A stretch of DNA of 60,010 bases, taken from positions 1-60,010 of the forward strand of contig NZ_WWJY01000167.1 in the NCBI RefSeq assembly GCF_009865405.1, in the 5' to 3' direction. Under the pieces are notes generated by a model. The model was not told where the DNA came from. It did no database searches and saw only the letters and a program-made list of their open reading frames with translations. Made by a program: the position numbers and the translations under genes. Below, piece by piece: positions 1-60,010 of this stretch. The stretch comes from Streptomyces sp. SID3212. Lineage in GTDB: Bacteria > Actinomycetota > Actinomycetes > Streptomycetales > Streptomycetaceae. Each line of letters opens with the position of its first letter. Position 1 is the first letter of the stretch.

Positions 1-1
1 G

Positions 2-1138
2 GCGCGGGCCGGCGCGGCGGAGGCGGGTGCCCCGCGGACCGCTCCCGGCCGTGACCGCTACCTCGATCTGCTGCGCGGGGTCGCGCTGGTCCGCGTCGTG
101 GTCTTCCACATCTTCGGGTGGGCCTGGCTGACGATCGTCTTCCCCTCGATGGGCGTGATGTTCGCGCTGGCGGGCTCGCTGATGGCCCGCTCGCTCTCGA
201 ACCGCACCCCGTGGAGCGTGATCCGGGGGCGGCTGCGCCGGCTGCTGCCGCCCATGTGGGCGTTCGCGGCGGTGGTCGTACCGGTGATCTTCCTGCTGGG
301 CTGGGACCCGGCGCGGGAGGAGGGGATGTGGGGTCTGGCGAAGCTGGGCAACTACCTCCTGCCGCTGGGCGCGCCGCCGTACCCGTACGTGAGCGGGTCC
401 GCGAGCGGCTGGCTGGAGGAGTCCTGGGCGGAGCAGGTGGTGGGACCGCTCTGGTACATCCGCGCGTACCTCTGGTTCGTCCTCGCGTCCCCCTTGCTGC
501 TGTGGGCGTTCCGCAAGGTGCCGTGGGCGGCGCTGGCGTTCCCGCTCGTCCTCACCGCCGCGATCGAGACGGGCCTGCTGACGATCCCCGGCGAGACCGG
601 CCTCGCGGTGACCGACTTCGCGGTGTACGGCGCCTGCTGGGTGCTCGGATTCGCCCACCAGGACGGGCTGTTCCGGCGGATCCCGCGCTATCTGACGGTC
701 TCGTCGGCCGCGCTGCTCATGGCCTTCGGCCTGTGGTGGGCCTCGGGCCATCCGGGACCCGAGGGGTGGAACCTCGACGAGATGCCCCTCACCGAGGCGA
801 CCTGGTCGCTCGGGTTCGTGGCGATCCTGCTCCAGTACGCCCCGTCCTGGCGCGAACTCCCCGGCCGGCTGGCCCGGTTCGACCCGCTGGTCACCCTGGC
901 CAACAACCGCGCCGTGACGATCTACCTCTGGCACAACCTGCTGATCATGGCGACCGTCCCGATGATCGACCAGCTCTGGAACATCCCGGGCATCGACGCG
1001 TTCTCGGCCGAACTGGACGCCTCGTACGGGGTGCTGACCCTGCTCCTGGTCTGGCCGCTGATCGCCCTGATGATCCTGGCGATGGGCTGGGTGGAGGACG
1101 TGGCGGCACGCCGCCGCCCACGGCTCTGGCCGACCTGA
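2..1138 (+). CDS. Acyltransferase-3 family membrane protein (5' end outside window)
   Basis: The frame is open from the left edge and its visible N-terminus reads RDRYLDLLRGVALVRVVVFH, the usual first-helix signature of acyltransferase-3 (OafA-like) integral membrane acyltransferases. It is followed by about ten hydrophobic helices, basic loops such as RGRLRRLLPPMW, and a C-terminal helix ending in RRRPRLWPT. These proteins move acyl groups onto sugars or other acceptors across the membrane; the substrate here cannot be told. A GTG at 98 is only an internal valine because the conserved signature lies upstream of it, so the true start is left of the window. Confidence 0.8.
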   Translation, partial: ARAGAAEAGAPRTAPGRDRYLDLLRGVALVRVVVFHIFGWAWLTIVFPSMGVMFALAGSLMARSLSNRTPWSVIRGRLRRLLPPMWAFAAVVVPVIFLLGWDPAREEGMWGLAKLGNYLLPLGAPPYPYVSGSASGWLEESWAEQVVGPLWYIRAYLWFVLASPLLLWAFRKVPWAALAFPLVLTAAIETGLLTIPGETGLAVTDFAVYGACWVLGFAHQDGLFRRIPRYLTVSSAALLMAFGLWWASGHPGPEGWNLDEMPLTEATWSLGFVAILLQYAPSWRELPGRLARFDPLVTLANNRAVTIYLWHNLLIMATVPMIDQLWNIPGIDAFSAELDASYGVLTLLLVWPLIALMILAMGWVEDVAARRRPRLWPT

Positions 1139-1304
1139 CGCCGGTACGGGACCTGGGGGCGCGCGCCCGCTTCCGGCGCCCCGTGTCCCCCGTCTGTGTC
1201 CTCTGTCGCCCCGGCTACGGCCCGCCTCTGCCCGGACGCCCCGAAACGTACCGATCCTTGTGGAAGGACGGAAATGGACGGATCGGCACGAGGACGGAAG
1301 GCAC

Positions 1305-1490
1305 ATGCGAAAGTCGGAACAAGGCCGCGACCACCGGGGAGCGCGCGAGCGCGCGCTCCCCGGATGTGACGTCTGCGCCGCCCTGCTCAAGCAGCGGGCG
1401 GACGCGCGTCGGGTGGGCGACTACGGCGCGGCGCTCGCGTACGGCCGGGAGCTGGAGAACCACCCGCACCCGGCCGCCGCCCCCCGCTGA
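1305..1490 (+). CDS. Small CxxC protein of a Streptomyces-type family
   Basis: A 61-aa ORF starts at ATG 1305 after a GGAAGG ribosome-binding site. It contains CDVCAALLKQRADARRVGDY followed by YGRELENHPH. This Cys-x2-Cys, QR-x-A-x4-GD pattern resembles small hypothetical proteins that I recognise in many Streptomyces genomes; no function is known to me. The first about 20 residues are basic and low in complexity, so the true start could be slightly different. It stands alone between the acyltransferase and the convergent exporter gene. Confidence 0.5.
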   Translation: MRKSEQGRDHRGARERALPGCDVCAALLKQRADARRVGDYGAALAYGRELENHPHPAAAPR

Positions 1491-1535
1491 CGGCCACGCC
1501 GTCCGCGCCGGGTCCGGCGTGCCGTCCGTGACCGT

Positions 1536-3071
1536 CTACATGTGGACGGCCTGGACGCCCTCCGGAGCCGGTTGCGGGCGGCCGCCCCGGTACATCACCA
1601 GGGCGAGCACCGCGCCGACGGCGAAGATGCCGGCCGACCACCAGTAGGCGGTCGAGTAGCTCTCCAGCTGCGCCTGGGCGAGCGCCCCCGGGGTCGGCTT
1701 CCGGTTCGACAGGTAGCTGGTCGCCGCGCTCGCCGCCAGCGTGCTCAGCAGCGCGGTGCCGATCGAACCGCCCACCTGCTGCATGGTGTTGACGGTCGCC
1801 GAGGCGACCCCCGCGTCCTCCACGGAGACCCCGGAGGTGGACACGCTCATCGCGGTCGGCATCACCAGGCCGAGTCCGAAGCCGATGACCAGCAGCGGCG
1901 GGAGCACATGGGCCGAGTAGGTGCTGCTCAGGTCGAGCGCGGTGAGCCACGCCATGCCGACGGCGGCCATCGCCATGCCCACCGGGACGATCGGCCGGGG
2001 GCCGTACTTCGGCAGCAGGGTGTTGGTGACCAGGGTCGCGGAGACCATCAGGATGCCGATCATCGGCAGGAAGGCGAGGCCGGTCTTGACCGGCGTGTAG
2101 TGCAGCGAGGCCTGGAGGTAGTAGGTCAGGAAGAGGAAGACCCCGAACATGCCCGCGCCGGAGATGGCGAGCATCGTGAAGGACGCCCCGCGGTCCCGGT
2201 CGAGCAGGACGCGCAGCGGCAGCAGGGGGCTCTTCGACCTGGTCTGCCACCAGGTGAACGCCGCCAGCAGCACCGCGCCGGCCAGCAGGAAGCCCCAGGT
2301 GAGCGGGGAGCTCCAGTCGTGCGTCTCCGCGTTGGAGAAGCCGTACACCAGTCCGAAGAGGCCGGTGGTGACCAGGACGGTGCCCGGCAGGTCCAGCTTC
2401 GGCCGGTCGGCCGGGGCGCCCTTGCGGAGGAAGACCAGGCCGCCGACGAAGGCGAACACGGCGAAGAAGAGGTTGACGTAGAGCGTCCAGCGCCAGTTCA
2501 GGTGCTCGGTGAGCAGGCCGCCGAGCAGCAGGCCGACGCCGCCGCCCGCGCCGCCGATGGCGCCGTAGATGCCGAAGGCCTTGGCGCGCTCCTTGGCCCC
2601 GGTGAAGGTCGTGTTGAGCAGGGCCAGCGCGGCCGGTGCGAGCATCGCGCCGAACACGCCCTGGAGGGCGCGGCCGGTGACCAGCACCTCGAAGTTCTGG
2701 GCAGCGCCGGCCAGGGCCGAGGCGGCGGCGAAGCCGGCGACGCCTATGAGGAAGACGATCCGGCGGCCGATGAGGTCGGCCAGGCGTCCGCCGAGGAGCA
2801 GCAGGCTGCCGAAGGCGAGCGCGTACGACGTGACGATCCACTGCCGGTTGTTGTCGTTGAAGCCGAGCGCCTGCTGGGCCGAGGGCAGGGCGATGTTCAC
2901 GATGGTCGCGTCGAGGACGACCATCAGCTGGGCCAGCGCGATGACGGTCAGCACCCACCACCGGTGGTTCGCGCGCTCCGGCTTGTCCGTCTCCCGCGCC
3001 GTATCGGGCGGGACCTGCTTCTGCGGGGGTACGTCACCGACGGACGTGTCGGCGGGGGACTTGGCTGCCAT
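1536..3071 (-). CDS. MFS drug exporter, DHA2 (EmrB/QacA) family
   Basis: The 511-aa product has 14 predicted transmembrane helices and the DHA2 signatures LDATIVNIALPSAQQAL (helix 1), GRLADLIGRR (loop 2-3) and GRALQGVFGAMLAPAALALL (motif C-like). It should pump hydrophobic drugs out using the proton gradient. The start is set at 3071 because AGGAG lies 7 bases upstream; the frame continues further but without a site. The gene is divergent from the TetR gene at 3312, and an ACGAAAC-N-GTTTCGT operator lies 34 bases before its start codon, so it is very probably repressed by that regulator and induced by a drug ligand. Confidence 0.9.
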   Translation of the reverse strand: MAAKSPADTSVGDVPPQKQVPPDTARETDKPERANHRWWVLTVIALAQLMVVLDATIVNIALPSAQQALGFNDNNRQWIVTSYALAFGSLLLLGGRLADLIGRRIVFLIGVAGFAAASALAGAAQNFEVLVTGRALQGVFGAMLAPAALALLNTTFTGAKERAKAFGIYGAIGGAGGGVGLLLGGLLTEHLNWRWTLYVNLFFAVFAFVGGLVFLRKGAPADRPKLDLPGTVLVTTGLFGLVYGFSNAETHDWSSPLTWGFLLAGAVLLAAFTWWQTRSKSPLLPLRVLLDRDRGASFTMLAISGAGMFGVFLFLTYYLQASLHYTPVKTGLAFLPMIGILMVSATLVTNTLLPKYGPRPIVPVGMAMAAVGMAWLTALDLSSTYSAHVLPPLLVIGFGLGLVMPTAMSVSTSGVSVEDAGVASATVNTMQQVGGSIGTALLSTLAASAATSYLSNRKPTPGALAQAQLESYSTAYWWSAGIFAVGAVLALVMYRGGRPQPAPEGVQAVHM

Positions 3072-3105
3072 GGGCCGGACTCCTGAAGTGGGACGACAGA
3101 GGAGA

Positions 3106-3120
3106 ACGAAACTGTTTCGT
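3106..3120. promoter_or_regulatory. TetR-type operator 1 (ACGAAAC-T-GTTTCGT)
   Basis: This is a perfect 7+1+7 inverted repeat just upstream of the DHA2 exporter start. An almost identical copy sits before the regulator gene at 3275. Paired identical palindromes in a divergent TetR/MFS promoter region are the classical arrangement for a repressor that controls both itself and the pump. Confidence 0.8.
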
Positions 3121-3274
3121 ACTCGACTGACCATAGGACCGCCCCGGCCGAAACGCAAAAGATTCACTGCCGGTGGCTACCTCCTCACGCCCTGGATGTG
3201 CGACGCTCCCGTTCGCGGATGTGCAACGCTCCAGGTCGCGGGGGTGGGGCGGGTCCGGGGTACGTTAGTAGTGT

Positions 3275-3289
3275 ACGAAACAGTTTCGT
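3275..3289. promoter_or_regulatory. TetR-type operator 2 (ACGAAAC-A-GTTTCGT)
   Basis: This perfect inverted repeat differs from operator 1 only in the central base. It ends 22 bases before the GTG start of the TetR gene, so it should mediate autoregulation. Confidence 0.8.
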
Positions 3290-3311
3290 TCGTTGGTGGA
3301 GGTGATCGGCC

Positions 3312-3884
3312 GTGGCAGGCACCAGGCTCAAGCCGGAGCGCGAGGCCGAGATGTACGGGGCGGTGCTCGACCTGTTGCGTGAGGTCGGGTACGACGCGCT
3401 GACGATGGACGCCGTCGCCGCCCGTACGCGCTCCAGCAAGGCCACGCTCTACCGCCAGTGGGGGAGCAAGCCCGAGCTGGTGGTCCGCGCCCTGCGGCAC
3501 AACAAGCCCGCCGCGTTCCAGGAGATCGACACCGGATCGCTCCGCGGCGACTTCCACGCGATGGCCGAGCTCAGCGACGACTGCAAGATGGAGGAGGACG
3601 CCGCCCTGATGCGGAGCCTGCTCCACGTCGTGCACGCGAACCCCGATCTCCACAAGGCACTGCGCGAGCTGCTGGTCGAGCCGGAGATGACGGGGCTCGG
3701 CATACTGCTGCGACGCGCCGTGGACCGCGGCGAGCTGCCGGCGGACCATCCCGCGTTCCCCTTCGTCACCCACATGCTGGTGGGCGCGTTCGTCGCGCGG
3801 CAGCTCATCGAGGACAAGCCGGTCGACCGCGCGTTCCTCTCCGACTACCTCGACGCAGTGGTCCTCCCCGCCCTGGGCGTCTGA
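3312..3884 (+). CDS. TetR-family transcriptional repressor
   Basis: The 190-aa protein has an N-terminal helix-turn-helix with AVLDLLREVGYDALTMDAVAARTRSSKATLYRQWGSK split over residues 15-50, the typical TetR recognition region ending in ATLYRQW. The C-terminal all-helical part would form the ligand pocket and dimer face. The GTG start follows GGAGGTG at a good distance. Its position opposite the DHA2 exporter, with two shared palindromes between them, makes it the likely local repressor of that pump. The ligand is unknown. Confidence 0.9.
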   Translation: MAGTRLKPEREAEMYGAVLDLLREVGYDALTMDAVAARTRSSKATLYRQWGSKPELVVRALRHNKPAAFQEIDTGSLRGDFHAMAELSDDCKMEEDAALMRSLLHVVHANPDLHKALRELLVEPEMTGLGILLRRAVDRGELPADHPAFPFVTHMLVGAFVARQLIEDKPVDRAFLSDYLDAVVLPALGV

Positions 3885-4100
3885 TCCGCTGCCCGCCGCC
3901 CCTCACGCGGGCGGTATACCTTCGCCCGCCCGCGCCGGGACCCGTACGGATGCCGTACGAGCCCAGGCCCGCCGAGGTACCGGTCCGCCGCGCCCGTACG
4001 TAACACCGCCGACATCCCCGCGCACCGGGCCCGTCACGCACCCTTGGCAGGCTCGGCCGCCATCGACGGTGACGGGTGACGGACGAATGGCCGGAGAGGC

Positions 4101-5240
4101 ATGGACGGACAACAGCACGGCCCCCTCTCGGGGTTCACGATCGGCGTCACGGCGGCCCGGCGGGCCGCCGAACTCGGTGAGCTGCTCCGGCGCCGCGGCG
4201 GCGCCGTCCTGCACGCGCCCGCCCTGCGGATCGTGCCGCCCGCCGACGACACCGAACTCCGCGCCGCCACCGAGGACGTGATCGCGCGCGCCCCGGACGT
4301 CGTCGTGGCGACCACGGCCGTCGGCCTCCGCGGCTGGCTGGAGGCCGCCGCCGGGTGGGGACGCGGGGAGGAACTCCTCGACCGGCTGCACGGCGCCGAG
4401 TTGCTCGCCCGCGGGCCCAAGGTCAGGGGCGCCGTCCGGGCCGCCGGGCTGGTCGAGGCGTGGTCACCGGCGTCCGAGTCCATGGCCGACGTGCTGGAAC
4501 GGCTGCTCGGGGAGGGCGTCGAGGGCCGCAGGATCGCCGTACAGCTGCACGGCGAACCGCTGCCCGGATTCGCCGAGGCGCTGCGGGCCGGGGGCGCCGA
4601 CGTCGTGCCCGTACCGGTCCACCGGTGGATGCCCCCGGCGGACCTCGGACCCCTCGACCGGCTGATCGACGCCACCGTCGCCCGCGCCGTGGACGCCGTC
4701 ACCTTCACCAGCGCGCCCGCCGCCGCCTCGCTGCTCGCCCGCGCCGAACACCGCGGCCGGCTGGCCGACCTCCTCGACGCCCTCCACCACGACGTGCCGG
4801 CGGCCTGCGTGGGACCGGTCACCGCGCTGCCGCTCCAGGCGCGGGGCATCGACACCCTCCAGCCCGACCGCTTCCGCATGGGCCCCCTCGTCGACGTGCT
4901 CTGCGCCGAACTGCCCGCCCGCGCCCGTACGTTGCCGGTCGCCGGACGGCGTGTGGAGATACGGGGCCACGCCGTCCTGGTCGACGGCGACCTGCGTCCC
5001 GTACCCCCGGCGGGCATGGCGCTGCTGCACGCGCTGACCCGGCGGCCGGGGTGGGTGGTCTCGCGCGGGGAGCTGCTGCGGGCGCTGCCCGGCGCGGGGC
5101 GCGACGAACACGCGGTGGAGACGGCGATGGCCCGCCTCAGGACCGCGCTGGGCGCCCCGAAGCTGATCCACACGGTGGTCAAACGCGGATACCGGCTGGC
5201 GCTGGACCCGTCCGCCGACACCAAGTACGGGACCGGCTGA
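4101..5240 (+). CDS. Uroporphyrinogen-III synthase fused to a winged-helix DNA-binding domain
   Basis: Residues 1 to about 265 match the HemD fold: FTIGVTAARRAAELGELLRR at the start, VVVATTAVGLRGWLEAA in the first lobe, and FTSAPAAASLLARAE in the second lobe. HemD closes hydroxymethylbilane to uroporphyrinogen III. Residues from about 285 to the end (VEIRGHAVLVDGDLRPVPPAGMALLHAL, SRGELLRALPG, VETAMARLRTALG, IHTVVKRGYRLAL) form an OmpR/PhoB-type winged helix. Such HemD-response-regulator-effector fusions are known in actinobacteria, often linked to nitrite or siroheme metabolism; no such genes are adjacent here. It may be a tetrapyrrole-sensing regulator rather than the housekeeping HemD. Confidence 0.85.
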   Translation: MDGQQHGPLSGFTIGVTAARRAAELGELLRRRGGAVLHAPALRIVPPADDTELRAATEDVIARAPDVVVATTAVGLRGWLEAAAGWGRGEELLDRLHGAELLARGPKVRGAVRAAGLVEAWSPASESMADVLERLLGEGVEGRRIAVQLHGEPLPGFAEALRAGGADVVPVPVHRWMPPADLGPLDRLIDATVARAVDAVTFTSAPAAASLLARAEHRGRLADLLDALHHDVPAACVGPVTALPLQARGIDTLQPDRFRMGPLVDVLCAELPARARTLPVAGRRVEIRGHAVLVDGDLRPVPPAGMALLHALTRRPGWVVSRGELLRALPGAGRDEHAVETAMARLRTALGAPKLIHTVVKRGYRLALDPSADTKYGTG

Positions 5241-5350
5241 CAACACGGCGTGCCGGTAGCAGGGGTTCCGGACGCGCCTCGGGGCAGGCACTCTGAGAGG
5301 ACGGCGCGGCGACGGCGCTCACCGGTGAACCCCGAGGCGGTGACAGGCAC

Positions 5351-5950
5351 ATGGCGGCGGGCATGGGCTCGTACGAGTGGCGGTTCGACTCAGGACGGGT
5401 CTGTCTGGACCTGGTCGCGACCGGGGAACCCGCACCCAGAGGCGCCGAGCGGGCCGAGCGGCTCGACCGGGTGGAGCGCCTGGAGCGGTGGCTGGTCGGC
5501 TCGGGACTGGTGCCGGAGGGCACCGCGCTCGTCGCCGTCGACGCCGGCTGGGTCGGGCGGTTCGCGGAGCTGCGCGAGGGCATCGACCTGCTGGTGCGGG
5601 CCGAGATCGAGGGGTACGACGCCGGGGGCGCGCTGGAGCGGGTCAACGCGCTGGCCGCCGGGGCACCGCCCGGGATCAGGGCCGTACGGGACGAGGACGG
5701 CGCTCTGGTACGGGTGCTGGCCGGCGAGCCCGGGTGCGAGGCGCTCCTCGCGGCGATCGCGCGGGACGCCGTGGACCTGCTCACCGACCCCGCCGCCCGG
5801 TCCCGGCTGCGGCAGTGCGACGGCGACAGCTGCCGGCGGATGTACCTCGACACCTCGCGCGGCCGGCGGCGGCGCTGGTGCTCCAGCGAGGTCTGCGGCA
5901 ACCGCGAGCGGGTCGCGCGCCACCGGCGCAGGGCCGCCACGGTGCTCTGA
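5351..5950 (+). CDS. CGNR zinc-finger (ABATE domain) protein
   Basis: The 199-aa product carries an N-terminal ABATE-like region (FDSGRVCLDLVAT, LERWLVGSGLV) and a C-terminal treble-clef finger: CDGDSCRRMYLDTSRGRRRRWCSSEVCGNRERVARHRRR. The CGNR motif and four cysteines are intact. Members are presumed transcriptional regulators of stress or antibiotic genes but are poorly characterised. The upstream 110 bases contain an 8-bp long-range inverted repeat (CCTCGGGG at 5277, CCCCGAGG at 5330) that could fold the leader. The start ATG follows GAGGCGG. Confidence 0.8.
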   Translation: MAAGMGSYEWRFDSGRVCLDLVATGEPAPRGAERAERLDRVERLERWLVGSGLVPEGTALVAVDAGWVGRFAELREGIDLLVRAEIEGYDAGGALERVNALAAGAPPGIRAVRDEDGALVRVLAGEPGCEALLAAIARDAVDLLTDPAARSRLRQCDGDSCRRMYLDTSRGRRRRWCSSEVCGNRERVARHRRRAATVL

Positions 5951-6076
5951 CATGATGGCCGGGCGACGAGGAAGAAGATTTTTAAACTTTCTCACTCCTC
6001 GTTGAGTGAACCCTCCCACCGTGACCGTAGTGATGCATGAGAAGCAGCCATGAAGGTCTCGACCGGGAGGTTCCAG

Positions 6077-6667
6077 GTGCGCAAGGATGCGGCCGTGGCC
6101 GATGACCGTCCTCACCGGGCCCGACACCGGAGCGAGGCACCCCGTACCGACTCTTCCTCAGCACCTGACGAAGAGCTGATGCGCGCCCTCTACCGGGAAC
6201 ACGCCGGACCGTTGCTCGCCTACGTACTGCGTCTGGTCGCAGGCGATCGGCAGCGGGCCGAGGACGTCGTGCAGGAGACGCTCATCCGTGCCTGGAAGAA
6301 CGCCGGTCAGCTCAACAGGGCGACCGGCTCTGTCCGACCCTGGCTGGTGACGGTCGCCCGGCGTATCGTCATCGACGGTCACCGCAGCCGGCAGGCCCGG
6401 CCACAAGAGGTCGATCCGTCGCCGCTGGAGGTCATGCCCGCGGAGGACGAGATCGACAAGGCGTTGTGGCTGATGACGCTCTCAGATGCGCTCGATGATT
6501 TGACCCCTGCCCATAGGGAAGTGCTCGTAGAGACGTACTTCAAGGGTCGTACGGTCAACGAGGCCGCAGAGACGCTCGGCATACCCAGCGGGACCGTGCG
6601 TTCACGTGTGTTCTACGCACTGCGTTCCATGAAGCTCGCGCTGGAGGAGAGGGGGGTCTCCGCATGA
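6077..6667 (+). CDS. ECF-type RNA polymerase sigma factor
   Basis: The protein has sigma region 2 (ALYREHAGPLLAYVLRLV, AEDVVQETLIRAWKN) and region 4 (LTPAHREVLVETYFKGRTVNEAAETLGIPSGTVRSRVFYALRSM) and nothing between, as in ECF sigma factors. I chose GTG 6077 because GGGAGG lies 6 bases before it; an in-frame ATG at 6050 has a much weaker site and would add nine residues. The stop overlaps the start of the anti-sigma gene by ATGA, so the two are translationally coupled. An AT-richer stretch and a TCACTC-N6-GAGTGA inverted repeat at 5992-6009 lie in the promoter region. Confidence 0.9.
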   Translation: MRKDAAVADDRPHRARHRSEAPRTDSSSAPDEELMRALYREHAGPLLAYVLRLVAGDRQRAEDVVQETLIRAWKNAGQLNRATGSVRPWLVTVARRIVIDGHRSRQARPQEVDPSPLEVMPAEDEIDKALWLMTLSDALDDLTPAHREVLVETYFKGRTVNEAAETLGIPSGTVRSRVFYALRSMKLALEERGVSA

Positions 6668-7617
6668 CCACGCACGATCAGTACGGACCGGGCGACGACA
6701 GCGCGGTGCACGAAACCGTCGGCGCGTACGTCCTGGGCGTTCTGGACGACGCCGAGGCCACCGCCTTCGAGGAGCACCTGGCCGGCTGCCAGATCTGCGC
6801 CGTCCACCTGGAGGAGTTCTCCGGGATGGAGCCGATGCTGGCCATGCTCGCGGACGGACCCGGGGCGTTCGGCGCGCCCGGTGCCGCCGGCGGCGGGTCG
6901 GTCGTGCAGGGTGCCTTCGGGCAGGCCCCGCCCGGGGCGTCCCCCTTCGGACAGCTGCCCTTCGGACAGGCCGGGGCCTCCGGGCGCCTGGACCCGTTCG
7001 CGCAGCTGCCGGCCCCGCCCTCGCGGCAGGCGACCCCCAGCGTGTCCGTACAGCCGAGCCCGCAGCTCCTCGACCGGCTGGTCGACGAGGTCGCGGCTAA
7101 ACGCGCCAAGCGCAAGCGCCGGGGCATGTACCTGGTCGCGGCGGCTGCCGCGCTGATCGTCGGAGGACCGCTCGCGGCCGTGGTCGCGACCTCCGACGAC
7201 GGCAAGACGGGCAATGTGGCGGTGGGTGAGCCGAGTCCGTCGGTCGACACGGCGAACACGGCCAAGGCCGCCTTCGCCGGGATGGCCGACAAGGTCACGG
7301 CGACCGACCCGACCACCAAGGTCACCGCCACCGTCGCCATGGGGGAGAAGGGCTGGGGCACCGACACGGTGCTGGAGCTCAAGAACCTCAAAGGCCCGGA
7401 GAAGTGCAGCCTGATCGCCGTCTCCAAGACCGGCGAGGAGGAGACCACCAGCTCCTGGACGGTCCCCGCGTGGGGGTACGGCATCCCGGACGGGCCGAAC
7501 AAGTGGTCCAGGGCGCCCCTGTACGTCCACGGCGGTACGGCCATGCAGGCCAAGGACATCGATCACTTCGAGGTCCGGACGTTCGACGGCAAGTCACTGG
7601 TGAAGGTCGACGCCTGA
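6664..7617 (+). CDS. Membrane-anchored anti-sigma factor with zinc-binding N-terminus
   Basis: The N-terminus has the zf-HC2 pattern H-x3-C-x2-C in EEHLAGCQICAVHLEEF, which binds ECF sigma factors in the cytosol. A Pro/Gly/Phe-rich linker with repeats of the type FGQAPPGASPFGQLPFGQAG covers residues about 60-125, then one transmembrane helix (YLVAAAAALIVGGPLAAVVA, about 160-180) and an extracytoplasmic C-terminal domain of about 130 residues. The topology suggests that an outside signal releases the sigma factor encoded immediately upstream. The outer domain is not one that I can name. Confidence 0.88.
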   Translation: MTTHDQYGPGDDSAVHETVGAYVLGVLDDAEATAFEEHLAGCQICAVHLEEFSGMEPMLAMLADGPGAFGAPGAAGGGSVVQGAFGQAPPGASPFGQLPFGQAGASGRLDPFAQLPAPPSRQATPSVSVQPSPQLLDRLVDEVAAKRAKRKRRGMYLVAAAAALIVGGPLAAVVATSDDGKTGNVAVGEPSPSVDTANTAKAAFAGMADKVTATDPTTKVTATVAMGEKGWGTDTVLELKNLKGPEKCSLIAVSKTGEEETTSSWTVPAWGYGIPDGPNKWSRAPLYVHGGTAMQAKDIDHFEVRTFDGKSLVKVDA

Positions 7618-7679
7618 CACAGCCGCCCCCTTCGCGTACGGTTGACGGCTGCCCGTTGCACGTCACGAAGGGGGCCTCG

Positions 7680-10223
7680 GTGGCCGCGCAGGATGCCGCT
7701 GTTGAATCCGCTGGACCCGCTGTAGATCCCGGACGCGACACGGGGAACGACTCCGTACGCGACCGGGAGATCGGCGTCGAACAGCACCATCTGGATCAGG
7801 TGTACCGCCGCCTCGAGGAGAAGATCCACGAGGCGGAGTTCCTGATGAACGACGCCGCCAAACGGGGGCAGGTCGGTACGCCGGGCGCCCTCGCCGAGCG
7901 CGACGCACAGGTTTTCCGGGCCGGGATCCACCTCAACCGGCTCAACAACGAGTTCGAGGACTTCCTCTTCGGGCGGATCGACCTGCTGCCCGGCAAGGAC
8001 GGCAAGAAGGGCCCGGACGGCGCGTACACCTCGGTCGACCCGGCCGACGACGCCATCAGGGCCGATCTGACCGCCGACATCGCCGAGACGCTGCACATCG
8101 GCCGGATCGGGGTCCTCGACTCCGACTACTCGCCGCTGGTCATCGACTGGCGGGCGCCGGCCGCCGCGCCCTTCTACCGCGCCACCCCGGTCGATCCCGG
8201 CCGGGTCGTGCGCCGGCGCGTGATCCGCTCCAAGGGCCGTCGGGTCCTGGGGGTCGAGGACGACCTGATGCGCCCCCGGCTGACCGCCTCGCTGGACGGC
8301 CGCGCCCTGGCCGTCATCGGGGACGGCGCGCTGATGGCGGCGCTGGGCCAGGCCCGCAGCCACACCATGCGCGACATCGTCTCCTCCATCCAGGCGGAGC
8401 AGGACCTGGTGATCCGCGCCCCCGCCGCCTCCGTCACCGAGGTGTCGGGCGGGCCCGGCACGGGAAAGACGGCGGTCGCGCTGCACCGGGCCGCGTACCT
8501 GCTCTACCAGGACCGGCGGCGGTACGCGGGCGGCATCCTGATCGTCTCGCCGACGCCGCTGCTCGTCGCGTACACGGAAGGCGTGCTGCCGTCCCTGGGC
8601 GAGGAGGGCCAGGTCGCGATCCGCGCGGTCGGCTCCCTGGTGGACGGCGCCGAGGCCACGGCGTACGACGAACCGGCCGTCGCCCGTGTCAAGGGTTCGG
8701 CCAGGATGCTGAAGGTGCTGCGTACAGCGGTCAGGGGGGCCCTGGAGCCCTCCGCGCATCCCGGTGGGTCCGGCGGGGCGGCGGGAGGGCGGGCAGGGGC
8801 GCAGGAGGGCCGGGGCGGCCGTGACCGGCGCCGGGGCGGTGGTCCCCGTACGGGACAGCTCGCCTTCGGTGAGGAATCCGCCGCGGACTCCGGCGGGGAG
8901 GGCGGGCCCGAGGACGGCACGCGCACCCCGGCCGTACGGACCGACCTGCTGCGGGTCGTCGCCTTCGGGCGGCGCCTGGAGCTGGACGCCGACGAACTGA
9001 ACCGCGTACGGCAGTCCGCGCTCAGCGGTACCGCCCCCGTGAACCTGCTGCGCCCGCGCGCCAGGAAGCTCCTCCTGGACGCCCTGTGGTCCAAGTCGGG
9101 CGCCGCGGCCCGGGCCGGGGAGTACGCGTCGAGGGGGGACGCGGAACTCGCCGCCGAGCTGCGCGGCGGCTTCGACGAGGACGTCGCGTCCGAGGACAGC
9201 TTCATCGAATTCCTGGACGCCTGGTGGCCCGAGCTGACCCCGCGCGGGGTGCTCGCCGCCATGGCGGACGAGCGGCGCCTCGGCCGCTGGAGCCGGCGGG
9301 TCCTCAACCAGGGCGAGAACCGCCGGCTGGCCCGTTCGCTCCGGCGGCTGGGCGCCGACGGCAAGGGACCGCTGTCCGTGCACGACGTGGCACTCCTCGA
9401 CGAACTGGAGACCCTCCTGGGCTCGCCGCCGCGTCCCAGGAAGCAGCGCCGTGAGCTCGACCCGCTGGACCAGCTCACCGGTCTGGAGGAGCTGATGCCG
9501 CAGCGCGAGGAGACCCAGCGCGAGCGGGCCGAGCGGCTGGCTGCGGAGCGCACGGAGTACGCGCACGTCATCGTCGACGAGGCGCAGGACCTGACGCCGA
9601 TGCAGTGGCGCATGGTCGGCCGCCGGGGCCGGCACGCCACCTGGACGGTCGTGGGCGACGCGGCGCAGTCGTCCTGGACGGATCCCGACGAGGCGGCGGA
9701 GGCCAGGGACGAGGCGCTGGGGAACCGCCCGCGCCGCCGCTTCACCCTGACCGTCAACTACCGCAACCCGGCCGAGATCGCCGAGCTGGCCGCGAAGGTG
9801 CTGGCGCTCGCCATGCCCGGGATGGAGTCGCCGTCCGCGGTGCGCTCCACCGGCGTACGCCCGCGCTTCACCGTCGTACGGGACGGCGATCTCGCCGCGA
9901 CCGTACGGGCGGAGGCGCGGGACCTGCTGGAGCGGGTCGACGGCACGGTCGGCGTGGTCGTGGCCATGAACCGCCGTGAGCAGGCGGCCCGCTGGCTGGC
10001 CGAACTGGGGCCGCGGGTGGTGGCGCTGGGCAGCCTGGAGGCCAAGGGCCTGGAGTACGACGCGACGGTCGTCGTCTCCCCGGCGGAGATCGCCGACGAG
10101 TCCCCGGCCGGGCTGCGGGTGTTGTACGTGGCGCTCACCCGGGCGACGCAGCAGCTCACGGTCGTGTCGGGGCTCCGGGACGAGCCCGACGCGGAGGGGG
10201 TGCCGGACCTGCTCCGGGATTGA
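7680..10223 (+). CDS. helD: HelD/HelR-like RNA polymerase-recycling ATPase (UvrD/Rep superfamily 1)
   Basis: An N-terminal coiled-coil arm (EQHHLDQVYRRLEEKIHEAEF) precedes the superfamily-1 ATPase core: Walker A SGGPGTGKTAVALHRAAYLL, Walker B HVIVDEAQDLTPMQWRM, GDAAQSSW and the NYRNPAEI motif. This order is that of HelD-family factors, which pull stalled RNA polymerase off DNA and, as HelR, protect it from rifamycins. GTG 7680 follows AAGGGGG. A Gly/Arg-rich low-complexity insert lies at residues about 360-425 within the middle domain. I see no clear rifamycin-associated palindrome upstream, so HelR-type resistance is an inference from family only. Confidence 0.85.
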   Translation: MAAQDAAVESAGPAVDPGRDTGNDSVRDREIGVEQHHLDQVYRRLEEKIHEAEFLMNDAAKRGQVGTPGALAERDAQVFRAGIHLNRLNNEFEDFLFGRIDLLPGKDGKKGPDGAYTSVDPADDAIRADLTADIAETLHIGRIGVLDSDYSPLVIDWRAPAAAPFYRATPVDPGRVVRRRVIRSKGRRVLGVEDDLMRPRLTASLDGRALAVIGDGALMAALGQARSHTMRDIVSSIQAEQDLVIRAPAASVTEVSGGPGTGKTAVALHRAAYLLYQDRRRYAGGILIVSPTPLLVAYTEGVLPSLGEEGQVAIRAVGSLVDGAEATAYDEPAVARVKGSARMLKVLRTAVRGALEPSAHPGGSGGAAGGRAGAQEGRGGRDRRRGGGPRTGQLAFGEESAADSGGEGGPEDGTRTPAVRTDLLRVVAFGRRLELDADELNRVRQSALSGTAPVNLLRPRARKLLLDALWSKSGAAARAGEYASRGDAELAAELRGGFDEDVASEDSFIEFLDAWWPELTPRGVLAAMADERRLGRWSRRVLNQGENRRLARSLRRLGADGKGPLSVHDVALLDELETLLGSPPRPRKQRRELDPLDQLTGLEELMPQREETQRERAERLAAERTEYAHVIVDEAQDLTPMQWRMVGRRGRHATWTVVGDAAQSSWTDPDEAAEARDEALGNRPRRRFTLTVNYRNPAEIAELAAKVLALAMPGMESPSAVRSTGVRPRFTVVRDGDLAATVRAEARDLLERVDGTVGVVVAMNRREQAARWLAELGPRVVALGSLEAKGLEYDATVVVSPAEIADESPAGLRVLYVALTRATQQLTVVSGLRDEPDAEGVPDLLRD

Positions 10224-10244
10224 TTCCCGGTCAACTCGTCAGGA

Positions 10245-10271
10245 AGGAATCACTTTCGGGAGTGGTTTGTT
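10245..10271 (+). promoter_or_regulatory. Sigma-R-like promoter (AGGAAT-N18-GTT)
   Basis: AGGAAT at 10245-10250 and GTT at 10269-10271 are separated by exactly 18 bases, matching the known sigma-R (thiol-oxidative stress) consensus GGGAAT-N18-GTT at all but one position. Initiation about 7 bases further would start the structured RNA at about 10278-10282. The site is alone in a 483-bp gap before the malic enzyme gene. Confidence 0.5.
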
Positions 10272-10279
10272 AGCCTGGT

Positions 10280-10372
10280 CATGGCACCGACCCGATCCAA
10301 GCCCCCGGGCCCAACCTTCGTCGCCTAGAGCGACCTCTTGCCGCGAGGCGAGCATGGCGGGTCGGTGCCGCC
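10280..10372 (+). ncRNA. Candidate structured RNA (leader or stand-alone sRNA) before malic enzyme
   Basis: GGCACCGACCCG (10283-10294) pairs perfectly with CGGGTCGGTGCC (10358-10369), closing a roughly 87-nt domain. Inside it are GTCGC-CTAGA-GCGAC (10320-10334) and a hairpin CTTGCC-GCGA-GGCGAG (10337-10352) with a GNRA tetraloop. The multi-branched fold lies directly after the sigma-R-like promoter. A 15-codon ORF (MAPTRSKPPGPTFVA, 10281-10328) is embedded, so a leaderless leader peptide is an alternative. The malic enzyme start is 335 bases downstream, which fits a separate small RNA or a long leader. Confidence 0.5.
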
Positions 10373-10706
10373 TTTACTTCCGGTTTCTCTCGTCGTTCTC
10401 CGGTTTCCCTCGTCGTTCGACGAGCCCCGGCACATTGAGTTCATTGAGTTCTCCGCCGAGTCCGGCGACGGGGTTTCCGTTCAGCGGGCCTTCACCGATG
10501 GTTGGTGGGGGCCTGCTTCTGTTGGCGGGACCGCTTGTTACGCTCACCCGCCTGATGGAAGGCACCTTCCACGGACGCGGGGGACGCGGGACCTTTACCG
10601 GCTACGCGCCGGTAGGTGCGACCATCGGTACGCGCGTCGGGCCCAGCGCTCCGACGCGCGACGGTGCCTTTCGAACAAAAGCCAGTGAAAGCAGAGGAAC
10701 ACGGTC
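10373..10706 (+). other. Non-coding leader of the malic enzyme gene with short direct repeats
   Basis: I see no gene here. A CU-rich stretch repeats a TCCGGTTTCTCTCGTCG-like unit twice (about 10380-10418), and ATTGAGTTC is repeated in tandem at about 10434-10451. The coding start at 10707 has only a weak site (AGAGGAACACGGTC before the ATG). Confidence 0.4.
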
Positions 10707-12149
10707 ATGGCAACGGCGCCAAGCGTCTCGTACTCGATGACGGTCAGGCTGGAGGTCCCCGCGAGCGGGACGGCTGTGTCCCAGCTGACCACGGCCGTGG
10801 AATCCTCCGGTGGCTCGGTGACCGGTCTGGACGTGACCGCGTCCGGCCACGAGAAGCTGCGGATCGACGTCACGATCGCGGCGACCTCCACCGGGCACGC
10901 GGAACAGATCGTCGAGCAGCTGCGCGGCATCGAGGGCGTCACCCTCGGCAAGGTCTCCGACCGTACGTTCCTGATGCACCTCGGCGGCAAGATCGAGATG
11001 CAGTCCAAGCATCCCATCCGCAACCGTGACGACCTCTCGATGATCTACACCCCGGGGGTCGCCCGGGTCTGCATGGCGATCGCCAGGAACCCCGAGGACG
11101 CCCGCCGCCTCACCATCAAGCGCAACTCCGTCGCGGTCGTCACGGACGGCTCCGCGGTGCTGGGCCTGGGCAACATCGGCCCGATGGCCGCGCTGCCCGT
11201 GATGGAGGGCAAGGCGGCCCTGTTCAAGCGCTTCGCCGGCATCGACGCCTGGCCGATCTGCCTGGACACGCAGGACACCGACGCCATCGTCGAGATCGTC
11301 AAGGCGATCGCCCCCGGCTTCGCGGGCATCAACCTGGAGGACATCTCCGCGCCCCGCTGCTTCGAGATCGAGGCGCGGCTGCGCGAGGCGCTGGACATCC
11401 CGGTCTTCCACGACGACCAGCACGGCACGGCGATCGTGGTGCAGGCCGCGCTGACCAACGCGCTGCGGGTGGTCGGCAAGGGCATCGGTGACGTACGGGT
11501 CGTCATGTCCGGCGCGGGCGCCGCCGGTACGGCCATCCTCAAGCTGCTCATCGCGGCCGGCGTCAAGCACGCCGTCGTCGCCGACATCCACGGCGTCGTG
11601 CACGCGGGCCGCGAGGACCTGGTCGAGGCCGCCGCCGAGTCGCCGCTGCGCTGGATCGCCGACAACACCAACCCGGAGGGCGTCACCGGCACCCTCAAGG
11701 AGGCCGTCGTCGGCGCGGACGTGTTCATCGGCGTCTCCGCCCCGAACGTGCTGGACGGCGACGACGTCAAGGCGATGGCCGACAAGGCGATCGTCTTCGC
11801 GCTCGCGAATCCGGACCCGGAGGTCGACCCGGCGGTCGCCCGCGAGTCGGCGGCCGTGGTGGCCACGGGACGCTCCGACTTCCCCAACCAGATCAACAAC
11901 GTGCTGGTCTTCCCCGGCGTCTTCCGCGGCCTGCTGGACGCGCAGTCGAGGACGGTCAACACGGAGATGATGCTGGCCGCGGCGACCGCCCTGGCGGACG
12001 TCGTCACCGAGGACGAGCTGAACCCGAACTACATCGTTCCCTCGGTCTTCAACGACAAGGTCGCGTCGTCCGTCGCCGGTGCCGTACGCGACGCGGCGAA
12101 GGCCGCCGGGGTGACGGTGTCACCCTCCGTGTCGGCGACGTCCGTCTGA
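10707..12149 (+). CDS. Malic enzyme (NAD-dependent type, with N-terminal ACT-like domain)
   Basis: The 480-aa protein oxidatively decarboxylates malate to pyruvate, linking the TCA cycle with gluconeogenesis and NAD(P)H supply. Residues 1-80 resemble an ACT regulatory domain (SMTVRLEVPASGTAVSQLTTA). The catalytic part shows YTPGVARVCMAIA, TDGSAVLGLGNIGPMAALPVMEGKA, INLEDISAPRCFEIE, VFHDDQHGTAIVV and the nucleotide-binding VVMSGAGAAGTAI. DDQHGTA with the Lys of VEGKA-type sites are the metal and substrate residues of the family. The upstream sigma-R-like promoter would fit a role in reductant supply under thiol stress. The cofactor preference is not proven by the sequence. Confidence 0.92.
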   Translation: MATAPSVSYSMTVRLEVPASGTAVSQLTTAVESSGGSVTGLDVTASGHEKLRIDVTIAATSTGHAEQIVEQLRGIEGVTLGKVSDRTFLMHLGGKIEMQSKHPIRNRDDLSMIYTPGVARVCMAIARNPEDARRLTIKRNSVAVVTDGSAVLGLGNIGPMAALPVMEGKAALFKRFAGIDAWPICLDTQDTDAIVEIVKAIAPGFAGINLEDISAPRCFEIEARLREALDIPVFHDDQHGTAIVVQAALTNALRVVGKGIGDVRVVMSGAGAAGTAILKLLIAAGVKHAVVADIHGVVHAGREDLVEAAAESPLRWIADNTNPEGVTGTLKEAVVGADVFIGVSAPNVLDGDDVKAMADKAIVFALANPDPEVDPAVARESAAVVATGRSDFPNQINNVLVFPGVFRGLLDAQSRTVNTEMMLAAATALADVVTEDELNPNYIVPSVFNDKVASSVAGAVRDAAKAAGVTVSPSVSATSV

Positions 12150-12187
12150 GCGTCTGCCCGGGGAACGTCACGGACGGTCCGCCCTGT

Positions 12188-12213
12188 GCCCGGCGCGTCG
12201 CGATTCGCCGGGC
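12188..12213 (+). terminator. Terminator-like hairpin after malic enzyme
   Basis: GCCCGGCG and CGCCGGGC flank a 10-base loop 39 bases after the stop codon. No U-tract follows, which is common in Streptomyces. Confidence 0.5.
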
Positions 12214-12534
12214 GTCACGGCCCCCTCTAGGGTGGCGGACCATGGGCCCCGCCGCTCCAGTGAGGTTTTCAGGGCCTCCGGGGGGCCCAAAGGGCGGCCA
12301 AGGCTCCAAGGAGTCTCCACAGAGTCGACGGAACGTCACGACGACGAGGCAGTGGCGCTTTTCGTGTGACTCCGGAGGGTGCCGGATTGGCTTTCCCGCC
12401 GCTGGTGGGGGCAGGATGCGTATTCGGGCGCGAGGGTCTGTCAGCAGACCCGGGTCCGGGGACTGTCCGAGGGCCCTGGCAGCATCGGCTTCGATCTCAC
12501 GCCTCACAGGCAAGAAGAACACGGGAGTAACAAC
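12214..12534 (+). other. Long leader/promoter region of the HU gene
   Basis: About 320 bases separate the hairpin from the HU start and no ORF here looks real. The region has a possible -10 element (TAGGGT at about 12229) and a stable hairpin GGGTCTG-TCAG-CAGACCC at 12434-12451, so the HU mRNA may have a long folded leader. GGGAGT at 12523-12528 is the HU ribosome-binding site. Confidence 0.4.
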
Positions 12535-12816
12535 ATGAACCGCAGTGAGCTGGTGGCCGCCCTGGCCGACCGCGCCGAGGTGACCCGCAAGGACGCCGAC
12601 GCCGTGCTGGCCGCTCTCGCCGAGACCGTCGGCGAGATCGTCGCCAAGGGCGACGAGAAGGTCACCATCCCCGGCTTCCTGACCTTCGAGCGCACCCACC
12701 GTGCCGCTCGGACCGCTCGTAACCCGCAGACCGGCGACCCGATCCAGATCCCGGCCGGTTACAGCGTGAAGGTCTCCGCGGGCTCCAAGCTCAAGGAAGC
12801 CGCCAAGGGCAAGTAA
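12535..12816 (+). CDS. hupA: HU-family nucleoid DNA-binding protein
   Basis: The 93-aa basic protein starts MNRSELVAALADRAEVTRKDADAVL and has the DNA-binding arm RNPQTGDPIQIPAGYSVKVSAGSKLKEA, the canonical HU fold and length. It lacks the long Lys/Ala-rich tail of HupS, so it is the vegetative HupA-type paralogue. It should bend and compact DNA as a dimer. It lies alone between a long leader and a strong terminator, convergent with murA. Confidence 0.95.
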   Translation: MNRSELVAALADRAEVTRKDADAVLAALAETVGEIVAKGDEKVTIPGFLTFERTHRAARTARNPQTGDPIQIPAGYSVKVSAGSKLKEAAKGK

Positions 12817-12840
12817 CACCCACAGGCGAACAAGCACGGC

Positions 12841-12876
12841 ACAGGGGCGGCCATCCAACCGGATGGCCGCCCCTGT
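12841..12876. terminator. Strong intrinsic terminator after hupA
   Basis: A perfect 16-bp stem (ACAGGGGCGGCCATCC with its complement) closes a 4-base AACC loop 24 bases after the HU stop. It can serve hupA and, in the other direction, convergent murA. The adjacent sequence CCCTGTGTTGTCCCC is repeated directly at 12870-12884 and 12905-12919. Confidence 0.9.
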
Positions 12877-13090
12877 GTTGTCCCCCGGGACACCGGACCG
12901 ACGCCCTGTGTTGTCCCCCAGAAGGCCACAGACCGGGCGTGTACGGCCCAGAACACCCCGGTGCGCCCGATGGCCCCGCCCGGAGGGGCGAGGCCATCAG
13001 CGCCGTACAGAGGGATTCCGCTGGCATGTGCCCCCGGCGGGAGGAGCGCGGGTCGGACGGGGGACGTGCGTCGGACGAGAGAGACGTGCG

Positions 13091-14431
13091 TCAGACGAGC
13101 GAGCCGCCCGGCAGCTCGACCTTCGCGCCCAGCTCGGTGAGCTTGTCCATGAAGTTCTCGTAACCGCGGTTGATCAGGTCGATGCCGTGCACCCGGGAGG
13201 TGCCCTGCGCCGCCAGCGCCGCGATCAGGTACGAGAAGCCGCCGCGCAGGTCGGGGATGACCAGATCGGCGCCCTGGAGCTTCGTGGGGCCCGACACGAC
13301 GGCCGAGTGCAGGAAGTTCCGCTGGCCGAAGCGGCAGTCCGAGCCGCCCAGGCACTCCCGGTAGAGCTGGATGTGCGCGCCCATCTGGTTGAGCGCCGAG
13401 GTGAAGCCGAGCCGCGACTCGTACACCGTCTCGTGCACGATGGACAGCCCCGACGCCTGCGTCAGCGCCACCACCAGCGGCTGCTGCCAGTCGGTCTGGA
13501 AGCCGGGGTGGACGTCCGTCTCCAGGGCGATCGCGTTCAGGGAGCCGCCCGGGTGCCAGAACCGGATGCCCTCGTCGTCGATCTCGAAGGCGCCGCCGAC
13601 CTTGCGGTACGTGTTGAGGAAGGTCATCATCGACCGCTGCTGCGCGCCGCGGACGTAGATGTTCCCCTCGGTGGCCAGCGCGGCGGACGCCCAGGAGGCG
13701 GCCTCCAGCCGGTCGGGGATGGCGCGGTGCGTGTAGCCGTCGAGCCGGTCGACACCGGTGATCCGGATCGTCCGGTCGGTGTCCATGGAGATGATCGCGC
13801 CCATCTTCTGGAGCACGCAGATCAGATCCTCGATCTCCGGCTCCACCGCGGCGTTCGACAGCTCCGTGACGCCTTCGGCCAGGACGGCCGTCAGCAGCAC
13901 CTGCTCCGTCGAGCCGACCGAGGGGTACGGCAGCCTGATCTTCGTGCCGCGCAGCCGCTGCGGGGCCTCCAGGTACTGGCCGTCCGCGCGCTTCTCGATC
14001 GTCGCGCCGAACTGGCGCAGCACGTCGAAGTGGAAGTCGATCGGCCGGCCGCCGATGTCGCAGCCGCCCAGACCGGGGATGAAGGCGTGCCCGAGCCGGT
14101 GCAGCAGCGGGCCGCAGAACAGGATCGGGATGCGCGACGAGCCCGCGTGCGCGTCGATGTCGGCGACGTTGGCGCTCTCGACGTACGTCGGGTCGAGGAT
14201 CAGCTCGCCCGGTTCGTCACCCGGGCGGACGGTGACGCCGTGCAGCTGGAGCAGTCCCCGTACGACCCGTACGTCACGGATGTCCGGTACGTTGCGCAAC
14301 CGGCTGGGGCCGCTGCCGAGCAGTGCGGCGACCATGGCCTTCGGCACCAGGTTCTTCGCACCGCGAACGCGGATCTCACCCTCCAGCGGGGTTCCGCCGT
14401 GGACAAGCATTACATCGTCTTTGACGGTCAT
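13091..14431 (-). CDS. murA: UDP-N-acetylglucosamine 1-carboxyvinyltransferase
   Basis: MurA transfers enolpyruvate from PEP to UDP-GlcNAc, the first committed step of peptidoglycan synthesis. The 446-aa product begins MTVKDDVMLVHGGTPLEGEI followed by RVRGAKNLVPKAMVAALL (substrate-binding KN) and keeps the family repeats and VGSTEQVLLTAVLAEG. In the active-site loop, the position normally occupied by the fosfomycin-reactive Cys appears to read GLGGCDIGGRPIDFH, so the Cys is present. The start at 14431 is chosen by homology; the frame extends upstream but through sequence without conservation. It is divergent from yqgE. Confidence 0.93.
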   Translation of the reverse strand: MTVKDDVMLVHGGTPLEGEIRVRGAKNLVPKAMVAALLGSGPSRLRNVPDIRDVRVVRGLLQLHGVTVRPGDEPGELILDPTYVESANVADIDAHAGSSRIPILFCGPLLHRLGHAFIPGLGGCDIGGRPIDFHFDVLRQFGATIEKRADGQYLEAPQRLRGTKIRLPYPSVGSTEQVLLTAVLAEGVTELSNAAVEPEIEDLICVLQKMGAIISMDTDRTIRITGVDRLDGYTHRAIPDRLEAASWASAALATEGNIYVRGAQQRSMMTFLNTYRKVGGAFEIDDEGIRFWHPGGSLNAIALETDVHPGFQTDWQQPLVVALTQASGLSIVHETVYESRLGFTSALNQMGAHIQLYRECLGGSDCRFGQRNFLHSAVVSGPTKLQGADLVIPDLRGGFSYLIAALAAQGTSRVHGIDLINRGYENFMDKLTELGAKVELPGGSLV

Positions 14432-14693
14432 GAATCTCGCGTTCCGGAGTGGGCGGGCAGGTGGCCAAGCAAAAGGGTAAGGGGCCGGGGCCCCTGCCCC
14501 GTAAGGGCGAGGGCGTCCCGGACTCGTAATGAATCCGGCAGGACACGTTCCGTTCCGCGTTCCTCGCGGAGGGTCACCGTCCCATTTTCCCGCCGCGTGG
14601 TGTCCGAGCCGCCCCGGTGCGTCGTGAGCTGCGTCTGCGCTCACTCTGCCGCGCGGGGCCCGTACGGGGCGATTGTGCGAGATCATGTGTCGC

Positions 14694-15254
14694 ATGACCG
14701 AGGTGTCCTCGCTCACAGGGCGGTTGCTGGTCGCGACACCCGCGCTGGCGGACCCGAATTTCGATCGCGCTGTTGTGCTGCTGCTCGACCACGACGAGGA
14801 GGGTTCCCTCGGCGTGGTCCTCAACAGGCCCACGCCCGTGGACGTCGGGGACATCCTGGAGTCCTGGGCGGACCACGCGGGGGAGCCCGGGGTGGTGTTC
14901 CAGGGCGGTCCCGTCTCGCTCGACTCCGCGCTCGGACTCGCCGTCATCCCCGGCGACGAGGGGCCGCTCGGCTGGCGCAGGGTGTACGGGGCGATCGGCC
15001 TGGTCGACCTGGAGACCCCGCCCGAGCTGCTCGTACGGGCGCTGGGCTCACTGCGGATCTTCGCCGGGTACGCGGGCTGGGGACCGGGGCAGCTGGAGGC
15101 CGAGCTGGCCGAAGGGGCGTGGTACGTGGTCGAGTCGGAGCCGGGCGACGTCTCGTCGCCGCGCCCCGAGGGACTGTGGCGGGCGGTGCTGCGCAGGCAG
15201 CGCGGTGAACTGGCGATGGTGGCCACCTACCCCGACGATCCCTCGTTGAACTGA
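14694..15254 (+). CDS. YqgE/AlgH family protein (UPF0301)
   Basis: The 186-aa protein shows the family signatures LTGRLLVATPALADPNFDRAVVLLLDHDEEGSLGVVLNRPT split across residues 6-47, FQGGPVS and YAGWGPGQLEAELAEGAWYV. YqgE proteins are conserved cytosolic proteins without a settled biochemical role. ATG 14694 is preferred because conservation starts there; an ATG at 14685 and a GTG at 14673 are in frame upstream and no site is strong. Confidence 0.88.
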   Translation: MTEVSSLTGRLLVATPALADPNFDRAVVLLLDHDEEGSLGVVLNRPTPVDVGDILESWADHAGEPGVVFQGGPVSLDSALGLAVIPGDEGPLGWRRVYGAIGLVDLETPPELLVRALGSLRIFAGYAGWGPGQLEAELAEGAWYVVESEPGDVSSPRPEGLWRAVLRRQRGELAMVATYPDDPSLN

Positions 15255-15388
15255 GGACCGGACCGAGGACCGAACCGGGGCCGCGGCCCCGGTGAGGGGT
15301 GCACGGGAGCGATGCGTGAGCGAATGGTTCCGGAGAGCGGGGACCCGGAGCCTCCGTCCGGCCCTCTTCGTGGGTACCCTTGGCGCTC

Positions 15389-15688
15389 ATGAGCACTCTT
15401 GAGCCCGAGCGCGGGGCAGGGACGGGCACCCTCGTGGAGCCGGCACCACAGGTGTCGCACGGCGACGGCGACCACGAGCGCTTCGCCCACTACGTCCAGA
15501 AGGACAAGATCATGGCGAGTGCCCTCGACGGCACTCCGGTGGTCGCACTGTGCGGGAAGGTCTGGGTACCGGGGCGCGACCCCAAGAAGTACCCGGTCTG
15601 CCCGATGTGCAAGGAGATCTACGAGTCCATGGGTCCCGGCGGGGACAAGGACAAGGACAAGGGCGGCAAGGACAAGAGCAAGAAGTAG
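15389..15688 (+). CDS. DUF3039 family small zinc-ribbon-like protein
   Basis: The 99-aa product contains HERFAHYVQKDKIMASALDG, VVALCGKVWVPGRDPKKYPV and CPMCKEIYESM, the pattern of actinobacterial DUF3039 proteins, with C-G-K and C-x2-C as probable metal ligands, and a Lys/Asp/Gly-rich tail (DKDKDKGGKDKSKK). The function is unknown. It is followed by a strong terminator. Confidence 0.85.
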   Translation: MSTLEPERGAGTGTLVEPAPQVSHGDGDHERFAHYVQKDKIMASALDGTPVVALCGKVWVPGRDPKKYPVCPMCKEIYESMGPGGDKDKDKGGKDKSKK

Positions 15689-15712
15689 CCTCTGGTCCTG
15701 TCCGTCGGTGAC

Positions 15713-15750
15713 GGCCCCCCGGGTGCGCGAGCGTGCGCGCCCGGGGGGCC
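15713..15750 (+). terminator. Intrinsic terminator after the DUF3039 gene
   Basis: GGCCCCCCGGG (15713-15723) pairs with CCCGGGGGGCC (15740-15750). The loop can itself form a GCGC/GCGC pair, and GTTCGCGTTTT with a T-run follows. Confidence 0.85.
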
Positions 15751-15811
15751 GTTCGCGTTTTGTCCGGCATGCGGGGCGGGCCGTTGCACAGGATGCTTCA
15801 GCGGGTCACAG

Positions 15812-15827
15812 AGTGGTAGAGACCACT
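15812..15827. promoter_or_regulatory. DasR-type operator (dre): AGTGGT-AGAG-ACCACT
   Basis: This perfect 6+4+6 palindrome matches the known DasR-responsive element (A-C/G-TGGTCTAGACCA-C/G-T) except in the centre. DasR is the GlcNAc-responsive GntR regulator of chitin and aminosugar genes. The site precedes an ABC importer operon that ends with a beta-N-acetylhexosaminidase, which is the expected target type. Confidence 0.75.
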
Positions 15828-15882
15828 TGTCGACGTGTTCCGGACATGCTTATCTCCTGCGAGTTGTGCAGAACGAAACGCA

Positions 15883-15922
15883 CGTTGCACATGGTGCAAC
15901 GGATGCCTCTGTATGCCTCTGT
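15883..15922. promoter_or_regulatory. Second palindrome CGTTGCAC-ATG-GTGCAACG plus a tandem 10-bp repeat
   Basis: A perfect 8+3+8 inverted repeat at 15883-15901 lies between the dre site and the operon start. ATGCCTCTGT is repeated exactly in tandem at 15903-15922. The palindrome is of LacI/ROK-operator size, so a second sugar-responsive regulator is possible; this is inference. Confidence 0.45.
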
Positions 15923-15952
15923 CGTCCCCACCGACCCGTAGGGAACTCCCGG

Positions 15953-17254
15953 ATGAAGCTTTCCCGTATGGCCGCCCCCGTCGCGGCGCTGGTGCTCGCC
16001 GGCCTGACGGCCTCCGCCTGCGCTCCGCAGACGTCCGACAACACCGCGACGAAGGACGAGAAGAGCGGCACGCTCCGCGTGTGGCTCTTCCAGGAGGTCA
16101 ACAACAAGCCCAAGGAGCAGGTCGTCGACGGCGCCGTCAAGGCGTTCCGCGCGGAGCACAAGGGCACGAAGGTCGAGATCGAGTACATCCCCGTCGAGAC
16201 CCGCGCCCAGCGGATCAAGGCCGCGTTCAACGACCCGAAGAGCGCACCCGACCTGGTCGAGTACGGCAACACCGACACGGCCGGGTACGTGAAGGACGGC
16301 GGACTCGCCGACGTCACCGCGGAGTTCGGCGCCTGGGACGAGGCCAAGGACACCGACCCCACGGCGAAGCAGTCCGTCACGGTGGACGGGAAGATCTACG
16401 GGGCGCCGCTGTTCGTCGGCGTCCGCGCCCTGTACTACCGCACCGACGTCTTCAAGGAGTTGGGACTCTCCGCCCCCAAGTCCCAGGCCGAGCTGATATC
16501 CACCGCCAAGAAGATCCACAAGAAGAAGCCCGCCCTGTACGGCCTCGCCGTCGGCGGCGCGTACACCTACGGCGCCATGCCGTTCGTCTGGTCGAACGGC
16601 GGCGAACTCGCCGAGGAGAGCGGCGGTACGTACAAGGCCGCCGTCAACAGCCCCGCCGCCCGCAAGGGCATCGCCGCCTACACCTCCCTCTTCGGCGACG
16701 ACAACTGTCCCGCCGCCAAGTGCGCCTCCATGGGAGGCAACGCGACCGTCACCGCCTTCGCCTCCGGCCAGGCCGCGATGGCGATCGGCGGCGACTTCAG
16801 CCACCAGGCCGTCGAGGCCGGCACCGTCAAGGGCAAGTACGCGGTCGTCCCGCTCCCGGGCGTCGAGGCCGGCTCCATCGCCCCCGCGTTCGCCGGCGGC
16901 AACAACATCGGCGTCCTCAGGAGCAGCGCCCACCGCACCCTCGCCGTCGACCTGATGAAGTCGTTCACCAGCAAGGACACCCAGGCCAAGCTGTTCGACG
17001 CGATGGGCTTCCTGCCCACGTACACGGACGTCCTCGCCGCCTCCGCCCAGAAGCAGCCGTTCGTCGCCCCCTTCGTCAAGACCCTCGGCGCGGGCGCCAA
17101 GTTCGTCCCCGCCTCCGCCGGCTGGTCCCAGATCGACTCCTCGCTGGTCCTGCCGACGATGTTCCAGGAGATCGTCAGCGGCCGTAAGGACGTCAAGGCC
17201 GCGTCCGACGACGCGGCGAAGAAGATGGACGCGGCGTTCGCGTCCGCGGGCTGA
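15953..17254 (+). CDS. Sugar ABC transporter substrate-binding lipoprotein
   Basis: The protein begins MKLSRMAAPVAALVLAGLTA followed by SAC, a lipoprotein signal with the lipidated Cys at residue 23, then the family-1 binding-protein fold (GTLRVWLFQEVNN, FNDPKSAPDLVEYGNTD, YGAPLFVGVRALYYRTDVF, AFASGQAAMAIGGDF). The chosen ATG follows AGGGA by 8 bases. Together with the next two genes it forms an importer of the carbohydrate-uptake-1 type. The DasR box and the downstream hexosaminidase point to N-acetylglucosamine-containing oligosaccharides as cargo. No ATPase gene is present, so the shared MsiK ATPase is presumed. Confidence 0.85.
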   Translation: MKLSRMAAPVAALVLAGLTASACAPQTSDNTATKDEKSGTLRVWLFQEVNNKPKEQVVDGAVKAFRAEHKGTKVEIEYIPVETRAQRIKAAFNDPKSAPDLVEYGNTDTAGYVKDGGLADVTAEFGAWDEAKDTDPTAKQSVTVDGKIYGAPLFVGVRALYYRTDVFKELGLSAPKSQAELISTAKKIHKKKPALYGLAVGGAYTYGAMPFVWSNGGELAEESGGTYKAAVNSPAARKGIAAYTSLFGDDNCPAAKCASMGGNATVTAFASGQAAMAIGGDFSHQAVEAGTVKGKYAVVPLPGVEAGSIAPAFAGGNNIGVLRSSAHRTLAVDLMKSFTSKDTQAKLFDAMGFLPTYTDVLAASAQKQPFVAPFVKTLGAGAKFVPASAGWSQIDSSLVLPTMFQEIVSGRKDVKAASDDAAKKMDAAFASAG

Positions 17255-17259
17255 ACCGG

Positions 17260-18255
17260 ATGACGTCCCCCACCGGCCACGCGCCACGCCCCCGGACGCC
17301 GGAGAGGCCGGAAAAAGCCCTCCCGGCGGCCGGGGGCGCGGCCCCCCGCCGCACACCCCGCCGAGGCCCCCGGCGCGCCGGCCAGGGCGGCTGGACCCCG
17401 TGGCTCTACCTCGCGCCCGCCCTCGTCGTCCTCGGCGGCCTGCTCGTCTACCCGATCTACCAACTGGGCCTGATCTCCTTCCTGGAGTACACCCAGGCCC
17501 AGGTCAGCGGCGGGCAGCCCACCACCTTCCAGGGCTTCGGGAACTACGCCACGCTCTTCCGCGACAGCCAGTTCTGGCAGGTCCTGCTCGCCACCGTGCT
17601 GTTCGCCGCCGCGTGTGTCGTCACCACGCTCGGCCTCGGCTGCGCCCTCGCCGTTCTCCTGACCCGCGTACGGGCCCTGCCGCGCCTCGCGCTGATGCTC
17701 GCCGCCCTCGGCGCCTGGGCCACCCCCGCGATCACCGGCTCCACGGTCTTCGTCTTCCTCTTCGACCCCGACTACGGGCCGGTCAACCGGGTGTTCGGCC
17801 TCGGCGACTTCTCCTGGACGTACGGGCGCTACAGCGCCTTCACGCTCGTCCTGCTCGAAGTCGTCTGGTGTTCCTTCCCGTTCGTCATGGTCACCGTCTA
17901 CGCGGGCATCAAGGCCATCCCCGGCGAGGTGCTGGAGGCGGCCTCGCTCGACGGCGCCTCGCAGTGGCGGATCTGGCGGTCCGTCACCGCGCCGATGCTG
18001 CGCCCGATCCTGGTCGTCGTCACCATCCAGTCGATCATCTGGGACTTCAAGGTCTTCACCCAGATCTATGTGATGACCAACGGCGGCGGAATCGCCGGCC
18101 AGAATCTCGTCCTCAATGTCTACGCGTATCAAAAGGCCTTCGCGTCCTCCCAGTACAGCCTGGGCTCGGCCATCGGCGTGGTCATGCTGCTGATTCTGCT
18201 GGCGGTCACGCTCGTCTATCTGCGGCTGCTGCGCCGCCGGGGGGAAGAACTGTGA
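17260..18255 (+). CDS. Sugar ABC transporter permease (MalF type)
   Basis: After a proline/arginine-rich cytosolic N-terminus of about 45 residues there are six transmembrane helices and the EAA loop EVLEAASLDGASQWRIWRSV near residue 225, which docks the ATPase. The start lies 5 bases after the binding-protein stop and its stop overlaps the next permease start by GTGA, so the three genes are one transcript. Confidence 0.88.
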   Translation: MTSPTGHAPRPRTPERPEKALPAAGGAAPRRTPRRGPRRAGQGGWTPWLYLAPALVVLGGLLVYPIYQLGLISFLEYTQAQVSGGQPTTFQGFGNYATLFRDSQFWQVLLATVLFAAACVVTTLGLGCALAVLLTRVRALPRLALMLAALGAWATPAITGSTVFVFLFDPDYGPVNRVFGLGDFSWTYGRYSAFTLVLLEVVWCSFPFVMVTVYAGIKAIPGEVLEAASLDGASQWRIWRSVTAPMLRPILVVVTIQSIIWDFKVFTQIYVMTNGGGIAGQNLVLNVYAYQKAFASSQYSLGSAIGVVMLLILLAVTLVYLRLLRRRGEEL

Positions 18256-19091
18256 ACCTGCCGCGCGTCCGCCGCCCGTGGCGCCTCGCCGCCGAGGCAT
18301 CCGCCCTGGTCATCGCCGTCGTGGTGGCGTTTCCGCTGTACTGGATGGTTCTCTCCGCGTTCAAACCGGCAGGTGAGATCCAATCCACCCGGCCGCGTCC
18401 TTGGACGCTGTCCCCGTCGCTCGACTCGTTCCGCCGCGTCTTCGAACAGCAGGAATTCGGCCGGTACTTCCTCAACAGCCTGCTCGTCGCGGGCACGGTC
18501 GTGATCGTCTCCGCGCTGGTCGCCTTTCTCGCGGCCACGGCGGTCACCCGTTTCCGTTTCCGCTTCCGTACGACCCTGCTCGTCATGTTCCTCGTCGCGC
18601 AGATGGTGCCGATCGAGGCGCTCACCATCCCGCTGTTCTTCCAGATGCGTGACCTCGGCCTGCTCAATACGCTCGGCTCGCTGATCCTGCCGCATCTCGC
18701 GTTCTCGCTGCCGTTCGCGATCTGGATGCTGCGCGGATTCGTCAAGGCGGTCCCGGACGCGCTGGAGGAAGCCGCGTACATCGACGGCGCGAGCCGTACC
18801 CGATTCCTGTGGCAGATCCTCTTCCCACTGGTGTTCCCCGGGCTGGTCGCGACGAGTGTCTTCTCCTTCATCTCCACCTGGAACGACTTCCTTTTCGCCA
18901 AGTCCTTCATCATCAGTGACACGTCCCAGTCGACGCTTCCCATGGCGCTGCTCGTCTTCTTCAAACCCGACGAGAACGACTGGGGCGGGATCATGGCGGG
19001 CTCCACCGTCATGACCGTTCCCGTGCTCGTCTTCTTCGTGCTCGTACAACGGCGGCTGGTCTCCGGACTGGGCGGCGCGGTCAAGGACTGA
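18252..19091 (+). CDS. Sugar ABC transporter permease (MalG type)
   Basis: The 279-aa protein has the MalG-type first helix (FPLYWMVLSAFKP), six helices in total and the EAA loop DALEEAAYIDGASRTRFLWQ. The GTG start overlaps the preceding stop. It pairs with the MalF-type subunit to form the channel. The 80 bases after its stop are a run of imperfect CAGAGAGCCC-like repeats before the hexosaminidase gene. Confidence 0.88.
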   Translation: MNLPRVRRPWRLAAEASALVIAVVVAFPLYWMVLSAFKPAGEIQSTRPRPWTLSPSLDSFRRVFEQQEFGRYFLNSLLVAGTVVIVSALVAFLAATAVTRFRFRFRTTLLVMFLVAQMVPIEALTIPLFFQMRDLGLLNTLGSLILPHLAFSLPFAIWMLRGFVKAVPDALEEAAYIDGASRTRFLWQILFPLVFPGLVATSVFSFISTWNDFLFAKSFIISDTSQSTLPMALLVFFKPDENDWGGIMAGSTVMTVPVLVFFVLVQRRLVSGLGGAVKD

Positions 19092-19171
19092 CAGAGACCC
19101 CAGAGAGCCTTCAGAGAGCCCCCAGAAAGCCCCCGGAGAGAACCCGGTGAGAACCCAGTGAGGACCGACCC

Positions 19172-20803
19172 ATGGATCTGATTCCCGACCCCCGGCACAC
19201 CTGGCCGGCCCCACAGGGCACCGACCCGTTCCCGCTCGACGACGGCACGACGATCGACGCGGGCCCCGGCACGGAGGGCGTCGCCCGCTGGTTCCGTACG
19301 ACCGTCGGCGCCGCGACCGGGCTGCCGCTCGCGGACGGCGCCGAGGACGGCAACAGCATCGCCCTGGAGATCAGCCCCGAAGTGGAGCGCCGGCTCGGCC
19401 CCGAGGGCTACCGGATCACCGCCGACGCGCGGGCGGTACGGATCGAGGGCGGCGGCCCCGCCGGCGTGTTCTGGGGCGCCCAGACCCTCCGCCAGCTCCT
19501 CGGGCCCGACGCGTACCGCGCCGCCCCGGTGGACCCCGCGCGGCAGTGGTCCGTCCCGGCCACGGTCGTCGAGGACGCCCCCCGCTTCGGCTGGCGCGGC
19601 CTGATGCTCGACGTGTCACGCCACTTCATGTCCAAGGACGGCGTCCTGCGCTATCTGGACCTGCTCGCCGCCCACAAGCTGAATGTCTTCCACTTCCACC
19701 TCACCGACGACCAGGGCTGGCGCATCGAGATCAAGCGCTATCCGAAACTGACGGAGACCGGCGCCTGGCGGGGCCGTACCAAATGGGGACACCGCGCCTC
19801 GGAGCTGTGGGAGGAGAAACCGCACGGCGGTTACTACACGCAGGACGACATCCGCGAGATCGTCGCGTACGCCGGCGAACGGCATATCACCGTCGTCCCG
19901 GAAATCGACATCCCCGGGCATTCGCAGGCCGCCATCGCCGCCTATCCCGAACTCGGCAACACCGATGTCGTCGACACGGCCGCGCTCACCGTCTGGGACA
20001 CCTGGGGCGTCAACGCGAACGTCCTCGCCCCCACCGACCACACCCTGCGCTTCTACGAGGGCGTCTTCGAGGAGGTGCTCGCCCTCTTCCCCTCCACCTT
20101 CATCCACGTCGGCGGCGACGAGTGCCGCAAGGAGCAGTGGAAGGACTCCGCGGCGGCCCAACTCCGCATCGAGGAGAACGGCCTGGCCAACGAGGACGAG
20201 CTCCAGGCCTGGTTCATCCACCACTTCGACGCGTGGCTCACCGCGCGCGGCCGGCGGCTGATCGGCTGGGACGAGATCCTCGAAGGCGGCCTCGCGCCCG
20301 GCGCCGCCGTGTCGTCCTGGCGCGGCTACGGGGGCGGCATCGCGGCCGCCCGGGCCGGCCACGACGTGGTCATGTGCCCGGAGCAGCACGTCTACCTGGA
20401 CCACCGTCAGGCCGCGGGCGAGGACGAACCGATGCCCATCGGGTACGTCAGGACCCTGGAGGACGTCTACCGCTTTGAACCCGTGCCCGCCGACCTCACC
20501 GAGGAGGAGGCGAAGCACGTCCTCGGCACGCAGGCCAACGTCTGGACCGAGGTGATGCAGGACCGTTCGCGTGTCGACTACCAGGTCTTCCCCCGGCTCG
20601 CGGCCTTCGCCGAGGTCGCGTGGTCCGAACTCCCGGCCCCCGCCGAGCGGGACTTCGAGGACTTCGAGCAGCGGATGACCGAGCACTACCGGCGGCTGGA
20701 CGTCCTGGGGGTCGAATACCGGCCGCCCGGGGGCCCGTTGCCGTGGCAGCGGAGGCCCGGGGTGCTCGGACGCCCGATCGAGGGGCTGCCTCCGATCGTG
20801 TGA
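19172..20803 (+). CDS. Beta-N-acetylhexosaminidase, glycoside hydrolase family 20
   Basis: The 543-aa enzyme has an N-terminal GH20b-like domain and a TIM barrel with GWRGLMLDVSRHFMSKDGV, KLNVFHFHLTDDQGWRIEIK, VPEIDIPGHSQAAIAAYPEL and the catalytic Asp-Glu in FIHVGGDECRKEQW. It removes terminal GlcNAc/GalNAc by substrate-assisted catalysis. There is no signal peptide, so it should act in the cytosol on oligosaccharides brought in by the upstream importer, for example chitobiose. Confidence 0.92.
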   Translation: MDLIPDPRHTWPAPQGTDPFPLDDGTTIDAGPGTEGVARWFRTTVGAATGLPLADGAEDGNSIALEISPEVERRLGPEGYRITADARAVRIEGGGPAGVFWGAQTLRQLLGPDAYRAAPVDPARQWSVPATVVEDAPRFGWRGLMLDVSRHFMSKDGVLRYLDLLAAHKLNVFHFHLTDDQGWRIEIKRYPKLTETGAWRGRTKWGHRASELWEEKPHGGYYTQDDIREIVAYAGERHITVVPEIDIPGHSQAAIAAYPELGNTDVVDTAALTVWDTWGVNANVLAPTDHTLRFYEGVFEEVLALFPSTFIHVGGDECRKEQWKDSAAAQLRIEENGLANEDELQAWFIHHFDAWLTARGRRLIGWDEILEGGLAPGAAVSSWRGYGGGIAAARAGHDVVMCPEQHVYLDHRQAAGEDEPMPIGYVRTLEDVYRFEPVPADLTEEEAKHVLGTQANVWTEVMQDRSRVDYQVFPRLAAFAEVAWSELPAPAERDFEDFEQRMTEHYRRLDVLGVEYRPPGGPLPWQRRPGVLGRPIEGLPPIV

Positions 20804-21134
20804 GCCGTGCGGGGGTGGTCGCCCCGTCCCCGCCCCCGCCGGGGCCCTGTTCCCCGCGGCTCCCCGACGTGTCCCGACGCATGCCCGCCGTATCCCCGTC
20901 AAGGGCGCGTGGCGCCGCGAACGCCGGGGAGTGGTGGGGTGCGTGAGGTGCGGAAGACGGGGTGAACCGGACCTTTGCCCTGGCCGGGGACGGATCAGCC
21001 CTTCGTGGACCCTCGCGGCGGTCGGCTCCGAAGATGTGCCAGAGTTGCCACGTCCGGGCTGTGAGCACGTACGGTACGGCAACACAGGTACCGGTACGGC
21101 AACACATGCGGGACACCGGAAAGGGGCAGCTGGG
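20804..21134 (+). other. Intergenic region with a 15-bp direct repeat before the molybdenum hydroxylase operon
   Basis: No gene is supported here. CGGTACGGCAACACA occurs at 21072-21086 and again at 21092-21106, a 20-bp period (two helical turns), 29 bases before the TTG start of the next gene. This is a plausible regulator-binding site. Confidence 0.45.
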
Positions 21135-22031
21135 TTGACCACGCACGCACCGCAGACGGCGCAGTCCGTGACGCTGCCGGCCTCGCTCGACGAGGCCGTG
21201 GCGGCGCTCACCGCGATGCCCGCCGCCGTACCCGTCGCAGGGGGAACCGACCTGATGGCGGCCGTCAACAGAGGCCTCCTGCGGCCCGCCGGACTCGTCG
21301 GCCTCGGCCGGATCAGCGAGCTGCGCGGCTGGCACTACCAGGACGGCCACGCCCTCCTCGGCGCCGGTCTCACCCACGCGCGCATGGGCAGGCCCGACTT
21401 CGCGGCCCTCATCCCCGCGCTCGCCGCGTCCGCGCGCGCCGCGGGCCCGCCCCAGATCCGCAACGCCGGGACGCTCGGCGGGAACATCGCCACCGCCGCG
21501 CCGACCGGTGACGCCCTGCCCGTGCTCGCCGCCCTGGAAGCCGACCTCGTGGTCGCGGGACCGGGCGGCGCGCGCCGCGAGATCCCCGTCACGCACCTGC
21601 TCGCCGGGCGCGAGATGCTGGCGCCCGCCGAGCTGATCGGCTTCGTCCGCGTGCCGTTGCTGCACGCCCCCCAGGTCTTCCTCAAGGCGACCGGCCGGAC
21701 CGGCCCCGGCCGCGCCACCGCCTCCGTCGCCGTGGTCCTCGACCCGGCGCGGCGCGGCGTGCGCTGCGCGGTCGGGGCGATCGCGCCGATGCCCCTGCGC
21801 CCGCTGGAGGCGGAGCGGTGGATCGGCTCGCTGATCGACTGGGACGGCGCGCGCGGGCTCACGCAGGAGGCCCTGGCGGCCTTCGGCGAGTACGTGGCCG
21901 CCGCGTGCGTCCCGGACCCGGCGCCACCCGCCGACGGGAGCGAGCCGCCCGCGCTCGCCCCCGCCGTACTGCACCTGCGGCGTACCGTCGCCGCGCTGGC
22001 CCGGCGAGCACTGGGGAGGGCCCTGTCGTGA
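21135..22031 (+). CDS. Molybdenum hydroxylase FAD-binding (medium) subunit, CoxM/XdhB type
   Basis: The protein shows the FAD-binding PCMH signatures VPVAGGTDLMAAVNRG, LGAGLTHARM and IRNAGTLGGNIATAAPTGDALPVLAAL. It should pass electrons from the iron-sulfur subunit to FAD in a xanthine-dehydrogenase-family complex. The TTG start is chosen for AAGGGG upstream and lack of conservation before it. The stop overlaps the next start (GTGA). Confidence 0.85.
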   Translation: MTTHAPQTAQSVTLPASLDEAVAALTAMPAAVPVAGGTDLMAAVNRGLLRPAGLVGLGRISELRGWHYQDGHALLGAGLTHARMGRPDFAALIPALAASARAAGPPQIRNAGTLGGNIATAAPTGDALPVLAALEADLVVAGPGGARREIPVTHLLAGREMLAPAELIGFVRVPLLHAPQVFLKATGRTGPGRATASVAVVLDPARRGVRCAVGAIAPMPLRPLEAERWIGSLIDWDGARGLTQEALAAFGEYVAAACVPDPAPPADGSEPPALAPAVLHLRRTVAALARRALGRALS

Positions 22032-23518
22032 GCACCAACGAGCATTCCGGTACGGGTTCCGGATCCGGTCCCGGCGGTCAGCAGGGGCACGGCGGCTGGC
22101 AGCCGGTCGAGCACGGCGGCGAGTACGACGCCGAGTCGACCGCGTTCGTGCAGCTGCCGCCCGAGGACTTCATGGACGCGCCGCTGGCCGCGCCGGGCCA
22201 CGGTTACGTACCGCCGCAGATCGTCCCGCTGACGCCCGCCGCGGACCCCTCCGTACCGGATCACATGCGCTGGCCCGAGCCGCAGCAGCAGGGCGGGCAG
22301 GGGCAGGTGTACGACACGTCGTACGACCCGCGGGCGACGGGGCACTGGAGCTTCGGCGACGGCGGGCAGCAGACGGGCCAGGGGCAGGGCGCCGGGCCGA
22401 CGGGTCAGGGCGCTGGTCAGCCTGCTGGCCAGGGACAAGGCCAGGGGCAGGGCGGGGGGACGGACGGCCGGGGGAGCGCCCTCGCGGACGGTCCCGCGCA
22501 GGGCGGCGGGGCCCCCTCCGAGCTGACCGGCGAGTGGACCATTCCGGTCGCCCAGGGCGACCTTCCGGACGAGTCGGGGGAGTTCAGCGCCTCGGTCCTC
22601 GCCTCGCAGTGGGGCGGCGGCACCCCGCCCGCGACCCTCCCCGGCGGCGCGGCGGCCCCGTGGGCGCCGCTCCCCGAGACCGACGCGTACGCGGACGGCC
22701 CTCCTCCGGCCGATGCCCCGGGGGACGCTTCGGCGGAGCCCGAGCAGCACCCTTCGGACGACGCCGCCGCCGACACCGCGCCGCCCGAGGCCGACCTCGT
22801 ACCGGACGCGGACGCGGAGCCCGTACCGGACACCGACACCGAGCCCGCGCCCCTCACCAGCAGCAACAACAGCACCGAACACCCGGCCGGCTCCTACGTC
22901 CTGCGTGTCAACGGCGCCGACCGCCCCGTCACCGACGCCTGGATCGGCGAGTCCCTGCTGTACGTGCTCCGCGAGCGCCTCGGCCTCGCGGGCGCCAAGG
23001 ACGGCTGCGCCCAGGGCGAGTGCGGCGCCTGCAACGTGCAGGTCGACGGCCGGCTCGTCGCCTCCTGCCTCGTGCCCGCCGCCACGGCGGCCGGCTCCGA
23101 GGTCCGTACGGTCGAAGGCCTCGCGGTCGACGGCGAACCCTCCGACGTCCAGCGGGCGCTGGCCAAGTGCGGCGCGGTGCAGTGCGGTTTCTGCATCCCC
23201 GGCATGGCGATGACCGTGCACGACCTCCTGGAGGGCAACCACGCCCCCACCGAACTGGAGACCCGGCAGGCGCTGTGCGGCAACCTCTGCCGCTGCTCCG
23301 GCTACCGGGGCGTCCTCGACGCCGTGAACGAGGTCGCCGCGGAGCGCGCCGCCAGCGCGGAGGCCGCCGCGGTCGCCTCCGAGGAGGCACGCGTCCCGCA
23401 CCAGGCGTCCGCCGGGGCGGGCGGCGCGCAGCACCAGCGCGCGAATCCCCACTCGCCCGCGAACTCCCACTCGTCCGCGAACTCCCACCCGCACTCGCAC
23501 GACGGAGGCATGGCGTGA
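22028..23518 (+). CDS. Molybdenum hydroxylase 2Fe-2S (small) subunit with long low-complexity extensions
   Basis: Residues about 295-450 form the CoxS-type small subunit with both clusters: DGCAQGECGACNVQVDG...SC for the plant-type cluster and QCGFCIPGM...CGNLCRCSGY for the second. The family is normally about 160 aa; this protein is 496 aa. The N-terminal 290 residues are Gly/Gln/Asp/Pro-rich (QGQGAGPTGQGAGQPAGQG) and the C-terminus is a repeat of NSHSSANSHPHSH type, rich in His. The reading frame is continuous, overlaps both neighbours by GTGA and has normal codon bias, so the fusion looks real rather than a gene-calling error. Confidence 0.85.
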   Translation: MSTNEHSGTGSGSGPGGQQGHGGWQPVEHGGEYDAESTAFVQLPPEDFMDAPLAAPGHGYVPPQIVPLTPAADPSVPDHMRWPEPQQQGGQGQVYDTSYDPRATGHWSFGDGGQQTGQGQGAGPTGQGAGQPAGQGQGQGQGGGTDGRGSALADGPAQGGGAPSELTGEWTIPVAQGDLPDESGEFSASVLASQWGGGTPPATLPGGAAAPWAPLPETDAYADGPPPADAPGDASAEPEQHPSDDAAADTAPPEADLVPDADAEPVPDTDTEPAPLTSSNNSTEHPAGSYVLRVNGADRPVTDAWIGESLLYVLRERLGLAGAKDGCAQGECGACNVQVDGRLVASCLVPAATAAGSEVRTVEGLAVDGEPSDVQRALAKCGAVQCGFCIPGMAMTVHDLLEGNHAPTELETRQALCGNLCRCSGYRGVLDAVNEVAAERAASAEAAAVASEEARVPHQASAGAGGAQHQRANPHSPANSHSSANSHPHSHDGGMA

Positions 23519-25824
23519 GCAACGACGCGGCCACCGGGACCCCGACGCTCGACGGCCCCCGCCAGGAGCCTCCCGCGCACGGCCTCGGCGCCTCCCTCCC
23601 CCCGGCCGACGCCCGCGCGAAGACCGAGGGCACGTTCCCGTACGCGGCCGACCTGTGGGCCGAGGGCCTGCTGTGGGCCGCGATCCTGCGCTCCCCGCAC
23701 CCGAGCGCCAGGATCGTCTCCATCGACACCACCGCCGCCGCCGAGATGCCGGGCGTACGGGCCGTCGTGACCCACGAGGACGTCCCCGGGGACTCGGCGT
23801 ACGGCCGCAGGGTCGCCGACCGCCCCGTCTTCGCCTCGGAGGTCGTACGGCACCACGGCGAGGCGATCGCCGCCGTCGCCGCCGACCACCCCGACACGGC
23901 GCGGATGGCCGCCGCCGCGATCGCCGTCGAGTACGAGGTCCTCGACCCGGTCACGGACCCCGAGAAGGCGTTCGCCGCCGAGCCGCTGCACCCCGACGGC
24001 AACCTGATCCGGCACATCCCGCTGCGGTACGGCGACCCCGGCGTGCAGGGCGAGATCGTCGTGGAGGGCCTGTACCGCATCGGCCGCCAGGACCCCGCCC
24101 CGATCGGCGCCGAGGCCGGCCTCGCGGTCCCCAGACCCGACGGTGGGGTCGAGATCTACACCGCCTCCACCGACCCGCACACCGACCGCGACCTGGCCGC
24201 CGCCTGCTTCGGCCTGGACCCCGAGCGGGTCAAGGTCGTCGTCACGGGCGTCCCCGGCGCCACCGGCGACCGCGAGGACCCCGGCTTCCAGATCCCGCTC
24301 GGCCTGCTCGCCCTGCGCACCGGCTGCCCGGTCAAGCTCGCGGCCACCCGCGAGGAGTCCTTCCTCGGCCACGCCCACCGCCACCCCACCCTGCTGCGCT
24401 ACCGCCACCACGCGGACAGCGAGGGCCGCCTGATCAAGGTCGAGGCCCAGATCCTGCTGGACGCGGGCGCGTACGCCGACGACTCGTCGGAGTCCCTCGC
24501 CGCCGCCGTCGCGTTCGCCTGCGGCCCGTACGTCGTCCCCCACGCCTTCATCGAGGGCTGGGCGGTCCGTACCAACAACCCGCCGTCCGGGCACGTCCGG
24601 GGCGAGGGGGCCATGCAGGTCTGCGCGGCCTACGAGGGCCAGATGGACAAGCTGGCCAACACCCTCGGGCTCGACCCGGCGGAGCTGCGGCTGCGCAACG
24701 TGCTCGCGACCGGCGACATCCTGCCGACCGGCCAGACGGTCACCTGCCCGGCCCCGGTGGCCGAACTGCTGCGTTCCGTACGGGACTTCCCGCTGCCCGC
24801 CCTGCCCAAGGACACCCCGGAGGCGGCCTGGCTGCTGCCCGGCGGACCGGAGGGCGCGGGGGAGCCCGGGGCGGTACGGCGCGGTGTCGGCTACGCGCTC
24901 GGCATGGTCCACATGCTCGGCGCCGAGGGCGCGGACGAGGTCTCCACGGCCACGGTGAAGGTCCACGACGGCGTGGCGACGGTCATCTGCGCCGCCGTCG
25001 AGACCGGCCAGGGCTTCTCGACGCTCGCCCGGCAGATCGTCCAGGAGACGCTGGGCATCGAGGAGGTCCACGTCGCCTCGGTCGACACGGACCAGCCCCC
25101 GGCGGGCCCGGCCGCGCACGGCCGGCACACGTGGGTCTCGGGCGGCGCGGTGGAGCGGGCGGCCAAGATGGTCCGTACGCAGCTGCTCCAGCCGCTGGCC
25201 CACAAGTTCGGGATGTCCACCGAGCTGCTCCAGATCACGGACGGCAAGATCACCTCGTACGACGGTGTGCTGTCCACCACCGTCACGGAGGCGATGGACG
25301 GCAAGGAGCTGTGGGCGACGGCACAGTGCCGCCCCCACCCCACCGAGCCGCTGGACGAGGCGGGCCAGGGCGACGCGTTCGTCGGCCTCGCGTTCTGCGC
25401 GATCCGCGCGGTGGTGGACGTCGACATCGAACTCGGCTCGATCCGCGTGGTCGAGATGGCCGTCGCCCAGGACGTCGGCCGCGTCCTGAACCCGGCGCAG
25501 CTGGCGACCCGCATCGAGGCGGGCGTCACCCAGGGCATCGGTACGGCCCTGACGGAGAACCTCCGCACGACCCGCGGCGTGGTCCGCCGCCCCGACCTCA
25601 CCGGCTACGCCCTGCCGACGTCCCTGGACGCCCCGGACATCCGGATCGTCAAACTGGTCGAGGAACGCGACGTGGTGGCCCCCTTCGGCGCCAAACCGGC
25701 CAGCGCGGCCCCGGTCGTCACGTCCCCGGCGGCAGTCGCCTCAGCGGTCCGCGCGGCCACGGGCCGCCCGATCAGCCGCCTCCCGATCCGCCCCCAGGCG
25801 GCGGTGGCGGTGGCGGGGGCGTAG
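23515..25824 (+). CDS. Molybdenum hydroxylase large (molybdopterin) subunit, catalytic Glu replaced
   Basis: The 769-aa protein follows the XdhA/CoxL layout: an Ald_Xan_dh_C first domain (GTFPYAADLWAEGLLWAAIL), then the cofactor-binding domain with RGEGAMQVCAAYEGQMD and ETGQGFSTLARQIVQETLG. In active family members the C-terminal motif is GxKGxGE, the Glu being the catalytic base. Here the aligned segment reads FGAKPASAAPVVTSPAAVASAV, with Ala at residue 731. The subunit is otherwise complete and in operon with intact FAD and Fe-S subunits, so it may have altered chemistry or a non-catalytic role. Confidence 0.85.
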   Translation: MSNDAATGTPTLDGPRQEPPAHGLGASLPPADARAKTEGTFPYAADLWAEGLLWAAILRSPHPSARIVSIDTTAAAEMPGVRAVVTHEDVPGDSAYGRRVADRPVFASEVVRHHGEAIAAVAADHPDTARMAAAAIAVEYEVLDPVTDPEKAFAAEPLHPDGNLIRHIPLRYGDPGVQGEIVVEGLYRIGRQDPAPIGAEAGLAVPRPDGGVEIYTASTDPHTDRDLAAACFGLDPERVKVVVTGVPGATGDREDPGFQIPLGLLALRTGCPVKLAATREESFLGHAHRHPTLLRYRHHADSEGRLIKVEAQILLDAGAYADDSSESLAAAVAFACGPYVVPHAFIEGWAVRTNNPPSGHVRGEGAMQVCAAYEGQMDKLANTLGLDPAELRLRNVLATGDILPTGQTVTCPAPVAELLRSVRDFPLPALPKDTPEAAWLLPGGPEGAGEPGAVRRGVGYALGMVHMLGAEGADEVSTATVKVHDGVATVICAAVETGQGFSTLARQIVQETLGIEEVHVASVDTDQPPAGPAAHGRHTWVSGGAVERAAKMVRTQLLQPLAHKFGMSTELLQITDGKITSYDGVLSTTVTEAMDGKELWATAQCRPHPTEPLDEAGQGDAFVGLAFCAIRAVVDVDIELGSIRVVEMAVAQDVGRVLNPAQLATRIEAGVTQGIGTALTENLRTTRGVVRRPDLTGYALPTSLDAPDIRIVKLVEERDVVAPFGAKPASAAPVVTSPAAVASAVRAATGRPISRLPIRPQAAVAVAGA

Positions 25825-25913
25825 AGAATGCCCTGGCGTAGGGCGTGACGCCCGCCACTGCTCCTGACGGTCGTCCGGGGACGGTCGTAGGGTGTGGGGA
25901 GAGAGGAACTCCC

Positions 25914-27083
25914 ATGGACGTATCAGACTCGCCGCACATAGGACGCAGGACCGTACTGGCCGGGGCAGGGGCGGCGGTCGCCGCGCTGGCGGTAGGGGGT
26001 AGGGCCCTGGCCTCGTCCTCCCCCACCGCTACCGCCTCCTCCACCTCGGCTTATCCACAGGCGGGGGCGGTGCCGGCCGGCCTGACCGAACGGCAGCTGG
26101 CGGGCCAGCGGGTGATCTACTCCTACCCGGGCCATACCCCGCCGGCGTCCCTGCTCAAGAAGATCGGCGCGGGTGAGGTGGCGGGGGTCATCTTCTTCGC
26201 CGAGAACATCACGAGCGCGAAGCAGCTGGCGACGGTCGTCAAACAACTGGAAAAGGCCAACAGGTCGAGCCCCGTCCGCCTCCCACTCCTGCTCATGACC
26301 GACCAGGAGGGCGGCCAGGTACGGCGCCTGCCGGGTGCTCCCGCGCTGTCGGAGAAGCAGATAGGGCTGGCGTCCGACCCGGTGGCGGCGGCGAAGGCGG
26401 CGGGCACGGGCGCGGGGAAGAACCTCGCCGGGGCCGGCCTGAACCTCAACCTGGCGCCGGTGCTGGACGTCTACCGCAAGACCGGCGACTTCACGGACCA
26501 GGCCCAGCGTTCGTACGGCAAGAACGCGGCGCAGGTCGGCAAGCTCGGCGCGGCGTTCATCACGGCCCAACAGCACACGGTGGTGGCCGCGACGGCGAAG
26601 CACTTCCCGGGCCTGGGCGCGGCGTCGGCCCACCAGAACACGGACCTGGGCCCGGTGACGCTCACCCAGTCCCTGACGACCCTGCGAACCGTCGACGAGG
26701 CCCCGTACAAACAGGCGGTCGCGGCGGGCACGCAACTCGTGATGCTGTCCTGGGCGGTCTACCCGGCCCTGGACGCCCACCACCCGGCGGGCCTGTCGGC
26801 CGCCGTGGTCAAGGAACTCCGCACCCACGTAGGTTTCAAGGGAGTGACGATCACGGACGCCCTGGAGGCCAAGGCCATCAGCCCCACCCTCACCACGGGC
26901 GACCGCGCGGTCCTGGCCGCCGAGGCGGGCATGGACCTCCTGCTCTGCTCATCGCGAGAGGTGTCCCAAGGAGAGTCAGCGGTGACGTCCCTGACAACAG
27001 CCCTCCACAACAAGACCCTCCCGGCCACCCCCTTCCACGACGCGGCAGCGCGCGTGACAGCCCTCCGCGCGGCCCTGCGCTGA
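25914..27083 (+). CDS. Tat-exported glycoside hydrolase family 3 protein (NagZ-like)
   Basis: The N-terminus has a twin-arginine signal (RRTVLAGAGAAVAALAVGG). The catalytic domain shows GVIFFAENITS, LLMTDQEGGQVRRLPGAP, LNLAPVLDV, the catalytic-dyad region KHFPGLGAASAHQNTD and GFKGVTITDALEAKAI. KHFPG with TD and ITDALE is typical of GH3 beta-N-acetylglucosaminidases such as NagZ, which in Gram-positives can act outside on peptidoglycan fragments. The start ATG follows GAGAGGA. It does not overlap the hydroxylase operon. Confidence 0.85.
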   Translation: MDVSDSPHIGRRTVLAGAGAAVAALAVGGRALASSSPTATASSTSAYPQAGAVPAGLTERQLAGQRVIYSYPGHTPPASLLKKIGAGEVAGVIFFAENITSAKQLATVVKQLEKANRSSPVRLPLLLMTDQEGGQVRRLPGAPALSEKQIGLASDPVAAAKAAGTGAGKNLAGAGLNLNLAPVLDVYRKTGDFTDQAQRSYGKNAAQVGKLGAAFITAQQHTVVAATAKHFPGLGAASAHQNTDLGPVTLTQSLTTLRTVDEAPYKQAVAAGTQLVMLSWAVYPALDAHHPAGLSAAVVKELRTHVGFKGVTITDALEAKAISPTLTTGDRAVLAAEAGMDLLLCSSREVSQGESAVTSLTTALHNKTLPATPFHDAAARVTALRAALR

Positions 27084-27128
27084 CCTAAGCTTGCTCATTC
27101 GATGGGTGCGTACGGGGGAGAAGCCTTG

Positions 27129-27608
27129 ATGGCGTGGGACGAGTGGGAGCAGCTCAAGAGTGCGGCGGAGGAACGGCCTTCGGTCGGGACGCAGCTGAAC
27201 CAGGCGCCGGCGGGGCCGGGCGGCACAGGCCCCGGCTCGGGCGATCTGATCGTGAACCAGGACGACCTGGGTGCCGTAGGGCATGAGGCCTTCATTCTGC
27301 ACAGCGGCCTGAGCAAGGGCGCGGACCTCGCCGGCGCGGGTATGGACCAACATGGCGCGGGCTCCACGCTCCGGGCGTCCAGCGAGCTCTCGGCCCACAA
27401 TTTCGCGCTCGGCTCGGCCCTGTCGACGGCACTGACCATGTGGGACAGCTCCTTGAAGACCCTGCTCCAGGCCTGTGCGCACATCTCGAACCAACTCGAC
27501 TACACCAAGGCGTTGCACGCCGGCGACGACGCCAAGGTCGCGGCCTCGCTGACGGGTGGCGACGGCGGCGCGGAATCCTCGTCCAAGATCAACGATTACT
27601 TCAAGTGA
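27129..27608 (+). CDS. Small helical protein of a type-VII-secretion-like cassette
   Basis: The roughly 159-aa product starts MAWDEWEQLKSAAEE and contains a helix-rich region (FALGSALSTALTMWDSSLKTLLQACAHISNQLDYTKALH). In my recollection, such proteins recur in Streptomyces next to large ORFs like the following one and resemble WXG100/ESX helical hairpins in size and helical content, although the strict W-x-G turn is not evident. An ATG at 27102 is an alternative start. The next gene starts 12 bases after the stop. Confidence 0.6.
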   Translation: MAWDEWEQLKSAAEERPSVGTQLNQAPAGPGGTGPGSGDLIVNQDDLGAVGHEAFILHSGLSKGADLAGAGMDQHGAGSTLRASSELSAHNFALGSALSTALTMWDSSLKTLLQACAHISNQLDYTKALHAGDDAKVAASLTGGDGGAESSSKINDYFK

Positions 27609-27620
27609 GCGGGCTCAGCG

Positions 27621-29939
27621 GTGGGTGACCTTTCGTTCAAGGATGTCCAGGAACTGGATCTCGGCAAGCTCGGTTCGGCAGTCGAGGACTGGAAGCAGGC
27701 GGCCGCCAGTCTCAAGAAGCTGGCTCAGAGCGCCGCGGACGGGATGTACGCCAAGTCGGAAAGTGCCCGCTGGGCCGGTGCGAACGCGACCGTGACGCGT
27801 GAATTCGTCCGCAAGACGAAGAAGGAGTTCGCTGACGCGCACCAGCAGGCCGACAGCACGTACAGACTCCTCGATGACGCACACGTCGAACTCCTAGGCA
27901 TTCAGAAGCAGATGAAGACGGCGATCGAGGTCGACGCGGTCAACCTCGGCGTCAGGATCGAGGACATCGGCGGAGGTTCGGTCCGCTGGTTCTTCCCGCA
28001 CATCCGTGGTGACAGCGACGAGCGCACGCAGGAGCAACGCGACCAGGCGCAGGCCCTCGCCGATCGTGTTGCCGGGCTCACAGCTCATGCGAGCGAGATC
28101 GACGCGTCGGTGACACGGGCGCTGGGGAAGACGCACGGGAACGATCGGCACAACTTCGGGCACACGAACTACGAGTCGCTCGACGATGCCCAGGCCGAGC
28201 GGGCCGTCGAAATCGCCAAGCAGGGGAAGGCGATGAGCGACAAGGACTTCGCCGAGTTCAACCGCATCATGAAGTACAACCGTAGTGACGCGGATTTCTC
28301 CACGGACTTCTACACAGGGCTCGGTGGCCCGAAAAAGGCGCTGGAGTTCTTCGGCCAGATGTCTCTCGACAGCGTGATGGTAGACAACAACGTCCGCACA
28401 GATCTGACCAAAGAGCTGCAACGAAATCTGGGCGTGGCTCTCGCGTCGGCGACCGATCCGGACAACAAGTCGCATCTGCCGGCGAGTTGGGCGACGGAAT
28501 TTCGTAAACTCGGCACGCAGCGGATTTCCCTCTACAAGTACGACAACAACCCGCCGTACGGCTATCAGCTGCTCGGCGGCATCATGCGGTACGGCGAGTA
28601 CGATCCTCGGTTTCTGAACCCGATCGCGGAGCACGTGATCCAGCTTCACCAGAAGGATCCGATGATGTTCGCCGGCTCCAAGATGATGATGGGCGCACCG
28701 GACGACCACCCGTTCAATCCCTCGGGGAAGAACGGTGCGGGTTATGACCCGGTGACGAGCATGCTGGAGGCGCTCGGTCACAGCCCTGAGGCGTCCAAGC
28801 TGTTCTTCACGGACCAGCCGAGCACGTACAACGAGGACGGGACGCCGAAGGGCGGGATACCGGACCTGGGGAAGGACAAGGACGGCAACCCCATCACAAA
28901 TTACCTCGACTACTTCGCCAAGGGCGATTACGAGAGATTCCCCGACATCGTCGGCCATGCTCCGGACGCGACGGAGAAGTCGGCCGACTACCTGCCCGAT
29001 TCCTTCGGGCACGCCCTGGAGTCGGCGACTCTCGGGCACGCGTACGACGATTCGACGCCTGAACTCGTCAAGGACGAGAAGTCGGCCCGAATCATGGAAC
29101 AGGTTGTCGAGACGTACGGCGGTGATGCCGGACTGGTCAAGAGTCAAGAGGCGCTCTCCGACAGCCTCGGTCGTATGGGAGCCGGCTATGTCGACGACAT
29201 CAACTGGGCCCTGAACGAAAATGCTCCGGGCAGCATGTTCGCCCCGGACGGCAACCCTGACGGACATGCCGAGTTCGGACGGGACGGCGCGCGCCAGTTC
29301 CTCACCACCCTGGGCCAGCATCCGGACGCGTACGCCGAAGTGAGTGCCGCCGAGAAGATCCACACCACGAGTGTGCTCGGCGCGACGGTCGACGCGAACG
29401 GAAACATCAACGAGGCGCACGCCCGGGAGGCGGTGCGCACCGGGTCCGAGGTGCAGGGCATGCTGGACCAGTCGCGCGCCGATCAGGTCACGGCGGAGAA
29501 CGTCAAGAAGGACGAGGAATACAACAAGGCCCTTGAGGAACGGGCCGGTTGGATGGAGTTCGGTGCAGGCGTCGGGGTGGCGGCCGGAGCCGCGTTCCTG
29601 CCGCCGGTCGCCGCGGTCGGTGTCGCGGCGACGCTGATCCCCGTGGCCATGGACGCCGGCCCGGCCCTCGTGGAGCACATGATCGGTAACGCGATGGGCG
29701 ACTACACCGAGTCGAACCAACGGGACAGCGGTGACGACACCCAGAAGCAGCGAGCCGCCATCTACTCGGCCGGTGAGCTCAATGCGGAAGTGCCGATGAA
29801 GGAGTTCATCGCGCAGTACCAGATCGACCGCGACGATTCGGACTTTGGGCAGGACCTGGAAGAGGCCTGGAACAGCGGTTACGAAAAGGGAACGTCCCGC
29901 GCTTCCCAGCAGGGTCAGTCATCTCAGACAGGCGGATAA
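27621..29939 (+). CDS. Large actinobacterial helical protein with WXG100-like N-terminus
   Basis: The 772-aa product starts (GTG) with a WXG-type helical pair (LGKLGSAVEDWKQAAASLKKL, SARWAGANATVTREFVRK, coiled coil to about 110). It continues with a long globular helical region (ALEFFGQMSLDS, SMLEALGHSPEASKLFF) and near residue 650 a hydrophobic segment (GAGVGVAAGAAFLPPVAAVG). The arrangement is like actinobacterial ESX-associated or DUF6571-type proteins of unknown function. GC is slightly lower than that of flanking chromosome genes. It is flanked by the small helical protein and a lipoprotein, suggesting one transcript. Confidence 0.6.
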   Translation: MGDLSFKDVQELDLGKLGSAVEDWKQAAASLKKLAQSAADGMYAKSESARWAGANATVTREFVRKTKKEFADAHQQADSTYRLLDDAHVELLGIQKQMKTAIEVDAVNLGVRIEDIGGGSVRWFFPHIRGDSDERTQEQRDQAQALADRVAGLTAHASEIDASVTRALGKTHGNDRHNFGHTNYESLDDAQAERAVEIAKQGKAMSDKDFAEFNRIMKYNRSDADFSTDFYTGLGGPKKALEFFGQMSLDSVMVDNNVRTDLTKELQRNLGVALASATDPDNKSHLPASWATEFRKLGTQRISLYKYDNNPPYGYQLLGGIMRYGEYDPRFLNPIAEHVIQLHQKDPMMFAGSKMMMGAPDDHPFNPSGKNGAGYDPVTSMLEALGHSPEASKLFFTDQPSTYNEDGTPKGGIPDLGKDKDGNPITNYLDYFAKGDYERFPDIVGHAPDATEKSADYLPDSFGHALESATLGHAYDDSTPELVKDEKSARIMEQVVETYGGDAGLVKSQEALSDSLGRMGAGYVDDINWALNENAPGSMFAPDGNPDGHAEFGRDGARQFLTTLGQHPDAYAEVSAAEKIHTTSVLGATVDANGNINEAHAREAVRTGSEVQGMLDQSRADQVTAENVKKDEEYNKALEERAGWMEFGAGVGVAAGAAFLPPVAAVGVAATLIPVAMDAGPALVEHMIGNAMGDYTESNQRDSGDDTQKQRAAIYSAGELNAEVPMKEFIAQYQIDRDDSDFGQDLEEAWNSGYEKGTSRASQQGQSSQTGG

Positions 29940-29944
29940 GGAGT

Positions 29945-30613
29945 ATGGCGGTTGTGATGGTCAGCCGGGCGCGTGGCGCGTTCACTTCTGTGGTGGCGGT
30001 AGTGGCGCTGGTGGGTTTGGTGGGATGCGGCGACGACGGCGGGAAGGAGCAGGGGAAGTCCGCGCAGGGCCGGATCGAGGCGAGGGAGCTGTGCCGGGGG
30101 AACCTGTCGGGCGACGCCGTGGATGCCGTACAACTCATCACCGGGGCCGAGGAGTTCTCCTCGCTCGACAGTGGTGACAAGCTGGAGTCCCTTGCCCAGG
30201 CCGTTGTTGACGACTACCTGGCGGACGGGGTGGGTGGGGAAACCCATCGGGTGTGTGGGATCTACCTGCCGGGGTCCACGCTCGCCGATGTCGGTATCGA
30301 CGTGTCGCTGGAGGACGGCGACGGGGTCGGCGACGGGAAGTTCGCCGGCAGCTTCAAGCAGTACGACCTCGGGCGTGAAGGGCTGGCCTCGCCGCGGAAG
30401 GCGGTCCTCTACGCGGAGTGCGTCAGCGAGAAGTTCGAGGGCGGTCCCGTCATGCTTCGCGCGGCGCTGAACAACCGCGACGAACCCGACGGCGACGCCG
30501 AGCGACTGCGCAAGGCCAACCTGACCCTCCTCCACTCGGTCACGCTCGCGCTCGTCGAGCAACTCGGCTGCGAGGACCGGGCCGGGCTGCCGGAGACGGC
30601 GGGGTTGGCGTAG
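29945..30613 (+). CDS. Lipoprotein of unknown function
   Basis: The N-terminus has a basic region, the helix GAFTSVVAVVALVGLVG and a lipobox LVGC, so the mature protein is a membrane-attached lipoprotein of about 190 residues. There are cysteine pairs at LCRGN, RVCGIY, AECVSE and LGCED. AAGGAG at 29938-29943 is too close to the first ATG; GTG 29954 or ATG 29957 are better spaced and would leave the signal intact. It is the last gene before the att site, and ends in a terminator. Confidence 0.65.
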   Translation: MAVVMVSRARGAFTSVVAVVALVGLVGCGDDGGKEQGKSAQGRIEARELCRGNLSGDAVDAVQLITGAEEFSSLDSGDKLESLAQAVVDDYLADGVGGETHRVCGIYLPGSTLADVGIDVSLEDGDGVGDGKFAGSFKQYDLGREGLASPRKAVLYAECVSEKFEGGPVMLRAALNNRDEPDGDAERLRKANLTLLHSVTLALVEQLGCEDRAGLPETAGLA

Positions 30614-30627
30614 GCCGTGACGCCGGT

Positions 30628-30655
30628 CGGCCGCCCCCGTATATGGGGGCGGCCG
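30628..30655 (+). terminator. Intrinsic terminator between the lipoprotein gene and att
   Basis: CGGCCGCCCCC and GGGGGCGGCCG form a perfect 11-bp stem around GTATAT. Confidence 0.85.
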
Positions 30656-30666
30656 GTCGTGTCGTG

Positions 30667-30709
30667 GAGGCCGTGGCGGGAATCGAACCCACGTAACTCG
30701 CTTTGCAGG
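30667..30709. other. attL core: 43-bp copy of the 3' part of tRNA-Cys
   Basis: These 43 bases are identical to 48918-48960. They cover the tRNA-Cys 3' end through the T-arm, the 3' side of the anticodon stem and the anticodon loop, but the rest of the tRNA is absent. This is the displaced original 3' end left by integration. Confidence 0.95.
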
Positions 30710-31377
30710 TTTGTCCTCCCAGGTCAGCGCCGTGTACGTGGTTATTCATAGCCGTTCATGGTGGCACCTGAGCGCCATCCCGAGTCAGGCCATGCACCCG
30801 CGCGAACGCCGCCGGACGTAGGTGAACGAGACGGAAACTGAGACGGCCCGCGGGCAGATGAGAAGTGGTGAACTTCCCCTACCCCCTCACGCTACGGCTG
30901 TTTCAGGTGGCAGCGACCTCTTCTCCCCCAAGCAACTTGGGTAGCGTTGTTGCCTCGGGTTTGTACGCTCCTCACCTGGGTTGATGGACTGTGGACGTCC
31001 GTGCTCGTCCACGGCTGCTCGTGGGGCGTTGTCACGCAGTTAGACACTCACCGCTGTTGTTTTTGGGCCGACGCCTAGGACGAGAAGCATCTGACTCGTA
31101 GCGCTGCACACAGGCCGCCCTGAGAGCCAGGCGGCGTCCCTCGTCCGTAAATCATCGTCAGCAGCTCCGCCATCACCCCGCAGTCAGCAGGGTTTTGGGG
31201 TCACCTGTCGAACCGACAGTCCCTGAGCGGGCTGGCGTTGGCCGGCCGCGATCAGCCGACGGACACCAACTTGCCTGGAAAGATAAGAACTTATTCGTGC
31301 ACGTTGCTAACTGAGTGCTAGCCTAGGGCTCTTGTTGCGCCCACCAAGGGCGTAACTGACCTAGGTGGGGGCTTATC
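30710..31377. other. Left end of the element, non-coding, with integrase arm-like repeats
   Basis: No gene is supported in these 668 bases. Near the end, ACGAGACGG (30826) and ACTGAGACGG (30837) form a pair spaced 12 bp that mirrors the right end (48832 and 48844). A palindrome ATAAG-AA-CTTAT lies at 31283-31294, followed by AT-richer sequence that probably holds the promoter of the DGQHR gene. Confidence 0.5.
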
Positions 31378-32643
31378 GTGAGCATCAACGTCGATCCTCT
31401 GCGGCTGTCCAAGCCGCAGGACTCCAGCACGTACCTGGCCATCAAGACGATGCAGGGGGGGCGCCCGGTCTACACCACGCGCGTTCCCCTCCTCGACCTC
31501 CCGACCATCCTTCCCGTCCCTGACCCGAACAACGTCGACAAGGACAACCGCAAGGTCGATCGTCTGCACGCCAAGCAGTTTGGCGAGTACCTCGACACCA
31601 AGCAGGACTGGGTCGCCCCTGCTCTTCTGGCCCGGGACGGTGGCGGCTGCACCTTCGAGAAGCTGGACGAGCTCGGCGCCGTCGGCTACCTCACCGTCCC
31701 GTGGGCTATCGGCGGCATCTCCTCGCTGCGGACCATCGACGGTCAGCACCGCGTGCTCGGCGTCTCCATCGAGAAGCAGCGCATCACCGACGCCATCAAT
31801 GGCATCGACCGTGAGGTGTCCCGCAAGGTCAGCACGGACAAGGCCGCCAAGCTTGAGGCCGAGCGCGAGAAGCTCGTTAGCCAGATGAACCGGCTGAAGT
31901 CCGAGTTCGTCGGACTGGACATCTACGTCGAGCCGGACCCGATCAAGTCGCAGCAGATGTTTGTTGATGTCGCCGACAACGCCAAGGGCATCAGCAGCGC
32001 CGTCCGGGCCCGCTTCGACAGTTACAAGGTGGCCAACCGCACCCTGTCCGACGTCATCGACCACCCGCTACTCAAGGGCCGGGTCGACGCCGAGCAGGAC
32101 CGCATGACCCTGAAGAACCCGAACCTTCTGGGCGCCAAGCACGTCGCTGACATCACCCGCGCCGTCATCGCCGGGGCCGGCGGCCGGATCAGCAAGAAGG
32201 CCGAACAGACCCTGACCGACGGCGAGGTCATCGAGCAGGTCAAGGACTTCCTCGACGTCATCTCGAATGCCTTCTCTGACCTCGCCGCTATCACCGAGGA
32301 CGACCCCAACGCGGAGCGCAAGCTCGGGGAACTGACCATGTCCCAGGAACTGCGCCGCACCTCGCTCCTCGGCTCGGTGGGCATGCTGCGCGTTCTTGCT
32401 GGCGTGTTCCGCGAGCTGCGGGCAGGCGATAACCCTGTCGAGCTCGACGACATCACCGAGTTCTTCAAGCGCCTCGACCCGCACATGGCCTCGCCCATCG
32501 CCGAGACCAGCATCTGGCGCATCACCGCGGCGAACGACGACTTCGAGCCGAACGCCGCTGCACCGATCATGCGCACCCAGAACATCGTCCACCTGGTAGG
32601 GGTCATCGCCAGCTGGTACAAGAAGGCCCCCGCGGCCCTCTAG
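31378..32643 (+). CDS. DGQHR-domain (DndB-like) protein
   Basis: The 421-aa protein has the diagnostic motif SLRTIDGQHRVLGV at residues 121-125 (DGQHR), a coiled coil at about 150-185 (KAAKLEAEREKLVSQMNRLK), and a helical C-terminus. The DGQHR fold is shared by DndB, the regulator of phosphorothioate DNA modification, and by stand-alone proteins in mobile elements and defence loci. No dndA/C/D/E genes are here, so it is not a full Dnd system. The GTG start follows GGTGGGGG. It is the outermost gene of the element and ends in a strong terminator. Confidence 0.75.
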   Translation: MSINVDPLRLSKPQDSSTYLAIKTMQGGRPVYTTRVPLLDLPTILPVPDPNNVDKDNRKVDRLHAKQFGEYLDTKQDWVAPALLARDGGGCTFEKLDELGAVGYLTVPWAIGGISSLRTIDGQHRVLGVSIEKQRITDAINGIDREVSRKVSTDKAAKLEAEREKLVSQMNRLKSEFVGLDIYVEPDPIKSQQMFVDVADNAKGISSAVRARFDSYKVANRTLSDVIDHPLLKGRVDAEQDRMTLKNPNLLGAKHVADITRAVIAGAGGRISKKAEQTLTDGEVIEQVKDFLDVISNAFSDLAAITEDDPNAERKLGELTMSQELRRTSLLGSVGMLRVLAGVFRELRAGDNPVELDDITEFFKRLDPHMASPIAETSIWRITAANDDFEPNAAAPIMRTQNIVHLVGVIASWYKKAPAAL

Positions 32644-32653
32644 CTGAGGGGTG

Positions 32654-32701
32654 CATGACGAAGGGCGTCCTCCGACTTCAGGAGCGACGCCCTTCGTCAT
32701 G
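32654..32701 (+). terminator. Strong intrinsic terminator after the DGQHR gene
   Basis: CATGACGAAGGGCGTC (32654-32669) pairs perfectly with 32686-32701; an inner CTCC/GGAG pair extends the hairpin. Confidence 0.9.
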
Positions 32702-32995
32702 TAATGGGACGTCCCGCTACGCGGCATCTGCTCAACCAAGCGGCCCGCTAGACGGTCTAGGGTAGCTCTGGACCGCGGGCGAATGCGATGGAATCTGAGA
32801 CGGCCACGCGGTCTGCCATGGGCGCCGACCGTACCGAGGCTCGGGGTATCTGCATGTACTCGCCGCGTGGCGCGTGGCGGTGGTCGACCGCGATCGGCCG
32901 GTGGGTCTTCGACGCGGAAGGCAAGGGCCTGCGGCTCGCCTCGCCCCTGGCCCGCACTATGAGGCTGTCATCCGCCCTCCCAGCCGGCGAGTACC
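32702..32995. other. Junction region between the DGQHR gene and cargo, holding a Tra gene fragment
   Basis: About 290 bases have no convincing gene. They contain another TCTGAGACGG (32794-32803) like the end repeats and the 95-bp copy of tra described separately. An ORF running through it (32788-33162) has no other conserved content. Confidence 0.5.
32848..32942 (+). repeat. 95-bp exact copy of an internal tra segment
   Basis: The sequence is identical, base for base, to 41028-41122 inside the tra gene, in the same orientation. In tra it encodes residues 136-167 (ICMYSPRGAWRWSTAIGRWV and on). Both borders are sharp. It lies just before the lower-GC fkbM gene, so it may mark the junction where cargo joined the element. 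Confidence 0.95.
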
Positions 32996-33928
32996 GTGAT
33001 TGGCGTGACGCTCTCACTTACGCGGTCCGCCCTCGGCTTGGGTCGTTGGTACGTTCGCTACGTGCCGGGGACGCTCGGCAAGGCCCCCTTGATCGCGCGG
33101 TCCTTGAACGTCGGCCTACGGGAACAGCCACGGCATGCTGTGGCACGCACTGTCTTCGGTGACCGGTTTGCTGTCGATACGGTGGACTTGATCCAGCGTT
33201 TCATTTACATGTTCGGTGTGTGGGAACCGCACCTATCGCATTGGCTTCGGGCTCGCTTGCGGCCGGGCGACGTGTTCGTGGACGTTGGGGCCAACATTGG
33301 TTATTTCAGCGTTCTTGGGTCGCGGCTTGTTGGTGCGAGTGGAAAGGTCGTCTCGGTCGAGGCGTCACCTGAGTTTCACCGGCGGCTGCTTATTCAGGCT
33401 CATTTGAACGAGTGCGAGAATATTCGCGCTGTAAACTGCGGTGTGTCAGATAAATCGGAGACCTTGCGATTTACGCTCGCCAGCTCGCGGAATATGGGGG
33501 CAAATAGCATTGTGCCGTACGACGGCCCCATAGAATCCACTTTCGGAATCGATGCTCACCCATTGGCGGAAATCCTCACCAGCGAAGAAGTGGCCCGAAT
33601 TCGCGTCATGAAGATTGATGTCGAGGGCGCCGAAGGGGCTGCTGTAAGAGGTCTTCTTCCGATTCTCGACCATTTGCGGTCAGATGCTGAAATTGTGGTC
33701 GAGGTAACGCCCAGTCGAATGGCGGAACTCGGATATTCCGTTACGGAGTTGATCGACGCCTTCAAGGGGCGCGGTTTTCACGTATACCGGCTCGCCAATG
33801 ACTACGACGCATCGGCCTATCCGGCAACTCTCCGACGAGCCTCTCTAGCCCCTGTTAGGTGGCGCGGGCCGGTAGTGGAGGAAAGCGACCTGGTGTTCTC
33901 CCGGGTGGATGCTGACACTCTGCCCTGA
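32996..33928 (+). CDS. FkbM-family SAM-dependent methyltransferase
   Basis: The 310-aa product contains the SAM-binding motif GDVFVDVGANIGYFSVLGSR, VVSVEASPEFHRRLLIQ, and the FkbM signature RVMKIDVEGAEGAAVRGL. FkbM enzymes O-methylate sugars or polyketides. The first 60 residues are basic (LGRWYVRYVPG). Codon use is clearly AT-richer than that of the rest of the element (many ATT, TTT, GAT codons), a sign of separate acquisition. A CCTCGC-N5-GCGAGG hairpin at 33929-33945 follows the stop. Substrate unknown. Confidence 0.8.
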   Translation: MIGVTLSLTRSALGLGRWYVRYVPGTLGKAPLIARSLNVGLREQPRHAVARTVFGDRFAVDTVDLIQRFIYMFGVWEPHLSHWLRARLRPGDVFVDVGANIGYFSVLGSRLVGASGKVVSVEASPEFHRRLLIQAHLNECENIRAVNCGVSDKSETLRFTLASSRNMGANSIVPYDGPIESTFGIDAHPLAEILTSEEVARIRVMKIDVEGAEGAAVRGLLPILDHLRSDAEIVVEVTPSRMAELGYSVTELIDAFKGRGFHVYRLANDYDASAYPATLRRASLAPVRWRGPVVEESDLVFSRVDADTLP

Positions 33929-33977
33929 CCTCGCCTACCGCGAGGGGTGGTCTCCCGCCAACAGTGCCGGGCCCTCT

Positions 33978-34583
33978 ATGATCAGGCAGTCGCTAGTCGA
34001 AGTGCCTTATGTAGGGGGACTGTTGGATATCCTCGGTCAGCTTGTCACGATCGCCGCTGTCCTTCTTGGTGCGATCACGACGCACGTCACCAACCACTTG
34101 ATGGAGCGCCAGCGCAAGCGTGATGCCCTACTCACGCGCTGGGATGAAAAGAAGCTTGATTCTTACGCGGAATACATCGACAGGGTCCGCACTTGTATTT
34201 ATGCGGCAGTGCTCCTCTATGAGGTTCAAAACAACATGAGAGCGATCGAGCGCGGCGAACACGAATTGACGCTTGAGCTTGCTGAAGCTGAGGGCGGTCG
34301 CGCTCGTTCCTTCGAGCGCGTAATGTTGCTGGCTGAAGATGGGGTGATCGAAGCGGCACATAAACTTAACGCCGCTTCGCTTGCTATTGACTGGCGTGCA
34401 CGCGGGGCGACACAGGGAACCTTGGAGGAGTGGCGGGAACTGCACAAGGTTGCCTTTGCTGCTATCAACGGTTTCCACGAGGCCGCGCGTGATGATCTCG
34501 GCGTCAATGGGAAGTTTCACGGCGACCAGCACTCCTCCAAGGATTTGATCCTTCCTGGCCCTAGGAGGGATGAGGGCGTTTGA
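33978..34583 (+). CDS. Membrane-anchored protein with cytosolic helical domain, unknown function
   Basis: A single hydrophobic helix near the N-terminus (LGQLVTIAAVLLGAITTHVT) is followed by MERQRKRDALLTRWDEKKLD and a charged, helical cytosolic domain of about 150 residues. Many Streptomyces encode proteins of this architecture without known function. ATG 33909 is an in-frame alternative start that would overlap fkbM and read through the hairpin after it, so I prefer ATG 33978. Like fkbM it is AT-richer than its neighbours. Confidence 0.55.
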   Translation: MIRQSLVEVPYVGGLLDILGQLVTIAAVLLGAITTHVTNHLMERQRKRDALLTRWDEKKLDSYAEYIDRVRTCIYAAVLLYEVQNNMRAIERGEHELTLELAEAEGGRARSFERVMLLAEDGVIEAAHKLNAASLAIDWRARGATQGTLEEWRELHKVAFAAINGFHEAARDDLGVNGKFHGDQHSSKDLILPGPRRDEGV

Positions 34584-34612
34584 GCCGCAGACCCGTTTCG
34601 GTACATACAAAA

Positions 34613-34648
34613 GGGACGTGCCGGAATTTGACTGGCCCGGCACGCCCC
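34613..34648. terminator. Bidirectional terminator between convergent genes
   Basis: CGTGCCGG (34617-34624) pairs with CCGGCACG (34637-34644), flanked by GGG and CCCC, between the membrane protein gene and the convergent glycosyltransferase gene. Confidence 0.75.
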
Positions 34649-34661
34649 TGACTGTCTGCAT

Positions 34662-35420
34662 TCAGTTCGCTTTGAAGCGCCAACCTTTGAGCGCTGCAAG
34701 AGCTTTTGCTCTCGCCTCGACAACCGCCATGCGAGCTTCGCGCTCACCTTTGTGGGTATGGGCGGCCTGACCCGTCACCTGGCCGGGCCACTTCCGGTAG
34801 AGAAGGCCGGTCTCCGCCGTGAACCATCCCCGACTTACCGCGTCGAGTGCGAGCAACAGTCCAGTGTCCTCGGAGGCCGGCAATGCCATCCAGCCGCCTA
34901 GGGCTAGGAGGAGATCCCGCCGGACGAACAGCGTGGCGGGGTGGACCGGAGCACGGAAGTCGTGTGCCTTCCAGTGCGTCAGAACGGTGCCTCGCTCCAA
35001 GACGCCCTGCGGGGGGTCTTGGTCGAAACCGAGCGTCGAACCATCCGGCAGAAGATCAAGCACACGGGACGTTGCCCAACCGACGTCGGGGTTGTCCGTC
35101 AGCGCCGCAAGGTCCCGCGCGAGCGATCCCGGGGTGAGCTTGTCGTCCGCGTCAAGCACCTTCACGTACTGGCCTTCAGCGCGGGCGAGAGCCATGGTGC
35201 GGGCCATGGCGGCACGACCGGAGCGGCCCTGTTCAAAGCTGATTCGGCGATCGTCAGGGACGTGCGGGGAGACCCCCGCGGATTCCCCGTCTTCTTGGAT
35301 GAGCCACTGCCACTCCCAACCGTCCGGGAGCTTCTGTTCACGCAGAGACGAGTAGGCCGCGGGCAGGAAGTGGGCACTTGGCTCGTGCATTGCGGTGACG
35401 ACGGTGATGAGACCGGTCAT
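34662..35420 (-). CDS. Family-2 glycosyltransferase
   Basis: The GT-A fold shows GLITVVTAMHEPSAHFLPAA, the nucleotide-sugar DxD region YVKVLDADDKLTPGSLARDL, and a late ALPASEDTGLLLALDAVSRG motif that supplies the catalytic acid region. ATG 35420 is preferred because it overlaps the GntR stop by ATGA and follows AGGTGG; GTG 35429 is the longer alternative. The gene is thus translationally coupled to the GntR regulator. The substrate is unknown; cell-surface or wall-polymer modification is a possibility. Confidence 0.75.
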   Translation of the reverse strand: MTGLITVVTAMHEPSAHFLPAAYSSLREQKLPDGWEWQWLIQEDGESAGVSPHVPDDRRISFEQGRSGRAAMARTMALARAEGQYVKVLDADDKLTPGSLARDLAALTDNPDVGWATSRVLDLLPDGSTLGFDQDPPQGVLERGTVLTHWKAHDFRAPVHPATLFVRRDLLLALGGWMALPASEDTGLLLALDAVSRGWFTAETGLLYRKWPGQVTGQAAHTHKGEREARMAVVEARAKALAALKGWRFKAN

Positions 35421-36211
35421 GACTGCCACCTGTTCAGGGGAGTGGTGAACACCAACTCTGTACGGTCGCCGGGCAGAGTCACGTGCGATACCTCTACCAC
35501 CCGCCCGGTGACGTCGATCGAGGTCTTCCAGAGGATGAGCACCGAGACGCCGGCCGTCAGGCCGAGAGCTTCGGTCTCTTCCACGGTGGGAGGGCGCGCA
35601 GTGAATCGTTCGGTGATCCGTTCAAGTTCGATGCCGATCGTGTGCAACTGGTTCTGTGTACCGCCGGGCCATGGCTCTTTGCTGGCGTCGAGCAGTTCCG
35701 GATTGCGCGCGACCACGTCGTGGACGAGGTACGACCGTACGAGGTTGAAGGGCGAGTCTTCCTCGCGGTACCTGGTTCGGTAGAGCCGCTCCAGCAGCGG
35801 AGTCCCGGTAGGCACGCCGAAGATCTCGGCTAGTTCCTCGGTGGCGTCCACCTTGCCGTACTCGGCATGGAACACCAGGTCATTGATCGTCAGCCCGGTG
35901 TCGTGTTCGGTTGCCCCGGTCGTCTGCCGAACCTCCACGGAGCCCCGCGCGCGGTCCTTCTCCCACTGGTGACGCTCGTTGGTCCGCTCCACGCGCTTCC
36001 GGGGCTTACGAACGAAGTTGCCGCGCCCGTGACGCTTCTCAACAAGCCCCTCTACCTGCAACACGCCAAGCGCCTGCCGGATCGTTGGCAGGCTCACCTT
36101 GTGCTGCGTCGCAAGCGCAGTCTCGGAGGGCAGGCGCTCCCCTGGAACTCGTTGACCTGCACGAATCTCGGAGCGAAGTGCGTCAGCGATCCGCTCGTAG
36201 CGCTTGGCCAT
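35417..36211 (-). CDS. GntR-family (HutC/KorSA-like) repressor of the element
   Basis: The N-terminal winged helix reads YERIADALRSEIRAGQRVPG, ERLPSETALATQHKVSLPTIR and VEGLVEKRHGRGNFV. The C-terminal UTRA effector domain includes LLERLYRTRYREEDSPFNLVRSYL and ERITERFTARPPTVEETEALGL. AICEs usually encode such a KorSA/TraR-like regulator that represses tra and other functions. I start it at ATG 36211, matching usual family N-termini; in-frame ATGs at 36262 and 36301 (the latter after AGGAG) would lengthen it. Likely operators are GGGTAC-N5-GTACCC before tra and the palindrome at 36304. Confidence 0.85.
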   Translation of the reverse strand: MAKRYERIADALRSEIRAGQRVPGERLPSETALATQHKVSLPTIRQALGVLQVEGLVEKRHGRGNFVRKPRKRVERTNERHQWEKDRARGSVEVRQTTGATEHDTGLTINDLVFHAEYGKVDATEELAEIFGVPTGTPLLERLYRTRYREEDSPFNLVRSYLVHDVVARNPELLDASKEPWPGGTQNQLHTIGIELERITERFTARPPTVEETEALGLTAGVSVLILWKTSIDVTGRVVEVSHVTLPGDRTELVFTTPLNRWQS

Positions 36212-36268
36212 GTAGTGCTCACCGTCCCTGGTTGATCGGGCCTGCTCAGCATAAGTCCTCATGAGGTG

Positions 36269-36298
36269 TTGACGACTCCCGGGTGGAACCGTCATAGT
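36269..36298 (+). promoter_or_regulatory. Candidate sigma-70-type promoter for the main AICE operon
   Basis: TTGACG (36269) and CATAGT (36293) are 18 bases apart. Transcription would start at about 36305, inside the palindrome at 36304-36321, and give a roughly 385-nt leader. Confidence 0.45.
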
Positions 36299-36303
36299 CA
36301 TGG

Positions 36304-36321
36304 AACTCCTAAGGAGGAGTT
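36304..36321. promoter_or_regulatory. Palindrome AACTCCT-AAGG-AGGAGTT between divergent transcripts
   Basis: A perfect 7+4+7 inverted repeat overlaps the predicted start site. It contains ribosome-binding-like AGGAG on both strands, so it could be an operator for the GntR protein or a translational element. Confidence 0.5.
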
Positions 36322-36338
36322 GAGGACAGGACCTCATT

Positions 36339-36428
36339 ATGAGCGTCTGTGGTCTCTCATTTATGCCCGCTCTCGCGGCTGGGTGTACCGAGCAAGCGCC
36401 CCGAGGGTCCCGCCAAGAGCGGGAGTGA
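36339..36428 (+). CDS. Possible 29-aa leader peptide
   Basis: An ATG after GGACAGG opens 29 codons (MSVCGLSFMPALAAGCTEQA and on) just before the boxB/boxA-like site. It has no recognised homology. Its position in the leader is suggestive of attenuation but it may be chance. Confidence 0.25.
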   Translation: MSVCGLSFMPALAAGCTEQAPRGSRQERE

Positions 36429-36433
36429 GCCCG

Positions 36434-36476
36434 AAGGAAGCGCTCGTTCCTTGAGAACTCAACAGAGTGCTTTGAG
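36434..36476 (+). promoter_or_regulatory. boxB/boxA-like antitermination site in the operon leader
   Basis: A small hairpin AAGGAA-GCGCTCG-TTCCTT (36434-36452) runs straight into TTGAGAACTCAACAGAGTGC (36451-36470) and TTTGAG. This is strikingly like the boxB-boxA-boxC region in actinobacterial rRNA operon leaders (TTTGAGAACTCAATAGTGTG type), which recruits Nus factors. No rRNA gene is near. A terminator-like hairpin follows at 36480. Confidence 0.6.
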
Positions 36477-36479
36477 ATT

Positions 36480-36498
36480 GACGGGGCTCGACCCCGTC
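36480..36498 (+). terminator. Terminator-like hairpin after the boxA-like site
   Basis: GACGGGG-CTCGA-CCCCGTC is a perfect 7-bp stem just downstream of the boxA-like sequence. Such a pair would allow conditional read-through into the operon. Confidence 0.5.
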
Positions 36499-36610
36499 CC
36501 CGTGACGGCCGGGTGAGGTCCGTCGGCCCCGGTATCCAGCCGCGAGGGCGCGGAGTCGACTTCCGCCCGGGGTCACGTGGCCCGCTGCGACGTGCGGCGC
36601 CGGCCCTCAT

Positions 36611-36670
36611 CTTCGGACGCGGCGGCACTCCCGGACAGGACAGCCCGCCGCGCCGAAGTTCCATCCCGAC
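36611..36670 (+). promoter_or_regulatory. AICE hairpin motif, copy 1
   Basis: CTTCGG, a bulged A and CGCGGCGG pair with CCGCCGCG and CCGAAG (14 bp) around the 19-base loop CACTCCCGGACAGGACAGC. ATCCCGAC follows at 36663-36670, then the ribosome-binding site and ATG 36689. See the finding on the four copies. Confidence 0.85.
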
Positions 36671-36688
36671 GCAGTCAGGAGTATTTGA

Positions 36689-37501
36689 ATGACCGAGCGC
36701 ATCATTCCTGTGGACATCGCCGGTCCGATCGCCCTGGACCTGACGATGAACACCGGCAGCATCCGCGTCGTTGTCGACTCCGCGCTGAAGCAGGCGCGCA
36801 TAGTGCTGACGACGGACGCCGCTTCCGGCCCGTCGGCCGACGCGATCCGCGACACCACCGTCAGCCTTACCGGACTGAACCTCAGGGTTCGCGTCCCGGA
36901 CGTCGCCGGCGGCGTCGGTGGCAGCACGACCATCCGCATGGGTGGCAACACCATGACGTTCTCCGGTGGCAACGGCGTGCAGATCGTCAACGGCAACGTC
37001 CACATCACCGGCCACGGTGGCGGCAAGGTCTTCGTCAACGGCCGCGAGGTCACCGCCACCGGTCCGGCCGGGGACGCGGTGACGCCGATCAGCGCCGTCG
37101 TATACCTGCCCAAGCTTTCGGTGGCCGCCATCAGCACGAACAGCGCGAACACCGTCGTCACGGGCTCGCTGGCCCGGTTGGAGTACGACGGCACGTCCGG
37201 GACGCTGACCGCTGAGCGGGTCGGCGACCTGGAAGCCACCGTCACCAGTGGCAGCGTCATCGTCGGCGAGGTGAGCGGTCCGCTGGACATCAACCTCACG
37301 TCCGGCAGCGTCAACGTCGGCGCCTACAGCGGCCACAACGCCCGGCTGAACCTCACCTCGGGCAGCGTCCGTATGGCCGCGACCTCGCAGGCCACGGGCC
37401 GTCTGTCCGTGAACGCCACCTCCGGCAGCGTCCGCGTCACCGGCGCCGGTCACCTGGACGTCCGCCGCCGGGTGACCAGCGGCCACGTGCAGATCAGCTA
37501 G
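36689..37501 (+). CDS. Beta-helix protein with TSGSV repeats (DUF4097-like)
   Basis: The 270-aa product is built of short beta repeats ending in TSGSV or SGSV (residues about 190-265: ATVTSGSVIVGEVSG, NLTSGSVNVGAYSG, NLTSGSVRMAATSQ, NATSGSVRVTGAG). This is the pattern of the DUF4097 putative-adhesin family, which forms a right-handed beta-helix. There is no signal peptide. It is the first gene of the rightward operon of the element, behind a long structured leader. Family members of this kind recur in AICEs; function unknown. Confidence 0.7.
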   Translation: MTERIIPVDIAGPIALDLTMNTGSIRVVVDSALKQARIVLTTDAASGPSADAIRDTTVSLTGLNLRVRVPDVAGGVGGSTTIRMGGNTMTFSGGNGVQIVNGNVHITGHGGGKVFVNGREVTATGPAGDAVTPISAVVYLPKLSVAAISTNSANTVVTGSLARLEYDGTSGTLTAERVGDLEATVTSGSVIVGEVSGPLDINLTSGSVNVGAYSGHNARLNLTSGSVRMAATSQATGRLSVNATSGSVRVTGAGHLDVRRRVTSGHVQIS

Positions 37502-37554
37502 CACCCGCCCCGGACCGCGCCCCTTCCCTTCTTCCGGACAGGAGTCCGCCGCCG

Positions 37555-38004
37555 ATGCCCGCTGCCACGTTCGCCGCCGTGTTCATCGCCCTGTACGTCG
37601 CCCACAGCGTGGGTGACCACTGGGTTCAGACCTCACATCAGTCCGCGCACAAGGGTCGTCCCGGTTGGGTCGGCCGTCTCGCGGATGCGCGGCACGTCGC
37701 CACCCTGACGCTCACCAAGCTGGCCGTGCTCATCCCGGCCGCCGCGCTGCTGGGACTGCACCTGACGGTGCCCGGCGTCGTTGTCGGCCTGGCGGTCGAC
37801 GCGGCCTCGCACGGGTGGGCCGACCGGCGCACCACGCTCGCGTGGCTGGCCCGGGTGACCGGCAAGGGCGAGTTCTACCGGCTCGGTGCCCCGCGCGCCG
37901 GCCGCGACGACAACCCGCACATCGGTACCGGCGCCTACGCGCTTGACCAGTCCTTCCATTACCTGTGGCTGCTGGTTGCCGCGCTGATCATCGCCTCTGT
38001 CTGA
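37555..38004 (+). CDS. DUF3307-like integral membrane protein
   Basis: The 149-aa protein has about four hydrophobic helices and conserved polar residues in membrane regions: FIALYVAHSVGDHWVQTSHQ, VVGLAVDAASHGWADRRT and YALDQSFHYLWLLVAALI. The H..GDhWvQ and D..FH patterns match DUF3307, small membrane proteins of unknown role found in Streptomyces mobile elements. The upstream bases TTCCGGACAGGAGTCCGCCG resemble the loop of the repeated hairpin motif and also supply the AGGAG site. Confidence 0.65.
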   Translation: MPAATFAAVFIALYVAHSVGDHWVQTSHQSAHKGRPGWVGRLADARHVATLTLTKLAVLIPAAALLGLHLTVPGVVVGLAVDAASHGWADRRTTLAWLARVTGKGEFYRLGAPRAGRDDNPHIGTGAYALDQSFHYLWLLVAALIIASV

Positions 38005-38015
38005 CCCCCGTTCTT

Positions 38016-38071
38016 CGCGGGGCGGTCGCACTCCCGGACAGGACAGCCGACCGCCCCGCGCCTATCCCGAC
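38016..38071 (+). promoter_or_regulatory. AICE hairpin motif, copy 2
   Basis: CGCGGGGCGGTCG pairs perfectly with CGACCGCCCCGCG (13 bp) around the same 19-base loop as in copy 1. ATCCCGAC follows at 38064-38071, then AAGGAGAG and ATG 38093. Confidence 0.85.
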
Positions 38072-38092
38072 GCATCCAAGGAGAGATCCACC

Positions 38093-38389
38093 ATGCGTAT
38101 GCGCATGTACGTCGCCGGCCAGGAAGCGCACGGCGACTTCGAGTTCGCGGAACTGGCGCTCGGTATCGACGTCGACCTGTTCCGGGGGTCGTTGGAGTTC
38201 GAGACGGACGGCGAGCGTGCCGCCCGTGAGGACGCGGCCCGTGACATCCTCGCCGACCTGCGTGCGGAGGCGGAGGCTGGTGACGAGGTCGCCGGTTGGG
38301 ACGCCCTGTACGCGGACGCGCTGACCCACACCATTCCGTTCCTGCGCTCGGTTCGCGCACACCGGGCGGGGACGGGGGAAGCGGCATGA
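38093..38389 (+). CDS. Small acidic AICE protein, unknown function
   Basis: The 98-aa product (MRMRMYVAGQEAHGDFEFAE) has a beta-rich start and an acidic helical C-terminus. I recognise no family. It is the first gene of a four-gene cluster with 4-base overlaps (ATGA with the next gene), directly behind hairpin copy 2. Confidence 0.65.
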   Translation: MRMRMYVAGQEAHGDFEFAELALGIDVDLFRGSLEFETDGERAAREDAARDILADLRAEAEAGDEVAGWDALYADALTHTIPFLRSVRAHRAGTGEAA

Positions 38390-39512
38390 GCGAGACCCGC
38401 AAGCCTCTGACGAGGATTCAGGTCGGTGTGCTGACGACGGCGTTCGTGCCGATGCTCGCTACGGGCGTGGTCGGCGGGATCGGCACGTACAGCAACATCG
38501 GTCACGCCTACGGCACGGGGACCGCGCTCGGTGCGCTCGGTGCCGGTGAGGGCGCCACGGCCGTTCTCGCCCTGGTCCTGCTGGGGCTGACCATGTTGGG
38601 CCAGTCCTCGCCGCGCGTCGTGCGGGCGGGACTGTGGGCCCTGCCGGCCGCCGCCGCCGTCATGGGCGCCATGGCCGCGCCGGACCCGGGCCGTACGGTC
38701 GTCTACGCGCTGACCCCGATGGGCATGTCCGTCTCTGCCGAGGGCATGGCCTTCCTCGCCCGCCGGATCGTCGTCCACACCGACGGCCGCGACGCGGAGA
38801 ACGAGCGGCACACCGCCGACATCGTGCAGGCCCTCGCCTACCACCGGGCGCGCGCCGCGCACCACCCGGTCGACCGGGTGCGGAAGCGTTCGGATCGGGC
38901 GTCGTGGCGTCTGGCCCGCAAGGTCGGGGCCGGGGACGCCGCCCTCGGATCGAGGCTGCTCGATGTCCAGCGGGACCGGATCACGGACGGGGCGGATGCC
39001 GCGCTCGCCTCGATGTTCGGCGGCACGACCCCCGTTCTCGCCCCGGTTCCCGACGTCGCCGCAAATGCGGAGGAATCGACTGGAAGTAGTCGAGAACGGT
39101 CTACCTCTGACCTGCGTGTATCGAGCACTCCCACGGTCCTGCTGACGCGGCTTGCGGTGCCCGATCCTGCGCCGGTCGATCTCGGAAAGTCGGGTATCGG
39201 CATGAAGCCGATGTACGCCGCCATTCCCATGGTGAAGCCGGTCCCGATCGCCCCGGCACCCTCCCGTCCGGTTCCCGCCGCGTCGACCGCGCCGCGCCGG
39301 GCGACGGGCCGCGTCCCGGTCGCCGCCAAGTCGACCCGCACCCGCCGCACTCCCGAACAGCTCATGGCGGAAGCGCGCAAGGCAACGGCCGGCCTCACGG
39401 ACGGCGAGGTGACCGGGGAGGGCATCCGCCGGGCCCTGCGCACCTCGCCCGCCAACGCCCGCAAGCTGCGTGACGCCCTGCTCGCCGAACGCGCCACCAC
39501 GGCGGTGACACC

Positions 39513-39516
<4 letters not shown>
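38386..39516 (+). CDS. Membrane protein with C-terminal DNA-binding-like region (DUF2637-like)
   Basis: Residues 8-135 contain four hydrophobic helices (VGVLTTAFVPMLATGVVGGI, ATAVLALVLLGLTMLG, AGLWALPAAAAVMGAMAA, SVSAEGMAFLA). A long Pro/Ala/Arg linker follows, and then a C-terminal helical unit (RTPEQLMAEARKATAGLTDG, GIRRALRTSPANARKLRDAL) that looks like a small helix-turn-helix. This layout resembles DUF2637-type proteins found in Streptomyces plasmids and AICEs, some annotated as transfer or spread proteins. It overlaps both neighbours by 4 bases. Confidence 0.6.
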
Positions 39517-40123
<607 letters not shown>

Positions 40124-40127
<4 letters not shown>

Positions 40128-40465
40128 GCACGCTGCCGGTTTTCCGGTGGCACCTCGCCCCGGACGGCTACGCCACCCGCCGCCAACTGCGGGCCCGCGA
40201 CCTGCGCCCCGGTGGGCAAGACGTTGCCGCGCAGCTCGAACGCCCCCGCCGGCGGGGGCGTCCGCCGCTGGTCGCCTATCTGTACCGCGTCGACCTCGCC
40301 CAACCGGTCCGGCCGATGACGCCGGGCCGGTGGCGGGCCCACGCCGCGATGATGCGCGCCCGCCGTACCTGCCCCGAGTGCCAACGGGACGCCGGATACG
40401 TCATCCCGCCCACGCTCGGGACCTGCGTGACCTGCGCCTATCCCGAAGAACAGCGCGCTGCCTGA
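40124..40465 (+). CDS. RRQRL-type zinc-binding AICE protein
   Basis: The 113-aa protein has YATRRQLRARDLRPGGQDV near the N-terminus, LVAYLYRVDLAQPVRPMTPG in the middle and two Cys pairs (CPECQRD and CVTC) near the end. This is the pattern of the RRQRL-motif zinc-binding proteins that accompany tra in Streptomyces mobile elements, here with RRQLR. It is the last gene of the overlapping cluster. The molecular role is unknown. Confidence 0.75.
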
Positions 40466-40470
40466 CCTGC

Positions 40471-40517
40471 GAGGGGTACAAACCGTACCCCTCCGCGAAG
40501 GGGTACGGACTGTACCC
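40471..40517. promoter_or_regulatory. Two operators before tra (GGGTAC-N5-GTACCC)
   Basis: GAGGGGTAC-N5-GTACCCCTC (40471-40493, 9-bp arms) and GGGTAC-N5-GTACCC (40501-40517) stand 27 bp centre to centre, 106-152 bases before the tra start. Identical half-sites and spacing suggest one dimeric regulator, most likely the GntR protein of the element, which would keep the potentially toxic translocase off in hosts already carrying the element. Confidence 0.7.
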
Positions 40518-40622
40518 GTTACCGCGCAGTAGAGCCCTCATCATCTCTGCACCGGGTCCGGCCGCCCGACCTTCCACAGCAAGCCGGCCGGACCCTTCGA
40601 CTCCCGAAGGAGTACGTACATC

Positions 40623-42851
40623 GTGACCGAGACGACCACGTTCACGCCCGCCGGGGACCCGGAGGGCGCCGAACAGCCGACGGCTGACATCGTGCCGTTC
40701 CCGCTGAAGAAGGAGACCGACTCCGACCCGACCGCCCCGGGTGAGGGTGTGGTGAAGCCGGGGGAGTGGGAGGCCGAACTCCCCGACACTGACGACCCGG
40801 AGGCCGAAGGGCTGAGCGAGGGGGCGCCGGTCGACCCGCCGCGCGAGGTCTACCCGCCCTCGGTCGCCGAATGGATGGAGGGCAAGGACAAGGCCCGTCT
40901 GCCGGTGCTGCCGGACTGGGTGAAGCTCCCTGACCAGCGCACGGCGGTCCGCAAGTGGGCCGTCCGGCACTACTCGGCCGTGGTCGGCTACCACGCGGTC
41001 CGGCTCCCGCTGGTCTACACGCCGAAGATCTGCATGTACTCGCCGCGTGGCGCGTGGCGGTGGTCGACCGCGATCGGCCGGTGGGTCTTCGACGCGGAAG
41101 GCAAGGGCCTGCGGCTCGCCTCCGTGGCCAACGAGGACGCGGCGGAGTACCTGAAGCTGTCCCGGCAGCGCAACGACCGCGTCCGGATGCGGGGGATCGT
41201 CGCGACGGTCGCCGGTTTCGTCGGTCTGGCCGCCGCGCTGACCCTGTACGTGATGGCGCCGTCGTGGCTGCTCATGCTGGCCATGGCGTCGCTGGCCACC
41301 ACCCTCGGTGTGGTGGGGGCGCCGGCGGACCGGCCGCTCATCGACCTGGCCAAGGTGACGTTCCGCAAGCGGAAGCTGTCGTCGGACATCGTCATCCGCG
41401 CACACGAGGCGTCCGGACTGACTACCAAGGATCAGACGATTGCCTTTCCGCGGCCGATCGGCCGGGACGGGGACGGCTGGCGTGTGGTCGTGGATCTCCC
41501 GTACGGCAAGACGTTCGAGGACGCGATGAAGGCTCACGCCCGTCTCGCCTCCGGTATGGACATCGCCCCCACTCAACTCTTTCTCGACAAGGACGAGACG
41601 AGCGGACGGCGGGTGTCGTACTGGATCGCCGACCGTGACCCGCTCGCCGTGCCGTCGGGCAAGTCGCCCTTGCTGGGAGCCACGCGGGTCGACTTCTGGA
41701 AGCCGTTCCCGTGGGGCGTGGATGAGCGCGGCAACCCGGTCATGGCCACCATGCTGTGGTTGTCCCTGCTGGTAGGCGCCGTGCCGCGCCAGGGCAAGAC
41801 GTTCTCCGCCCGCACGATCGCGCTCGCCGCCGCGCTGGACCCGTACGTGCGCCTGTACCTGTTCGACGGCAAGGCGTCGCCGGACTGGCGCAAGTTCGCG
41901 CTGGTCGCGCACCGCATCGGGTTCGGCATCGTCCCCAAGAACGGGATCGACCCAGTGGGGCATCTGCTCGCCTCCCTGCGGGAGTTGAAGGCGGATGTGG
42001 AGGACCGGTACCACCGGCTCTCGGAACTGCCCCTGCACGTCTGCCCCGAGGGCAAGCTCACCCCGGAGATCAGCCGGGACAAGAAGCTGAACATGCCCCT
42101 CACGCTGTTCGTGGTGGACGAGGTGCAGGAGTACCTGACCCACCCCGAGCACGGCAAAGAGATCCTGTCCCTGATGGTCTACCTCGCCCGGGTCGCCCCC
42201 GCCGTCGGCGTGTCCGTGATGACGGCGACGCAGAAGCCGGACGACAAGGCGTGCCCGTCAGAGCTGCGTGACCAGCATCAGGCCCGGTTCGCCCTGCGGG
42301 TCGGCGCCTACCAGGTATCGGACACGATCCTCGGTGCGGGGTCGTACTCGGAAGGGCTGGACGCGTCCAAGCTGCTCAAGTCCCACAAGGGTGTCGGTCT
42401 GCTCAAGGGCATGTCCGACGACTCCGGCATCGTGCGCACCTACCTCGCCGACGGCCGCGACGCCGAACGTGTCCTGACCCGGGCCGCCGCGTTGCGCGAG
42501 GCGGAGGGAACCCTGTCGGGCGACGCGGTCGGCGAGGTCCCGGCGGCGGAGACGTCCGCGACGATCCTTGACGACGTAGCGGCCGTCCTCGGCAAGGGCG
42601 AGGCCAAGGTGTGGTCGGAGACGATCGTGGACCGGCTCGCCGACCTGCGCCCGGACGTCTACGGCCCGTGGGCGGAGCTGGAGCCCAAGCCCAAGGCGGA
42701 AGCACTCACCGCCGCGCTCAAGCCGCACGGCATCGGCACGATGCAGATCAGCCGGCGCATCGAGGGCGAGCAGGTCAACAAGCGCGGCATCAAGCGCGAC
42801 GACATCGCCACTGCCATTACGCAGCGCAACCAGAAGCGGGACGCCGGATAG
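40623..42851 (+). CDS. tra: FtsK/SpoIIIE-type conjugative DNA translocase (TraB/TraSA-like)
   Basis: The 742-aa protein has an acidic N-terminus, two membrane helices (about 190-232), and a RecA-like motor with Walker A GAVPRQGKTFSART (from residue 385) and Walker B LFVVDEVQEYL (about 495). The C-terminal about 90 residues (VLGKGEAKVWSETIVDRLAD, LTAALKPHGIGTMQISRRIE) form a winged helix like the FtsK gamma domain, which in TraB proteins reads the clt repeats. It moves double-stranded DNA between mycelia. Residues 136-167 are encoded by the 95-bp segment duplicated at 32848. AAGGAG lies 10 bases before the GTG. Confidence 0.92.
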   Translation: MTETTTFTPAGDPEGAEQPTADIVPFPLKKETDSDPTAPGEGVVKPGEWEAELPDTDDPEAEGLSEGAPVDPPREVYPPSVAEWMEGKDKARLPVLPDWVKLPDQRTAVRKWAVRHYSAVVGYHAVRLPLVYTPKICMYSPRGAWRWSTAIGRWVFDAEGKGLRLASVANEDAAEYLKLSRQRNDRVRMRGIVATVAGFVGLAAALTLYVMAPSWLLMLAMASLATTLGVVGAPADRPLIDLAKVTFRKRKLSSDIVIRAHEASGLTTKDQTIAFPRPIGRDGDGWRVVVDLPYGKTFEDAMKAHARLASGMDIAPTQLFLDKDETSGRRVSYWIADRDPLAVPSGKSPLLGATRVDFWKPFPWGVDERGNPVMATMLWLSLLVGAVPRQGKTFSARTIALAAALDPYVRLYLFDGKASPDWRKFALVAHRIGFGIVPKNGIDPVGHLLASLRELKADVEDRYHRLSELPLHVCPEGKLTPEISRDKKLNMPLTLFVVDEVQEYLTHPEHGKEILSLMVYLARVAPAVGVSVMTATQKPDDKACPSELRDQHQARFALRVGAYQVSDTILGAGSYSEGLDASKLLKSHKGVGLLKGMSDDSGIVRTYLADGRDAERVLTRAAALREAEGTLSGDAVGEVPAAETSATILDDVAAVLGKGEAKVWSETIVDRLADLRPDVYGPWAELEPKPKAEALTAALKPHGIGTMQISRRIEGEQVNKRGIKRDDIATAITQRNQKRDAG
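41028..41122 (+). repeat. Source copy of the 95-bp repeat inside tra
   Basis: Identical to 32848-32942. Here it is an in-frame, functional part of the tra coding sequence, so it is the probable parent copy. Confidence 0.95.
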
Positions 42852-42863
42852 GTCTCGCAACCT

Positions 42864-42940
42864 GCTACCGGTAGCGGCGGACGTTGCTACCGGTAGCAAC
42901 CCTGCTAGCGACCCAAACCGCCCCTGATCAGGTCGCTAGC
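42864..42940. other. Palindrome cluster after tra, candidate clt/transfer-origin site
   Basis: GCTACCGGTAGC occurs at 42864-42875 and 42886-42897, the second inside the 18-bp perfect palindrome GTTGCTACCGGTAGCAAC (42883-42900). GCTAGCGACC (42904) pairs with GGTCGCTAGC (42931-42940) across CCTGATCAGG. This dense symmetry in 77 non-coding bases directly behind the translocase gene is where clt loci sit in several Streptomyces plasmids. A transcription terminator is the simpler alternative. Confidence 0.5.
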
Positions 42941-42992
42941 GCATAGCGGCCGACCTGCGGAAACCCCCTCCCACCCCCTGAGAGGCCCCCTG

Positions 42993-43244
42993 ATGAGCCT
43001 TGTCGCGCTCGCTGTCGCCTTCCTGCTGATAGTCACCCTCGGTTACGTCGTCAAGTGCTGGCTGAGCCCCTTCGGGGACTGCCGCAAGTGCGACGGCATG
43101 GGCCACGACTTCAAGACCGACCGCAAGGGCAAGACCAAGCGCGGCCGTGACTGCCGCCGCTGCGACGCCACCGGCAAGCGCATACGCATTGGCCGCTGGA
43201 TCTACAACCGTGCCGCGCGCACCTACCGCGCCGGCACCCGCTGA
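42993..43244 (+). CDS. Small membrane protein with DnaJ-like CxxC knuckles (Spd-type)
   Basis: The 83-aa product has one N-terminal membrane helix (LVALAVAFLLIVTLGYVVKC) and two zinc-knuckle motifs, CRKCDGMGHDF and CRRCDATGKRI, spaced like half of a DnaJ zinc domain. It ends in a basic tail. It is the first of four small genes between tra and rep, the place of spd (plasmid spread) genes. Confidence 0.65.
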   Translation: MSLVALAVAFLLIVTLGYVVKCWLSPFGDCRKCDGMGHDFKTDRKGKTKRGRDCRRCDATGKRIRIGRWIYNRAARTYRAGTR

Positions 43245-43261
43245 CCCCACCCGGAGGCCCC

Positions 43262-43456
43262 GTGGAAATCACCATCTCGCTCGTTGTGTTGCTCGCCGTC
43301 GTCGTCGTGCTGCTGCTGCGCTTCAAGGCCGTGGGCGCCGGTGCGGCCGTGGTTGTCGCGCTCTTCGGCTTCTACCTCGCTGGTACCGACGCGGCCGACA
43401 CCGTCAACCAGCTCGTCACCGACTTCACCCACGCCGTGCCCGGCATCGGCCGCTGA
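43262..43456 (+). CDS. Small hydrophobic Spd-like protein
   Basis: The 64-aa protein consists of two hydrophobic helices (ITISLVVLLAVVVVLLLRF, GAGAAVVVALFGFYLAG) and a short polar tail. GTG start after GGAGGCCCC. In AICEs, such proteins take part in intramycelial spread of the element. Confidence 0.6.
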   Translation: MEITISLVVLLAVVVVLLLRFKAVGAGAAVVVALFGFYLAGTDAADTVNQLVTDFTHAVPGIGR

Positions 43457-43476
43457 CCCCAAGGGAGACCAGCACC

Positions 43477-43944
43477 GTGAACGAACCCACCGCGTACGGC
43501 CGTCCGACCGGACACGAGACGGCGGCCGTCGAAGTCCACACACCCACCCCGATCGTCCCCGCCCGCACGGCTCCGCTCATGCCCGTACAGCCGGACACCG
43601 TCCCGACCGTGGCGACCATCGTCCTCCCTGACGGCCGCGTCGTCACCGGCTACGCCATCGAGCCCGCCCAGCCCGAACCGCTCGCCGCCAAGCCGGCTGT
43701 CTCGCGGGCGGTGGTGAACATCGCGCTCGGGGGCGTCGGGTTCCTCGCCGTGTGCGGCGGACTGCTCATGCTCACCGCGTTCATCACCGCCCTCACCGCC
43801 CTGATCACCCAACTCGTCATCCTCGCCGCCGTCATCTTCGGCGGCTGGATCGCCGTGCAGGTCTTCGGCGTGCGCGGCCACTGCGGCGGGACCACGGTCA
43901 ACATCCGCAAGGCCGTCATCAAGCGGAACAAGTTCTACGGCTGA
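43477..43944 (+). CDS. SpdB-like membrane protein
   Basis: The 155-aa protein has a Pro/Thr-rich N-terminus, two long hydrophobic helices (VVNIALGGVGFLAVCGGLLM, ITQLVILAAVIFGGWIAVQV) and a basic C-terminus (NIRKAVIKRNKF). This is the architecture of SpdB spread proteins, which partner TraB in moving plasmids across septa. GTG start after AAGGGAGA. Confidence 0.65.
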   Translation: MNEPTAYGRPTGHETAAVEVHTPTPIVPARTAPLMPVQPDTVPTVATIVLPDGRVVTGYAIEPAQPEPLAAKPAVSRAVVNIALGGVGFLAVCGGLLMLTAFITALTALITQLVILAAVIFGGWIAVQVFGVRGHCGGTTVNIRKAVIKRNKFYG

Positions 43945-43962
43945 TAAGGGAGTCCAACACCC

Positions 43963-44253
43963 GTGATCCGACTGCGCATCAAGGTCATTGACTGGCCGCG
44001 CCGCGCGCTGGCCCTGACCGACGCGCCCCGCCCGGACTGCCGTGACTGCGACGGCGTGGGTGGCATCCCGCACGACTACGGCCACCCCGAGACCGGCGAG
44101 TACGAGGGCACCGAGTGGGAGACCTGCCACTGCTGGACGGAGTGGCACATGGTTCTGCTGCCGCTCCCGCGCCGGCCCCGGTGGCTGCGCCGCCGTCACA
44201 GCGGCCGTGACCCGTGGGGGACCGGCGGCTACAGCGACGAACCGCCCTTCTAG
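43963..44253 (+). CDS. Small Cys-rich Spd-cluster protein
   Basis: The 96-aa product has CRDCDGVGG and, 30 residues on, CHCWTEW, a DnaJ-like split knuckle, followed by a Trp/Arg-rich tail (RRPRWLRRRHSGRDPWGTGG). GTG start after AAGGGAG. It is the second protein in this cluster with a CxxCxGxG-like knuckle. Function unknown. Confidence 0.6.
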   Translation: MIRLRIKVIDWPRRALALTDAPRPDCRDCDGVGGIPHDYGHPETGEYEGTEWETCHCWTEWHMVLLPLPRRPRWLRRRHSGRDPWGTGGYSDEPPF

Positions 44254-44259
44254 CTCTGC

Positions 44260-44320
44260 CCGTGGGCGGCGGCACTCCCGGACAAGGACAGCCCGCCGCC
44301 CACGGTCTCCGTATCCCGAC
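44260..44320 (+). promoter_or_regulatory. AICE hairpin motif, copy 3
   Basis: CCGTGGGCGGCGG pairs perfectly with CCGCCGCCCACGG (13 bp) around a 20-base loop that differs from the others only by one extra A. ATCCCGAC is at 44313-44320; AGGAG and ATG 44344 follow. Confidence 0.85.
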
Positions 44321-44343
44321 GTTGCAGACAGGAGACCTACAGC

Positions 44344-44439
44344 ATGACGCAACAGCGCGTTATCGGCGAGGACGCTTTCGCCCCTGCCACTCGAACGGGG
44401 CGAGTGCTTCGCTCACGTCCTCTGGATCTGCTCTCGTGA
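44344..44439 (+). CDS. 31-aa ORF coupled to the replication genes
   Basis: The ATG follows AGGAG and hairpin copy 3. It encodes MTQQRVIGEDAFAPATRTGR and eleven more residues. The stop overlaps the GTG of the prim-pol gene (GTGA). The strong initiation site and exact overlap argue for a translated leader that couples rep translation to the hairpin; no homology is recognised. Confidence 0.5.
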   Translation: MTQQRVIGEDAFAPATRTGRVLRSRPLDLLS

Positions 44440-45284
44440 ACGCGGCCACGAACACAGCGCGTGCCGCCCTCGCCCTCGCGGCGGCCGGTATCCCGGTCCT
44501 GCCCCTGCGGGCGGGAAAGGTACCGTTCGGTAACTGCCGTTCCTGCAAGGACGGCGCCTGCGGTGGGCGGCCCAACATGAAGTTGGCGGGCCCTTGCCGG
44601 TGCCCCGCGCCGTGCCACGCGTGGGCCGCCGCCACCACCGACCCGCACGTCCTCAACTCGCCCCAGTGGGGCGCCGCATGGCGGCAGGCGGCGGCGGTCG
44701 CCTACCACCCCGGAGGTGCCGGGCTGACCGTTGTCGACCTCGACAACGCGGCGGCCGTCGCGTGGGCCCGCGCGACACTGCCCGCGACCCGGACCGTGGC
44801 AACGACCCGGGGGGACCACTGGATCTACCGGGGCGCCATGCCCTCCGCCAACGCCGTACGGCCCGGGGTCGACATCAAGTCCCTTATGGCATACGCCCGT
44901 TGGCTCGGATGGGGCGTCGGCGCCATGGCCGCTCTCCCGGACTCTGTGCGCGCCTTGGCACTAACGGACCCCCCTCCGGCCCGCAGGGCGCCACAGGCCG
45001 TCTCAGTGCCCTTGGGGGGCGGGAACGGGGAGTGCCGACACCGTACGTCCGTGTTCCTGGATCGTGGCATTGCGATGGCGGAGCGGCAGATTACCGGCGC
45101 CCGGGAGGCGGTGCACGCGACTGTGTACCGGACGTTCCTCGCGGTGCTGGCCACGCACGGGCAGTGCGGCTGCCTCACCGACACGCACGTCGCCCGGCTG
45201 TTTGCCGCCGCGCAGGCCAAAGGCGAATCGCCCCGGCACTGCACGGACGCGTGGACCAACGCCCTCACCAGGTTGGGACTGTGA
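44436..45284 (+). CDS. Prim-pol (bifunctional primase/polymerase) replication protein
   Basis: The 282-aa product has the archaeo-eukaryotic primase core: AALALAAAGIPVLPLRAGKV, the catalytic Asp pair in LTVVDLDN (near residue 101), GDHWIYRG and GVDIKSLMAYARWLGWG. A Cys/His-rich insert (CRSCKDGACGG, CRCPAPCHAW, residues about 30-65) probably binds zinc. A C-terminal helical part (AVHATVYRTFLAVLATHGQC) follows. It should prime or initiate replication of the excised element together with the helicase gene 2 bases downstream. GTG start inside the stop of the 31-aa ORF. Confidence 0.8.
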   Translation: MNAATNTARAALALAAAGIPVLPLRAGKVPFGNCRSCKDGACGGRPNMKLAGPCRCPAPCHAWAAATTDPHVLNSPQWGAAWRQAAAVAYHPGGAGLTVVDLDNAAAVAWARATLPATRTVATTRGDHWIYRGAMPSANAVRPGVDIKSLMAYARWLGWGVGAMAALPDSVRALALTDPPPARRAPQAVSVPLGGGNGECRHRTSVFLDRGIAMAERQITGAREAVHATVYRTFLAVLATHGQCGCLTDTHVARLFAAAQAKGESPRHCTDAWTNALTRLGL

Positions 45285-45286
45285 CC

Positions 45287-46762
45287 ATGGCTGACGACGA
45301 GAAGAACCCGGCCCGCGAGATCATCACCGACTACGCGCAGTCCCACTTCCGGTACTTCCGTACGCCGGACGGGACCGTATACGCGCAGAAGAACGGCCAG
45401 CCCGTTGCCCGCCCGATCCGCTCCCAGGGCACGACCGGCAGTCACCGGCAGGAACTCATGGTCGGTCTCTTCCGCGACGGGCGAGGCGTGTTCAACGGGA
45501 CCGCGCTGAAAGAGGCGTTGGACCTGATCGAGGCGCTCGCGCTGTCCGAGGACGTGCAGCCCGTGCACATCCGCGTCGCCCCCGGATTCGACGGGGCGAC
45601 CTGGTTGGACCTGGGCCGCGACGACGGGCAGTCCGTCCGCATCCACCCCACCGGATGGGACATCGTCACTCCCAACCCGCAGGAGGTGTGCTGGCGGCGC
45701 ACCCAGCTCACCGGGGAGCTCCCTCTGCCTGTCAAGGACACGAACGGCAAGGGCATCGATCTGCTGATGCGGCTGTGCAACTTCGCCGGCGCGGAAACCG
45801 AGTGCCTGGCCATTGCGTGGCTGATCGGTTGTCTCGGTCCGTCCGTGCCCGTCCCCGCCCCGTTCCTCACCGGCCCCCAGGGCGCCGGGAAGTCCACGGG
45901 CGGCCGGATGCTCGTGCGGATCATCGAGGGCATGAGCGGTGATCTGCGCAGGGCCCCGAAGGATGAGGAGAACCTGATCGCGGCGGTGGCGGCCGGATGG
46001 GTCACCGCCCTGGACAACCTCTCGCACATGACGCCGGACCTGTCCGACGCCATGTGCTGCATCGTCACCGGGGCCGAGAGCGTCAAGCGCGCCCTGTTCA
46101 CCGACGGAGACGTCTTCCGCGTCGGCTACCGCCGCCCGCTGCTCCTGACCGGCATTGACGTCGGCGTCATCCGTCCCGACCTCGCCGAACGCCTCCTACC
46201 GCTCCGCCTGGAACGCCCCAAGGTGAGGCGGACCGAGGCCGAACTGTGGGCGGAGTACGCGGAAGTGCTGCCCGTCGTGCTCGGGTCCTTGCTGGACCTC
46301 ACCGTCAGGGTCCGCGCGGCGCAGGCGGAGACCCCCACCGACCTGCGGATGGCCGACTTCGCCCATCTGTGCGCGCAGCTCGATGCGGCCACCGGGCTCG
46401 GGGCTCTGGCCGCGTACCGGGCCAGGCTGGACGATCTGAACGACGACGTGATCGAGGGCGACCTGTTGGCACAGACTGTCCTCCGTCACGCCGAGACCAT
46501 CGAGCCGGGCACGGTGCAGCGGATGACGTCCACGGAGTGGCTCAGCTGTCTCAGTCGCTTGTACAGCGGCGACGACTGCCGCCCGCTGCCCAAGGGTTGG
46601 CCGACCACGGGCAAGGTGCTCTCCGACCGTCTCAAGCGCCTACAACCCACTCTCGCTGCCCGGGGCGTCCTCATCGACACGGGCCGCACCAGCGAGGGCC
46701 GATACCTGGAAATGACCCGCCCCGCCCCGGCGTCCCCACACGAGCAACAGCGGATGTACTGA
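45287..46762 (+). CDS. Replication ATPase/helicase partner of the prim-pol
   Basis: The 491-aa protein has an N-terminal domain of about 180 residues and an AAA+/superfamily-3-like ATPase with Walker A TGPQGAGKSTGG (from residue 196), Walker B-like WVTALDNLSHM (about 240) and a downstream arginine-rich segment (DLAERLLPLRLERPKVRR). The C-terminus has a winged-helix-like end (GKVLSDRLKRLQPTLAARGV). Primase and helicase are often one chain; here they are split into adjacent genes 2 bases apart. It ends at a terminator just before the iteron region. Confidence 0.75.
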   Translation: MADDEKNPAREIITDYAQSHFRYFRTPDGTVYAQKNGQPVARPIRSQGTTGSHRQELMVGLFRDGRGVFNGTALKEALDLIEALALSEDVQPVHIRVAPGFDGATWLDLGRDDGQSVRIHPTGWDIVTPNPQEVCWRRTQLTGELPLPVKDTNGKGIDLLMRLCNFAGAETECLAIAWLIGCLGPSVPVPAPFLTGPQGAGKSTGGRMLVRIIEGMSGDLRRAPKDEENLIAAVAAGWVTALDNLSHMTPDLSDAMCCIVTGAESVKRALFTDGDVFRVGYRRPLLLTGIDVGVIRPDLAERLLPLRLERPKVRRTEAELWAEYAEVLPVVLGSLLDLTVRVRAAQAETPTDLRMADFAHLCAQLDAATGLGALAAYRARLDDLNDDVIEGDLLAQTVLRHAETIEPGTVQRMTSTEWLSCLSRLYSGDDCRPLPKGWPTTGKVLSDRLKRLQPTLAARGVLIDTGRTSEGRYLEMTRPAPASPHEQQRMY

Positions 46763-46788
46763 CCCCGCCCCCACGCTCACGCGGACAA

Positions 46789-46833
46789 GCAAGAAGAGCA
46801 CCATCGCCCAGCCCGACGGGGTGCTCTTCTTGC
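46789..46833. terminator. Terminator after the replication genes
   Basis: GCAAGAAGAGCACC (46789-46802) pairs perfectly with GGTGCTCTTCTTGC (46820-46833). Confidence 0.85.
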
Positions 46834-46949
46834 TGTTCGGCGCCGTGCGCCGTGCCAAGGTCGCGCCGCGTAGCGGCACCTTCTTCACGTTCTGAGCGGC
46901 ACCGCACTACAGCAGACACCCCCTCTCTCTTTCCTAAGAGGGAAGACGC

Positions 46950-47166
46950 TGCGTCATCTGCGTCATGCGAGCCGGGAAACGGCCCCTGAGCTGCGGCTAC
47001 AGCCATGACGCAGACGGCCGTGCCTGCGTCATCCTGCGTCATCTGCGTCATGGGCTGCGTCACGGATGACGCAGCCCATGACGCACCCATGACGCAGGAC
47101 TCGCCTCCTGCGTCACTTAAAACCGCAGGTCAGAAGCCCGAATGACGCGGATGACGCAATGACGCA
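46950..47166. repeat. Iteron cluster: 13 exact TGACGCA/TGCGTCA heptamers
   Basis: Exact copies start at 46950, 46959, 47006, 47025, 47035, 47044, 47056, 47067, 47079, 47090, 47109, 47152 and 47160, in both orientations; near-copies lie at 47143 and 47188. Most extend to ATGACGCAG or its complement. Thirteen copies of a heptamer in 217 bases lie between the rep terminator and xis. The place and density suggest the replication origin or a site read by Tra or Xis. Confidence 0.9.
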
Positions 47167-47251
47167 GAAATCCGCACCTCGGACAGAGGCGTCATCCGCC
47201 ACCTCCGCAAGGCCCCCGAAAGTCCGCTCCTCGCCCCCTGGGAGATCTCGC

Positions 47252-47467
47252 ATGGACACGGCCCCTGCCGACGCATTCGACAACACCCTCGTACTGCTCA
47301 CGGTCGAGGAGGCGGCCCGCCGACTCCGCATCGGCCGCACCACGTGCTTCGCGCTCATCCGCGCCGGCGAACTGGAGTCCATCGACATCGGCCGTCTCCG
47401 TCGCGTCCCCGCAGACGCACCGGCCGCATACCTCGCCCGCCGACGTGCGGCCAAACGAGCCGCTTGA
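47252..47467 (+). CDS. xis: Excisionase (AlpA/MerR-like helix-turn-helix)
   Basis: The 71-aa basic protein carries LLTVEEAARRLRIGRTTCFA and LIRAGELESIDIGRLRRVPA, the winged HTH found in Xis proteins of pSAM2-like elements. It lies just before int, the standard xis-int order. ATG 47252 follows GGGAG; an upstream in-frame ATG at 47159 lies within the iterons and would add 31 unconserved residues. Confidence 0.85.
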   Translation: MDTAPADAFDNTLVLLTVEEAARRLRIGRTTCFALIRAGELESIDIGRLRRVPADAPAAYLARRRAAKRAA

Positions 47468-47473
47468 CCACGC

Positions 47474-47529
47474 CCGGGGCGGCAGCACTCCCGGACAGGA
47501 CAGCCCGCCGCCCCGGTCCCCATCCCGAC
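47474..47529 (+). promoter_or_regulatory. AICE hairpin motif, copy 4
   Basis: A 12-position stem (47474-47485 with 47505-47516, one A/C mismatch) surrounds the same 19-base loop as copies 1 and 2. ATCCCGAC is at 47522-47529, AGGAG and the int GTG at 47553 follow. Confidence 0.85.
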
Positions 47530-47552
47530 ACCCAAGAAACAGGAGCCTGCCA

Positions 47553-48836
47553 GTGGCAGAGGACAAGAAGAAGCGCACTCGCCAGCCCAACGGCCGAAGC
47601 TCGATCTACTTCGGTAAGGACGGCAAATGGCACGGCCGTGTCACCGTAGGCGTCCGCGACGACGGCTCGCCGGACCGCCGTCATGTCGAGCGCAAGACGC
47701 GCGCCGAAGTAACAGCCGCCGTAAGCGAGTTGGAGAAACAGCGTGACGCCAAGACCGTGCGGAAGCCCGGCAAGGCATGGACGGTCAAGGCGTGGCTGAC
47801 GCACTGGATCGAGAACGTCGCGCCCCTCGCGGTTAACGACAACACGATGGTCGGGTACGGCGTGGCCGTCCGGAAGCACCTCATTCCCGGCTTGGGGTCC
47901 CACCGTCTCGACAGGCTCAAGCCCGAGCACATCGAAGTGTTCTACGCCAAGATGCAGGCCAACGGCAGCAAGCCTGCGACTGCTCACCAGGTGCATCGAA
48001 CTTTCCGTACCGCGCTGAACGAGGCCGTGCGGCGCGGTCATCTCGGCAAGAACCCGGTTCAGTTGGCTAAGGCGCCGAAGACCGGGGACTACGAGGTGGA
48101 GCCCTACAGCGTCCAAGACGTTCAGCGGCTGTTGAAGGCCGCTGGCCAACGCCGCAACTCCGCGCGGTGGGCCGTCGCTCTCGCCCTCGGTCTGCGCCAA
48201 GGGGAAGTGCTGGCGTTGCAGTGGGTGGACGTGGACCTTGACGGCGGGTTTCTTGTGGTCCGCCGTAGTCGCCACCGTCCGCAGTACGCCCACGGGTGCC
48301 CCGAGCCCTGCGGACGCAAGGCCGCCGGGTACTGCCCGCAGAAACGCCGGATCAACCCGGAGTTGTCCGTCACCAAGTCGCGCGCCGGCCGTCGGGCGGT
48401 CGGACTTCCCGAACAGCTCGTTGACCTGCTCCGGGCCCACCTGAGGGCGCAAGAAGCCGAGCGCGGCGCGGCCGGGAAGCGATGGGAGGAGAACGGCCTG
48501 GTGTTCCCGGACGAGCACGGGCGTAGTCCGTCCCATCGTCGGGACTGGAGTGAGTGGAAGGTTCTCCTGACGGAGGCGAACGTACGGGACGGTCGGTTGC
48601 ACGACGCGCGCCATACGGCCGCCACGGTCCTGCTCATCCTCGGTGTCCCCGAGCGCGCCGTCATGGGTCTCATGGGGTGGTCAACCACGGCCATGGCCGC
48701 CCGGTATCAGCACATGGTGGACGCTGTACGGACCGACATCGCGCGGCAGGTCGATGGTCTGATCTGGAAGCCTGAGACGCGCCGGCCGGACGATGACGAC
48801 GACGGTGCGGCCGGGGCCCTGGTACCGGCCAACTGA
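47553..48836 (+). CDS. int: Tyrosine-recombinase integrase
   Basis: The 427-aa protein has the arm-binding N-terminus (GRSSIYFGKDGKWHGRVTVG), SAM-like core-binding domain (VKAWLTHWIENVAPLAVND) and catalytic domain with R in ALGLRQGEVLALQW, H-x2-R in LHDARHTAATVLL, W in MGWSTTAMAARY and the Tyr nucleophile in ARYQHM. A Cys cluster (HGCPEPCGRKAAGYCPQKRR) within the catalytic domain may bind metal, as in pSAM2-type integrases. It lies 82 bases from the att core and should integrate the element into tRNA-Cys. GTG start after AGGAG, behind hairpin copy 4. Confidence 0.95.
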   Translation: MAEDKKKRTRQPNGRSSIYFGKDGKWHGRVTVGVRDDGSPDRRHVERKTRAEVTAAVSELEKQRDAKTVRKPGKAWTVKAWLTHWIENVAPLAVNDNTMVGYGVAVRKHLIPGLGSHRLDRLKPEHIEVFYAKMQANGSKPATAHQVHRTFRTALNEAVRRGHLGKNPVQLAKAPKTGDYEVEPYSVQDVQRLLKAAGQRRNSARWAVALALGLRQGEVLALQWVDVDLDGGFLVVRRSRHRPQYAHGCPEPCGRKAAGYCPQKRRINPELSVTKSRAGRRAVGLPEQLVDLLRAHLRAQEAERGAAGKRWEENGLVFPDEHGRSPSHRRDWSEWKVLLTEANVRDGRLHDARHTAATVLLILGVPERAVMGLMGWSTTAMAARYQHMVDAVRTDIARQVDGLIWKPETRRPDDDDDGAAGALVPAN

Positions 48837-48853
48837 GACGGGAACTGAGACGG
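48832..48853. repeat. Right-end arm-type repeats ACTGAGACGG x2
   Basis: Two exact copies at 48832 and 48844, spaced 12 bp, overlap the int stop codon. A matching pair lies 116 bases inside the left att core (30826 and 30837). This symmetry is expected for integrase arm-binding sites. Confidence 0.6.
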
Positions 48854-48860
48854 ACCACTG

Positions 48861-48895
48861 AAAAGGGCGGCACCCCGGATGGGTGCCGCCCTTTT
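48861..48895 (+). terminator. Intrinsic terminator after int
   Basis: AAAAGGGCGGCACCC pairs perfectly with GGGTGCCGCCCTTTT around CGGAT, followed by CTTTT. Confidence 0.95.
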
Positions 48896-48917
48896 CTTTT
48901 GCCTGGTCAGGTCATTT

Positions 48918-48960
48918 GAGGCCGTGGCGGGAATCGAACCCACGTAACTCGCTTTGCAGG
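48918..48960. other. attR core within the intact tRNA-Cys gene
   Basis: Identical to 30667-30709. It spans from one base past the tRNA 3' end to the 5' edge of the anticodon loop, so the element rebuilds the tRNA when it integrates. Confidence 0.95.
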
Positions 48961-48990
48961 CGAGCCCCTGAACCACTCGGGCACACGGCC
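48919..48990 (-). tRNA. tRNA-Cys (anticodon GCA)
   Basis: Read on the minus strand, the 7-bp acceptor stem is GGCCGTG/CACGGCC, the anticodon stem is CTCGC/GCGAG with loop CTGCAAA (anticodon GCA at 48955-48957), the T-arm is GTGGG-TTCGATT-CCCGC, and the discriminator base is U, the Cys identity element. CCA is not encoded. Its 3' half is the integration site of the element. Confidence 0.95.
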
Positions 48991-49082
48991 GTGCTCTCAC
49001 TGGTGATGACCGTAGGCGTGCGCGTCGTCACGCTCAAGGGGCGTGGGGGGTGTGCAACGGGACTGCCACACTCCGTTCATGC

Positions 49083-49130
49083 GGGGTGGGGAGGGGAGGG
49101 CGGGGTGGGGTGGGGAGGTGGGGGTGTGGG
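49083..49130 (+). other. G-run cluster, potential G-quadruplex
   Basis: Eight runs of three to five G separated by single bases (GGGGTGGGGAGGGGAGGG and on) lie on the plus strand between tRNA-Cys and the MFS gene. Stacked G-quadruplexes are possible in the DNA or in transcripts. Confidence 0.6.
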
Positions 49131-49204
49131 TGTACGACCAAGGGACCAGGGGGATCCGTCCTCCGACAGGTATCAATGAGGCTCATGCCCCTTACCCTGG
49201 CCTT

Positions 49205-50662
49205 ATGACCGCCCTGGAACCCGGCGACGCCGCCGTCGCCTCCGCCGACCTGCCCGCACGAGAGCTTCCCGGGCAGGACGGGGTGCTGGGGCCGGTTCAC
49301 CGGGCGCTCAGTATCGGGATCGTGTCCGTCGTGCTGCTCATCGCCTTCGAGGCGACCGCCGTCGGGACCGCGATGCCGGTGGCCGCGCGGGAGCTGCACG
49401 GGATCTCGCTGTACGCCTTCGCCTTCTCGTCGTACTTCACCACCAGCCTCTTCGCGATGGTCCTGTCCGGTCAGTGGGCCGACAGGAACGGGCCCCTCGC
49501 CCCCCTCACCACCGGCATCTCCGCCTTCGCCGCCGGGCTGCTGCTCTCCGGCACGGCCGGCACGATGGCGCTGTTCATCCTTGGCCGGGCCGTGCAGGGG
49601 CTCGGCGGGGGACTGGTCATCGTCGCGCTGTACGTCACCATCAGCCGCGCCTACCCCGAACGGCTGCGGCCCGCGATCATGGCCGCGTTCGCCGCGAGCT
49701 GGGTGATCCCCTCCGTCGTCGGGCCGCTCGCCTCCGGCACCGTCACCGAGCACCTCGGCTGGCGCTGGGTCTTCCTCGGCATTCCCGTCCTCATCGTGCT
49801 GCCGCTGGTCCTCGCCCTGCCCGCGATACGGCGCATGGCCTCCGGGCCCGCCGACGCCTCCGGGCCCGCGCCCGCCTTCGACCGCCGCCGGATCCGCCTC
49901 GCGCTCGGGATCTCGCTCGGCGCCGCGCTCCTTCAGTACGCCGCCCAGGATCTGCGTCCTCTGTCGCTCCTTCCCGCCGTGGCCGGGACGGCCTTTCTGG
50001 TCCCCGCCGTTCTCGGGCTGCTGCCGGCCGGGACCTGGCGCGCCACTCGTGGTCTGCCCGCCGTGATCCTGCTCCGCGGGGTGTCCGCCGGGTCGTTCAT
50101 CGCCGCCGAGAGCTTCGTACCGCTGATGCTGGTCACCGAGCGCGGACTGTCGCCGACGATGGCCGGCCTTTCGCTCGCGGTGGGCGGCCTGACCTGGGCG
50201 CTCGGTTCGTACATCCAGTCCAGGCCGCGTGCGGAGCCGTACCGGGTGCGGCTCATGACGGGCGGCATGGTGCTGGTCGCCGCCGCGATCGCGACCGCGC
50301 CGACCGTACTGATCCAGTCCGTCCCCGTCTGGATCGTCGGCGTGGCGTGGGGGGTGGGCTGCCTCGGCATGGGCCTCGTCCTCGCCTCGACGAGCGTGCT
50401 GCTCCTCAAGCTCTCCGCGCCGGAGGAGGCGGGCCTCAACTCGGCCGCGCTCCAGATCGCCGACGGCCTGTCGAACGTGCTGCTGCTGGCGGTGGGCGGC
50501 GCGGCGTTCGCCGCACTGGGCGGCGGCTCCATGAGCGGCCACGCGGTCTCCACCGCGACGGGTTCCCACCCGACGGCGTTCGCGGCGGTCTTCCTGCCGA
50601 TGGCCGCGGTGGCGCTGGTGGGGGTGTGGGTGGCGACCCGCGTACGTCCCGTACGGGCCTGA
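49205..50662 (+). CDS. MFS transporter
   Basis: The 485-aa protein has 14-helix-type hydrophobicity, starting with VVLLIAFEATAVGTAMPVAA and including LSGQWADRNGPLAP (loop 2-3), LFILGRAVQGLGGGLVIVAL and LGWRWVFLGIPVLIVLPLVL. These suit a drug/proton antiporter. A possible -10 element TACCCT ends 7 bases before the ATG, so the mRNA may be leaderless. No regulator is adjacent. Confidence 0.85.
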   Translation: MTALEPGDAAVASADLPARELPGQDGVLGPVHRALSIGIVSVVLLIAFEATAVGTAMPVAARELHGISLYAFAFSSYFTTSLFAMVLSGQWADRNGPLAPLTTGISAFAAGLLLSGTAGTMALFILGRAVQGLGGGLVIVALYVTISRAYPERLRPAIMAAFAASWVIPSVVGPLASGTVTEHLGWRWVFLGIPVLIVLPLVLALPAIRRMASGPADASGPAPAFDRRRIRLALGISLGAALLQYAAQDLRPLSLLPAVAGTAFLVPAVLGLLPAGTWRATRGLPAVILLRGVSAGSFIAAESFVPLMLVTERGLSPTMAGLSLAVGGLTWALGSYIQSRPRAEPYRVRLMTGGMVLVAAAIATAPTVLIQSVPVWIVGVAWGVGCLGMGLVLASTSVLLLKLSAPEEAGLNSAALQIADGLSNVLLLAVGGAAFAALGGGSMSGHAVSTATGSHPTAFAAVFLPMAAVALVGVWVATRVRPVRA

Positions 50663-50826
50663 GGGGCCCGCGGGTGTGACCCTCGCCGCACCCGTGCGAC
50701 CCGGCCCCCGTTCGTACGAGGATCTCCCCGGGCCCCCGATAGGGTGGCCCGGTTGTCGTACGTAAGCCGGTCGGGCGAGCCCCGCGCGGCGCGATCGCCC
50801 GTACACCCACGTCCGAACCGGAGACC

Positions 50827-52614
50827 GTGACTACTACCGCCTCCTCCCACCACCTCTCACCCGCCTTCCCCGGCCGGGCCCCCTGGGGTACCGCCAACAA
50901 GCTGCGTGCCTGGCAGGAGCGGGCGCTGGAGCGGTATCTCCAGGAGCAGCCCAGGGACTTCCTCGCCGTCGCGACGCCCGGCGCCGGGAAGACGACCTTC
51001 GCGCTGACCCTCGCCAGCTGGCTGCTGCACCACCACGTGGTCCAGCAGATCACCGTCGTCGCGCCCACCGAGCACCTCAAGAAGCAGTGGTCGGAGGCGG
51101 CCGCGCGGATAGGGATCAAGCTCGATCCCGACTACAGCGCCGGTCCGTTGAGCAAGGAGTACGACGGCGTCGCCATCACGTACGCGGGTGTCGGCGTCCG
51201 GCCCATGCTCCACCGCAACAAGTGCGAGCAGCGCAAGACGCTCGTCATCCTCGACGAGATCCACCACGCCGGTGACTCCAAGTCCTGGGGCGAAGCGTGC
51301 CTGGAGGCGTTCGAGCCCGCGACCCGGCGCCTCGCCCTCACCGGTACGCCGTTCCGGTCCGACACGAACCCCATCCCCTTCGTCGCGTACGAGGAGGGCA
51401 ACGACGGCATCCGCCGTTCGTCCGCCGACTACACGTACGGGTACGGGAACGCCCTCGGCGACGGCGTCGTCCGCCCCGTCATCTTCCTGAGCTACAGCGG
51501 CAACATGCGCTGGCGCACCAAGGCCGGCGACGAGATCGCCGCCAAGCTCGGCGAACCGATGACCAAGGACGCGATCTCCCAGGCCTGGCGCACCGCGCTC
51601 GACCCGCGCGGCGACTGGATGCCGAACGTCCTGCGCGCCGCCGACCAGCGGCTCACCGAAGTGCGCAAGAGCATCCCGGACGCGGGCGGGCTCGTCATCG
51701 CGAGCGACCAGGACTCGGCGCGCGCGTACGCCAAGCTCATCCGGGAGATCACCGGGGACAAGGCGACCGTCGTGCTCTCCGACGACACCGGCGCCTCCAA
51801 GCGCATCGACGACTTCACCCACAGCGGCGACCGCTGGATGGTCGCCGTCCGCATGGTGTCGGAGGGCGTCGACGTGCCGCGCCTGGCCGTCGGCGTGTAC
51901 GCCACCACGATCTCCACGCCCCTCTTCTTCGCCCAGGCCGTCGGCCGTTTCGTGCGCTCCAGGCGCCGGGGCGAGACCGCGTCCGTCTTCCTCCCGACCA
52001 TCCCGAACCTCCTCGGCTTCGCCGGTGAGATGGAGGTCGAGCGCGACCACGTCCTCGACAAGCCGAAGAAGGCCGGTGAGGACGACCCGTACGCCGAGTC
52101 CGAGAAGGAGATGGCGGAGGCCGAGAAGCAGCAGGACGAGGACACCGGCGAGCAGGAGTCGCTGCCCTTCGAGGCCCTGGAGTCCGACGCCGTCTTCGAC
52201 CGGGTCCTCTACGACGGTGCCGAGTTCGGCATGCAGGCGCATCCGGGCAGCGAGGAGGAGCAGGACTACCTCGGCATCCCCGGACTGCTGGAACCCGACC
52301 AGGTGCAGATGCTGCTCCAGAAGCGCCAGGCCCGGCAGATCGCGCACAGCCGCAAGAAGCCCGACACCGAGGCGGACCTGCTGGAACTGCCCGCCGAGCG
52401 GCGGCCCGTGGTCTCCCACAAGGAGCTGCTGGAGCTGCGCAAGCAGCTGAACACCATGGTCGGCGCGTACGTCCACCAGAGCGGCAAGCCGCACGGCGTC
52501 ATCCACACCGAACTGCGCCGCGTGTGCGGGGGACCGCCCAGCGCCGAGGCGACCGCCGGCCAGCTGCGCGAACGGGTCAAGAAGGTCCAGGAGTGGGCCA
52601 CCCGGATGCGGTGA
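50827..52614 (+). CDS. DEAD/DEAH-box-type superfamily-2 helicase
   Basis: The 595-aa protein has the Q-like LRAWQERALERYL, motif I VATPGAGKTTFAL, motif II ILDEIHHAGDSKSWG, motif III LALTGTPFRSD, and in the second lobe motif V/VI SEGVDVPRLAVGVYAT and QAVGRFVRSRRRGE. The DEIHHAGD box is typical of XPB/UvrB-like restriction-type ATPases. A charged linker follows the core (EKEMAEAEKQQDEDTGEQES). It is a conserved actinobacterial helicase of unassigned role in DNA or RNA metabolism. Confidence 0.88.
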   Translation: MTTTASSHHLSPAFPGRAPWGTANKLRAWQERALERYLQEQPRDFLAVATPGAGKTTFALTLASWLLHHHVVQQITVVAPTEHLKKQWSEAAARIGIKLDPDYSAGPLSKEYDGVAITYAGVGVRPMLHRNKCEQRKTLVILDEIHHAGDSKSWGEACLEAFEPATRRLALTGTPFRSDTNPIPFVAYEEGNDGIRRSSADYTYGYGNALGDGVVRPVIFLSYSGNMRWRTKAGDEIAAKLGEPMTKDAISQAWRTALDPRGDWMPNVLRAADQRLTEVRKSIPDAGGLVIASDQDSARAYAKLIREITGDKATVVLSDDTGASKRIDDFTHSGDRWMVAVRMVSEGVDVPRLAVGVYATTISTPLFFAQAVGRFVRSRRRGETASVFLPTIPNLLGFAGEMEVERDHVLDKPKKAGEDDPYAESEKEMAEAEKQQDEDTGEQESLPFEALESDAVFDRVLYDGAEFGMQAHPGSEEEQDYLGIPGLLEPDQVQMLLQKRQARQIAHSRKKPDTEADLLELPAERRPVVSHKELLELRKQLNTMVGAYVHQSGKPHGVIHTELRRVCGGPPSAEATAGQLRERVKKVQEWATRMR

Positions 52615-52632
52615 CTCCGCCGCCCGTTCCCT

Positions 52633-52744
52633 TCCCCGGTACGAGGACACCCCGGTACGAGGACTTCCCGCTACGAGGACACCCCGGTACGAGGACTTCC
52701 CGCTACGAGGACACCCCGGTAGGAGCACTCCCCGGTGCGAGGAC
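52633..52744. repeat. Seven tandem 16-bp repeats (VNTR-like)
   Basis: The units follow at exactly 16-bp steps (52633, 52649, 52665, 52681, 52697, 52713, 52729). Units 2 and 4 are ACCCCGGTACGAGGAC, and units 3 and 5 are TTCCCGCTACGAGGAC, so a 32-bp higher-order unit is duplicated exactly. Units 6 and 7 are degenerate. The array starts 19 bases after the helicase stop. Confidence 0.95.
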
Positions 52745-53054
52745 CGCGCCGGGGAAGGGTGTGCGATCCCGCGCCCGATATAAGCCGACTGTTCCTCAGA
52801 AGTGCTTTTTCATTCCGTTTTGGGTGCGGAACGCGGCGTAACTCACCTCCCGTGACCGGATTCTGGACGAGGTCTTCCGCTCAGCGGTGCCGATCGCTAC
52901 TGTCCCCGCAATGCATACGCCCCGTGGCAAGACCGCCTCGGAGCGCAGCCGGTGCGCCAAGGCTCGCCGCCGGCCTCTCCGTGCGTCGCCGATGGGACCG
53001 GTGCCGTCACACCATGAGAGAGCCGTCGCCACTCACTCCGAAGGAGAGGGCGTC
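52745..53054 (+). other. Promoter region of the IclR gene
   Basis: No gene is supported. A short AT-richer island (GATATAAG at about 52777, then TGCTTTTTCATTCCGTTTTG) stands out and may hold the promoter. AAGGAGAGGG at 53041 is the ribosome-binding site of the next gene. Confidence 0.4.
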
Positions 53055-53696
53055 GTGACCGCGGAGACATCCCAGACGCTCGACCGGGGACTGCGTGTCC
53101 TCAAACTGCTCGCCGACACCGATCACGGCCTGACCGTCACCGAGCTGTCCAACAAGCTCGGCGTCAACAGGACGGTCGTCTACCGCCTGCTCGCCACGCT
53201 GGAGCAGCACGCGCTGGTCCGCCGCGACCTGGGCGGCCGGGCCCGGGTGGGCCTCGGAGTGCTGCGCCTGGGCCGCCAGGTCCATCCGCTGGTACGGGAA
53301 GCCGCGCTGCCCGCCCTGCGCTCCCTGGCCGAGGACATCGGGGCCACCGCGCACCTGACCCTCGTCGACGGCGCCGAGGCCCTGGCCGTCGCCGTCGTCG
53401 AACCCACCTGGACCGACTACCACGTCGCCTACCGGGCCGGCTTCCGGCACGCCCTGGATCGGGGCGCCGCGGGCAAGGCCATCCTCGCCGCCCGGCAGAA
53501 CGCGCTCACCGAGCCCCTCTGCACCCTCACCCAGGGCGAGCTGGAGGCGGGCGCCAGCGGCGCCGCCGCCGCGCTGATCGGGGTGACCGGCATAGAGGGC
53601 AGCGTGGGAGTGGTGATGCTCGCCGACTCCGTGCCGGAACGGGTCGGTCCGCGCGTCGTGGACGCGGCCCGCGAGGTGGCCGACGCCCTGCGCTGA
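53055..53696 (+). CDS. IclR-family transcriptional regulator
   Basis: The 213-aa protein has the N-terminal winged helix (TLDRGLRVLKLLADTDHGLT, VTELSNKLGVNRTVVYRLLA) and an IclR effector domain (PALRSLAEDIGATAHLTLVD, HALDRGAAGKAILAA, GVTGIEGSVGVVMLADSVPE). It is shorter than usual (about 250) in the effector domain. GTG 53055 follows a strong AAGGAG; the open frame continues upstream without conservation. The target is unknown. Confidence 0.88.
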   Translation: MTAETSQTLDRGLRVLKLLADTDHGLTVTELSNKLGVNRTVVYRLLATLEQHALVRRDLGGRARVGLGVLRLGRQVHPLVREAALPALRSLAEDIGATAHLTLVDGAEALAVAVVEPTWTDYHVAYRAGFRHALDRGAAGKAILAARQNALTEPLCTLTQGELEAGASGAAAALIGVTGIEGSVGVVMLADSVPERVGPRVVDAAREVADALR

Positions 53697-53810
53697 GGGG
53701 TGGGGGAGCGCCGGGGGAGTGGCGGGCGAGCGGCGGGCCGGTACGGGGCGGACCCGCCCCGACCCCGGCCACCCCGAACCCGTCACCGCGATGGCCGATA
53801 CATTGGCAGC

Positions 53811-54599
53811 GTGCCTCCTCGTTTCTCGCGCCCCCTCAGTGTCGGTCTCTGCGCCCTCCCGGTGGTCGCGCTGCTCGCCGTCGCGGGCGCCGCGCCGCTG
53901 CCGTACGCCGTGGCGCAGCCCGGACTGACCGCGAACGTCCTCGGGTCCGACCAGGGGCAGGAGGTCATCACCATCAAGGGCGCGCCCACCCGCACGACGA
54001 AGGGGCAGCTGCGGCTGACGACCATCGTGGCGACCGGCCCGTCCGCCGACGTCGACCTGGCGGACGTGGCCAAGGGCTGGTTCCGTACCGACGAGGCCGT
54101 CCTGCCGCGTGACGCCGTCTACCCGTCGGGCCAGTCCGACCGGGAGATCCAGCAGCACAACACCCGCGACATGGTGGACTCGCAGGACTCCGCGACCGAG
54201 GCCGCCCTCGGCTTCCTGGGCGAGGACCCGGCGAAGGTCGACGTCAGCCTGCACCTCGCCGACGTGGGCGGCCCCAGCGCCGGGCTCCTCTTCGCCCTCG
54301 GCATCATCGACAAGCTGGACGGTGACGGCGCGGGCGGCGACCTGACCGGGGGCCGTGTCATCGCCGGTACGGGCACGATCGACGGGACCGGCAAGGTCGG
54401 CGCGGTCGGCGGGGTGTCCTTGAAGACCCAGGCCGCGGGCCGCGACGGGGCCACGGTCTTTCTCGTACCGAAGGCCGAGTGCGGGGACGCCAAGGCCGAA
54501 CTGCCCAAGGGCATGCGGCTCGTGCCCGTCACCACCCTCAAGGGCGCGGTGTCGGCCCTGCGGGCGCTGGAGAAGGGCGGCTCGGTCCCGGGCTGCTGA
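53811..54599 (+). CDS. Membrane/secreted Lon-like (S16) serine protease
   Basis: The 262-aa protein has an N-terminal membrane helix (LSVGLCALPVVALLAVAGAA) and a Lon-type proteolytic domain with the catalytic Ser in VGGPSAGLLFALGIIDKL and Lys in KVGAVGGVSLKTQAA. Related YlbL-type proteins carry a PDZ domain between these parts; I see none here, the spacer being a short beta region. It would cleave outside the membrane. A GATACAT sequence close to the GTG suggests a leaderless mRNA. Its last 62 bases overlap the convergent MFS gene. Confidence 0.8.
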   Translation: MPPRFSRPLSVGLCALPVVALLAVAGAAPLPYAVAQPGLTANVLGSDQGQEVITIKGAPTRTTKGQLRLTTIVATGPSADVDLADVAKGWFRTDEAVLPRDAVYPSGQSDREIQQHNTRDMVDSQDSATEAALGFLGEDPAKVDVSLHLADVGGPSAGLLFALGIIDKLDGDGAGGDLTGGRVIAGTGTIDGTGKVGAVGGVSLKTQAAGRDGATVFLVPKAECGDAKAELPKGMRLVPVTTLKGAVSALRALEKGGSVPGC

Positions 54600-55911
54600 C
54601 CCCGGCGGCCGGGGCGGCGCCCGCCACCTCCTCGGAAGTGCCACCCGCCCGGTCCCGTTCCGGCTTGTGCTCCATGTCCCGCCAGGCCGGGAAGACCAGC
54701 GGGCTCAGCGTCGCCAGCAGGTAGATCCCCCCGAAGGCCAGCATCGCGTCGCCCAGCCCCGCCCGGTCCACCAGGAGGCCGGCCACCAGCCCGCCCAGCG
54801 GCATGGTCATCTCCACCCCCGCCATGGTCACCCCCGACACCCGGCTGCGCAGCTCCGCCGGCACCTGCTCGAAGATGACCGTGGTCAGGATCGGGTTGAG
54901 CACCCCGGCCGCGAGCCCGCCGGCCGCCATCGTCACCGCCAGCGGCACCGTCCCGTCCACCAGCGCCCCGACCACGTACCGGGGCGCCCCGCATATGAGG
55001 AACGCCACCGCGAACACCACGCGCCGGGGGAAGCGGTCGCCGAACGCCCCGTACAGCAGGGCCCCGAGCAGCGCGCACCCGCCGAACACGGCCGTCAGCA
55101 GCCCGAGATCGGTGGGGCCGCCCAGTTCCTCCCGCGCGTGGACCGGCAGCAGGACCGCGCCCCAGCCCTGGTCGATACCGTTGGTGATCATCACCATGAC
55201 CGTGATCCCCAGCAGCAGGCGCGTGCGGACCAGGAAGGCGTAGCCCTCGCGCAGCTCCGTGCGGTACCGCTTCACGGAGACGGGTGCCAGGCGCTGCGGC
55301 TCGGCCGCGCGCACGCCCCGTACCCCGGCGGCTGTCAGCCCCGCCGAGACCAGGAAGGTCGCCGCGTCCAGGAGCAGGACCGTCTCGGCGCCGAGGAACG
55401 CGATCAGGACACCCGCGAGCGCCGCCCCGAGCATGCGGGCCCCGCGCGAGACGGCGTCGAGGAGGCTGGCGGCCCTGGGCATGGTCGTCCCGGCGCGCTC
55501 GGCGAGGTCGGGGACGAGGACGGAACGCGCCGTGAGGCCGGGCGTGTGCACCAGACCGCTGAGGGCCATCAGCACACACAGCATCCAGAACTCCAGCACC
55601 CCCGCGAAGTGCAGCAGCGGGACGGCGGCCACCGCGACCGCGCACACCAGGTCGGAGGCGATGGACACCCGGCGCCGGCCCAGCCGGTCGATGACCGGGC
55701 CGAGCACCACGGCCGCGATCACCACCGGGAGCGTCGCGCAGAAGGCGACGATCCCGGCCCGCCCCGCGCTGCCCGTGGTCTGGAGGACGAACCAGGGGAC
55801 CCCGATCAGGGTCAGCGAACTCCCGGCGATGGAGACGGTGTTGGCGGCGAGGACCGCGGCCAGCGGTCGCCTGTCGTACCCGGCCGCGGGCGCCGCCTCC
55901 CGGCGGCTCAC
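54538..55911 (-). CDS. MFS exporter (MefA/MDR-type, 12 helices)
   Basis: The 457-aa protein has VLAANTVSIAGSSLTLIGVP, FVLQTTGSAGRAGIVAF, LGPVIDRLGRRRVSIASDLV and LGALLYGAFGDRFPRRVVF, as in transmembrane secretion effector/macrolide-type exporters. The GTG start overlaps the stop of the 73-aa gene (GTGA). Its C-terminal Pro/Ser tail is encoded in the 62 bases overlapped by the protease gene on the other strand. It forms an operon with the ArsR-like regulator, which probably controls it. Confidence 0.85.
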   Translation of the reverse strand: MSRREAAPAAGYDRRPLAAVLAANTVSIAGSSLTLIGVPWFVLQTTGSAGRAGIVAFCATLPVVIAAVVLGPVIDRLGRRRVSIASDLVCAVAVAAVPLLHFAGVLEFWMLCVLMALSGLVHTPGLTARSVLVPDLAERAGTTMPRAASLLDAVSRGARMLGAALAGVLIAFLGAETVLLLDAATFLVSAGLTAAGVRGVRAAEPQRLAPVSVKRYRTELREGYAFLVRTRLLLGITVMVMITNGIDQGWGAVLLPVHAREELGGPTDLGLLTAVFGGCALLGALLYGAFGDRFPRRVVFAVAFLICGAPRYVVGALVDGTVPLAVTMAAGGLAAGVLNPILTTVIFEQVPAELRSRVSGVTMAGVEMTMPLGGLVAGLLVDRAGLGDAMLAFGGIYLLATLSPLVFPAWRDMEHKPERDRAGGTSEEVAGAAPAAGVSSPGPSRPSPAPAGPTPRP

Positions 55912-56129
55912 GCGAGGGGGATTTCTCGCGCGGGGGGACGGCTCGCGAGGCGCAGCCCCAGCTCGACCATCGTCCAGCCCAGCCGTGCCCGGAGATCGTG
56001 CGACGCGGGGTCCGGCTCCCCGGGTGAGGCGGCGCGCGCGGCGGCCATGGCACGCCGGTTCTCGTCGGCCTGCCCGCGTAGCTCGGTGGAGTGCTCGCTG
56101 TGCAGCATCAGGTGAATGTCGGCATGCAT
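55908..56129 (-). CDS. 73-aa protein between ArsR regulator and MFS exporter
   Basis: The product starts MHADIHLMLHSEHSTELRGQ and continues as a charged helix ending LRLASRPPAREIPLA. I recognise no family; short helical proteins of this kind are common in Streptomyces. The stop overlaps the exporter start by GTGA, which argues that it is translated. Confidence 0.6.
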   Translation of the reverse strand: MHADIHLMLHSEHSTELRGQADENRRAMAAARAASPGEPDPASHDLRARLGWTMVELGLRLASRPPAREIPLA

Positions 56130-56204
56130 GAGGAACCCCCGGGTCGCGATCGATGAAGGGCGCCGAGGTGCCCGGCGCCGTGAGGAACGGTCGGTACGGT
56201 CTCG

Positions 56205-58750
<2,546 letters not shown>

Positions 58751-58788
58751 CGTGCCGCTTCCGCACGGGTGTTGAACGCTTGGACGCC

Positions 58789-58824
58789 GTACGGCCCCAC
58801 GGAAACTGACCCGTGGGGCCGTAC
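58789..58824. terminator. Terminator after hppD
   Basis: GTACGGCCCCACGG (58789-58802) pairs perfectly with CCGTGGGGCCGTAC (58811-58824). Confidence 0.9.
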
Positions 58825-58904
58825 CCGGTCCAGGTCCCGGCCCGTCCCCGGACCACCCCCCGGACCACGTCTCCCGACCGCACCCCCCGACCGCACCCCC
58901 CGCC

Positions 58905-60010
58905 CTACTCCGCCTTCGCCGAGAGACCCGAACCCGCCTTCCCGTACAGATCCTTGGGACCACCCGCCGCCGGTTCCCCCAGCCCGTCCAGTGCCTCCCG
59001 CGCCTTCGGCGCCAGCAGCGGCGAGAACGCCGGATGGGTACGCAGCGCCTCCTCCAGATGGCGGCGCGCGGCCCCCGTCATCTCCAGCGAGCGCTCGATC
59101 TCCCCCCGGTGGTACGCGAACAGCGCGCTGCGCCTGCCCTGTCCGGTCGCCTTCTTCGCGTACGAGAGCGCCTCCTTGCCCTCCCCCGTACGGAACAGCG
59201 CCCACCCCAGCCCGTCCGCGACCTCCATGCTCCGGTGCCCGCGCGCCCACTCCGCCCGCAGCCGCTCCACCGCCGACTTCGGATCCCCGTGGTCGGTCTC
59301 GAAGCGCGCGAGGACCAACTCCTCGTTCACGCCCTGCACCTGCGCCTCCTCCGCGCGGGCGCGCAGCGCCGCGTACTGGCTCTGCGCGTCGCCGTCCAGC
59401 CCCCGCGCGTCGTACAACTCGCCCAGTTCCAGGGCGTACTCGGGCCTCGGCATCTCCTCGTTCGCCCGCTGGTACGTCGCGTACGCCTCCTCAGTACGGC
59501 CCAGCGCCGCCAGCGCCCTCGCCCGCCCCGCCAGGGACACGGCGTGGTCGCGTACGGCTCTCAGCGCGGCGTCGTAGTGCCCCAGCGCCTCCGCCGGTTC
59601 GCCCCGCTCCCAGGACAACTCGCCCTGCGTGGACAGTGCTTCGGCCTTCTCCACCGGGGACGCCGCGCGCGCCGACGCCTGGGCGGCCTTCGCCTCCGCG
59701 TCCTCGCGCCAGCCCCGGTCCCGGTAGATCTCCGCGGACCGCTCCAGCACGGGGGCGCCCGAGTGGAGTTTCTTGAGCTTGTCGAGCGCCTTGCCCGCCG
59801 CCGCGTAGTCGCCGAGACCGTTGTACGCGTCGATCAGGACCGGGTACGCGGCCCAGCGGCCGGGCTCCCGCTTCCGTACCTCCTCGCCCCACTTCCGGGC
59901 GGCGCCGTAGTCGTGCCGGGCGTTGGCGAGGGCGCCGAGACCGATCAACGCGTCCGTACGGCCGGACGCGCCGGCGGACGTGCCCTCGGAGGCGCCCTTC
60001 CCGCGAGAGC
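58905..60010 (-). CDS. TPR-repeat protein (5' end outside window)
   Basis: The frame is open to the right edge. The visible part is a series of tetratricopeptide repeats (YNGLGDYAAAGKALDKLKKL, SWERGEPAEALGHYDAALRA, ALGRTEEAYATYQRANEEMP, GWALFRTGEGKEALSYAKKA) ending LYGKAGSGLSAKAE. TPR arrays mediate protein contacts; no catalytic domain is visible. A TTG at 59948 is an internal Leu, as repeats continue upstream of it. Confidence 0.8.
   Translation of the reverse strand, partial: SRGKGASEGTSAGASGRTDALIGLGALANARHDYGAARKWGEEVRKREPGRWAAYPVLIDAYNGLGDYAAAGKALDKLKKLHSGAPVLERSAEIYRDRGWREDAEAKAAQASARAASPVEKAEALSTQGELSWERGEPAEALGHYDAALRAVRDHAVSLAGRARALAALGRTEEAYATYQRANEEMPRPEYALELGELYDARGLDGDAQSQYAALRARAEEAQVQGVNEELVLARFETDHGDPKSAVERLRAEWARGHRSMEVADGLGWALFRTGEGKEALSYAKKATGQGRRSALFAYHRGEIERSLEMTGAARRHLEEALRTHPAFSPLLAPKAREALDGLGEPAAGGPKDLYGKAGSGLSAKAE

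What the first reader, a model, noticed from the sequence alone, without database searches (positions are those of the whole stretch)
36611..47529. A four-copy RNA hairpin motif shared by four modules of one AICE
At 36611, 38016, 44260 and 47474 the same element occurs: a 12-14-bp GC stem whose sequence differs between copies but stays paired (CTTCGG/CCGAAG plus CGCGGCGG; CGCGGGGCGGTCG; CCGTGGGCGGCGG; CCGGGGCGGC-type), a 19-nt loop CACTCCCGGACAGGACAGC identical in three copies and with one inserted A in the fourth, then ATCCCGAC 3-7 bases on, then a ribosome-binding site and a start codon 18-23 bases after the box. Stem covariation with an invariant loop is the mark of a selected RNA. The four targets are the surface-type operon, the GGDEF cluster, replication and integrase, so one trans-acting factor could tune the whole element. 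The loop holds TCC-C-GGA, nearly self-complementary, so copies might also kiss. A weaker relative (CCGGACAGGA) precedes the gene at 37555.
Basis: partly seen in the sequence, partly recalled or inferred. Interest (0 to 1): 0.88.

Follow-up and report, generated by a model that had tools for sequence, protein, structure and literature searches.

The report
Shared leader hairpins in mobile elements
A mobile DNA element of Streptomyces carries the same hairpin, with the same loop but different stems, about 35 bases before the start of several of its genes; related elements each use their own loop, which looks like a shared control signal that no database used here lists.

Summary
The four hairpins are real, at the stated coordinates, beyond chance. 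They lie in an 18.3-kb AICE bounded by a 43-bp direct repeat at tRNA-Cys. The same hairpin precedes the same genes in other Streptomyces. A covariance model matches 59/392 Streptomyces and 62/297 Streptomycetaceae genomes (11/17 genera; hits not all inspected). Stem covariation holds in 53 copies from 16 loci outside the model's training rows. No Rfam family matches.

Two facts go beyond the finding. (1) Loop and downstream box are shared by different genes of one element but differ between elements, while stems barely follow the element; co-resident elements keep their own loops. (2) The hairpin is anchored to the downstream start codon (158/181 at 25-45 nt), not to the upstream stop. Replication-gene leaders add an anti-Shine-Dalgarno helix that covaries between elements; the traB-like gene has a related hairpin with a separate loop.

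Best reading: a 5'-leader regulatory hairpin read by an element-specific trans-acting factor, not identified. Against an RNA reading: G-U and A-C mismatches are equally common (33 and 34), so a single-stranded-DNA site is not excluded. Loop kissing is not supported.

The parts
30667..30709 (.). left attachment repeat (43 bp)
   Evidence: exact direct repeat with 48918-48960
48918..48960 (.). right attachment repeat, inside the tRNA-Cys gene at 48918-48990 (minus strand)
36394..36470 (+). block resembling the 16S rRNA leader of the same genome, upstream of hairpin 1
   Evidence: local alignment to L175, which runs into a 16S gene
36611..36658 (+). hairpin 1 (bulged A; loop 36626-36644), leader of the DUF4097 gene, ATG 36689
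36663..36670 (+). box ATCCCGAC of hairpin 1
38016..38060 (+). hairpin 2 (loop 38029-38047), leader of the 98-aa gene, ATG 38093
38064..38071 (+). box ATCCCGAC of hairpin 2
40554..40595 (+). fifth hairpin, leader of the traB-like gene (GTG 40623), different loop CCCGACCTTCCACAGCAAGC
   Evidence: same position in other elements
40600..40613 (+). ACTCC-CGAA-GGAGT hairpin holding the Shine-Dalgarno sequence of the traB-like gene
   Evidence: predicted SD unpaired 0.00 versus 0.29 in controls
44260..44305 (+). hairpin 3 (20-nt loop 44273-44292), leader of a 31-codon ORF (ATG 44344) before the Prim-Pol gene
44304..44310 (+). GGTCTCC, anti-Shine-Dalgarno strand
   Evidence: complementary to GGAGACC 44331-44337; this pairing covaries between elements
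44313..44320 (+). box ATCCCGAC of hairpin 3
44331..44337 (+). GGAGACC, Shine-Dalgarno region of the replication leader
47474..47516 (+). hairpin 4 (loop 47486-47504; one A-C mismatch), leader of the integrase gene, GTG 47553
47522..47529 (+). box ATCCCGAC of hairpin 4

Best explanation
The hairpins form a family of 5'-leader elements of actinomycete integrative and conjugative elements. Each sits about 35 nt before the start codon of a gene: a 12-14-bp GC stem whose sequence is fairly free but whose pairing is kept, a ~15-22-nt loop (core about CUCCCGRMCAAGGACAGY), and a short C-rich box a few bases downstream. Shown by sequence: pairing selected, loop and box conserved, anchoring to the downstream start, and loop and box varying together across the genes of one element and differing between elements. 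Inferred: the hairpin acts in the mRNA; one trans-acting factor, specific to the element, reads loop and box and sets translation of the genes behind them. In the replication-gene leader an anti-Shine-Dalgarno strand overlapping the foot of the hairpin is predicted to close the ribosome site by default, so binding or refolding there would switch the gene. The factor is unknown.
For: Stem covariation: 12 of 16 pairs with changes on both sides in 53 copies (16 loci) outside the training rows; score 0.358 versus 0.103 shuffled and at most 0.074 when slid; loop-defined set 0.299 versus 0.112. Anchoring: 158/181 hairpins have a start codon 25-45 nt downstream, 41/43 where no gene end was found within 100 nt upstream; random positions 46/925. 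Loop identity within an element between loci 0.93 (75 pairs, 53 of them family A) versus 0.69 between families at the same locus (493 pairs), stems 0.79 versus 0.76; on 16 further loci 0.88 versus 0.76, and 0.86 versus 0.76 without family-A-like loci, 0 of 2000 label permutations as large in either. The box behaves likewise: score 9.75 versus 6.4. Genome G058 carries three elements with three loop types, G366 likewise. SD pairing: replication leaders 0.06 unpaired versus 0.24 control, below control in 19/22; SD and anti-SD covary, permutation p 0.0009.
Against: Wobble test: G-U 33 versus A-C 34 over the inner ten pairs of 176 distinct copies, no sign of RNA-level selection. No trans factor found: of the protein families tested none both occurs in all elements and tracks the loop closely; TraB-like rho 0.10, Prim-Pol 0.21; the 98-aa protein tracks it moderately (0.43), is not behind any hairpin of L214 although its loops are uniform, and has no PDB fold match. 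SD sequestration is not seen on average in integrase (below control 3/13), 98-aa (8/20) or the single DUF3307 leader (0/1), and is slight in DUF4097 leaders (4/6); for traB-like leaders SD/anti-SD covariation is not significant (p 0.10). In L169 the hairpins before integrase and the 98-aa gene have unrelated loops. Loops of the traB-like gene are not shared with the other genes of the element (0.62). Stems also follow the element weakly (36/2000 permutations). No transcript data were seen.
Confidence: 0.5

Rival explanations
1. The hairpins work in single-stranded DNA, for example as priming or replication sites read by the element's primase-polymerase, as ssiA is read by RepB' of plasmid RSF1010: hairpin plus a short single-stranded tail.
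For: Symmetric mismatches (G-U 33, A-C 34); the window element encodes a Prim-Pol; ssiA is a hairpin with single-stranded flanks (PMC4434180, passages); loop and box change together per element.
Against: Anchoring to a start codon 25-45 nt downstream even where no gene end lies close upstream (41/43); Prim-Pol similarity follows the loop only weakly (rho 0.21).
Confidence: 0.17
2. The hairpins are transcription or processing signals of one long operon (terminators, pause or RNase sites), read through thanks to the rRNA-leader-like block at 36394-36470.
For: Most hairpins with a gene end found upstream follow it closely (117 of 171 within 20 nt); an rRNA-leader-like block precedes the first hairpin; GC stems occur at two of these places in L169 without the loop motif.
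Against: No T-run after the four window stems; a conserved loop and box are not needed for this; 35 of 171 hairpins lie more than 100 nt from the upstream gene end.
Confidence: 0.17
3. The copies are duplicates of one ancestral leader within each element, alike by descent, with no common reader.
For: Loop identity within an element is what duplication would give; stems are slightly more alike within elements in the second set (0.76 versus 0.73).
Against: Stems are little more alike within an element than between (0.79 versus 0.76), so whole copies were not homogenised; the same gene positions keep their own stem types across species.
Confidence: 0.11
4. The sequence is an operator for a DNA-binding protein in duplex DNA.
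For: Conserved core and symmetric mismatches.
Against: The stem changes sequence while keeping complementarity, which duplex binding does not need.
Confidence: 0.05

Closest known systems
Candidate structured cis-regulatory RNAs found by comparative genomics (Weinberg and others 2010, PMC2864571, passages read)
   Same: Conserved structures proposed from comparison, some near integrase genes (STAXI, passage)
   Different: No match to any of 4227 Rfam 15 families in the window or in eight relatives at the gathering cut-offs; here one element carries several copies with a private loop
ANTAR-target RNAs of actinobacteria (PMC8164766, passages read)
   Same: Leader hairpins with conserved loop positions, read by a protein
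   Different: ANTAR targets are two stem-loops with hexanucleotide loops, A first and G fourth; here one long stem with a ~15-22-nt loop
CsrA/RsmA-controlled leaders (recalled)
   Same: GGA in a hairpin loop near a ribosome site
   Different: No CsrA family match in any of 6 host genomes searched
ssiA/ssiB primase sites of RSF1010 (PMC4434180, passages read)
   Same: Hairpin plus single-stranded tail
   Different: One ssi per strand there; here several copies, each before a start codon
pSAM2-type regulation by KorSA and Pra (PMC8584621, passages read)
   Same: Element-wide control of replication, excision and integration genes
   Different: KorSA/Pra act at promoters; the word hairpin does not occur in that paper

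Membership tests
Any Rfam 15 family | score at or above the family's gathering cut-off | tested here: not met
   only tRNA in the window; over the hairpins at E <= 10 only asX6 on the minus strand, 21.1 bits versus cut-off 50; only tRNA and SRP RNA in 8 relatives
ANTAR-target RNA | two stem-loops with hexanucleotide loops, A at position 1 and G at position 4 | tested here: not met
   single long stem; the inner loop of three window copies, if the 3-bp UCC-GGA helix forms, is CGGACA; definition from PMC8164766
CsrA-bound leader | host encodes CsrA | tested here: not met
   0 of 6 genomes match PF02599; it rings in 3 of 14 control genomes
Covarying structured nucleic acid | compensatory changes in the stem beyond controls | tested here: met
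Cis-regulatory mRNA leader | fixed place before the start codon | tested here: met
   158/181 at 25-45 nt versus 46/925 random positions; 22/181 also have a plausible start on the opposite strand within 75 nt
Cis-regulatory mRNA leader | G-U pairs tolerated more than A-C | tested here: not met
   33 versus 34; family A alone 28 versus 15, distinct cases (families A and B) 20 versus 11
Cis-regulatory mRNA leader | present in the transcript and changing expression | not testable with these tools
ssDNA primase site (ssi) | bound by the element's primase and primes synthesis | not testable with these tools
   only indirect: Prim-Pol similarity follows the loop weakly
Intrinsic terminator | T-run directly after the stem | tested here: not met
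   sequence after the four window stems

The most novel reading that the evidence does not exclude
Each AICE lineage carries a private address: a loop and box repeated before its replication, integration, excision and accessory genes and read by that element's own RNA-binding factor, so that several elements in one cell are controlled separately after transcription.
Probability: 0.35. Interest if true: 0.85.

Novelty: new variant of a known kind. Interest (0 to 1): 0.72.

Why it matters
In the passages read, control of AICEs is described through promoter-bound regulators such as KorSA and Pra (PMC8584621). A leader element repeated across replication, integration and accessory genes would add an element-wide layer after transcription, and the per-element loops would make a natural set of separate recognition pairs in actinomycetes. 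It also gives a sequence handle for sorting element families and a direct way to fish for the missing factor.

Tried and rejected
Antisense partner: no stretch of 10 or more nt complementary to the loop recurs across 15 family-A elements. CsrA: no match in 6 hosts. The 98-aa protein as factor: 15/15 A, 3/3 B and 24/40 loci overall, some of them partial, but L214 has uniform loops and none of its hairpins precedes it, and its variants do not sort cleanly by loop; AlphaFold2 mean pLDDT 76.4, no PDB match with E <= 0.001. The zinc protein (RRQRL family) as factor: not found in A_L151, A_L155, A_L157, A_L158 despite the A loop. Prim-Pol as reader: rho 0.21. Intraloop UCC-GGA helix: 92.7% paired but one change on both sides in A8; undecided. 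Kissing loops: not kept. Outside Streptomycetaceae: of 296 Actinomycetes genomes 9 matched, 8 Streptomyces; the ninth (G574) is a palindromic hairpin with a short loop, judged unrelated. IMG/VR: 0 exact loops; phages: no megablast match to 36300-48900. Of the 47 stretches, four (L021 Frankia, L035 Rhizobium, L046 Lachnospiraceae, L047 Brachybacterium) lack a matching stem and are taken as chance.

Mended on re-checking: locus L213 proved to be the same sequence as L011/L033, whose copies were in the training sets, so (57 copies, 17 loci) are not independent; I repeated them without it, and counted anchoring and wobble again without its 4 doubled copies (earlier 162/185 and 33 versus 35). I had called a ~250-aa protein of relatives a cytosine methyltransferase from memory; Pfam finds nothing at E <= 1, so the name is withdrawn to 'recalled'.

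Rows dropped: A2 left out those four loci, L014 (no start codon) and the re-fetched L048, and kept one row per identical sequence; one search dropped 11 hairpins whose loop lacked the motif and kept the traB-like gene apart; one search dropped the same kind and repeated leaders; searches dropped 9 of 194 rows judged not to be the element. The loop filter favours motif-bearing loops within and between elements alike. In one search eight of nine family-C rows and three family-A rows (shifted stems) were skipped by the script. The 'non-A' column came from a faulty filter and is not used. Element labels also follow relatedness.
Full report
Observation. The four hairpins lie at 36611-36658, 38016-38060, 44260-44305 and 47474-47516 on the + strand. 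The 19-nt loop is exact in three copies and has one extra A in the fourth. None of 100 shuffles of the window gave three matches. ATCCCGAC follows 3-7 nt after each stem, then a Shine-Dalgarno sequence and a start codon 18-23 nt after the box. Model R1 finds these four in the 7.98-Mb own genome and one more match at E 0.29. Because that model was built partly from them, the independent evidence is what follows.

Setting. A 43-bp direct repeat at 30667 and 48918, the second inside a tRNA-Cys gene, bounds an element of about 18.3 kb. Genes behind the hairpins are a DUF4097 gene, a 98-aa gene without Pfam or NCBIfam match that is followed by a cluster with a GGDEF gene, a 31-codon ORF followed by a Prim-Pol gene, and an integrase. 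The 31-codon ORF matches the start of a ~250-aa protein found at this place in relatives, so it is probably a remnant; I take that protein for a methyltransferase from memory only, Pfam finds nothing. A fifth hairpin, 40554-40595, precedes a 742-aa gene; its loop differs. That gene has no Pfam match and is called traB-like here because a similar plasmid gene is annotated FtsK.

Distribution. The exact 19-mer occurs in 47 stretches of genome contigs: 43 in Streptomyces, 4 taken as chance. Model R1 (67 copies) matched 20 of 150 Streptomyces genomes at E <= 0.01. The weaker matches were mostly relatives with changed loops, with a few false ones. Model R2, which includes them, matched 59 of 392 Streptomyces genomes at E <= 0.001, 62 of 297 Streptomycetaceae genomes in 11 of 17 genera and 9 of 296 Actinomycetes genomes at E <= 0.01, eight of them Streptomyces and the ninth judged unrelated. 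These samples overlap, and not every match was inspected. Rfam 15 has no matching family.

Pairing is selected. In 67 loop-defined copies 95.8% of cells pair and the covariation score is 0.299, versus 0.112 in shuffles and at most 0.053 when slid. In 53 copies from 16 loci, none identical to a training row, 94.0% pair, 12 of 16 pairs change on both sides and the score is 0.358 versus 0.103 shuffled and at most 0.074 slid. That alignment is fitted to the model, which favours the structure; the shuffles do not remove relatedness. A first count on 57 copies included one locus, L213, that repeats training sequences, and is set aside.

Loop and box follow the element. In the first set, loops at different loci of one element are 0.93 identical (75 pairs: family A 53, B 15, C 5, F 1, one other), loops at the same locus of different families 0.69 (493 pairs); 5' stem arms are 0.79 and 0.76. 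The box segment shows the same: local score 9.75 versus 6.4. On 16 later loci: 0.88 (73 pairs) versus 0.76 (1305), and no label permutation of 2000 was as large; without family-A-like loci 0.86 versus 0.76, again 0 of 2000. Stems there follow the element weakly: 0.76 versus 0.73, 36 of 2000 permutations as large. L214 has the identical loop CCATCCCGGCCAAGGAAAAC in five of six matches, on different stems; L217, L218, L223 and L227 each have their own variant. Genome G058 holds three elements with A, F and D loops, and G366 three with A, C and another loop, so loop type goes with the element, not the host. Hairpins of the traB-like gene are apart: 0.62 to other loci of the same element (55 pairs) and 0.58 to each other between families (261 pairs).

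Anchoring. Of 181 hairpins (194 rows less 9 judged not to be the element and 4 doubles), 174 have a plausible start within 300 nt and 158 have it 25-45 nt after the stem; of 43 with a start but without a gene end found within 100 nt upstream, 41. Random positions in the same loci: 46 of 925. 22 hairpins also have a plausible start on the opposite strand within 75 nt. The upstream gene end, found for 171, is often close (median 6 nt) but varies widely (5-95%: 2.5-397 nt). Tight gene packing therefore does not explain the position; a leader role does.

Shine-Dalgarno closure. Predicted unpaired probability of the SD is 0.06 in replication leaders versus 0.24 with shuffled linkers (below control in 19 of 22) and 0.17 versus 0.32 in traB-like leaders (22 of 24), but not lower on average in integrase (0.45 versus 0.38; 3 of 13) or 98-aa leaders (0.26 versus 0.23; 8 of 20), slightly lower in DUF4097 leaders (0.09 versus 0.13; 4 of 6), and not in the one DUF3307 leader. 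In the window GGTCTCC 44304-44310 is complementary to GGAGACC 44331-44337 and overlaps the last two bases of the hairpin, so the two helices compete at the foot.

RNA or DNA. If pairing mattered in RNA, G-U should be commoner than A-C. Family A alone gives 28 to 15; distinct cases of families A and B 20 to 11. Over the inner ten pairs of 176 distinct copies the count is 33 to 34. This is evidence against, or at least no support for, the RNA reading. A site in single-stranded DNA, comparable to ssiA of RSF1010 (PMC4434180, passages), stays open.

Search for the factor. No protein family tested both occurs in every element and follows the loop closely. Rank correlations of protein with loop similarity, from 41 elements as far as each has the protein: a DUF3987 protein 0.65 (15 elements; family), integrase 0.49 (35), RRQRL zinc protein 0.46 (27), 98-aa 0.43 (38), Prim-Pol 0.21 (26), TraB-like 0.10 (35), the ~250-aa protein 0.02 (14); all are confounded by relatedness and linkage. 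The 98-aa gene lies behind a hairpin in many elements but not in L214. No antisense candidate recurs. CsrA was not found in six hosts.

A further signal. At 36394-36470, upstream of hairpin 1, is a block like the 16S leader of the window's own genome; the five other copies of its 15-mer core in that genome share the 16S leader context and one runs into a 16S gene within 200 nt. An exact 10-mer of this core lies upstream of the first hairpin in 8 of 15 family-A elements, the window's included. In rRNA operons antitermination complexes form on leader signals (PMC10250234, start of abstract in a listing). It suggests one long antiterminated transcript, and with it the rival that the hairpins act on transcription.

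Literature. A search for a 16-base piece of the loop found 0 papers. Other searches showed no description of this motif in their listings; subscription papers and preprints were not searched. Read as passages: PMC8584621, PMC2864571, PMC8164766, PMC4434180; all others as listings only.

Verdict. A real, widespread leader element with element-specific loops, not found in Rfam; its pairing and position are well shown, its molecular form and reader are not.

Noticed in passing
window 36394-36470: Block resembling the 16S rRNA leader of the same genome, upstream of the first hairpin; an exact 10-mer of its core is at this place in 8 of 15 family-A elements.
   Followed up: partly
window 44344-44439: 31-codon ORF, probably the remnant of a ~250-aa protein present at this position in relatives, its stop overlapping a possible GTG start of the Prim-Pol gene.
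   Followed up: partly
window 32848-32942 and 41028-41122: Exact 95-bp repeat: a piece of the traB-like gene lies in the cargo region, perhaps a remnant of another element.
   Followed up: no
window 46949-47160: Repeated TGACGCA-type units with a perfect 19-bp inverted repeat upstream of the small gene (47253-47467) before the integrase.
   Followed up: no
window 31378-33928: Cargo with a DndB-like protein and an FkbM-type methyltransferase inside the element.
   Followed up: no
L169 (NZ_CP107792.1, 18451 bp): A circular record listed as a plasmid has genes typical of such an element, integrase included, so it may be an excised AICE; its hairpins before integrase and the 98-aa-like gene lack the loop motif.
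   Followed up: partly
L215, L218, L219, L220, L227: A separate hairpin loop (about TCATCCGCCAAGACA) recurs across different elements; three copies precede a long ORF beginning MTEIINLDDHRP or similar, function not examined.
   Followed up: no
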